Assembly (NCBI GenBank): GCA_946406415.1
Contig: CAMJKR010000003.1
Span: 1-35,574 of the forward strand
Source: an uncultured Selenomonadales bacterium
GTDB taxonomy: Bacteria > Bacillota > Negativicutes > Selenomonadales > Selenomonadaceae
DNA: 35,574 nt
Direction: 5' to 3'
Shown: one piece after another, positions 1 to 35,574 of the stretch
How positions within the stretch are numbered: the stretch's first letter is position 1
How the letters are laid out: the number at the start of each line of letters is the position of its first letter
Program-made: the position numbers and the translations under genes
Notes under the pieces: model-generated
What the model was told of the DNA's origin: nothing
What the model saw: the letters and a program-made list of their open reading frames with translations, nothing else
The model's database searches: none

Positions 1-68
1 TGCTCTCTTCGACAAATTCGACCGCTAACTTTTCTTACTTACACAATTTACTTGAAACTACCTGATTC

Positions 69-1991
69 TTAAAGTTGAAAAATTTGAGTTGCGTACAAAA
101 ACTCATAGTTGCAGAAATTATTTCGATAAAATTTTGAATTTGATAGGTCTCGTATCGCACAAGTTATAAATATGGAGCTACAAAACGCTTCCAAATTGAT
201 TTTTTCCTTCGTGAGATAATATTGTGCTTGAAGTTTTTCACCATTGGAAGACCATTGTCGGCTGTTGAAGTCAATAACCCGTTTCTGATTCTCTGATTTT
301 TCCCACTGGTATCGCGCTAAATCTTTTTCGTATGTTTTCTGTTTCGCTTGTAATTTCTTGAATCCGTTGTGAACAAAAATATTCTTCGCCCTAATTATTG
401 CTTCAGCCGAACTCATTCGTTTAAGCATCAATGCGTAATATTTAGACGTTGCTTTCTCATGTTCGTATTGCAAGGAGCGGCACTGCTGAAACAAGCTGTC
501 TCGGACTTCTTTTGCTGTAAACGTCGTTTGAGGTGTTTCGCGTACTTTGAGCTTGCTCCGCAAAGCGTCAACATTTTTTAGAATGGATTCGCTTGCTTTC
601 TTCAATTCCTCCAATACTTCAAGATTTCTTTGTAAAATGCCGTGAACGACCAACTCAACATTTTTGCGCCGATAGGAATTTTGTAATTTTTCTTCTATCG
701 CGCAATATTGAGCGTGGTTCCGCGAAAGAAAAAGCCGCAAGTCAGAGATTCTTTTCTCCATTACTCTTTTTATCGCTCGAAATTCTGCCTGACTTTCTTT
801 GTATGTTTCCGGCAGTGCGGAGAGTTCACGCAAGAGTTTTTCTAAATTGAATTCCTGTCCCAGTCTGTTTCTGTAGTCGAGAATAAATTTGTGATCCGCT
901 GGTATTAGATATTGTCGTTCAGCTTGCTCTTTGGCTCTATCTACTCCAACAAAGTATCTTTTCACTTCCTTGATTCGTTCAAGTCCGGATAGAATGGCTT
1001 GATTCAGAGTGCGCAATGATTCGTCGTTCAAATTCGCCGATTTATATGCTTGAGAGTTCATGAGAGCAAAAGTGGAATACTCCGCTTGTCTGACCAACAG
1101 TTTCGTCTCAAATTCTGTTGCCATTTTCTGATGAAGGTCGGCTAGAAACAGTACGTGTTGTTTACTTTGAACGTTTCGGCGGTATTTCTTCAAGTCTCTG
1201 GAAGATTCGTTTTCTTCTTGTAGCGGTAATATTCCGATGTACGATTCGGGCATTCTCTTATACAAGTTGGCAAGAAAGTCATCGCCATCTTTTTCCGCCG
1301 TTTCTTGTTGTGCTTTCAGCGTTCTATGGTCAACATGAATTGAAAAACCATTTTTCGCGAGTACTTCATTCTGGATTCTTGCGAAGTCTTCCCGAATTTC
1401 ATACAGATATTTTTTGTCGTGCCATTTAGGGTCTTTAGGAGCACCATGTTCGCGCCGACGTTCAAAACTTGCGACTTGCTCTCCTTTAAGCGGTTTGGCG
1501 GCTCGGCGAAAATATTTGCAAGCAGGACGTTCTTGGATTTTTTCCACGTCGTCAATAAGTCGCTCGGAAAACATTATATGAACATGAGGGGTACGTTCGC
1601 CAGATAATTCTCCTTTTTTGTCGTGCATTGCATAGGCATAATAGTGGTTTGCCAGATGATTAGCGATGAACTGGTCAACGATTGAGCGATTTTGCTCCAG
1701 AGTCAATTCGTTAGGCAAAGACAACTCAATTTCTTTGTAGCGACGATTGCCTTTATCCGCATAGCGGGTCGCCGCCGAGAAAAATTTTTGAGGCGAGCCT
1801 TTCGCCCATTTGGGTAGTTGATTGCCCTTAAAGACACAATCATCCTTGTTGCTATGCGCTCCTTCGCGGTTGATATAATCGGCATGGGCATTGCCTTCTT
1901 CGCGCAAGATGTATTCAACGTGACGTTTTGCCGATACTTTTTTCCCAGTAGACTTGGTGTCGTTCTTTATCCTCAGATGAAAAGTAGCCAT
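69..1991 (-). CDS. mobA: MobA/MobL-family relaxase (copy 1), C-terminus altered
   Basis: A 640-aa relaxase that would nick one strand at oriT and pilot it during mobilization. The first 150 or so residues form the HUH/MOBQ nuclease domain. The three-histidine metal motif is seen as TPHVHIMFSER near residue 135, after HVEYILREEG and YINREG in the N-terminus. The rest is long, charged, helical sequence typical of MobA/MobL tails. The ATG at 1991 follows a strong AAAGGAGG. It aligns throughout with copy 2 at the other end of the window (LPKWAKG against LPK-stop-AKNN, then HRTLKAQQETAEKDG against HRTLQAQKEEAEKNG). That alignment ends near QYYLTKEKINLEAF, about 36 residues before the stop, while copy 2 continues for at least 90 more residues. 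This protein is therefore probably truncated or rearranged at its 3' end. It lies downstream of the zinc-ribbon gene on the same strand. Confidence 0.9.
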   Translation of the reverse strand: MATFHLRIKNDTKSTGKKVSAKRHVEYILREEGNAHADYINREGAHSNKDDCVFKGNQLPKWAKGSPQKFFSAATRYADKGNRRYKEIELSLPNELTLEQNRSIVDQFIANHLANHYYAYAMHDKKGELSGERTPHVHIMFSERLIDDVEKIQERPACKYFRRAAKPLKGEQVASFERRREHGAPKDPKWHDKKYLYEIREDFARIQNEVLAKNGFSIHVDHRTLKAQQETAEKDGDDFLANLYKRMPESYIGILPLQEENESSRDLKKYRRNVQSKQHVLFLADLHQKMATEFETKLLVRQAEYSTFALMNSQAYKSANLNDESLRTLNQAILSGLERIKEVKRYFVGVDRAKEQAERQYLIPADHKFILDYRNRLGQEFNLEKLLRELSALPETYKESQAEFRAIKRVMEKRISDLRLFLSRNHAQYCAIEEKLQNSYRRKNVELVVHGILQRNLEVLEELKKASESILKNVDALRSKLKVRETPQTTFTAKEVRDSLFQQCRSLQYEHEKATSKYYALMLKRMSSAEAIIRAKNIFVHNGFKKLQAKQKTYEKDLARYQWEKSENQKRVIDFNSRQWSSNGEKLQAQYYLTKEKINLEAFCSSIFITCAIRDLSNSKFYRNNFCNYEFLYATQIFQL

Positions 1992-1999
1992 GAAAAAAC

Positions 2000-2031
2000 C
2001 TCCTTTGCCTTATTCTGGCACAAAAGGAGGC
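2000..2031 (-). promoter_or_regulatory. Hairpin masking the mobA ribosome-binding site
   Basis: On the minus strand an 8-nt arm CCTCCTTT (rc of 2024-2031) can pair perfectly with the Shine-Dalgarno AAAGGAGG (rc of 2000-2007) just before the ATG at 1991. An extra GCC/GGC pair sits inside the loop. In the mRNA this would close the ribosome site, so relaxase translation may be held low or conditional. The pairing is seen directly; the regulatory effect is inferred. Confidence 0.5.
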
Positions 2032-2111
2032 TTCCAAATTCTTATCTTTTTGCGTTTTTCATTCCGAAATTTAGGTTAAAAAATTGAGTGAGTAATTTTT
2101 GGCACGAATTT

Positions 2112-2846
2112 TTATAGTTCAATTTCAGCTTGAGATTCAGCAATTGACTTGCCGTCTTGCAAAAATTTTATGCTGACGATTTCATCGACCTTGGTGGTCT
2201 CGGCGTGATAAACAATTTTTTGCCCCCCATGTCCGCGATAAATGTTAATTCCGTTTTTCTCCTTCATGAAGTTATAATAAACGTTGCGATAACGAAATTC
2301 TATGTCGTCCCAGTTGGCAAGCATTTTTTTGAATGCGTCAAGCGACATTGTGGCGACGGTGATTGGATTTATGATTTGAATCCGCTTGAACTGTGAGACG
2401 CAACGGGTTCGAGCTTCGTCATCGTAGATTCGTAATTCGTCGTCATTTTTTGCCAACCAACAATTGCCAGGAAATTTAGTGAGCACTTCGGATGTGCGAT
2501 TATCGTCGCTCTCGGTAATTTCAAACCACTGAAAATCATTCCAGAAAGGTCCGAACTCAAACGGCTCTTGCATTGGCGCGGAAGAAAATTCCTCTTTTGG
2601 CGTGTAAGTCCCGATATTTTTCCAGCGATCATTGAAAAACGTAAATGTTCCGCAACGAGCACACCGCCAAGCATAGAAAAAAATTCCGTCATGTTCAATC
2701 TCCAAAAAGTCGGCAGTTAAATTTTCCTCCTCAAGTGCCCGCCAATCGTTCAACCGACAAAAAACATGCTCAATCGGTGTTGTACCTTCGGGCTCGCCGT
2801 GATAACGAATTTGATATCCGCAAAAACCGCATCCACAAACAGCCAT
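2112..2846 (-). CDS. Unrecognised 244-aa protein with N-terminal zinc-ribbon cysteines
   Basis: Not recognised as a named family. The N-terminus is cysteine-rich (C4, C6, C9, then a cysteine near 30 and a CARCG pair near 60), which suggests a zinc-binding ribbon. The remainder is a soluble mixed alpha/beta sequence with no membrane segment or signal peptide. The ATG at 2846 has an ideal AGGAGG seven bases upstream and starts two bases after the stop of the DUF4417-nuclease gene, so the two are almost certainly co-translated. A small gene coupled directly behind a CdiA-CT-like nuclease is in the position of an immunity protein. That role is inferred from position only. Confidence 0.65.
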   Translation of the reverse strand: MAVCGCGFCGYQIRYHGEPEGTTPIEHVFCRLNDWRALEEENLTADFLEIEHDGIFFYAWRCARCGTFTFFNDRWKNIGTYTPKEEFSSAPMQEPFEFGPFWNDFQWFEITESDDNRTSEVLTKFPGNCWLAKNDDELRIYDDEARTRCVSQFKRIQIINPITVATMSLDAFKKMLANWDDIEFRYRNVYYNFMKEKNGINIYRGHGGQKIVYHAETTKVDEIVSIKFLQDGKSIAESQAEIEL

Positions 2847-2848
2847 AA

Positions 2849-4014
2849 CTATTCCTCCTGTTCCAAAACACGAATTTCAATGCCAGATTCGCCGCGAAAC
2901 CAAAATTCAACAGGGAAATGAACTTGATTTTTACGTTTTGCTTCTTGATAACCTTCATTAATCGCGTTGAAACCAATTTCAAAGCTGGCATGAGACGATA
3001 TTATGATAATTTTAGCGGGAACTTGATCATCTTCGGAGCGATGTGCTAATTCATTTTCAATTTGTCTGGATGCGTGCTTGATTTGCTTTGAAATGGTGCC
3101 GGGCTTATCTGAACCGATTCCCTTAACCTCAGCGAGAAAATTAAAATCAACAAGTAAATCTGGTCGACTGTAATATTCATGCAAAAAAACGACGTACATT
3201 CCCAAATCTAAATAATACTCCGCCGCGATCATGGCATTTTTGTCAGTGACCTTATCATTTCCACTGTCGTAATAACAGCCGTCTTTTTCTCTTTGCTCTT
3301 TGCCACTTTCGCCGCCGTATCCGCCTTTTAATACTATTCTACTCGCAGATTTTCTTTTCTCGCGCTCATGCCACATCTCGCTATAACTTTGAATGTGAAG
3401 GATTTGGATATCTGGATGTCTTTTCTGTATCCAACTGGGAACTTTTCCGCAGACAACAATCGCAGTCGGGTGGATTTTTTTATCATGGTGTTTATCCCGC
3501 CTACGAAAAGTCTATGCGCTTCGCGATCACGTCCGAGACAGTTAGTCGTCACCGCAACAGTAGAATTTAGCGGTAGACCTTCAAAACACCACTCCCACGA
3601 GGATTCGCCAGCAAAGCCCGCTGTCGGTATCATGGGTATTCCCGCCTGTTGCAAAGCATAATCGACGAGACGATTCGCACGACATTTTTCTATCAAAATT
3701 TCTTCAGGATAATCGCGGAACAAACTAAAATCCGCCGAAATCAAACCTTTAGTCTGTCGAAAAAGCTCCACGTAACTTGCAAAAGAATTATAAATCCGAT
3801 GAAAATTTCTCTCCGCTGTAAAGCAATGATACCAGTATCGCCCCTTTTTCACTGTGGACTTTAGATAATTGAACGGATACACAGGCTCTTGAGGAAGGTA
3901 ATTTACCGCTGACAACTGAGGGAAGTTGTATCTGCCTGTCGTAGGAAAATCTTCCGAAATCGGTGGGGAACAAAGTTTTATTTCAAGCCAAGATTTAAAT
4001 TCATCATTCTGCAT
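2849..4014 (-). CDS. DUF4417 protein fused to CdiA-CT-like nuclease domain, via -1 frameshift
   Basis: Two overlapping frames read as one protein of about 388 aa. The 5' frame (from ATG 4014, SD AGAGGTGAT) is a clear DUF4417 domain: NYLPQEPVYPFNYL, LISADFSLFRDYP, WCFEGLPLNSTVAV and GGINTMIKK. Past the A7 run at 3475-3481 the zero frame loses family character. The -1 frame continues it well (IHPTAIVVCGKVPSW, then PDIQILHIQSYSEMWHE) into a Gly-rich linker (GGYGGESGKE) and a C-terminal domain. That last domain has PDLLVD, an AEVKG element and TISKQIKHASRQ, as in PD-(D/E)XK-type tRNA nuclease toxins of the CdiA C-terminal family. DUF4417 has no established function. The gene may be whole through programmed frameshifting or broken by an indel. 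A small zinc-ribbon gene follows at once. Confidence is high for DUF4417 and moderate for the nuclease domain. Confidence 0.75.
3475..3481 (-). other. A_AAA_AAA slippery site in the DUF4417 gene
   Basis: On the minus strand the codons ATA AAA AAA TCC give the canonical -1 heptamer A_AAA_AAA in the zero frame. Slipping back one base gives ATC CAC CCG, which restores DUF4417 similarity and stays open to the stop at 2849. A simple one-base deletion in a homopolymer, phase variation or sequencing error would look the same. Confidence 0.6.
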
Positions 4015-4112
4015 TTTATCACCTCTAAAAAGTTAGTTCAGCCCAAACACGAACAATCTCAACAACTTTACATTGCATTGAAAATCAAATCAACTTCGTG
4101 CAAAAAATTTTG

Positions 4113-4727
4113 TCAGAATAAACTTTGTTGTCCTCGTGCTTCCATTGCTTCGTTTTCACTTTTGTAGTACAAGCCTTGCGCATAATGCAAAAACTTCAAT
4201 TCATCAACGAGACGAATCTCCATTGCTTGTTTCGATACTTGAAATATATTTGCAATCCGTTTCAAATCATAATCATTGAGCGGAGTCGCAAAACTCCTCA
4301 GTTGCTCCGTTACAAATCGCTCAGGCATTAAAAGATAGGTCGCAAAAATATCAGCTTGACGTTCTCTATTGTCCGTCTTAATATTCGTGTCTCGACAAAT
4401 TAAAATTTCGTCCTCAAATCCAGGCAACTTTTCTTGTACTAAATTCTGATGTAAAAACCAATGTCCCAACTCATGCGCAAAAGTAAAATTCATTCTGCCT
4501 AAATTATTTTTCAGTTCATATTTCCGCAATTCATTCATGTAAATCTTTTGGTCGAAAAAACTTATGGCAGCTAAAACATCGGCTCTGTCCAAATTTACCC
4601 AATCAATATCTAATTCACACACACATTCTGCTATAATTTCTGCTTTTATCGGTGGACTATCAACATTAGCTTGAGCTAAAACTCTTTCGGCAATACTCTC
4701 AATATCTCTCGTTCTGATATAACTCAA
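4113..4727 (-). CDS. immA: ImmA/IrrE-type metalloprotease
   Basis: A 204-aa zinc metallopeptidase of the ImmA/IrrE (peptidase M78) family. HELGHWFLH near residues 85-93 supplies the HExxH zinc ligands and catalytic Glu, and a downstream RERQADIFATYLLMP segment supplies the third-ligand region. Family members such as ICEBs1 ImmA cleave the partner XRE repressor after a stress or mating signal. The start is TTG at 4727, overlapping the TGA of the upstream XRE gene in the form TTGA, with AGGTGGGG upstream. This is a two-gene regulatory operon. It is divergent from the type III R-M operon, so its target could be that operon, its own promoter, or both. Confidence 0.9.
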   Translation of the reverse strand: MSYIRTRDIESIAERVLAQANVDSPPIKAEIIAECVCELDIDWVNLDRADVLAAISFFDQKIYMNELRKYELKNNLGRMNFTFAHELGHWFLHQNLVQEKLPGFEDEILICRDTNIKTDNRERQADIFATYLLMPERFVTEQLRSFATPLNDYDLKRIANIFQVSKQAMEIRLVDELKFLHYAQGLYYKSENEAMEARGQQSLF

Positions 4728-5068
4728 TTCCGATTCCCCACCTTATCGATAAGCCTACGTATTTCTTCTCGGTCATCCATATTGAATTTAGGCACCGTAC
4801 GTAAAAAATCCACTACCAAAGGTTCCTGAACAATTGTTTCTTGCAAGTTTTGAGGAATTTTATTCGCTAACAAAATCAAATCCTCAGAATTAGTTTCCAA
4901 TACTTCCGCTATCTTTCGGATTGTAGATTCAGCAGGTGACCTCATCGTACGGTCATTCTCAATTTTGCTAACGTAGGTAAAATCTACGCCAATCCTCTCT
5001 GCCAATTCCAGTTGAGTTATTCGTTTCGCCTTACGTAACCTCTTAATTTTCTGTCCAAACGTTTCCAT
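4724..5068 (-). CDS. XRE-family repressor (ImmR-like)
   Basis: A 114-aa protein with an N-terminal Cro/C1-type helix-turn-helix at about residues 5-60 (FGQKIKRLRKAKRITQLELA, then a recognition-helix region around VDFTYVSKIENDRT). The C-terminal tail (VDFLRTVPKFNMDDREEIRR) may be where the ImmA protease acts. ATG 5068 is chosen because GGAGGGGG lies five bases upstream; a longer frame back to 5101 would overlap the promoter. It is translationally coupled to the ImmA gene. The 22-bp near-palindrome over its own promoter is the likely operator, giving autorepression. Confidence 0.9.
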   Translation of the reverse strand: METFGQKIKRLRKAKRITQLELAERIGVDFTYVSKIENDRTMRSPAESTIRKIAEVLETNSEDLILLANKIPQNLQETIVQEPLVVDFLRTVPKFNMDDREEIRRLIDKVGNRN

Positions 5069-5089
5069 AAAAACCCCCTCCAGACTAGA

Positions 5090-5121
5090 ATAATAATTCA
5101 ACTTGTCTAATTTGTCAAGTT
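5090..5121 (-). promoter_or_regulatory. Promoter and palindromic operator of the XRE/ImmA operon
   Basis: Minus strand: -35 TTGACA (5113-5118), 17-bp spacer, -10 TATTAT (5090-5095), ending about 20 bp before the start codon. A 22-bp near-perfect palindrome at 5100-5121 (arms AACTTG and CAAGTT) covers the -35 and most of the spacer. Binding there would block the promoter, which fits autorepression by the XRE protein. Confidence 0.75.
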
Positions 5122-5132
5122 TAGAATTCCGA

Positions 5133-5162
5133 TTGACCTACAAGCACGATAAACTCTATAAT
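5133..5162 (+). promoter_or_regulatory. Promoter of the type III R-M operon
   Basis: Plus strand: -35 TTGACC (5133-5138), 18-bp spacer, -10 TATAAT (5157-5162), about 38 bp before the mod ATG. It begins 12 bp from the XRE operator palindrome, so the XRE repressor could affect it as well. Confidence 0.75.
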
Positions 5163-5199
5163 CTACACATCAAATTCAAGACACAGGGATTGAGAAATC

Positions 5200-6813
5200 A
5201 TGCCGACTCTTAATTGGATTGGAAAGGACAAAGTCGTAAATCACGCCGCCGCCGTGCCGTTCCATGTCCTTGAACACAAATACAATTTCGGAGGGCAGTC
5301 CGAGAATAAAATCATTCACGGCGATAATTTACTCGCGCTAAAGTCACTCCTGCCCGAATACGAAGGGCTCATCAAGTGTGTCTACATTGACCCGCCTTAT
5401 AACACCGGCAACGAAGGCTGGATTTACAACGACAGAGTCAATTCCCCGCAAATAAAAAAATGGCTCGGCGAAGTTGTCGGCAGAGAAGGCGAAGACTTAT
5501 CCCGTCATGATAAATGGCTTTGCATGATGTATCCTCGTCTCAAGCTACTCAAAAAGTTGCTCGCGGACGACGGGGCTATTTTTATTTCTATTGACGATAA
5601 TGAACAGGCTAATTTGAAACTCATCTGCGACGAAATTTTTGGTGTCCAGAATTTTATCGCTTCATTACCGTGGCAGTCGCGGCAGTCACTTCAAAATGAT
5701 ACCGATTTGAGCATCAATCACGAGTTTATTGTTGTTTACGCAAAGAAACGCCGCATGAAAGACCGTCGATTAAAAACTTCAAACGCCAACCGTTGGTACA
5801 CGATAAAAGAATTTGCATTCAATCCTTTACCGATTGACGCTACAAAATTTTCTAATCCCGATAACGATTCGCGTGGCGCGTGGAAAGCCGACCCATTCGA
5901 CGCTCCAAACGTCCGACCAAATTTGACTTATCCAATAACCAATCCAAATACGGGAGAAATTTTCCTTCCGCCAAGTGGTAGACATTGGCGAGTTGAACAA
6001 GAAAAATTTGCCACATTATTCTCTGACGGTAGAATCATCTTCGGAAAAACGGGCAAAGCAAAACCTCAGCTAAAAGTTTTTTTGAGTGAACAACAAGAAC
6101 TTGGCTCGGTTCCAAATTCATGGATTGACGCCGATGAGTGCGGAACCGCTACTGAAGCTACGAAACTTTTGCAAACAATCTTCGGTGACAAGAACATTTT
6201 TGATACGCCTAAACCACCTCGCCTTGTTGAAAGAATTTTACAACTGGCAACTGATAAAAATTCAATCGTGCTAGATTCATTTGCTGGCTCCGGTACCACT
6301 GCCCACGCTGTCTTAAATCTCAATGCACACGACGGCGGTAACAGAAAATTTATCCTTGTCGAAATGGAAGACTACGCCGAAACGATCACTGCAGAGCGTG
6401 TTCGCCGCGTAATTCAAGGCTATGGACAAACTGTCGGAACAGGCGGAAGTTTCGACTTTTACGAAGTCGGCGAACCTCTCATGATTCAAGGCAATCTCAA
6501 CGAGAATATCGACGTTGAAAAAATTCACGCATACATTTGGTATACCGAGACTAACACGCAATATAAAAAGCCGCTCTGCAATAATTCCGCTTTCTTGGGC
6601 GACTTCAATGACACGGCTATTTATTTTCACTATGACCAAGACCAACGGACGATTTTAGACACGACTTTCTTACGCACGATTGAGCAACGAGCTGACAGAT
6701 ACTTAATTTATGCCGACGAATGTGGACTCGACGAAGATTTTATGCTAAGGAACTCTATCACTTTCAAGAAAATTCCTCGCGACATTAAACGGCTTTGGAG
6801 TGATGACTTATGA
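5200..6813 (+). CDS. mod: Type III restriction-modification methyltransferase (Mod)
   Basis: A 537-aa site-specific DNA methyltransferase of the N6-adenine/N4-cytosine class. The catalytic motif DPPYNT is at residues 64-69 and the AdoMet-binding motif FAGSGTT lies near residue 360. This order (catalytic motif first) is the beta class used by type III Mod proteins. The stretch between them (about 150-340) should hold the target-recognition domain. It is shorter than the roughly 640 aa of EcoP1I/EcoP15I Mod but both motif blocks are intact. The ATG at 5200 lies downstream of a good promoter. Its TGA overlaps the ATG of res (ATGA), so the two subunits are coupled. Mod protects host DNA and also guides Res to the recognition sequence. 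Confidence 0.95.
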   Translation: MPTLNWIGKDKVVNHAAAVPFHVLEHKYNFGGQSENKIIHGDNLLALKSLLPEYEGLIKCVYIDPPYNTGNEGWIYNDRVNSPQIKKWLGEVVGREGEDLSRHDKWLCMMYPRLKLLKKLLADDGAIFISIDDNEQANLKLICDEIFGVQNFIASLPWQSRQSLQNDTDLSINHEFIVVYAKKRRMKDRRLKTSNANRWYTIKEFAFNPLPIDATKFSNPDNDSRGAWKADPFDAPNVRPNLTYPITNPNTGEIFLPPSGRHWRVEQEKFATLFSDGRIIFGKTGKAKPQLKVFLSEQQELGSVPNSWIDADECGTATEATKLLQTIFGDKNIFDTPKPPRLVERILQLATDKNSIVLDSFAGSGTTAHAVLNLNAHDGGNRKFILVEMEDYAETITAERVRRVIQGYGQTVGTGGSFDFYEVGEPLMIQGNLNENIDVEKIHAYIWYTETNTQYKKPLCNNSAFLGDFNDTAIYFHYDQDQRTILDTTFLRTIEQRADRYLIYADECGLDEDFMLRNSITFKKIPRDIKRLWSDDL

Positions 6814-9350
6814 TTCTCAAGGACTATCAAGCTCTTGCAATTAAAAATCTTGAAGACTTCCTGCTGTTGTTCGACGAAAATAAATCTATCAGCGAATCTT
6901 TCAAAGAATTTTGGGCGTCGCGTGACGTAAACGCAAGACCGCCTTATCAGAACAATATCCCGCATGTGCCTCAAGTTTGTTTCAAGGTGCCGACAGGTGG
7001 CGGCAAAACTTTCATGGCGATTGCGAGCCTCAAAGTAATTTTTGACGCACTGCCCGCCACGCAGAGCAAAGTCGTCGTCTGGCTCGTTCCTTCCGATACC
7101 ATCTTGGTGCAGACTTATAAAAATCTCAGCAATGCTAATCACCCTTATTATAGGCGACTGGTCGATGATTTTAATGGGCAGGTTGAAATTTACACTAAGG
7201 CGCAACTTCTTACTGGAGAAAATTTTTCACCCGCCGAAGTCGCTGAGCAACTTTCAATTTTGGTTTTAAGCTACGATTCTTTTCGCACGTCAAACAAAGA
7301 CGGTCGAAAGGCTTACCAGCAAAACGGGCAACTGTTAAAATTTTCGGCTCAACTTGACGACAAAGACGAAATTTCTTTGGTCAATGTCATTCGTCACTAT
7401 AGACCCGTCGTTATCGTCGACGAAAGTCACCACGCCACTACTGACTTAAGTTTGGATATGTTACAGAACTTCAATCCGAGTTTCATTTTAGAGTTGACCG
7501 CCACGCCTAAGGACACCAGCAACATTATCGCTTACGTTCCTGCTCAGAAACTAAAACAGGCTGGCATGGTTAAATTGCCCGTCATCGTTTACAATCGCCA
7601 CTCTCAAGACGACGTTATTTCCGACTCTATTGACTTTCGCAACATGCTCGAACGTGTCGGACATTATGAAAACATTCGTCCCATTATTTTGTTTCAAGCT
7701 GAATCTCACGGCAAAGGCGACCGACTCACCTTCGACAAAATTAAAGCAGACTTGATTCAGAATCACAATATTCCTCCCGAACAAATCGCTATCAAGACTG
7801 CCGACATTAACGAACTGCGCGGTGTTGACTTAATGTCCGTTGACTGTCCAATTCGGTACATAATTACGATAAATGCTCTCAAGGAAGGTTGGGATTGCCC
7901 TTTCGCCTATATCCTCGCTTCGCTCGCCAATCGCTCTTCTCCCATCGATGTTGAGCAAATTCTTGGCAGAATCCTCCGGCGTCCTTTCACCAAAAATTTT
8001 TCCAACGAACTTCTGAACATGAGTTACGTCTTCACTTCTTCTGCTGACTTTCGGCAAACACTCAATAAAATCATCATCGGATTGAACGCCGCTGGCTTCA
8101 GCGAAGACGAATACAGAGTTGCCGACCAAAATTCTTTCGCAGTCGAAAGCACTCAAGCCGAACAAACTAATCCCGAACAACCTAACCTTTTTCAAGCTCA
8201 TTCAGCCAATCAACATCCTATGACACACGAGGATGTTCCTGTTGAAATCGTTGATACCTTCCCGCCAGATAACTCCGTCAGGAATATGACTCAACAAGCT
8301 CTTGAGGCGCACCAAAATTATCAAGCCAGTAATAATAACAATTCAACTGCTTTTTCCCATGAGGAGCTGGAAAACATGACTTCTTTTCCTATTCGCGACA
8401 AATTCAAGGATGCTCCCGAACTAATGCTTCCTCAATTTTTCTGCAGGGAGGATACTGGCAACTATTTTGAAGGCACGACCGACTTGAAAGTTGACAAAAC
8501 TATGTTCCGCACCAACTTTTCTCTCGCAGACAAAGACACCGTCATCAACTTCGACAACCTAAATTATGAAATCGTTTCCTTCGACGTTCACGACCGCGAA
8601 GACTCTCCGCGTTTCAAATTCCTCTCCGACTCTGAAGTTCAAGCTTTTCTTGAGTATTTCGACGACCTATCTTCTGACGGACAAATTCGCCAGTGTGTCG
8701 CTAAGTTGGTTACCATCCTCGACAAGGGGAACTATCCTCCCACACAAGAAATCTCCCGCTACGTCACCAAAATCGTTTCCAGATTTGAAAAAGAACGTCT
8801 GCGCGAAGCCGTTCAACACTCTAGAGCTTACGCTAAAAAGATTCGTGACAAAATTGAAAGCTTGATGACCGCTCACGCTAAGAAAAACTTTCTCGCTATG
8901 GTCGACTCACGAAAAATTTTCGTCAAGCCTTCCTACAAATTGCCACCTACCATTTCTCCTACAAACTTTGAAAGGAACTGGGACAATTCGCTTTACGTCG
9001 CTGAGGAAAAAGTAAACAACCTGGAATTTCTCATTGTATCCGCTTTGACTCGTCTTGATAACGTTCTCTGGTGGCATCGCAATCGCTCAAAAAAAGAATT
9101 CTGCTTGAACGGTTTCATCAATCACTATCCTGACTTTATCGTCCGCATGAAAAGCGGTTTCGTTTTACTCATCGAAGCCAAAGGCGACGACCGCGATAAC
9201 TCTGACTCCAAACAAAAACTTGCACTCGGCAAAATCTGGGAAACTAAAGCCAGTTCCGACTCTTTCGGTTATTTCATGGTCTTTGATTCTAATCCTCTCA
9301 ACGGCGCACTCTCCTTTGATGACTTCATGGCGAGAATTAAAGAACTTTAA
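6810..9350 (+). CDS. res: Type III restriction enzyme helicase-nuclease (Res)
   Basis: An 846-aa superfamily 2 helicase with a C-terminal nuclease, the restriction subunit of the type III system. Walker A is PTGGGKTF near residue 61, the DEAD-type motif is DESHH near 203, motif III is TATPKD near 230, and motif VI is QILGRILRRP near 383-392. The C-terminus has PDFIVRMKSGFVLLIEAKG near 773-791, a PD-(D/E)XK endonuclease centre. All expected motifs are present, so the gene looks functional. It starts inside the mod stop codon. Together with Mod it would cut unmodified incoming DNA after ATP-driven movement between two sites. Confidence 0.95.
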   Translation: MILKDYQALAIKNLEDFLLLFDENKSISESFKEFWASRDVNARPPYQNNIPHVPQVCFKVPTGGGKTFMAIASLKVIFDALPATQSKVVVWLVPSDTILVQTYKNLSNANHPYYRRLVDDFNGQVEIYTKAQLLTGENFSPAEVAEQLSILVLSYDSFRTSNKDGRKAYQQNGQLLKFSAQLDDKDEISLVNVIRHYRPVVIVDESHHATTDLSLDMLQNFNPSFILELTATPKDTSNIIAYVPAQKLKQAGMVKLPVIVYNRHSQDDVISDSIDFRNMLERVGHYENIRPIILFQAESHGKGDRLTFDKIKADLIQNHNIPPEQIAIKTADINELRGVDLMSVDCPIRYIITINALKEGWDCPFAYILASLANRSSPIDVEQILGRILRRPFTKNFSNELLNMSYVFTSSADFRQTLNKIIIGLNAAGFSEDEYRVADQNSFAVESTQAEQTNPEQPNLFQAHSANQHPMTHEDVPVEIVDTFPPDNSVRNMTQQALEAHQNYQASNNNNSTAFSHEELENMTSFPIRDKFKDAPELMLPQFFCREDTGNYFEGTTDLKVDKTMFRTNFSLADKDTVINFDNLNYEIVSFDVHDREDSPRFKFLSDSEVQAFLEYFDDLSSDGQIRQCVAKLVTILDKGNYPPTQEISRYVTKIVSRFEKERLREAVQHSRAYAKKIRDKIESLMTAHAKKNFLAMVDSRKIFVKPSYKLPPTISPTNFERNWDNSLYVAEEKVNNLEFLIVSALTRLDNVLWWHRNRSKKEFCLNGFINHYPDFIVRMKSGFVLLIEAKGDDRDNSDSKQKLALGKIWETKASSDSFGYFMVFDSNPLNGALSFDDFMARIKEL

Positions 9351-9382
9351 CGAACAAAAAATCCTACGAAACACAAGGAAGA

Positions 9383-9411
9383 TTGATTCTAAGCCCGTTC
9401 CGCTTTATAAT
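9383..9411 (+). promoter_or_regulatory. Promoter of the second XRE regulator gene
   Basis: -35 TTGATT (9383-9388), 17-bp spacer, -10 TATAAT (9406-9411), followed by GGGAGG at 9432-9437 and the ATG at 9445. Confidence 0.7.
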
Positions 9412-9444
9412 GTCATTCAGAACAACTGAAAGGGAGGCGTGATT

Positions 9445-9840
9445 ATGACCAATGGAGAGCTCGCTAAAGAATTAAGCCAATACCCCATGACAGCCATAGC
9501 TACTGGATTACTTGATTTTGAACGCTTCAATCAACTCAACAAATCAACCGATGAAAACTCAAACACCGATTATCCCTCATCAACTACCAAGTCAAATCCG
9601 CTCAAATTACCAGAAGAAGAGCGACGAAAACTTTTCGGGGAACGCATCAAGATGATAAGAAAGTTACGCGGATTCACTCGTGCTGAATTTGCAAAACTGT
9701 TAGGCGTCTCCAGACCTTTAATCGCCGCATATGAAACAGGAACACGCGAGCCTAGCATCAAAAATTTAATCGCACTAGTGCAAACTCTCAACATAGACAC
9801 AGATTGGCTACTAGGTCTGTCACCTCAACTATCGGAGTAA
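9445..9840 (+). CDS. XRE-family regulator with C-terminal HTH
   Basis: A 131-aa protein. Residues 1-15 (MTNGELAKELSQYP) resemble the short leader helix seen in many phage and plasmid proteins. A low-complexity Ser/Thr/Asn stretch follows. The Cro/C1-type helix-turn-helix lies at about 62-119 (RIKMIRKLRGFTRAEFAKLL, then VSRPLIAAYETGTREPS). ATG 9445 is preferred over GTG 9439 because GGGAGG sits seven bases before the ATG. It has its own promoter and terminator, so it is a single-gene unit next to the iteron array. It may control the replication module or the upstream R-M genes; the sequence does not say which. Confidence 0.85.
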   Translation: MTNGELAKELSQYPMTAIATGLLDFERFNQLNKSTDENSNTDYPSSTTKSNPLKLPEEERRKLFGERIKMIRKLRGFTRAEFAKLLGVSRPLIAAYETGTREPSIKNLIALVQTLNIDTDWLLGLSPQLSE

Positions 9841-9843
9841 CTT

Positions 9844-9876
9844 CCGGCGGAGTAAAAAACTTCGCCGGTTTTTTTA
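9844..9876 (+). terminator. Rho-independent terminator after the XRE gene
   Basis: A 10-bp stem (arms 9844-9853 and 9859-9868, CCGGCG/CGCCGG at the base, one G-T pair) with a 5-A loop, followed by seven T residues, four bases after the XRE stop. Confidence 0.9.
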
Positions 9877-9878
9877 TT

Positions 9879-10372
9879 GGTATCGTACTTTCGACGAGCA
9901 AGTTGGTATCGTAGTATCGCACGGTATCGCATTTTTTTTGAGACATGCGGTATCGTATTTTTTTGGGGTGTTTGGGTTGGTATCGTACTTTTTTGCGGAG
10001 CGTGTTACTCAACAAATGGCGTCAGGACGCCATTTAGTCTTTTTTCGCGTTCTCCCAGCCACAAAAATGGTATCGTACTTGGTATCGCATGGTATCGCAT
10101 TTGGTATCGTACTTTTTGGCTAACAAATGGCGTCAGGACGCCAAAAAATCGCTCTGGTATCGCAGTATCGCAGGTATCGCATTTTTTTACACGTATATAA
10201 GGAAAAAAAATATACACAGAGAGAACTACAAAAAATTTCCCTATAGGAGACCTAAAATAGTACGATACTTACGATACTACGATACTTTTACTAAAAGATG
10301 TAGCTATATCAACACTTTTTTTGGTATCGTATTGGTATCGTAGTGGTATCGCATTTTGGAAAGTACGATACC
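9879..10372 (+). repeat. Iteron array, about 20 copies of GTATCG(T/C)A; candidate replication origin
   Basis: I count 16 forward copies of GTATCG and four reverse copies (CGATAC) within about 490 bp, usually as GGTATCGTA or GGTATCGCA. Several are spaced 10-11 bp apart (10081, 10091, 10102), which puts them on one helix face. T-rich tracts separate the clusters, and an AT-rich stretch (10195-10260) lies before the inverted copies. No gene is convincing here. Dense short repeats beside a primase-helicase gene are what an iteron-type origin looks like. Which protein binds them is unknown; the Rep-like protein at 16682 and the XRE protein at 9445 are candidates. Confidence 0.7.
10011..10143. repeat. 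Pair of 22-bp direct repeats, each holding a palindrome, inside the iteron array
   Basis: Positions 10011-10032 and 10122-10143 are identical. Each carries the palindrome TGGCGTC-AG-GACGCCA (7-bp arms, 2-bp centre). A degenerate third site (TGGCGTCACTAAGCCA) lies near 10385. The spacing and symmetry suggest a dimeric protein-binding site within the origin. Confidence 0.7.
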
Positions 10373-10416
10373 AAGTTTTACTCGTTGGCGTCACTAAGCC
10401 ATTTGAAAGTAACACA

Positions 10417-10487
10417 TAAAAAAAAGCCCTGCTCTTTCCGTGTATCTTTAGCTAGGTTTGGGGTCACGGGGGAAAGGTGGGCTTTTA
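10417..10487 (-). terminator. Terminator of the primase-helicase gene
   Basis: Reading the minus strand, AAAAGCCC starts at the stop codon and pairs with GGGCTTTT 50-60 bases later. A second inner stem forms between TTTCC..CGTG and CACGGAAA, and the outer 3' arm runs into eight T residues. The T-run favours termination of the minus-strand primase transcript. The AAAA/TTTT flanks may let it work in both directions. Confidence 0.75.
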
Positions 10488-13400
10488 TTGAGCGTCTGCA
10501 GTTCTGATTCGGTAGCAACGAGTATTGGCTTTACCGATTTTCTTCTGGACAAATGCTTGCTGGGTTTTATATCCTTTTTCAACTTTGTTACTTGGAACGA
10601 AGAAACCAGCGGCGACTAAATCGGCGGCAAGTTTTCTGTAATCAAATCCTTCCTCGTCACAGGCTTTTTTTAATGCGGCGACCGTGATGTAAATATATTC
10701 ATCGGTAAATTGCCCGCATACTGCCAAAATTCTCTCGAATGGAACATTCCCGCCGATGAAGCGGTTTTGGTTCTGAGCAATAAAGCCTAAGACGAAATCT
10801 CTTTCTCTTGCTGTATCAGAGATTTCGGTTGTCGTCGGAATAAGTTTGAAAATCTCTTTCGCGCAAAGTTTTGCATCGTCCAGCAACAATGTAAAATCTT
10901 CTTGTGTATCTTTAGATTCGTCGTTGGCAAGCGCGGCACAAAGCAGAGCGTCGGCGAGTACAATGACAGCCATGTATCTGCAATATTCGTTGAGCAGATT
11001 GGGATTTGCTTTTACAAAAGTCTCGACAATATCTTCATAGATAACGCATAGTTTTTCTTTACCGAGTTCAAGAATCTTGTCTATGACGAGAGGGAAGGCA
11101 AGCCCGTGATGGTCTTTGATAATGTCGCGAATGGTTTTGCAATCATCTGGAGAAAGAATTTCTTTGGGAGCGGCAATGGAGAGCAAGCGAGTATTGGCGC
11201 CGCCTGTAACATTATCTGCCAGCAGTTGTGTTTCACCAGTCATAATGACGATAGTTCGCCAATCGGCAAGTTTGCGCAGTGTCGAATCCTTGTTAAGTTT
11301 AGTACGTCCTAATCCGTTGGCGAGAGCATACACGAGATTGTCGAAAGCCTCCTTGAGGCGATTATCTGCGACTTGTTTTTCATCGACGAGAAAAGCATAG
11401 TCATTGACATCAGCGGCGGCACCAGCGAGTCCATTTTTTGTGGCGTCAAAGGAACGGATCATCTTGTCGTTGCCGATTGCTGACGCGCCAAGATACAGCG
11501 CAGTAGTTTTACCCGCCCTTGTAGGCGCGTGAATGTAAAGCAAGAAATTGCGTTCGCCTAAAATTTTAAGTAAAATGGAAGCGACGGATGCAGCTAATAT
11601 TATCCTTGCGACAGGAGATTTTTTAGCCAACTCGTAAGCACGTTTCCAAGCTTTAAGACTACCCCGTTGTTTCAAGGAACTGGCAAATTGGCTTTGCGAA
11701 TCGACTTTGACATTAACTTTTTTGTCGTCATCAGTCGTAATACATTCACGACGCGGGTCAATGAAAAAATCTGTGTCATTGAAACGATACCAGCCACATC
11801 TGGGCACGGTGTATGTCATGTTGCAAATTTTTTCGTTTTGAGCGTTGAAAGCGTCGAGAAAATCGACGATGTGAGTGGCATTTGAGCTGGTGACAGGTAA
11901 TCCAAGTTCGGCTAAATCAATGATTTTGTTCTTGTTGGCTATGACAGCAGTACTCGTGGCGGGTAAAGTTTTCCACTTTCCCGAAGAATTCATGTAAGAG
12001 AGAATCACTTTGTAGGTTTTTTCTTCGACACTAAAAGTTTTGCCGGTGATAATTATGGGACGCCGACAGACTGTGATAATTTTTTCGCCGTCGATTTTTA
12101 CGATACCGCTTTGAGCTGAGACGCTGTAACCTTCTGGAAAGACGAAGGAGTTTTCAAGATCATTTTCGGTGATAAAAGATAATGAATTGATTTGAGCTTG
12201 AATTTGATTCTGGCGGGTTTTAAGTTCGCTTTGCCGAGAGCTAATTTCATCGGCTTTACCTTTAACAATATTAACCCAATCATTGACGGCGGCTTTTTCC
12301 GTCGGGTGTTTATCGCCGAAAAGTTTAATTTCGCGCTTGAAATTAGAATAGGCTTGTCTGTCGAAAAGGTAAGCAAAAGCTCCAGCGGTTACTACTTTGT
12401 CTGAGAAAACAGTTTTGCTGTCGAAAGTTTCAATGTTATGTAAAGTCGCCAGAGCCGCTTTTTTTTGCCCATCAAAGTTAGCCTGCGCTTTAGCGTTTTC
12501 CCTAAGTTGAGCTTTGAGTTTATCGAGTGTGGTTGGCGTATTTTTTTTCGAGTAGGATTGGCGTTGATAAAATTCGCGCTGAGTTTCTTTTTCGTCGTAG
12601 TTACCTTCAGTAGCGTATTGAAAAAGTGTTCCTATACCGTAGCCAGGACGATTGAAGCCGTTCCATTTGCTCTGGCATTCACCTTCTTTAAACTCTGGTT
12701 GAGAGCGACTCCATTGTTCCCATAAGCTACACTCGAATCCTTCATTTTTCAAAGCCATGCCGACGCTCAACCATTTTTCATACTCACCATCGACAACGTT
12801 GATATGCTCAAGCATCCGCTCAATGCGAAAACGCTTTAAGTTTGGATTATCGTCAACAAAATCAAAATCGGGATTCGATGTCGATTTTATTTCTGGTATT
12901 TTTTCAACGTAGAGAGCATTTAATTTTTCGTCGATTTCAGCGGGTGAAAAACGGATGTCATTTTGTTCGACAATGTGACACAAGGGTGCGTTGTTCATGC
13001 CGAGTTTGTAATTGAAAGTGCTTGGAGTCCTAAGTATTCGCGGCAAGTCTCCAACGCCGTCAATTTTCTTGCCGTTGGCTTTTTGTCGGACGACTTCGAT
13101 AAGCAGATTATTACGACGTTTGAGTTCTTCGCGATTTTGGTCGGTGATTGCGATTGGCTCCTCCCAAATGTAATAAGCATGAAGCCCATAGCCCGAATTG
13201 ATAATTATTGAAGGAGTGAAAGGCAGAAAAGATTTAGCTTCTTCGAATGATTGGGCGAGATTATCGCTTTTGTGAGCAACGGAGCAAATGTCAATATCAA
13301 CGACGATAGCAGTTTGATAAGATACCGTTGTTTCATCACCGCGTTTATTATTGGTTGGTTCAATGCAAACGGGGTTTACAGCGTGCCAAACGTCAAAGCC

Positions 13401-13577
13401 CTCTTTTGAGAGTTCAATAGCCTTTTTTGCTATGAGTTCCCTTTGTGTTTCGTCAGAAACAATGAAGGGATAAGTAGTTCCGTAACCGTTTGAAAAAATC
13501 ATTAGGTAGGAGAAATGTGAAGTGGGTATTTTGCCGAAAAGTAGGTTAAAAAAGTTTATAGTCTGAGTAATATCCAT
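10485..13577 (-). CDS. Primase-helicase (PrimPol, PriCT-2 and DUF927/SF3-like)
   Basis: A 1030-aa replication protein. The N-terminal archaeo-eukaryotic primase-type domain has VVDIDI (D94, D96), SGYGLHAYY (H133) and PRILRTPSTFNYK (179-191), the expected metal, histidine and basic motifs. A PriCT-2-like region follows at about 255-330 (WLSVGMALKNEG, KWNGFNRPGYG). A charged helical linker then leads to a DUF927/superfamily-3-like ATPase with Walker A HAPTRAGKTT near 682-692 and Walker B YAFLVDEKQ near 726. It probably primes and unwinds the element's own DNA at the iteron array just beyond its 3' end. ATG 13577 is chosen for the CGGAGG eight bases upstream; the 30 extra codons of the longer frame cover the promoter leader. 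Confidence 0.9.
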   Translation of the reverse strand: MDITQTINFFNLLFGKIPTSHFSYLMIFSNGYGTTYPFIVSDETQRELIAKKAIELSKEGFDVWHAVNPVCIEPTNNKRGDETTVSYQTAIVVDIDICSVAHKSDNLAQSFEEAKSFLPFTPSIIINSGYGLHAYYIWEEPIAITDQNREELKRRNNLLIEVVRQKANGKKIDGVGDLPRILRTPSTFNYKLGMNNAPLCHIVEQNDIRFSPAEIDEKLNALYVEKIPEIKSTSNPDFDFVDDNPNLKRFRIERMLEHINVVDGEYEKWLSVGMALKNEGFECSLWEQWSRSQPEFKEGECQSKWNGFNRPGYGIGTLFQYATEGNYDEKETQREFYQRQSYSKKNTPTTLDKLKAQLRENAKAQANFDGQKKAALATLHNIETFDSKTVFSDKVVTAGAFAYLFDRQAYSNFKREIKLFGDKHPTEKAAVNDWVNIVKGKADEISSRQSELKTRQNQIQAQINSLSFITENDLENSFVFPEGYSVSAQSGIVKIDGEKIITVCRRPIIITGKTFSVEEKTYKVILSYMNSSGKWKTLPATSTAVIANKNKIIDLAELGLPVTSSNATHIVDFLDAFNAQNEKICNMTYTVPRCGWYRFNDTDFFIDPRRECITTDDDKKVNVKVDSQSQFASSLKQRGSLKAWKRAYELAKKSPVARIILAASVASILLKILGERNFLLYIHAPTRAGKTTALYLGASAIGNDKMIRSFDATKNGLAGAAADVNDYAFLVDEKQVADNRLKEAFDNLVYALANGLGRTKLNKDSTLRKLADWRTIVIMTGETQLLADNVTGGANTRLLSIAAPKEILSPDDCKTIRDIIKDHHGLAFPLVIDKILELGKEKLCVIYEDIVETFVKANPNLLNEYCRYMAVIVLADALLCAALANDESKDTQEDFTLLLDDAKLCAKEIFKLIPTTTEISDTARERDFVLGFIAQNQNRFIGGNVPFERILAVCGQFTDEYIYITVAALKKACDEEGFDYRKLAADLVAAGFFVPSNKVEKGYKTQQAFVQKKIGKANTRCYRIRTADAQ

Positions 13578-13598
13578 ATTATAATCCTCCGATGTTAG

Positions 13599-13667
13599 CG
13601 TCACTTTTTGAAGAAGAATTACTGAAAGTGACGACAAGAAGATACTACACTCTGCAGAAAAAAGCAA
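13599..13667 (-). promoter_or_regulatory. Promoter and leader hairpin of the primase gene
   Basis: Minus strand: possible -35 TTGCTT (13662-13667), 17-bp spacer, -10 TATCTT (13639-13644). Directly downstream is a perfect 9-bp inverted repeat, AAAGTGACG (13625-13633) with CGTCACTTT (13599-13607), lying in the leader before the CGGAGG. It could be an operator or an RNA hairpin. The GCGTCAC core also appears in the iteron region (near 10385) and after the rep gene (17791-17797). Confidence 0.45.
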
Positions 13668-13719
13668 GTCTTATATAATGTATTTTTTTTTTGTGACAAA
13701 ATTTTTTGGTGAATTTATC

Positions 13720-13887
13720 GCGTCCTAATGCGGATTTTTCACGCTTATCCAAAGGATAAGCGGTAAGTGAACATTTTACGAATTTCTCGCTTTACCATAT
13801 CTTAGCACATTCCTCAATATCCGCGTGCACTATTTTTGCACTATTTTTTGGGCATTTCATGACAAACCTTTTTTCTTGTGGTATAGT
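13720..13887 (+). other. oriT: oriT1: MOBQ-type transfer origin
   Basis: A 9-bp hairpin, CGCTTATCC (13742-13750) and GGATAAGCG (13754-13762) around a 3-base loop, is followed by G and TAAGTGAACA (13764-13773). This is the layout of the RSF1010/R1162 oriT, where a short hairpin is followed by GGTAAGTGCG and the nick (from memory of that family). Further right are tandem 11-mers TGCACTATTTT (13826-13847), a possible accessory-protein site, then a promoter. The whole 168-bp block recurs, inverted and with equal length, at 32534-32701. The hairpin arms differ in sequence between copies but keep length and pairing. The exact nick base is not determined. Confidence 0.8.
13859..13887 (+). promoter_or_regulatory. 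Promoter at the oriT1 edge
   Basis: -35 ATGACA (13859-13864), 17-bp spacer, -10 TATAGT (13882-13887). It drives the small gene at 13906 and probably the genes after it. The predicted start of transcription lies only about 12 bases before the TTG start codon, so the leader is very short. Confidence 0.7.
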
Positions 13888-13905
13888 CTTCAGCGGTGAT
13901 TCTCT

Positions 13906-14157
13906 TTGCGAAAAAATCAAATTGAAATTCTTCGGGCAAACTCTAATCGCTTAATTCCTTCCCTTGAACAAATTGAACGACAGCTTCAAGTTCTTGAGGA
14001 CGATTCTAACACTGATAAGGAACTTCGACATTTAGCTCGCTTACTCTATGTCGGGCAACTCGTTGAACATGTCGGCTTACTCTATTCCCTTAACGAGCAA
14101 ACTTTTTGCCAATTCCTCTCTGACAACAAACACGTCTTGCAAAAGCCTCTTTCTTAA
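13906..14157 (+). CDS. Small 83-aa protein next to oriT, possibly a TraD/MobC-like accessory factor
   Basis: Starts at TTG 13906 with a very short leader and only a weak ribosome site (GGTGAT). The sequence is helical and soluble: a leucine-rich N-terminal helix (IPSLEQIERQLQVLEDD), then HLARLLYVGQLVEHVGLLY, resembling the small TraD-type proteins found beside MOBQ oriTs in which a K/R-hydrophobic helix is followed by an AGL-type segment. Position right after oriT supports a relaxosome role. I am not certain of the family. It could equally be an unrelated regulator of the following nuclease gene, 24 bases downstream. Confidence 0.5.
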   Translation: MRKNQIEILRANSNRLIPSLEQIERQLQVLEDDSNTDKELRHLARLLYVGQLVEHVGLLYSLNEQTFCQFLSDNKHVLQKPLS

Positions 14158-14181
14158 CTTTTACTCGATTGGAGAGATTTC

Positions 14182-15183
14182 GTGGATAAATATTTAGACG
14201 AGCGCAACGCCGCTTACGACTCTTTGGCTAAACAATTTTTGTCGCGCAAATCCATCCTCGTACAAATTTTAAAATATGCCGTCGCGGAATTTGCTGAGTG
14301 CTCTTTAAAAGATATAGAAGAAAAATACATTGAAGGCAATCCTTCTCTTTCTATCAACACCGTTCCACTTGATGATACTCTCGACATAAAAGGAAAAAGC
14401 ACCGAATCCAATAGTCCCAATGAAGGTCTTGTTACCTTCGACATTATTTTCGATGCCATTGCCCCTCAAGGCGGCAAGCCCGTTAAAATCATTATTAACC
14501 TCGAACCGCAAAAGACAACAAAAAAAATTCATTACAAGTTGATGAAACGGGCTGTCTATTATGCCGCCAGACTTATTTCTGACCAAAAGGAACGAGAATT
14601 TCATGGCGACAATTACAACTCTCTTAAAAAAGTCTATTCGATATGGATTTGTATGACGACGCAAAATTATCGTGCCGATTCCATTCAAGCGTACCAGTTA
14701 ACGGAGCAACTCGTTCATGGTAAATTTCGAGGAGACAATCCAAAAAATTACGACCTTATCTCTATTGTTATTTTGAATCTCGGCGAGAAGCCAACTTCAC
14801 ACAGGCTACTTAATCTTTTGTACTTGATTTTTATGGATTTAAAGACTTCAGATGAAAAAGAAACTATTTTGCATGATGAATACCAAATTAATATCACTCA
14901 CGACATGAAGGAGGAATTGAGAAAAATGGGCGGCTTAATGGAACCTGCCCTCGAAGCGGCAGAAAAAAGAATTGCTAAAAGAATTGCTAAAAGAATTACT
15001 AAAAAGGTTGCTGAGGAAACAGCTACTAGAGTAGCTACCGAAACAAAAATTGAAACGGAAAAGAAAACTTTACTCGATACCATTCGCAAAGCTATGAAAA
15101 ATTGGAATTTATCCGCCACTGAAGTTATGAACGGCTTCGAAATTTCTCCCGAACGTCAAAAGGAACTTTTGCCTTTAATTTAG
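14182..15183 (+). CDS. PD-(D/E)XK nuclease-family transposase-like protein (Rpn family)
   Basis: A 333-aa protein resembling the Rpn/PDDEXK nuclease family transposases common in gut anaerobes. The N-terminus (MDKYLDERNAAYDSLAKQFL) is followed by VTFDIIFDA and a KIIINLEPQK element (the D...ExQ/ExK-type nuclease core), then the conserved RAVYYAARLIS and KKVYSIWICM segments. The C-terminus is a charged helix with short repeats (RIAKRIAKRITKK) and a terminal helical motif near AMKNWNLSATEVM, as in other members. These proteins promote RecA-independent recombination in the studied E. coli Rpn relatives. GTG 14182 has GGAGAG upstream. It is probably co-transcribed with the 83-aa gene. Confidence 0.85.
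   Translation: MDKYLDERNAAYDSLAKQFLSRKSILVQILKYAVAEFAECSLKDIEEKYIEGNPSLSINTVPLDDTLDIKGKSTESNSPNEGLVTFDIIFDAIAPQGGKPVKIIINLEPQKTTKKIHYKLMKRAVYYAARLISDQKEREFHGDNYNSLKKVYSIWICMTTQNYRADSIQAYQLTEQLVHGKFRGDNPKNYDLISIVILNLGEKPTSHRLLNLLYLIFMDLKTSDEKETILHDEYQINITHDMKEELRKMGGLMEPALEAAEKRIAKRIAKRITKKVAEETATRVATETKIETEKKTLLDTIRKAMKNWNLSATEVMNGFEISPERQKELLPLI
14967..15008 (+). repeat. Short tandem 12-bp repeats inside the PDDEXK gene
   Basis: About three copies of the 12-mer AGAATTGCTAAA (third copy with one change) encode RIAK-RIAK-RITK. Slippage would add or remove four residues in frame, so the helix length may vary between strains. Confidence 0.7.
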
Positions 15184-15206
15184 TTCTTCACCTATTCGTG
15201 CCCACA

Positions 15207-15305
15207 ATGGGCACAAACGAGTTCACTGTTTCACAAACCGTAGAATTTCTTAACAAAAAAGGAATATTTTCTATCACGGCGAATTTAACCGGCAAACAAA
15301 TTTGA
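15207..15305 (+). CDS. Possible 32-aa ORF, remnant of an HTH protein
   Basis: Encodes MGTNEFTVSQTVEFLN then KKGIFSITANLTGKQI. The TVSQTVEFLNKKG part resembles the start of a small MerR/AlpA-type helix-turn-helix, but the frame stops where the second helix should begin. No good ribosome site is seen; the start codon lies in a hairpin (GTGCCCA/TGGGCAC, 15199-15215). It may be a gene fragment or chance. Confidence 0.2.
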   Translation: MGTNEFTVSQTVEFLNKKGIFSITANLTGKQI

Positions 15306-15350
15306 AATCTTTGGAGGACGAATTATAGAACGACTGACTGTAAAAAGCGG

Positions 15351-15388
15351 AAAGCTCCGCAGTGTCTCCAAACACTACAGAGCTTTTT
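15351..15388 (+). terminator. Terminator-like hairpin
   Basis: AAAGCTC (15351-15357) pairs with GAGCTTT (15380-15386), with an inner AGTGT/ACACT stem, followed by TT. It would end transcripts from the PDDEXK gene. The rest of the gap 15184-15550 holds two further short hairpins (15199-15215 and TTCGCCCA/TGGGCGAA near 15521-15540) and no convincing gene. Confidence 0.6.
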
Positions 15389-15550
15389 CTGGTGAATGCC
15401 TCAATCATCGCCAGAAAGTCCGAAGACTCCCCGCGTCGCCCAAAACCGAATGTTCTTTTTCAAGTTTGGAATTTCATTTTATAGCATGGCGACGTTTCTT
15501 GCAAGGGATTTTTGTGTTTTCGCCCACTTATGGGCGAAGTGTAACCTTAA

Positions 15551-16666
15551 GTGATTACAAAAGACGGCATTCACTTTAGTGAGTGTCGTCTTTTCTTTGT
15601 GCGCAAACTTATCGAACTTAGTGACGTGCTCATCGACGAAGCTGAACTCGGTGAAAAATCTTTTGCTGAAATTCTCGCCTATGCTCTAAGTCAATTTTCC
15701 AGCTGGAACCGAACTGTTCTTCCTTCCAAATCTTCACACCTTCCGGATTATTTCGCTAACCACCTTAAAGCTGACATCAATTCTCTGAAAAATTACGCCA
15801 ATCGACTCACTGGTTTCAAAAACATTGACGACCAACAATTTTTCAGTCCAGGACTCAGTCCAGGACTTTATGTCATAGGCGCGACTTCCGCCGCGGGCAA
15901 AACTACTTTCTGTTGGCAACTACTTGAACAAATCGCCGAACGTGGCGAGGATTGCATTTATTGTTCTTACGAGATGAGCGACCTTGAACTTTTTACTAAA
16001 ACTGCAGCTCGACGGCTTTTCCTTCGCGATAAGCAAACCTCTCTAACTGCTGCTGATATTCGGCGCGGCTCTTGGTCGGCTCAGCTTGACAACGTTATTA
16101 GCGAAGTCGCTAGCTCTAAGACTAATTTGCAAGTTTTGGAATTGCAGGACGAATCCATTGATGAACTTCTTATTCGCCTCAAACCTCTTTGCTTAAACAA
16201 GCAAAAGGCTCCTGTTATTTGCCTTGACTATCTCCAAATTGTTCCGTCTAGCAAAGAATCAACCAAACTAAGCGTCGATGATTCCGTTCGCAAGCTTAAA
16301 AAGTTCCAACGCGACACCAACTCAACTTTCATTGTCATAAGCTCTTTCAATCGTGCAAACTACACTCAAGGCGTTTCATTCGAGAGTTTCAAAGAATCGG
16401 GCAACATTGAATACACCGCTGATGTCGTTTGGGCTTTACAACTTTTCGTTCTTAATTCTATCAATCCGAACAATATCGCCGACTCTAGGAAAAAAATCGA
16501 CGTCGCTAAACGACAACAGCCGCGCCAGATTCAGCTCAAGTGCCTAAAAAATCGGCAAGGCACCAATTATGACTGTTACTTCAATTATTTTTCCGCCCAC
16601 GACTACTTCGAGCCTTGTGATAAATTCATTGAAAATAATAGTAAATCTTCCGAACGTAAACAATGA
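15551..16666 (+). CDS. DnaB-like helicase ATPase
   Basis: A 371-aa RecA-fold ATPase resembling the C-terminal half of replicative DnaB helicases. Walker A GATSAAGKTT is at about 109-118, the following helix reads CIYCSYEMSDLELFTKTAAR (the DnaB E-M-S motif), Walker B VICLDYLQIV is at 222-231, then VISSFNR and SGNIEYTADVVW, and a late KNRQG. The N-terminal 85 residues are short compared with the usual DnaB N-domain, so loading may differ. The start is GTG 15551 with a weak ribosome site; a later start is possible. The stop TGA lies 15 bases before the Rep-like gene. It probably serves as the element's replicative helicase or loader. Confidence 0.85.
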   Translation: MITKDGIHFSECRLFFVRKLIELSDVLIDEAELGEKSFAEILAYALSQFSSWNRTVLPSKSSHLPDYFANHLKADINSLKNYANRLTGFKNIDDQQFFSPGLSPGLYVIGATSAAGKTTFCWQLLEQIAERGEDCIYCSYEMSDLELFTKTAARRLFLRDKQTSLTAADIRRGSWSAQLDNVISEVASSKTNLQVLELQDESIDELLIRLKPLCLNKQKAPVICLDYLQIVPSSKESTKLSVDDSVRKLKKFQRDTNSTFIVISSFNRANYTQGVSFESFKESGNIEYTADVVWALQLFVLNSINPNNIADSRKKIDVAKRQQPRQIQLKCLKNRQGTNYDCYFNYFSAHDYFEPCDKFIENNSKSSERKQ

Positions 16667-16681
16667 TTGGAGGTTTTCAGC

Positions 16682-17671
16682 ATGAATCAAAATCTTACTA
16701 TTCCCGTAACTTCTTTACTTCCTACTTTTTCGGACGTTCTTCTGGCAGAAAATCCTCTCGCCATTATTCACAAAATAACAGGCGGACTGCGTCCATCGAG
16801 AATTCGCGTCGAAATCAACGACAAATTGGCTAAAGTTATTTTCAAACTTTCTGATGAAGGTACTGATGACCTTCTCAACGGTGACACTTTCTGCATTGTC
16901 GAAAAGCGCAGTAAAAAATTCGGCGAAATCACCACTGCCTACAAAATTCTCAATTCCGCTGGTTATCAAGTCCTGCGTCCCTTCACTATGTTCGACCGTT
17001 TTGTTCTTGCTGTATGCATTTCCGAATGGATAAAAGGGAATCGCTACACGACCGTCGCCATCATTTATCGCGCTTTGACGGGAAAAATCGGCAGGAGCGA
17101 CGCCAAACCCAGCGTCACCCAACGCAAAGCCATTATCGAGAGTTTAGAAATTCTTATGAGCCGCATCATCGATTACGGCGCAGAAGACATCTGCCAAGTT
17201 ATGGGCTACAACAACGGCAATCCTTTTGTCGGAAAAGCTCCGTTATTGCCCGCCGCTTACATTGACTTTTCGGCAGTCAGCGGCGACAGTGATACTCTAA
17301 TTTTTTTCACCGACGAGCCTCCTCTTTTGAAAATGGCTCAAATCAAAAAGCAACTCGTTTCCTATGACGCTACTCTTCTCGACATGCCAGGTCAAAACAC
17401 TCCCATGAACATCGCAAGCAAAAATTATACTATGCTTCGCATTCAAGAAATTATCCTCCACAAGCAACTGACTCCGACTGTTACTTTTGCCGACGTGTTC
17501 AAAAAACTCCGTATTGAAAACGCCAGTAACAAAACAAAAATGGACGTTCGCAACACTATGATAGCTTTCTTTGAGCACTTAAAAACGGAAGGCGTCGTCA
17601 AATCCTTTGAGGTCGTCAAACAAGGCAACACCTTCTACGGCATCAAATTCCCGCGCCCCAAAAAAGCCTAA
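16682..17671 (+). CDS. Rep-like protein with winged-helix ends (putative replication initiator)
   Basis: A 329-aa soluble protein that I cannot assign firmly. A helical segment in the first half (RPFTMFDRFVLAVCISEWIK, then YTTVAIIYRALTGK) and a C-terminal segment (TFADVFKKLRIENA, then MIAFFEHLKTEGVVKSFEVVKQ and NTFYGIKF) look like two winged-helix units, the pattern of plasmid Rep initiators. ATG 16682 is chosen for TTGGAGG at 16667-16673; a TTG start at 16667 would lie in that ribosome site. It follows the DnaB-like gene as the last gene of the module, with tandem 22-bp repeats 40 bases downstream, which would suit an initiator. The function is inferred from shape and context. Confidence 0.6.
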   Translation: MNQNLTIPVTSLLPTFSDVLLAENPLAIIHKITGGLRPSRIRVEINDKLAKVIFKLSDEGTDDLLNGDTFCIVEKRSKKFGEITTAYKILNSAGYQVLRPFTMFDRFVLAVCISEWIKGNRYTTVAIIYRALTGKIGRSDAKPSVTQRKAIIESLEILMSRIIDYGAEDICQVMGYNNGNPFVGKAPLLPAAYIDFSAVSGDSDTLIFFTDEPPLLKMAQIKKQLVSYDATLLDMPGQNTPMNIASKNYTMLRIQEIILHKQLTPTVTFADVFKKLRIENASNKTKMDVRNTMIAFFEHLKTEGVVKSFEVVKQGNTFYGIKFPRPKKA

Positions 17672-17710
17672 GCTATGCCTATGTAAACGTAAATCTATAA
17701 CGAACATTCC

Positions 17711-17754
17711 GACCATTGCTGATATTGTGATTGACCATTGCTGATATTGTCATT
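17711..17754 (+). repeat. Two tandem 22-bp repeats after the Rep-like gene
   Basis: Copies at 17711-17732 and 17733-17754 begin GACCATTGCTGATATTGT and differ at one base. The 22-bp period (two helix turns) is typical of Rep-binding iterons. Immediately after come a small TGCCA/TGGCA hairpin with T-rich tail (17763-17780), a possible rep terminator, and an AGTGG/CCACT palindrome (17786-17800). Confidence 0.7.
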
Positions 17755-17920
17755 GGTGAAAGTGCCAAAAGTGGCAATTTTGTCTAGTGGTGACGCCACT
17801 TTTCGGAGCCCCGAAAAAATCCTTAGATATGTAAATATCGTAGGCAAAGCCCAGCCCAGTGCCCGCCGACGCTCGGACGCCTTGCCGTTCCGAAGCCGCC
17901 TATGCTAGCCGCTCTATGAC

Positions 17921-18078
17921 GCAGAAGCGACTAAGGCTTGCGCGTCCTGCGCTTCGCCAAGTCGCTTTATCTGCGCTGGGGTCATACAGACCCCCGTCCC
18001 CTTGTGGGTCGCGAAACGCATTCAATCGCCGCCAAAAAGCGTGGCGTCGATTGGCATTCCATGCAAAATGCGTTTCGC
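17921..18078. other. Three strong hairpins in a GC-rich gene-free stretch (possible structured RNA or origin)
   Basis: The first, at 17921-17974, is a long interrupted stem: GCAG, AAGCGACT, GGC, GCGC on the left and GCGC, GCC, AGTCGCTT, CTGC on the right. The second, at 17978-17994, is GGGGTC/GACCCC with a 5-base loop. The third, at 18011-18078, has a 12-bp perfect arm GCGAAACGCATT/AATGCGTTTCGC, an inner CAATCG/CGATTG and CGCC/GGCG. Base composition is visibly richer in G+C than the neighbours. Frames through here have no family likeness. A non-coding RNA, a single-strand initiation site or a termination zone would all fit. The strand is undetermined. Confidence 0.5.
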
Positions 18079-18352
18079 CGACCAATCACTGTCGCTACTT
18101 CAGCGTTACGACTACCCAAAGGTTATCGATTACTTCGGTTGCTCAAAAAAAGAACATCCTACATTACACTTGTTGAAGTTGAAAACTTTAAAATTGCAGA
18201 AACGTTCAGGAAAATCGGGCTGGATGTTCTTTTTGGCTATACGCTTTGGTTAGAAAATTCGAGAAGGAATCGAAAATTTTTCGGTTGGGGGTAGCGTTTT
18301 GGTCGCAATAGTAACTTAACGTATTTGGGTGGGGGGCGCGGGCTGAGCAATA

Positions 18353-18520
18353 GGCGATTTAGTGAACGCAGCTTTAGCGGAGTGAACGTTTTTGAGCTTA
18401 GCGAAAAAAATCGCCGTCTGGTGTTGTGATATGAACAAGGTTGCGAGGCAAGCTTTAGCGGCCCTGAAAGGGTGCCTCGCTCGCAGTGAATATCCGACAC
18501 CAGTTGCGAAGGGGGCGCAA
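18353..18520. other. Second cluster of nested hairpins upstream of the fic 3' end
   Basis: A GGCGATTT/AAATCGCC pair encloses 18353-18415. Next is a nested structure at 18418-18503: CTGGTGT/ACACCAG outside, GATAT/ATATC, GCGAGGCA/TGCCTCGC, and CCCT/AGGG with a GAA loop at the tip. Then comes TTGCG/CGCAA at 18504-18520. The 11-mer AGCTTTAGCGG occurs twice (18370-18380, 18451-18461), each time next to or within a loop. Between the two clusters (18079-18350) I see nothing firm. The region may be a structured RNA or terminate transcription from fic (minus strand). Confidence 0.5.
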
Positions 18521-18572
18521 GTGGAGCGCGAAAAAGTTTTCGCCGCTTAAATCTAGCGGAAAACATCTTATG

Positions 18573-19775
18573 TTAGACTATCGATAAGTTCAGCTTGTAA
18601 ATTTTCTTGCTACCGTCGCCGCCAGATTCGAGGACGTGTCTTGTCGGCATGTTGTCAAGGCGAGATTTAACGGTATTGCGGGATTTGCCTGTCGCTCTCA
18701 TCAGTCCTTCCATCGAAATGCCACCGCTAAAGAAAACGCTTGACTGCAAAAGTGCCTCGTATATCGCTTTAGTCAGTTCATCTCCTTCAATCAGCGCAGA
18801 AAGTCTCTGGCGGTACTTTGTCAGTTGCATGATTTTGTTATTCAGTAAAAGCGATATGTCGTCGAAAGTCGCTGAAACGATTTCTGTAAAGCCGAGAACG
18901 AACGAAGTCAGGTCACCGCAGTTCCGTTCGGAATCGGTTTCTCTGAATAGGTCGTAGTATTTCTTCCTGTTCTTCTTTATAAGCACCGACAAGCGAAGCG
19001 CGACCAGTCGGTGAAAACGACCAGCCAAGAAGTACGACACGATGAATCGAGCTGTCCTCCCGTTGCCGTCGTAAAACGGATGGACGTATTCGAAAAGGTA
19101 GTGGAAAATAGCTACTCTAGCAAGTAGTGGCATGTCCGGATTGTGCAGGATTCCCAAAGTGACGTTAAGTAGCTCAATTATCCTTTTTTCGGGCTGAACA
19201 CCACGATGAAGAATTTTGCCGGAACCTGAAGTTATGTCTACGGAGTCTCGTCTGAATAAATCGCCGTCCAGCTTGTGAGTCGGGTCGTTGGTAATGACTT
19301 CTTTGTGGATGAACTCGTCGTAGAAAGCTCGTATATCTTCGCATGTTTTGAATTGCATTGGCGCAGAATCAGTCAAGATACTCTTGTACTTAGCAACAAT
19401 GCTGGAGAAGCGTGCAGACTGTACGGAGCCGCTGACAACTTCTTTTATTTCCTTGCGTGTACTATGAATGCCCTCGATGTCGCTGGTTGCCCTAACTTCG
19501 TCCACGACGCTGGACAGGATGAACTGTTCTAACACCAGAGGCGGAACGGCTTGCAAGGCTTGCAGTAAGTCCTCGTGTTTCTTGTAAATTCCCTCCATTA
19601 GCACAGCAAATTCTTCCGTGTAACAAAAAAAAGCCGGATACTTATTCCGATGATTATACTCTTGTATTTGGAAGTCGAAATGCCGAGTCAGCGGTGAGTT
19701 AAACCGCTCGACGTAAGTTTTGTTATGTTCAGCAGGACGCTTGTAATAAATTTTGATTAAGGACTCATATTCCAT
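18573..19775 (-). CDS. fic: Fic-domain protein (class II) with C-terminal winged helix
   Basis: A 400-aa Fic protein, a family that usually transfers AMP (or another nucleotide phosphate) to target proteins. The catalytic loop HPFYDGNGRTAR at about 231-242 is a full match to HPFx(D/E)GNGRxxR. An N-terminal inhibitory motif TSDIEG (97-102) marks it as class II, with its own autoinhibitory helix. The C-terminus (GGISMEGLMRATGKSRNTVK) is a winged-helix domain, as in many Fic regulators. It starts at ATG 19775 with AAGGTGG in front. It follows the BREX operon on the same strand but has its own inverted-repeat control region overlapping the end of the desulfurase gene. A link to defence is plausible but not shown. 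Confidence 0.9.
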   Translation of the reverse strand: MEYESLIKIYYKRPAEHNKTYVERFNSPLTRHFDFQIQEYNHRNKYPAFFCYTEEFAVLMEGIYKKHEDLLQALQAVPPLVLEQFILSSVVDEVRATSDIEGIHSTRKEIKEVVSGSVQSARFSSIVAKYKSILTDSAPMQFKTCEDIRAFYDEFIHKEVITNDPTHKLDGDLFRRDSVDITSGSGKILHRGVQPEKRIIELLNVTLGILHNPDMPLLARVAIFHYLFEYVHPFYDGNGRTARFIVSYFLAGRFHRLVALRLSVLIKKNRKKYYDLFRETDSERNCGDLTSFVLGFTEIVSATFDDISLLLNNKIMQLTKYRQRLSALIEGDELTKAIYEALLQSSVFFSGGISMEGLMRATGKSRNTVKSRLDNMPTRHVLESGGDGSKKIYKLNLSIV

Positions 19776-19782
19776 GATTTTA

Positions 19783-19859
19783 CCACCTTGTCAAAAAGTT
19801 TCGATTTTGATAACCGCTGTGAGTTACCTTATCAAAAACTGCTGATTTTGACAAGGTGG
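19783..19859 (-). promoter_or_regulatory. Nested inverted repeats upstream of fic (likely operator)
   Basis: An outer perfect 14-bp inverted repeat, CCACCTTGTCAAAA (19783-19796) and TTTTGACAAGGTGG (19846-19859), encloses an inner one, TTTTGATAA (19805-19813) and TTATCAAAA (19829-19837). The four half-sites share TT(G/A)TCAAAA. The array covers the fic ribosome site and the last codons of the cysteine desulfurase gene. It could bind a repressor, possibly the winged helix of Fic itself, or fold in RNA as a processing or termination signal. Confidence 0.6.
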
Positions 19860-20999
19860 AAAGATTTTTACTAAATGATTACCAATAGTTTTCGCGTCAT
19901 CATAGGAATTTTCTTTTCCAAAGGTGATTCTGATTGTCCCGCGAATATAATCTTGCGGAACTTTTAGAGCTTGCAAGACGTGAGAAATTTTCGTTTGCTG
20001 CGAGTTGCAAGCTGAGCCGGTTGCTACGCAAATATTTTTTAAATCTAGGCGATGCATTAAAGATTCGCCATCGCAGTCTTTGAACGACAAACTTAAATGA
20101 CCCGGCAAACGATTTTCTCCGCCGTTCAAAATAAAATCGACGCCGTTGCTTTGCAAACATTCGAGCAAAATTTTTGCGCATGCAGAAAGTTTTTCGGCAG
20201 TCTGATTTATGTCTCTGCAATTTTTTTCGAGAGCGAGAGCCATTGCGGCAATCGCAGGAACGTTTTCGGTGCCGGCTCGCCGTGAAAATTCCTGTGAGCC
20301 GCCGTCGATGTAAGGCGAGATTTTTAGCCCGTCGCGAACGTAAAGAAAACCAATTCCCTTCGGAGCGTTGAACTTGTGCGCGGAGGCGGAGAGCATGTCC
20401 ACGCCCAAAAGTTTCACGTCAATGGGAATGTGACCGACTGCTTGCACCGCGTCTGTGTGGAAAATTTTTCCTGACGCGTGCGCAATTTCCGCAAGCGATT
20501 TTACTGGCTGAATCGTGCCGACTTCATTGTTAGCCAGCATGACGGAAACAATTTTCGTCTGCAGCAAAATTTTTTTTTGCAAGTCGTTGGGATTAACCGT
20601 GCCGAATTTATCGACGGGCAACTTAGTTACACTGCAACCGAGATTTTCCATCGCCGCGCAGGAATTTAAAATCGCTTTGTGTTCAATGGCGGAAGTGATT
20701 ATATTTGGACATTCGTTTAAATGTGCGAGCACGGCGGATTTTATCGCCCAGTTATCGCTTTCAGTGCCGCCCGACGTAAAAATAATTTCCTTCGGCTCGG
20801 CATTAATGCACGCGGCGATTTTCTCCCGCGACTCGCGCAAAATTTTTTTCAACGGGCGCGAGAGTCTGTAAGTCGCAGAAGGATTCGCGAAAAAATTTTT
20901 CTGCAGGTCAGTCATCAAAGCCAGCGCGTCGTCGTCAATTTTGGTCGTCGCGGCGTTATCGGCGTAGATTATTTTATTCAAAGAGTTTGCAGCCGTCAT
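19824..20999 (-). CDS. Cysteine desulfurase (NifS/IscS/DndA type)
   Basis: A 391-aa PLP enzyme that would take sulfur from cysteine and hold it as a persulfide. YADNAATT at the N-terminus, the SAHKF PLP lysine near residue 209, the RAGTENVP loop, and the sulfur-carrying cysteine in ATGSACNSQQ near 331 are all present, so it should be active. ATG 20999 is preferred (GAGG upstream) over TTG 21014. It overlaps the 68-aa CxxC gene by 26 bases, which places it as the last gene of the BREX-4 operon. In DNA phosphorothioation systems DndA/SspA feed a PAPS-reductase-like DndC/SspD. Here the matching partner would be BrxP. It could alternatively serve Fe-S assembly for the BrxP cluster. The last residues are encoded inside the fic operator region. 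Confidence 0.9.
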   Translation of the reverse strand: MTAANSLNKIIYADNAATTKIDDDALALMTDLQKNFFANPSATYRLSRPLKKILRESREKIAACINAEPKEIIFTSGGTESDNWAIKSAVLAHLNECPNIITSAIEHKAILNSCAAMENLGCSVTKLPVDKFGTVNPNDLQKKILLQTKIVSVMLANNEVGTIQPVKSLAEIAHASGKIFHTDAVQAVGHIPIDVKLLGVDMLSASAHKFNAPKGIGFLYVRDGLKISPYIDGGSQEFSRRAGTENVPAIAAMALALEKNCRDINQTAEKLSACAKILLECLQSNGVDFILNGGENRLPGHLSLSFKDCDGESLMHRLDLKNICVATGSACNSQQTKISHVLQALKVPQDYIRGTIRITFGKENSYDDAKTIGNHLVKIFPPCQNQQFLIR

Positions 21000-21180
21000 T
21001 TTTAAAGTCCTCAATCTTGTCTAAAATGTCTTGCGGCTCGACTTCCAAAAAATTCGCCAGACATTCAATGCAATAAAAATTCTTGGACTTCATGCCCAAG
21101 AGTTTTTTGTTTATGCCGATTTCGTTTTTGGTAAGCGGGCGTTTACCGCAAGCAATGCAACTGAAAATTTTCTTAGCCAA
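20974..21180 (-). CDS. Small CxxC...CxxC protein (68 aa)
   Basis: Two cysteine pairs, CIACG near residues 8-12 and CIEC near 37-40, make a likely zinc or Fe-S ribbon; a VEPQDILDKIEDFKNDG helix follows. I do not recognise the family. It starts at TTG directly after the BrxL stop codon and overlaps the desulfurase gene by 26 bases, so it is tightly coupled to both. A sulfur-acceptor or adaptor between the desulfurase and BrxP is a reasonable guess from position and cysteines, but nothing more. Confidence 0.75.
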   Translation of the reverse strand: MAKKIFSCIACGKRPLTKNEIGINKKLLGMKSKNFYCIECLANFLEVEPQDILDKIEDFKNDGCKLFE

Positions 21181-22620
21181 TTAAATTACCTCGAACTTCG
21201 GAATAGTTTTGCCGGCGTACTCAATATCAAGCAGGGCAAGTTGTTGTCGAATCGTCGCTCGCATTTGACAAGCGCGCTCAAGGCAGTAACGGCTGAAAAG
21301 TTCTTTGTCGACCTCTTCAGCGCGACGGACGTTCGGGAAAAATAATTTCAAATACGCAGTTGCAATCCGTTTAATCGCGGCGGTATCTCGCGTGTCGGCT
21401 TTGTCGGGAACCTTAACAAGACTGTCGACGATTGCTCGATAGCTGACGTCTTCGCGCATTTCGTGCAAGATTGAACAAAAATATTCGGAGTTCAAAGCCC
21501 AGCCGCAAATTTTCATATCATCATTCATGCGCGGAATATTCCAACCCTTGATAAAGCCGTGAAAGCGTTCAATCAGCGCAGACTCGTGAAAAACCATTGG
21601 CAGTTCGTCAAACATATTTGTTACGCCGTCCATATCCATAGTCGCCTTTGCTATGTTGCCACTTAAAATAACTCCGGCGTCGGCGTTGTTGGAGTGATTG
21701 CCGACCGTGTAGACGCCATTTTCCAGAAAACCCTTCAAAGCGGCGCGAACTTCGTCCGTATCCTTGAAAGAAATCGTTTGCACTTCGTCAAGCGTCACGA
21801 AGTCATTATAGGCGACAAGCCCTTCTTGACGTTTCTGCATGTCGTAAAACATTTTGGCGCGACTCATGATTCCGCCACTTGACAACCATCCAAAACGGCT
21901 GACTTGCCCGAAAACATAAGATTTTCCCGTCCCCTTTGGCGCAAGCTCAATCAGATTTAAACGCTTCTCGATGAAGGGCAAAAGCCGCGTCAACATTGTC
22001 AATTTCTCTTCTTCGTGCTCGTAACCCGCCGCGTTGTAATCAATCGCACCCAACAAAATTTGTAGCCACTCATCGAACGAAAAATTTTTCCGTGCGTCTT
22101 TATAAAAATCCAAGTCGATTTTATACGGGCAAAAATTTTTGAACTTCAATAGCCGAATTTTGCCAGGAATTTTCGGACGAGCATCATAATCGGGCGGACG
22201 ATAACCCAACTCAATCATTCCCCAGACTTCGCGCCCGCCAACCAGTTCATCTTTGTAGAGATACCAAATATTGTCGTCAATCATAGTTTCCTTAGCCGCA
22301 AGCCCAAAGTCCGGTAGGGAAAACGACGCCGCGCCATTGGCAACGTCAATCTCAATGGAAATTTTCGCCAAAAGTTTTACGTGCTCATTTTCCATAACAA
22401 TGCGGCTCTTAATCGCTTTCCAATCGTCTTTTTTCGGAATAAATCGCCGTATGAAATCGGAAAGTTCGTCTGCATCAAATTTGCCGTCGGCGTCCTCGAA
22501 TCGTCGCAAAAGCCAATCGCGCATAAATGACGGCAAACTTAGCGCGGAGAAAAAATTGCTGTTCTTCAAATCTTTATAAACAACCATATCGGAGAAAATT
22601 TTTCTCAATCTATTTTCCAT
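21181..22620 (-). CDS. brxL: BREX protein BrxL (AAA+ ATPase), short form
   Basis: A 479-aa BrxL-like ATPase. Walker A PKGTGKS is at 228-234, preceded by LIELA and followed by FGWLSSGGIMSRAKMFYDM. Walker B is FVTLDEVQ at 274-281. VILSGNI and the ALIERFHGFIKGWNIPRM segment (arginine-finger/sensor region) match BrxL of BREX systems. The Lon-like C-terminal protease part of type 1 BrxL (about 680 aa in all) is not apparent. The ATG 22620 has GAGGGC upstream and lies 12 bases after pglZ. BrxL forms DNA-binding rings in studied BREX systems and is thought to act on phage DNA replication. Confidence 0.88.
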   Translation of the reverse strand: MENRLRKIFSDMVVYKDLKNSNFFSALSLPSFMRDWLLRRFEDADGKFDADELSDFIRRFIPKKDDWKAIKSRIVMENEHVKLLAKISIEIDVANGAASFSLPDFGLAAKETMIDDNIWYLYKDELVGGREVWGMIELGYRPPDYDARPKIPGKIRLLKFKNFCPYKIDLDFYKDARKNFSFDEWLQILLGAIDYNAAGYEHEEEKLTMLTRLLPFIEKRLNLIELAPKGTGKSYVFGQVSRFGWLSSGGIMSRAKMFYDMQKRQEGLVAYNDFVTLDEVQTISFKDTDEVRAALKGFLENGVYTVGNHSNNADAGVILSGNIAKATMDMDGVTNMFDELPMVFHESALIERFHGFIKGWNIPRMNDDMKICGWALNSEYFCSILHEMREDVSYRAIVDSLVKVPDKADTRDTAAIKRIATAYLKLFFPNVRRAEEVDKELFSRYCLERACQMRATIRQQLALLDIEYAGKTIPKFEVI

Positions 22621-22632
22621 TGCTTGCCCTCG

Positions 22633-24537
22633 TCAATCAAAAAATTCAAAACCGTCATCAATTTCTTTAAGCGGTGCAGGATTTTTTTTCGCAGGAGAAA
22701 TTTTAACTTCAACGTTTGCGCCTTGCAAGGTAAATTCAATCACGGGCACCAAAATTTCTTCCAACGTCGCGCCGCCATGAACTTCAACCGACGATAATCG
22801 CCCGCCCGCAAATTTATCGTAATTCGCTAAAACCCAATAGCCGTTTTCCTCCGTCGCACAAGTCGGCTTTTCATCAAGCTCATTTATCGGGCAACAGCGT
22901 CCGGAGTGTTCGCCGTTAGAATTCATTTTGAATTTGTTTTCGCGCCCGAACATTACGGCAAGGCGGCTCGCTCCATGATCAGAAGTCAGAATAATTTTTT
23001 CGGCGTGGTGATTTGCCAAATCATTTTTAATTTCTTCAAGCGCATTATCGATAATTGCAAGTTCGTCGTCAATATAAGTCGGCGCAGAACATTTGCCACC
23101 ATCGAAATTTTCGGACGTATGTTTCAGCTCGTCCAGTTGCTGATTTTTATCGAACTTATCGCCGCGCCAATCGTCATAGAAATTTTTATTCTGGAAAGTC
23201 AGCGTCGGCAAATTTGCACGCGCAATTTTTATCGCCGTTAAAAGTCCAAGTTGTATCGCACGCGCTTTAATATAGCTCAAAAACTCAACGCCGAGAGCAT
23301 CTAACCAATAAAGTTTCGCCGTCGGGTCTGCGTCGTCCAAAATTTTTTGTCGCGTCTCGAATTTATTATACGGTCTTTGCGTCGCCAACTCCCGCACACG
23401 ACTTTTAAAATTTTCATCGTCGACGTTGCAAAGCTTAATCTTTTTGTACTGCCGAAAATAATTCGTAATCTCCGCGTCGCCGAAATCGTAATCCGTCAAA
23501 TAATCGCTCATCGCCGGATAATTTCGCTTCAATACGTCGGGGATTTTTTCTTTGCCCTGCGCGGCTTCAATCATTGCGCGACGCTCTTGGGCAGTATTAT
23601 CCGTCAAATATTTTATGGCGTCTGGAAAAGTTTTCAGCCGCTCAAGATACTCGGCGAGATATGGCGACGTAATATTTTTGACGGCGGCTTTCCTCAGCGA
23701 ATAAAATTCATCAAAAGTTTTTTCGTCCGCAACGTCAAGCAACGCGAAGAACAAATTTTTACAATACGCCTCGAAGTTTGCGGAACGAGTGAAGACAAAG
23801 CGCAAGTACGGATTAGAAATTTTATTCTTGAATCCCGCCGCGAAGCTACGCCAATGTTCCGGAGGATAGCCTTCGCAATTATTATCAGAAAAATATTCTT
23901 GCCACTGCCAATCGCTTAGCGCGTCGGGGGAAATGTTGAAATGCGGCTCCTGATTTTTAATCGCGTCGTAAAAATTATTTATTGCCGTGACGTTTTCTAG
24001 CGGCAAATTTGTCTGCACGGTCGCCGAAGTTTTGCCGCTCTCCATCAACTTTAGCAGTTCGGAAAAATTCTGGGCGTCAGTCGGAAAATTTAACGCGGGA
24101 TTATACTTCACGACGGAAAAATTTACTTTACCTTCGATGCGGCAAATTTGATTCGTTCGAAATTTAAAATCTTCGTCGGCAAGACGCTCCAACAAGTTCG
24201 CAATGCCCCGACAGACGAAGATAACTTTCCGATTAAAGCTTTTATCCTGTAACGCCCGCAGAATATCTTCCTGCGCGGTGAAAAAAATATACTCGCCTAA
24301 TCCGAAGACAAGCGCGTTATTTGTCAGCGCGTCTAGCTTTTCGACAAGTAAATCAGTATCAAGTAGAAAATCGCCTTTGCATAAATCCGAAATGTAAATT
24401 TTATCGAAGTCGCCGAGAAATTTTTTGAAATCGGCATTACCGTCCGAAACGACAAAATACGGGCTCAATGTGTCGCGATTCAAGTAAATACGAATTTTTT
24501 TCACGGCGTCAGCAATGCTTAAAATCTCCACGCTCAA
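22633..24537 (-). CDS. pglZ: BREX phosphatase-domain protein PglZ
   Basis: A 634-aa PglZ-family protein, alkaline-phosphatase-like. The C-terminal half carries LYWLDALGVEFLSYI near 406, ILTSDHGASRLAVMF near 513-527 and HGGATLEEILVPVIEF near 590, all typical of PglZ. The N-terminal half is helical and variable, as usual. The start overlaps the brxC stop as TTGA (TTG 24537); a GTG six bases on, with better spacing from GGGAG, may be the true start. PglZ is the hallmark of BREX; its precise reaction in defence is not established. Confidence 0.9.
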   Translation of the reverse strand: MSVEILSIADAVKKIRIYLNRDTLSPYFVVSDGNADFKKFLGDFDKIYISDLCKGDFLLDTDLLVEKLDALTNNALVFGLGEYIFFTAQEDILRALQDKSFNRKVIFVCRGIANLLERLADEDFKFRTNQICRIEGKVNFSVVKYNPALNFPTDAQNFSELLKLMESGKTSATVQTNLPLENVTAINNFYDAIKNQEPHFNISPDALSDWQWQEYFSDNNCEGYPPEHWRSFAAGFKNKISNPYLRFVFTRSANFEAYCKNLFFALLDVADEKTFDEFYSLRKAAVKNITSPYLAEYLERLKTFPDAIKYLTDNTAQERRAMIEAAQGKEKIPDVLKRNYPAMSDYLTDYDFGDAEITNYFRQYKKIKLCNVDDENFKSRVRELATQRPYNKFETRQKILDDADPTAKLYWLDALGVEFLSYIKARAIQLGLLTAIKIARANLPTLTFQNKNFYDDWRGDKFDKNQQLDELKHTSENFDGGKCSAPTYIDDELAIIDNALEEIKNDLANHHAEKIILTSDHGASRLAVMFGRENKFKMNSNGEHSGRCCPINELDEKPTCATEENGYWVLANYDKFAGGRLSSVEVHGGATLEEILVPVIEFTLQGANVEVKISPAKKNPAPLKEIDDGFEFFD

Positions 24538-27500
24538 GACTCCCTTAAAAGTTTCAAGCCGACCTCATAATTTCTATCAAGCAATTCAATCAAAAGTTTT
24601 TTCGCATCCTCATTGGACATTCGCATAACTCGCGCCGTCACTTTGTCGCAAGCCCCGCCGCTGAAATATTTATTCTCGGCAAATTTCTCGACGATTTCTT
24701 TCACGCGGAGATTAGGATACCATTGATAAACATCGCCCTGAAATTTCCGTTCCAACTCATTGCGGACTTCGTCGTTGTCGTCCAGCAAAACGCGATAATC
24801 TTCGTCGATAATCGCCTTGCGAAAAGCCTCTTCAATTTGCCATTTATCATTGAGCGCGGCAAAATACGACGGTCGCTTTTCAAGATAATCAATCGCAAAC
24901 TGAACGTCTTTTTCTTCCGGCGCATTTGCCATTAAGACATTGAAAACTTTTCGTGCGGTATCCTGTTCCGTTTGCGGCACCATTGCCAAAATTGGCGTGC
25001 GATGAGCTTTCGACCATTCACGCGGAGAATTATTTCCGGCAAGCTTTTGCCACAAATCCACGAGCTTATTCTTTAGCTGCCTACTTTTTATCTTCTTCGC
25101 CAAATCATCAACATTTTTATGATAGCGTCCCTGCGAATCAGTGAATGAGTCCTTCGACAAGCAACTATGGAGTTCTTTAATTTCCTCGTTGTTCAAGCCG
25201 GTCAGCTGATAAGAATATTTGTCGCGCAAAATTCTAAGCGGCTCGGAAAGTGCGTCGTGAATAATTTGGGCGTTGTCTGTAAGTTGGCATAAAAAAAATT
25301 CCCTCTTGCTTTGGGGGATTTCTCCGCGCTCGCAAATTTCTTTCAACGTGGCGAAAAAATTTTTCAACGCCGGATAATAATCGCTGATTACGTCGGCAGG
25401 GATTTTCAGATTGAATCGGCAATGCCCAGCCCAATTTTTTACGCAGTCATTAAGCGACTTGCCGTCAATGCCGAAATTACGACTTTGCGCGACAATTTGC
25501 CAATCGACAATCATTTTTTTTAGGTCGTCTATCGCGGTTTCCCTATCGTGTAGCCAAATGCCGTCGCCAGTAGTTATCCGTCGCTGACATTCCGCGACAG
25601 GATTTTCTATTCCAATTTCCTGCGCCAAGTCAAAAATTATTCCGTCTTCAAAGCTTTTAACGAAATCGGTAAAAATTTCGCAACCCTTCTGCGCGGTCAA
25701 TAAAATTTTCAAATCTTGAAAGGCGGCGGGATTATTCTTCAAAAATTGTCCGGCACGCTCCGCCAAAGCCGATACACTGACTGCTTGCTTTGAATTGGCA
25801 ATTTCCGTTATCAGTTGCAGAAAATTTTTATAATCGACCTGCGCGGCGTCGACGTAGCACCAAAGCGGATAGCCTAAATTTTTTAGTTTCAAGCGAAGTT
25901 TCTGCGCACTCTGCTCAATGGAAACATCTTCCGCCACGCCGAAAATTTCCGACGCAAACTCCATGAACTGACGCTGATTTGGCGACATAATCTCAAGATA
26001 TTTCGGGCGATAATTTCTTGCAGGCGAAAGTGCTTGCTTGATGCTATCGTTAATACATTCCGCCAACTTCTGGACGCTCATTGCGCCGCCTAAATTGCCG
26101 TCGATACCCGCACTGAATCGGTAAGGGTCGCCAGCATATTCTTTAAGCAAAAAGCCCGTTAAAAATGCATAAATATTCAGCGGCATAAACCCACGCTCAA
26201 TCAACCAACTAAAAATATCGTCAAAGGAGATATTAGAATTCTTTTCAATCCCACTTTTAATCAGCGCGTCGAGTTTGATTTTCAAGCGCGAAATATTTGC
26301 GTGGGGATAAACTTCCCAATACTTATCGGACATTTGCCACGCGTCACGCAGAACGATTTTAATTGAATTCGCCTTGAGCATGGAAAATTCTTCCTGTTTT
26401 ATGCCCGCTTCGGAAAGCCGCTTTAAATTTGTAGACAAAAAAAGCGTGTCCGTGATATTTGCATTGTCGAAGGAATAAGGATAAAGTCGGCGCACGTTGT
26501 CTTTAAGCTCTTCGGTAATTTTGTCCGCGTTCTGGCAGGAAACGCCGTTGCGCTCTTCGTCATTAGTTTTGGTCGCAGGGTAGTAAACAAAGGAGCCGTC
26601 CGCAAAAGAGTTATACCACTCCCTAAGACAATCGACGGCGTTATTTCTCATTTTGTCGGCAAGGGAAGGTTCTTTGCTACGCCAATATTTTTCGTTCGCG
26701 GCGTTTTCAATCCAGCGCGTGAAGACTTCACGATTTATAAGATTGGACGACGCATCAATAAAAACCAGCCTGTGATAGCGTTCGTTGCGAATTGCACCGC
26801 CGACCAGATTATAAATTCTATTCTGTTCGTCCTCGTTGCGAGCAAAGCAAACAACCGCTTTAATATGATAATCTTCTTTTTCGTTAGTGATTCGATTTAT
26901 TGTTAGCGTAAAATTATCGGCGGTCACAGCGTGAAGAACGTAGCGAGCTTTTTGCGCCGCAGTCAGAGTTATCGTTTCAAGCAACTTAGCATTTTCCACA
27001 AGTTCGGCAGTCCTAACAGTTTCAGCAATGGATTTTTTCAGCCGTTCAATTTCCGCAAAATCTCCTCCCAGAGCCATTGCCGCGAAAGTATCTGCTTCGC
27101 CTAGTCTGCCCGGTTTCTTGAATAAAAATTCCTTGCGAACTAAATCATTAGCGATAGTGACGGCTCGTCCATTTTCCATATCGGAGACGCCGGTGAATGC
27201 CAGTTCCAAATTTTTTTCTGTCGGGTGGAAAAGGTCGACGCTACCGCCTGATTCTTGGTCAATCGCCTGGAAAAGCAAAATAGTTTTAAAAACAACTTGT
27301 TCATCGAGATTTAATCTGTCTTTGTTGAGCGTGTAAGAGTCGAGAATTGCGCGAATTGACGGTTTTAAATTCATGCGTCCGACGTTGCCGCCGTGTTCGT
27401 CCGTGCCGCTCTCGTAAAAAAAATTCCACAGATAATCTATCGTTAGAAGGTCGCCTTCTTCTGGGCTTTTCGTCGCGATAAATTCTTGGAATGCTTTTAT

Positions 27501-28736
27501 ATTCGGGTCGCTGTTCTTTATGAAATTAAAAATGCTCCGCTGATTGGAGGCGAAGTATGACGCAAGATTTTTCAGCAAAATCACTGTTATCGGGTGAATC
27601 GGCAAAATGTCGGTTAGAACTTTTTCGTTGCGAATTTTAACAAAGTCCATAACAGCTTTGCGCGGCTCGGCGGTACGTTCTCTCAACGCGGCGGAAATAT
27701 ATTCCCATTCGGTTTTAGCAACGTCTTTGACTTTCAGCGCGTGCCCGACAAGTTCAAGTGCGATATTATCGGGCATTGTGATATTCATATGCGTAAATCT
27801 GTCGCTAACAATGCGAAAAGCTTGGTCGCCTTCACCGGCTAAACTTTGTGATTCGTGCGTGGCTATGACCAAATAAAAAGGCGCGATATTCGACAATTCC
27901 GCAAGCCGCTGGAATTCGTCCAAGTTATTACGGTTGTTGCCGAAGAACTTGGAGAACTCGTCCCAAAATAAAATAATCGCCTTCAAATCGTTTTCGGCGA
28001 TAACTTCGGCAATCCATTCTGTCAATTCCTTCATGTTGATATTGAAGGCAAGGATACCTTCGCGCTCGCCGAGCTTCAAAATATCTTCGACGAGTTGAGA
28101 GACGGGGGCTTGAGGATTTTTAAGGCGTTCGATAATTTCTTCCGCGCTCCGACTAGCCAAAGTTGCGGACATGCGATATTCGGGCTTTTGAATTTTGGCG
28201 CGGAACATTTCAAGATTTGCTCTGTCGGATTCAAGCCAATTCGCGATTTTGCCGCGCAAAGTTTTTGCGCCGTCGAATTTGCAACCGTTCTTTTTGAGCA
28301 CGGCAGTTAAGCTCTCGAAAACGGCAAAAATCAATTTCCGCGTGGAAGTTATATCGCCGGTAGCGTAGCGGGCAGCCGTAATGACTTTGCCTTTGCGAAT
28401 TGTGCGGAGACGTTCGCGCAAATCAATTTCATCGCGCAAATTGTCGTATTCGTCAAAATAGGCGTCGAAGTCACTTTCAGTGCACGACAAAAGATTTTGA
28501 ATCATCCAGAGGATACGCGACTTGCCTGTTCCGTAAGAGCCTTCAAGCCAAAGACTTTTCTTTTCCGAACGCGACAACGCACGCTCAATCATTTTCAACA
28601 GCGCAACAATATCCTTGTGCGGAAAGGTGTATTGCCATTTGTTTTTCGGGTCTTTGATAGAGCTTTCGTTGATTTCGGGGTAATAGCCCTCGTCAATCTC
28701 GAAATATTCAAGATACTTATTTGGTTCGTATGCCAA
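24534..28736 (-). CDS. brxC: BREX large ATPase BrxC (type 4)
   Basis: A 1400-aa P-loop protein. Walker A GSYGTGKS is at 66-73 and Walker B AIILFWDEFSKFF at about 253-265. The N-terminus (YFEIDEGYYPEINE) and the FYLVIATHESQSL sensor region resemble BrxC/PglY proteins, and the long helical remainder is typical. It starts at TTG 28736 with an excellent GAGGAGGG six bases upstream, 12 bases after brxP. In BREX, BrxC is needed for both host DNA marking and phage exclusion. The size and partners place it as the type 4 version. Confidence 0.9.
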   Translation of the reverse strand: MAYEPNKYLEYFEIDEGYYPEINESSIKDPKNKWQYTFPHKDIVALLKMIERALSRSEKKSLWLEGSYGTGKSRILWMIQNLLSCTESDFDAYFDEYDNLRDEIDLRERLRTIRKGKVITAARYATGDITSTRKLIFAVFESLTAVLKKNGCKFDGAKTLRGKIANWLESDRANLEMFRAKIQKPEYRMSATLASRSAEEIIERLKNPQAPVSQLVEDILKLGEREGILAFNINMKELTEWIAEVIAENDLKAIILFWDEFSKFFGNNRNNLDEFQRLAELSNIAPFYLVIATHESQSLAGEGDQAFRIVSDRFTHMNITMPDNIALELVGHALKVKDVAKTEWEYISAALRERTAEPRKAVMDFVKIRNEKVLTDILPIHPITVILLKNLASYFASNQRSIFNFIKNSDPNIKAFQEFIATKSPEEGDLLTIDYLWNFFYESGTDEHGGNVGRMNLKPSIRAILDSYTLNKDRLNLDEQVVFKTILLFQAIDQESGGSVDLFHPTEKNLELAFTGVSDMENGRAVTIANDLVRKEFLFKKPGRLGEADTFAAMALGGDFAEIERLKKSIAETVRTAELVENAKLLETITLTAAQKARYVLHAVTADNFTLTINRITNEKEDYHIKAVVCFARNEDEQNRIYNLVGGAIRNERYHRLVFIDASSNLINREVFTRWIENAANEKYWRSKEPSLADKMRNNAVDCLREWYNSFADGSFVYYPATKTNDEERNGVSCQNADKITEELKDNVRRLYPYSFDNANITDTLFLSTNLKRLSEAGIKQEEFSMLKANSIKIVLRDAWQMSDKYWEVYPHANISRLKIKLDALIKSGIEKNSNISFDDIFSWLIERGFMPLNIYAFLTGFLLKEYAGDPYRFSAGIDGNLGGAMSVQKLAECINDSIKQALSPARNYRPKYLEIMSPNQRQFMEFASEIFGVAEDVSIEQSAQKLRLKLKNLGYPLWCYVDAAQVDYKNFLQLITEIANSKQAVSVSALAERAGQFLKNNPAAFQDLKILLTAQKGCEIFTDFVKSFEDGIIFDLAQEIGIENPVAECQRRITTGDGIWLHDRETAIDDLKKMIVDWQIVAQSRNFGIDGKSLNDCVKNWAGHCRFNLKIPADVISDYYPALKNFFATLKEICERGEIPQSKREFFLCQLTDNAQIIHDALSEPLRILRDKYSYQLTGLNNEEIKELHSCLSKDSFTDSQGRYHKNVDDLAKKIKSRQLKNKLVDLWQKLAGNNSPREWSKAHRTPILAMVPQTEQDTARKVFNVLMANAPEEKDVQFAIDYLEKRPSYFAALNDKWQIEEAFRKAIIDEDYRVLLDDNDEVRNELERKFQGDVYQWYPNLRVKEIVEKFAENKYFSGGACDKVTARVMRMSNEDAKKLLIELLDRNYEVGLKLLRES

Positions 28737-28748
28737 CGCCGTCCCTCC

Positions 28749-31028
28749 TCAACGGTCAAACAATTTTAAAACGTCCTGCGAAGTCTTTTCTGGCACGAGC
28801 GAAATTTTTTCAAGATCATGGGTGAAAGTCGCGCTGATGAAGTCGGGATAATTTGCCGACAACCCGTTCAGAAATTGTTGCATTTCGTCACGGTCGATGC
28901 CGAAAATTTTTACCGGACTCACGCCCGCTGAATCAGAATCGCTCATTAGCCGCGACAGGTTGAATTGATACCAGCCGTCAGACGCTTCCGCGAATTTATA
29001 CAGCGCGTACAGGATAACTCGCCCGTCGTCTAACTTCGCTTTTGTGCGCTTCAACGTCGATAGATTTTTCCCGTCGCTTGTCGTCGTCCCGAAGTTCAAT
29101 TCTGTACCCAACGGAATTTCGCACAGCCGCTTAAAAGCCTTCACGATTGACTTTGAATCTTTAGCGGAAACCTCAACCGCTTGCAATTTTTCTTCGACAA
29201 CTTCGCGGGTAATTCCTTCCCTAACAGGCAAATTTTCTATGTACCAGCGCATTTGCGGATTATTGTAAACGAGATTGACTAAAATCAAGCCCCACGCCGT
29301 CGCCGTATTCCAGCCGATTTTCTTTACAAGTTCGGTAAAGTCGGTAGTAGCTTTATTTTTTCTGTCGACAAGTTCCGCGTCAAATAAAAAGCGTTTGAAC
29401 TTCGCGATTTGCATTACTCCCAGTTGATTATTTTCTAAAAACAATTTGGGGTTTGCAAAAAATTCTTTCAACCATTCGGGCTTTGGTGCATGGTCTAAAA
29501 AAGTATTCAGACTTTGCATTTTATCTATTCCTCCTTCGTTCGGCAATTTGCCAGAATCAAAAGCTAAGCAACCAGTCTCAATGTTATGACACTGCAGACA
29601 GTGGACGCATTTTTTTTCGTCAATGTGCAAGTCGTCCTTGAAAGAAATCGCGCCGTGTCTACAATTTGATTCGCAGACGCCGCAACCTACACAAGCTGCC
29701 GCCTTATGGAAGACAGATTTAAAAATTTTCATAGCGGGCGACTTATCATAGACGGCTTTGACTTTCGCAATAACGGTTTTATCTTCCGCTTCGTTGACTT
29801 CGTAAGGGAAGGCAGGCTCGCCGATAGTTTTAATCCACTCGCGCCAATCGGTTTTGGGAGCCGTGACGGTGATATAAAAATAATAGCCGGAAATTTCTTC
29901 GCGGTAATTGGTCACGGGATTTTTTAAATCTCTGCCGTTTCGCCTGTTCACCCAGCCACCGTTTGTTATGTAAGAATAAATATTTTCGTCGGTGACATTC
30001 GCGCTTATGTAATCTATAAATTTTTTCAACTCGTTAGGGTAGGCGTGATTGCGAAAAAAATCTGCTCTGCCGCTACTCATCGGGCAAAGCAGACAACCTG
30101 CGCGGGAATTGCCTTTCTTGTAAGTTTCGTTAATGGGCAAATTATGTATGAAAATATAAAGCCAAATTTCCGCCGCGCCCCATTCCAAAATTGAGTTATG
30201 AGAATATTGCCCGCGCTGTTTCATGCCGATATTTTCCACGTCGTAGCCAGAACGCTTGACGCTCTCTTGAGCACGGACGCCGACAAAATCCGCTCCGACG
30301 AAATCGGGCTTGCCCAAAATCTCGCGAATTTTCAAAGTTTGTGGCGCGGCTTTATGGACGCTACAACACCAGCGCAAGACAGTAGACGGCGCGCCAAAAA
30401 GTTTCCAAGACTCTTCGGGCAACATTTTTGACGCAGCGCGATAAAAACCGATACCTTCAGCTTTACATTGTTTTTCAACAGCGTCAACAATTTTATAAGT
30501 GTCAGGGAATTCCATTCGTGTATCGCCGAAGACGACGATAAAAGACGCCTTAGGCAGGGCGTGCTTAACCAAATCCAGCAAAACGACAGAATCTTTTCCG
30601 CCGCTGAACGCTACGTGAAAACAATCAAGCCGCGTGTGCATACACCGCCAATAATTGTAAATGCGCTTAATGGTCGCCTGGCGCAAGTTTTCCATTAGCT
30701 CAAAATTTTTCTCGGACATTTTATTTAGGTTGACGGGCAAAAGCGTTTCGCCTTCCGGCAAGCCGTCTTCCTCAACGAACTCAAGCGCGGGCTTTTCATA
30801 AAGGGAACCGCCCTTGACGACGACAATTTTTTTCCCGCGATAAAAATAGTTGCTCGCCTCCGCCCAAAGGTATGGAACGTCATTTTGATTTTCGTAATGC
30901 CAGCGGCGGTCAAAGCCCAAAATATTCATTTCTTCGGCGTAGACTGGGCGCGGCTCTTTAGACATAGGAGCTTCAGTATCTGTCAGCAAAATGCCGCCGG
31001 TCTCTTCGTCGAAATTATAAGCGTACAT
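28749..31028 (-). CDS. brxP: BrxP: PAPS-reductase-like protein with 4Fe-4S and DUF4007-like domains
   Basis: A 759-aa protein that marks this as BREX type 4. The central PP-loop ATPase has FSGGKDS (142-147), VVFGDTRMEFPDT, LRWCCSVHKAAP and NSRAGCLLCPMSSGR, as in PAPS-reductase/DndC-like enzymes that activate a substrate with ATP and handle sulfur. Near 443-475 is a ferredoxin-like pair of clusters (CVGCGVCESNC and CVHCLQC). The C-terminal 230 residues (WLKEFFANPKLFLENN to the end) resemble DUF4007. ATG 31028 is chosen for GAGAGG seven bases upstream; it starts one base after the previous stop. DndC uses the same chemistry to put sulfur into DNA, so a phosphorothioate-like DNA mark is a fair inference. 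Confidence 0.9.
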   Translation of the reverse strand: MYAYNFDEETGGILLTDTEAPMSKEPRPVYAEEMNILGFDRRWHYENQNDVPYLWAEASNYFYRGKKIVVVKGGSLYEKPALEFVEEDGLPEGETLLPVNLNKMSEKNFELMENLRQATIKRIYNYWRCMHTRLDCFHVAFSGGKDSVVLLDLVKHALPKASFIVVFGDTRMEFPDTYKIVDAVEKQCKAEGIGFYRAASKMLPEESWKLFGAPSTVLRWCCSVHKAAPQTLKIREILGKPDFVGADFVGVRAQESVKRSGYDVENIGMKQRGQYSHNSILEWGAAEIWLYIFIHNLPINETYKKGNSRAGCLLCPMSSGRADFFRNHAYPNELKKFIDYISANVTDENIYSYITNGGWVNRRNGRDLKNPVTNYREEISGYYFYITVTAPKTDWREWIKTIGEPAFPYEVNEAEDKTVIAKVKAVYDKSPAMKIFKSVFHKAAACVGCGVCESNCRHGAISFKDDLHIDEKKCVHCLQCHNIETGCLAFDSGKLPNEGGIDKMQSLNTFLDHAPKPEWLKEFFANPKLFLENNQLGVMQIAKFKRFLFDAELVDRKNKATTDFTELVKKIGWNTATAWGLILVNLVYNNPQMRWYIENLPVREGITREVVEEKLQAVEVSAKDSKSIVKAFKRLCEIPLGTELNFGTTTSDGKNLSTLKRTKAKLDDGRVILYALYKFAEASDGWYQFNLSRLMSDSDSAGVSPVKIFGIDRDEMQQFLNGLSANYPDFISATFTHDLEKISLVPEKTSQDVLKLFDR

Positions 31029-31029
31029 T

Positions 31030-32481
31030 TTAATGCCTCTCATCAATCATTTCTTGTGCTCGCGCAATTATTCGTTCAGTAACTTTGTCAATACATCTTG
31101 CTCGGAAGCCCTTATCAACCAAAAAATCTTCAATGGCAGATTTTTCGAGCGGCACTCTTTCTTGAACGACCGCTAAAGCTTGAACGTCAAGATAATCCGC
31201 GAATTCCATAGACTTGGGATAAATTGCGCCTGCGTTCACACTGTTAGCGGCGGGAGCAGCATAAACATATTTTTTGCTGTACTTGCGCAGAAAACTTTCG
31301 AGCAGGAACAAGTTCCACGAATAACCTTCGACCGGCGGAAAACCCGTAAAACTCGTGACGCCGCGCAAAGGGATAATTTTTCTCTTAATGAAAGGTCTTA
31401 AAGCTTTGTCGACTTCAACAACGTCAAAATTTATCAGCGCGTCTTTGACGAATAAATCTTTATCAACGCGAACCATTTGTTCATAAGCGGAATAAAGCGC
31501 GACATATCGAACGACCCCAAAATTTTCCGCAACTTCGGAAAGTTTTTCTAACGTCAATTTTTCTTGCTCGCTGATAAATTCTTGGAAATCTTTAATCGAA
31601 CCCGTTTTAGTTTTTTTATCTTCGGTTTGCTCGCCGATGAATTCACGAAAACGATTTGACGCCCCCGTTACACTTTTTCTGCCGGCGATACCTCTTTTGA
31701 AAAGCCGTTTGCCGCGCTTTGTGAAATTTTCGGAGAAAAATTTTTCGTAGATAATGTTGCGCATATCCTTTTCGGCGACTTCGGGATTGAGCGCGAAATT
31801 AGAAGACAAGCTGTAATCTTCTGGGATAGCGTAGCCGACTTTGTCAATGTACAGAGAAATTTGCTTTTTAGCGGCGTCAATTTCGTCTGTATCGAATTGG
31901 ATTTTAGAAAAAGGAATAAACTTGCCCGCGCTCGTCGGCAAATATTTTTTAGCGTCGGAGAGCACTTCCAAAATTTTTTCGGACGGGACATAAGGCAACT
32001 TTTCTTGCAATTCGTCAATCGAAAGCGAAGTTTTTGCCGCCGTAAAAATCTGCGCAATTAAATAATCAAGGCGCACTGCTCTTTTCGCCGAGCAGAATTC
32101 TGAAAAATAAAAATGTCCGCCAACAGCTGTTTGTAAAATCTTCTTCAAAACGTCGGGCGAAAAAACATGCGTAGCAACAAAAAAGTCCGAATGCTTTTCG
32201 TGAATTTTAGTATAGTAGGCAATTGAATTCGCACTCAAAATTTCGTCGAGAAAATGACGAATACTCTCGGCGTTTTCGTCGGAAATGAAATAAAACCGCC
32301 CGCCATCCTCAATACCATTTGCGCGAATAATTTCCACAATGTAATTGCGCGAAATGTGTTCTCCGTCATTGTTTACCGAGTAAATGCGCGAAACTTTGCT
32401 CGTATCAATGAAGTCGTCGCGTATCCCGTTTGGAAAATTGCTCTTCATAATATCAACAACATTTTTAACAATATCTTGCAT
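31030..32481 (-). CDS. Unrecognised 483-aa protein, first gene of the BREX-4 operon
   Basis: No family recognised with confidence. No Walker, nuclease or methylase motifs and no membrane segments are visible. Several stretches read like winged-helix units (TSLSIDELQEKLPYVPSEKI around 150-170, KSAIEDFLVDKGFRARCIDK near the C-terminus), and a basic segment (TKRGKRLFKRGIAGRKS) near 255-275 could bind nucleic acid. It may be a DNA-binding or regulatory component. It starts at ATG 32481 behind AGGATGAT and the oriT2-edge promoter, and ends one base before brxP. Being first and so tightly coupled, it is likely a true part of the system. Confidence 0.75.
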   Translation of the reverse strand: MQDIVKNVVDIMKSNFPNGIRDDFIDTSKVSRIYSVNNDGEHISRNYIVEIIRANGIEDGGRFYFISDENAESIRHFLDEILSANSIAYYTKIHEKHSDFFVATHVFSPDVLKKILQTAVGGHFYFSEFCSAKRAVRLDYLIAQIFTAAKTSLSIDELQEKLPYVPSEKILEVLSDAKKYLPTSAGKFIPFSKIQFDTDEIDAAKKQISLYIDKVGYAIPEDYSLSSNFALNPEVAEKDMRNIIYEKFFSENFTKRGKRLFKRGIAGRKSVTGASNRFREFIGEQTEDKKTKTGSIKDFQEFISEQEKLTLEKLSEVAENFGVVRYVALYSAYEQMVRVDKDLFVKDALINFDVVEVDKALRPFIKRKIIPLRGVTSFTGFPPVEGYSWNLFLLESFLRKYSKKYVYAAPAANSVNAGAIYPKSMEFADYLDVQALAVVQERVPLEKSAIEDFLVDKGFRARCIDKVTERIIARAQEMIDERH

Positions 32482-32533
32482 TATATATCATCCTAAAATC
32501 TAAACAATACTTAAAAATCTCTCTTTTTTAGAG

Positions 32534-32562
32534 ACTATACCACAAGAAAAATGGTTTGTCAC
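32534..32562 (-). promoter_or_regulatory. Promoter of the BREX-4 operon at the oriT2 edge
   Basis: Minus strand: -35 GTGACA (32557-32562), 17-bp spacer, -10 TATAGT (32534-32539), 52 bases before the first start codon. It is the counterpart of the promoter at 13859-13887, with the same spacer length and -10. A short TCTCT/AGAGA repeat around an A-run, then T5, lies at the start of the transcript (about 32514-32532) and might attenuate it. Confidence 0.75.
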
Positions 32563-32701
32563 TCAATGCCCAAAAAATAGTGCAAAAATAGTGCACGCGG
32601 ATTTTGGTGAATGTGGTAAGATATGTCAAAGTAGGTTTAGTCGAGAATGTTCACTTATGCATTTCACTACGTGAAATGCCAAAAATCCCGCGTTCTGACG
32701 C
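32534..32701 (-). other. oriT: oriT2: second MOBQ-type transfer origin, inverted relative to oriT1
   Basis: Minus strand: hairpin arms GCATTTCAC and GTGAAATGC (+ strand 32659-32667 and 32671-32679) around a 3-base loop, then A and TAAGTGAACA (32648-32657), the same ten-base core as oriT1. Tandem 11-mers (32574-32595) and the flanking GCGTC (32697-32701) are also conserved, and the block is 168 bp in both copies. It lies 79 bases before the start of relaxase copy 2, which is the usual place for a cognate oriT. Confidence 0.8.
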
Positions 32702-32780
32702 AAAAAACAGCTCAAAAAATATGCCAGTCGCTATGCTCCTTGAACCTGCGGTTGGCTCTCGAAAGGGAGGAACATCTTCT

Positions 32781-35574
32781 TTGGCGATGTATCATTTCCG
32801 TATCAAGTCGGACAAGAAACCGAAAGGAACGAAAATTTCTGCCGTCAAACATGTGGAATATATTAACCGTGAAGGCACTTTTGCGCACGACGAACGCTGG
32901 AAACAAAACAACAAATTCGTCGGCAATTTCATCACGACGGCTCAGATGCCAAACGCGCTTGACGGACTAAATGCGCTCCTTTACAAGACCGATGATTTTG
33001 GCTCTATTAAAAATTCTGAGCGCGGGATTGAAGTCACTGAAAATTTTTCCCACACCACTATTGCCATTGCGCTTCTGTTAGCCGACAGAGCTCTGAATCA
33101 TCAACCACTGATTATAAATGGCTCTCCCGATTTCCATAAGTCGGTATTGAAAGTCGCCCTTCAAGATAATCTCCCTATTTCTTTTCACGATAAACTTATG
33201 CAGGAAACTTTTGAACTGCGAAAACGAGAAAATGAAACCGAAAGAAGAAACTTCCTCGCCAACGGAGGAAAAATTGTCACCAAACGCCCAAAATATCAAT
33301 CTCGGATTCATCCAGCTCGCGTTAAAACTATAAAGGAAGCAACAAAAACAGGATTTCATTTGCCTTCATTATCTCAACTTCCGTTGCTAAAGGAAACATC
33401 GGAAGGAATAAAATTGACCGAAGATGAAGCACTTGACTTAAAAGAATTCATGCGTGAACAATATCAGCGCGTTCGTTATGATTTTTCCAGCGAGCAAAAA
33501 AGTTTTGCCCAGCTGACTGTTAAAAAAATTTTGGAAAATGTGGAAGAGGCACGTAAACAACAATCTGCCGTTTCTCACGCTGAGTATATCAATCGAGAAA
33601 AAGCGTATGAAAATCGCGGTGGCTGTATCTTTCAATTTTATTGCCTACCGAAATGAGCGAAGAACAACCCAAAAAATTTTTTCCAAGCCGCCGATAAATA
33701 CGAAGGCGTCGGACATCGCAGATATGTCGAGATTGAATTTGCGTTGCCAAACGAATTAAAAACGGTCGAGCAGTATCGGCAGATTATCGACGCTTTTATC
33801 GCTAAACATTTGAGCGACCATTATTATGCCTACGCGATACACAACAAAATAGGAATGATGTCAGACGGACAACATCATCCACACGTTCATATTATGTTTT
33901 CCGAACGCCTCATTGACGACGTGGAACAAAAGGAAGAACGAGCCGCTAAAGCTTTCTTTCTCTATCCGGCACGAAAGAAAAAAGACGGCTCTGAACCGCC
34001 TTTCGAGGAAAAATGGAAACGCGGTGCCCCTAAAGACCGTAAGTGGTGCAATCGGCAATACGTAAGCGAAATGCGCGCTGACTTTGCTCGAATTCAAAAT
34101 GCTGTATTGGAGCAAAATGGTTTTTCCATTCGCGTTGACCATAGAACACTACAGGCGCAAAAGGAAGAAGCGGAGAAAAACGGCGATACTTTTCTTGCCA
34201 GACTTTTTAGCCGTATTCCGGAAGAATATGTCGGTATCATTTCCTGCAAAGAAGATGATGACCCAAAAGTAGAACGGCTGAAAGAATTTCGCTCTCTTCG
34301 CAAACAGCATTTTGGTTTAATCATGAAAATAGACGCTATAGCGAAGGAAACGGAAGAATTGGAAACTAAGGACTCTGTTCAAATTGCCTCTACCGCCACA
34401 AAAAGGCTCATGGACTCGAAAGAATATACTGAGCAAAAATTTTCCTCACCATATCTTTTGGAATTGAAAAATAAAATGCTGACAGCGATAGCGGAAGTGA
34501 ACAAATGGAAGCGCGTCATTATTTCCCAACATGATGCCGAAGAACGAGCAAAACTTGAATACATGACTAAATTCGAGCGGGAGCTTTGGCAAAAATATTT
34601 TGAAACACTTGCCCAGAAAAAGCAGATGGAAGAATTTTTGCAGACGCTCAAAAAGCCCGAAGAATCGGATAAAGATGAACTTAAAGCTTATGAGGAGCTT
34701 ATTCATGGCGTTAATTCTAAAATTTTTTCACTATTGACAGAGGCACGAGCGATGAAAAAAACAGTGGAGGACATCAAACGCCGCCTTGAAAAACCTGAAT
34801 TCAAAAATAATATCCTGATGGTGACGCACCGGATTTTACAAGCAAACACGCACGCAAGAAAAATGCTAAAACGAGCAAGCGAGGAGCTCGACAAAGCGGT
34901 CGATGACCTCAGAAATGCATTGTTCGCAAAGACTTTGGAAGAGTCGCAAACCAGTTTCAAAACCCGTGAAGTTTACGACCTGATTCATCAGCAGTATCGC
35001 GCCCTTAAAAAGGAACACGAGGATTTGTTCGTTGAAAAATTTCACATCCAACGCCAGATAATTTCGCCGGAACGCGCTATCTTTATGGCGAAAAATATTT
35101 TTGTACGTGGAGAATATAAAAGACTGCGCGAAAAGATTCGGCGATACAAAAAAGAAGAGCAAAAGCTTGCTCCTAAATTGCTTGCTTATGCTAAGGAAGA
35201 AAAAGAGTTCCAAAAGCGAGACTGGTCGGTCTTCCCACGCTCTACTTTTTTGCAAGTGCAATATTATCTGACCAAACAGCGTACATTGCTGGAATTGGAA
35301 AGAAGCCATCTCGACCAAATTAAATTCTCTCTTCAAAACAAACAAGCCGAGTTGGAAACATTATGCCGCCAGCCCGACGCGGCGAAGAAAATCGAAATCA
35401 TTGCTATTGGCATTCTTCGCAAAAATTCAAGATTCGTTCGTCAGCTTGAAGAAGTCGAAAATCGCGACAAAGAAATACTTCAGCGCATGAATCACGCTAA
35501 AGAGCAAATGAAAGCATTAGAAAACCGTATTGCTCTCGATAAAGTCAATACTCGTTATCGTGTTATGGTTTCAG
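32781..35574 (+). pseudogene. mobA: MobA/MobL relaxase (copy 2), interrupted by TGA at 33654 and cut by the window end
   Basis: The likely start is TTG 32781 (MAMYHFRIKSD, aligning with MATFHLRIKND of copy 1; GGGAGG at 32765-32770). Residues 1-35 match the relaxase N-terminus, then about 240 extra residues come between two YINRE motifs (near 29 and 270). The frame stops at TGA 33654-33656 after CLPK, exactly where copy 1 has Trp (LPKWAKG). The same frame then stays open from AKNNPKNFF to the window end. It includes HHPHVHIMFSERLIDDVE (the HUH metal motif), GAPKDRKW, HRTLQAQKEEAEKNG and a long coiled tail. One G-to-A change would explain the break. A restart at ATG 33855 would lack the N-terminal part of the catalytic fold. 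An assembly error is possible. Confidence 0.8.

What the first reader, a model, noticed from the sequence alone, without database searches (positions are those of the whole stretch)
19824..32481. Type 4 BREX operon carrying its own cysteine desulfurase and a small CxxC protein
The order unknown-brxP-brxC-pglZ-brxL-CxxC-desulfurase is continuous on one strand, with gaps of 0-12 bases or overlaps. BrxP is a DndC/PAPS-reductase-like enzyme with Fe-S motifs and there is no PglX methylase. A dedicated desulfurase plus a CxxC protein would complete a sulfur route (Cys to persulfide to BrxP to DNA), suggesting BREX-4 marks DNA with sulfur. The sulfur route is an inference; the fused gene order is seen.
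Basis: partly seen in the sequence, partly recalled or inferred. Interest (0 to 1): 0.78.

Follow-up and report, generated by a model that had tools for sequence, protein, structure and literature searches.

The report
Sulfur-marking BREX-4 phage-defence operon
This is a complete copy of a known bacterial anti-phage system (type 4 BREX) that is thought to mark the cell's own DNA with sulfur and that carries its own sulfur-supplying enzyme; the surprise is that the operon's unnamed first gene, a string of DNA-binding-like modules, turned out to be one of its most constant extra parts.

Summary
In detail: window 32481-19824 (minus strand) is one tight operon, U483-brxP-brxC-pglZ-brxL-Zn68-cysteine desulfurase. 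Papers cite Yuan et al. [quoted passage not shown] I tested the linkage independently. In related loci with enough flank the desulfurase is present in 40/55, always directly after the small protein. All 47 BREX-linked desulfurases form one clade apart from 51 other Bacillota desulfurases (100/96 support) and from Dnd-linked ones. It is a dedicated part, not a chance neighbour. The small CxxC protein is probably not a dedicated sulfur relay: 55/55 loci have it, 15 without a linked desulfurase, and relatives sit beside alpha-galactosidase-like genes. It is a predicted winged-helix array with swappable N-terminal DNA-binding modules, and the literature text I could read does not name it. Sulfur in this organism's DNA was not testable here.

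The parts
32534..32562 (-). Promoter-like site (GTGACA, 17 nt, TATAGT with an extended TG) 52 bases before the first gene
   Evidence: Consensus scan only; not evidence of function by itself.
31030..32481 (-). U483: 483-aa winged-helix-array protein, first gene of the operon, unnamed
   Evidence: Homologue upstream of brxP in 72/73 loci; AlphaFold2 model pLDDT 92.3; fold matches to multi-winged-helix proteins.
28749..31028 (-). brxP: PAPS-reductase/PP-loop domain, ferredoxin-like Cys cluster, C-terminal DUF4007-type region
   Evidence: PADLOC BrxP 797 bits; Pfam PAPS_reduct 2.4e-28 and Fer4; SGGKDS, C227/C228, C318/C321 and eight Cys 452-493 invariant in 12 homologues.
24534..28736 (-). brxC (1400 aa), AAA+ type ATPase
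   Evidence: PADLOC BrxC 791 bits; GxYGTGKS Walker A motif invariant in 10 homologues.
22633..24537 (-). pglZ, BREX-4 type (634 aa, shorter than most homologues)
   Evidence: NCBIfam BREX_PglZ_4 348.7 bits, cutoff 140.
21181..22620 (-). brxL
   Evidence: TIGR02688 419 bits, cutoff 329.3; Pfam BrxL_ATPase and BrxL_N.
20974..21180 (-). Zn68: 68-aa protein, CxxC-x25-CxxC plus C-terminal GCxLF
   Evidence: Present in 55/55 loci; invariant Cys in 59 homologues.
19824..20999 (-). Dedicated group-I (NifS/IscS-like) cysteine desulfurase
   Evidence: Aminotran_5 255 bits; PADLOC DndA 413 and SspA 410 bits; one BREX-4 clade of 47.

Best explanation
A complete type 4 BREX phage-defence operon that marks self DNA with phosphorothioate. 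The dedicated desulfurase takes sulfur from cysteine as an enzyme persulfide and passes it to BrxP. BrxP, a PP-loop enzyme with predicted Fe-S clusters, activates a DNA phosphate with ATP and inserts the sulfur at sites chosen by DNA-binding parts (the DUF4007-type region of BrxP, BrxC, and probably U483). Unmarked phage DNA is then blocked through PglZ and BrxL. U483 is inferred to be a DNA-recognition or regulatory adaptor; Zn68 a small zinc-binding adaptor rather than a sulfur carrier. Shown here: gene content, order, linkage, a separate desulfurase clade, intact active-site residues. Shown by others for other BREX-4 loci, as cited by papers I read: phosphorothioate synthesis. Inferred: every step of the mechanism in this organism.
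For: All four BREX-4 core proteins present over curated or strong scores. Desulfurase linked in 40/55 loci, same strand, directly after Zn68, one clade of 47 with 100/96 support across ten phyla, apart from Dnd-linked enzymes, catalytic residues intact. No second IscS/NifS-type enzyme found in the host assembly. Literature: brxPCZL listed as phosphorothioate synthesis genes; desulfurase proposed as sixth core component.
Against: No phosphorothioate was measured in this organism. 15/55 loci do without a linked desulfurase, and in a Bacillota sample found through PglZ it is the minority (2 of about 12). The primary paper on BREX-4 phosphorothioation could not be read. The host assembly is only 84.5% complete.
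Confidence: 0.75

Rival explanations
1. The desulfurase mainly builds the Fe-S clusters of BrxP, as a NifS-like maturation enzyme, and the sulfur put into DNA comes from another donor or by a separate step.
For: BrxP has eight invariant ferredoxin-type Cys and a further CC...CxxC set, so it needs Fe-S assembly. The enzyme scores higher with NCBIfam NifS (421.6 bits) than with DndA (296.8 bits), though below both cutoffs. The title of You et al. 2007, cited in PMC12839542, says DndA can assemble DndC as an Fe-S protein.
Against: Loci without a linked desulfurase keep the same BrxP type, so neither role is exclusive. The two roles are not mutually exclusive.
Confidence: 0.2
2. Zn68 is a sulfur relay: its invariant C-terminal Cys accepts persulfide from the desulfurase and hands it to BrxP.
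For: Five conserved Cys, one on a short C-terminal tail; its gene overlaps the desulfurase start.
Against: 15 loci have Zn68 without a linked desulfurase. Relatives keeping the C-terminal Cys lie beside alpha-galactosidase-like and hydrogenase-like genes. A housekeeping desulfurase could still use it.
Confidence: 0.12
3. The desulfurase is a chance neighbour or passenger gene without a role in BREX.
For: It is missing from 15/55 loci.
Against: Same place in 40 loci over ten phyla, one exclusive clade, clustered on the BrxP tree (11 changes, shuffled mean 21.4, 0 of 500 shuffles as low).
Confidence: 0.03

Closest known systems
Type 4 BREX (brxPCZL); Yuan et al., Nat Commun 2026 17:1717 (cited, not readable here); NAR 2026 gkag035 (PMC12839542)
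   Same: All four core genes in order, no methylase, linked cysteine desulfurase and small zinc-finger protein, PAPS reductase with ferredoxin-like region.
   Different: Adds U483, which the readable text of gkag035 does not name. PglZ is shorter than most relatives.
Dnd phosphorothioation system (DndABCDE)
   Same: Desulfurase plus PP-loop sulfur-transfer enzyme; desulfurase resembles DndA (413 bits in PADLOC).
   Different: BrxP is not DndC (20.6 bits against a cutoff of 290.4); the desulfurase is below the DndA cutoff and outside the Dnd-linked clade; no DndD or DndE in the operon.
Ssp phosphorothioation system (SspABCD)
   Same: BrxC and BrxP show weak similarity to SspC and SspD (75 and 50 bits), and the desulfurase to SspA (410 bits).
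   Different: Core proteins score far higher as BREX-4; PglZ and BrxL are present.
MzaA of the MZA defence system (lead for U483 only)
   Same: Some U483 relatives carry a sigma-70 region 4 helix-turn-helix and match MzaA there (L109).
   Different: The match is confined to the short HTH module; the conserved C-terminal core is unmatched and the window copy lacks the module.

Membership tests
Type 4 BREX | BrxP (PAPS-reductase-like) in place of a PglX methylase | tested here: met
   PADLOC BrxP 797 bits over the full length; no methylase hit in the operon.
Type 4 BREX | BrxC, type-4 PglZ and BrxL in one operon | tested here: met
   BrxC 791 bits, PglZ_4 348.7 bits (cutoff 140), BrxL 419 bits (cutoff 329.3); contiguous on one strand.
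Type 4 BREX | Phosphorothioate modification of host DNA | not testable with these tools
   No DNA chemistry available; reported for other loci according to PMC11931770 and PMC12839542.
Type 4 BREX | Protection against phages | not testable with these tools
   Needs an infection assay.
Dnd system | DndA equivalog (TIGR03235, cutoff 480 bits) | tested here: not met
   296.8 bits; BREX-4 clade separate from four Dnd-linked desulfurases (quick tree, long Dnd branches).
Dnd system | DndC equivalog (TIGR03183, cutoff 290.4 bits) | tested here: not met
   BrxP scores 20.6 bits; no DndC in the host assembly at E 1e-60.
Group-I cysteine desulfurase | PLP lysine, active-site histidine and catalytic loop cysteine | tested here: met
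   H112, K214 and C336 (numbering from TTG 21014) kept in 47, 47 and 46 of 47 BREX-linked enzymes.
Tandem winged-helix proteins (U483) | Several winged-helix units in a row | tested here: inconclusive
   High-confidence model, Foldseek E 2e-5 to 2e-3 to UFL1 and SelB C-terminal region, single winged-helix matches Z up to 8.8 at residues 136-193; common fold, no sequence match.

The most novel reading that the evidence does not exclude
U483 is an overlooked core subunit of the larger clade of type 4 BREX: a winged-helix-array protein whose constant C-terminal core docks to the BREX machinery while a swappable N-terminal DNA-binding module (sigma-70 region 4, HARE-HTH or integrase SAM-like) sets which DNA is marked or attacked.
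Probability: 0.25. Interest if true: 0.6.

Novelty: new member of a known kind. Interest (0 to 1): 0.35.

Why it matters
The operon adds a Selenomonadaceae example to a published system, so by itself it is ordinary. The census and trees sharpen two points. The desulfurase joined this branch of BREX-4 as one lineage and comes and goes (11 changes on the BrxP tree against about 21 in shuffles). The most constant unexplained component is U483, present in 72/73 loci with a modular N-terminus. If U483 sets specificity it would help explain how a methylase-free BREX chooses its targets.

Tried and rejected
Chance neighbourhood of the desulfurase was rejected. The idea that loci carry a desulfurase because the host lacks one does not hold generally: three genomes have both, and six of ten relatives in the host's family have a group-I enzyme. 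A viral-contig scan with the single BrxP found nothing. Profile searches of solved structures with U483 and Zn68 gave no significant relative, and the Zn68 fold search had no match below E 1. Upstream genes of two loci without a U483 hit: L015's 540-aa gene is a likely distant relative (hhalign 90%), L010's is not matched. No end overlap that would show a closed circle was found. Yuan et al., the original BREX paper and the supplements of gkag035 could not be read, so whether they name U483 is unknown.

Full report
What is there. On the minus strand of the window, from 32481 down to 19824, seven genes lie head to tail: a 483-aa protein without family hits (here U483), BrxP, BrxC, PglZ, BrxL, a 68-aa protein (here Zn68) and a cysteine desulfurase. 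The four core proteins score as type 4 BREX in PADLOC and NCBIfam; PglZ passes the curated BREX-4 cutoff (348.7 against 140 bits). No methylase lies in the operon. A Fic-family gene (18573-19775) follows on the same strand.

Where it is. The window is the whole of contig C3 (35,574 bases) of a 2.6-Mb, 404-contig, 84.5%-complete assembly. A public contig of an 'uncultured Selenomonadales' MAG is 99.9% identical over window 27376-35574, and the nearest other operons are in Selenomonadaceae MAGs from ruminants. The rest of the contig holds MobA/MobL relaxase genes at both ends, a DUF927/PriCT-2 primase-like gene, a DnaB-like helicase gene and a type III restriction-modification pair. It looks like a mobilizable element with stacked defences; it was not shown to be circular.

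Is the linkage real? A scan of one genome per species with a BrxP alignment gave 80 loci. L042, the own organism, was left out and eligibility was set by available flank. A U483 homologue lies upstream of brxP in 72 of 73 loci. Zn68 follows brxL in 55 of 55. The desulfurase is present in 40 of 55, directly after Zn68 and on its strand, never without Zn68. This sample favours window-like BrxP. A sample of Bacillota genomes found through PglZ instead gave, among about a dozen readable loci, Zn68 in 8, U483 in 6 and the desulfurase in 2; one further genome, G050, has Zn68 plus desulfurase on a separate contig. So U483 and the desulfurase mark one large clade of BREX-4. Five loci on the other side of the BrxP tree (L003, L004, L005, L007, L010) lack both.

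Is the desulfurase dedicated? In a maximum-likelihood tree of 98 desulfurases, the 47 BREX-linked sequences, from ten phyla, form one clade with 100/96 support, apart from 51 desulfurases of Bacillota genomes. Adding four desulfurases that lie near dndC genes does not break the clade (SH-aLRT 98; the Dnd rows have long branches). The active-site His112, the PLP Lys214 and the catalytic Cys336 are kept in 46-47 of 47. Presence of the desulfurase needs 11 changes on the BrxP tree against a shuffled mean of about 21. With the single clade this fits one early recruitment and repeated loss, although the count alone cannot tell gain from loss. All ten BREX-4 genomes of the Bacillota set whose readable locus lacks a desulfurase have a group-I enzyme elsewhere, so a housekeeping enzyme can plausibly stand in. 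In the window's own assembly no other IscS/NifS-type enzyme was found, only more distant class-V hits such as one on contig C55. Four of ten near-complete relatives in the family also lack one. The assembly is incomplete, so this is not proof.

BrxP. Twelve homologues share the PP-loop SGGKDS, a C227-C228 pair with C318/C321, and eight Cys at 452-493. From general knowledge the first four resemble the CC...CxxC [4Fe-4S] site of APS reductases and the eight a two-cluster ferredoxin. Three clusters per BrxP is an inference.

The small protein. In 59 homologues C8, C11, C37, G63, C64 and F67 are invariant and C40 nearly so: a CxxC-x25-CxxC pair plus a C-terminal GCxLF. The model is mostly helical (pLDDT 83) without a significant fold match. 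In 398 Bacillota genomes all strong matches (E below 1e-25) lie in BREX-4 genomes, counting G285, where the neighbouring BrxC and BrxL are fragmentary. Weaker relatives that keep the C-terminal Cys and Phe lie beside alpha-galactosidase-like genes (L035-L038) or a hydrogenase-like gene (L040) (neighbours named by eye). With 15 loci lacking a linked desulfurase, this argues against a dedicated sulfur relay and for a zinc-binding adaptor or regulator.

The first gene. U483 models with high confidence (pLDDT 92.3) as a chain of winged-helix-like units. Foldseek's best matches are multi-winged-helix proteins such as UFL1 and the SelB C-terminal region (E 2e-5 to 2e-3); a second look finds single winged helices over residues 136-193 (Z up to 8.8). 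These are common folds and show no function. Relatives reach well over 1,000 aa by N-terminal extension, with sigma-70 region 4 (L109), HARE-HTH plus integrase SAM-like (L094, weak) or integrase SAM-like (L072) modules. The window copy is the bare core. Among 398 Bacillota genomes, seven of eight strong matches lie in BREX-4 genomes and the eighth (G265) has a brxP start directly downstream. Weak matches occur elsewhere, for instance beside an HKD-nuclease/helicase-like gene (L186; named by eye). A DNA-recognition or regulatory role is an inference.

Against the literature. PMC11931770 lists brxPCZL (BREX type 4) with dnd and ssp as phosphorothioate synthesis families. [quoted passage not shown] Both cite Yuan et al., which I could not open. 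I did not find U483 in the passages I could read; the supplements could not be searched.

Verdict. Observation confirmed. Interpretation largely right for the desulfurase but known; weak for the CxxC protein. The operon is a new member of a known kind, and the lead worth following is U483.

Noticed in passing
13764-13889 and 32532-32657: Inverted repeat of about 126 bp, 85% identical, holding two copies of AAAAATAGTGC. One copy lies before the primase-like gene, the other before the right-hand relaxase gene and over the BREX promoter-like site; possibly a transfer origin or shared control region.
   Followed up: partly
5200-9350: Type III restriction-modification pair (N6_N4_Mtase and ResIII) on the same contig, so at least two defence systems are stacked.
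   Followed up: no
69-1991 and 32604-35573: MobA/MobL relaxase genes at both ends of the contig, the right one split into two ORFs: mobilizable element, possibly with a broken second relaxase.
   Followed up: no
18573-19775: Fic-family gene directly downstream of the operon on the same strand, SoFic-like 129.5 bits in PADLOC; also present next to the operon in L043.
   Followed up: no
L192 1-13140 (MT835511.1): A complete U483-BrxP-BrxC-PglZ-BrxL-Zn68-desulfurase operon on a record labelled 'UNVERIFIED: Bacteriophage sp.' from human faeces; more likely a mislabelled bacterial mobile element than a phage.
   Followed up: partly
L187 5265-7161 (NZ_CP049815.1): Annotated sigma-factor-like HTH protein beside a plasmid dndCDE-desulfurase locus; its visible part does not match the U483 profile.
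   Followed up: partly
L046 15458-17111: In this Selenomonadaceae locus the pglZ/brxL junction appears inverted relative to the operon (part of brxL and pglZ on the other strand): possible phase-variable inversion or assembly error.
   Followed up: no
L035-L038: Zn68-like small proteins next to alpha-galactosidase-like genes (between two of them in L035 and L036): an unexplained second home for this zinc-finger family.
   Followed up: no
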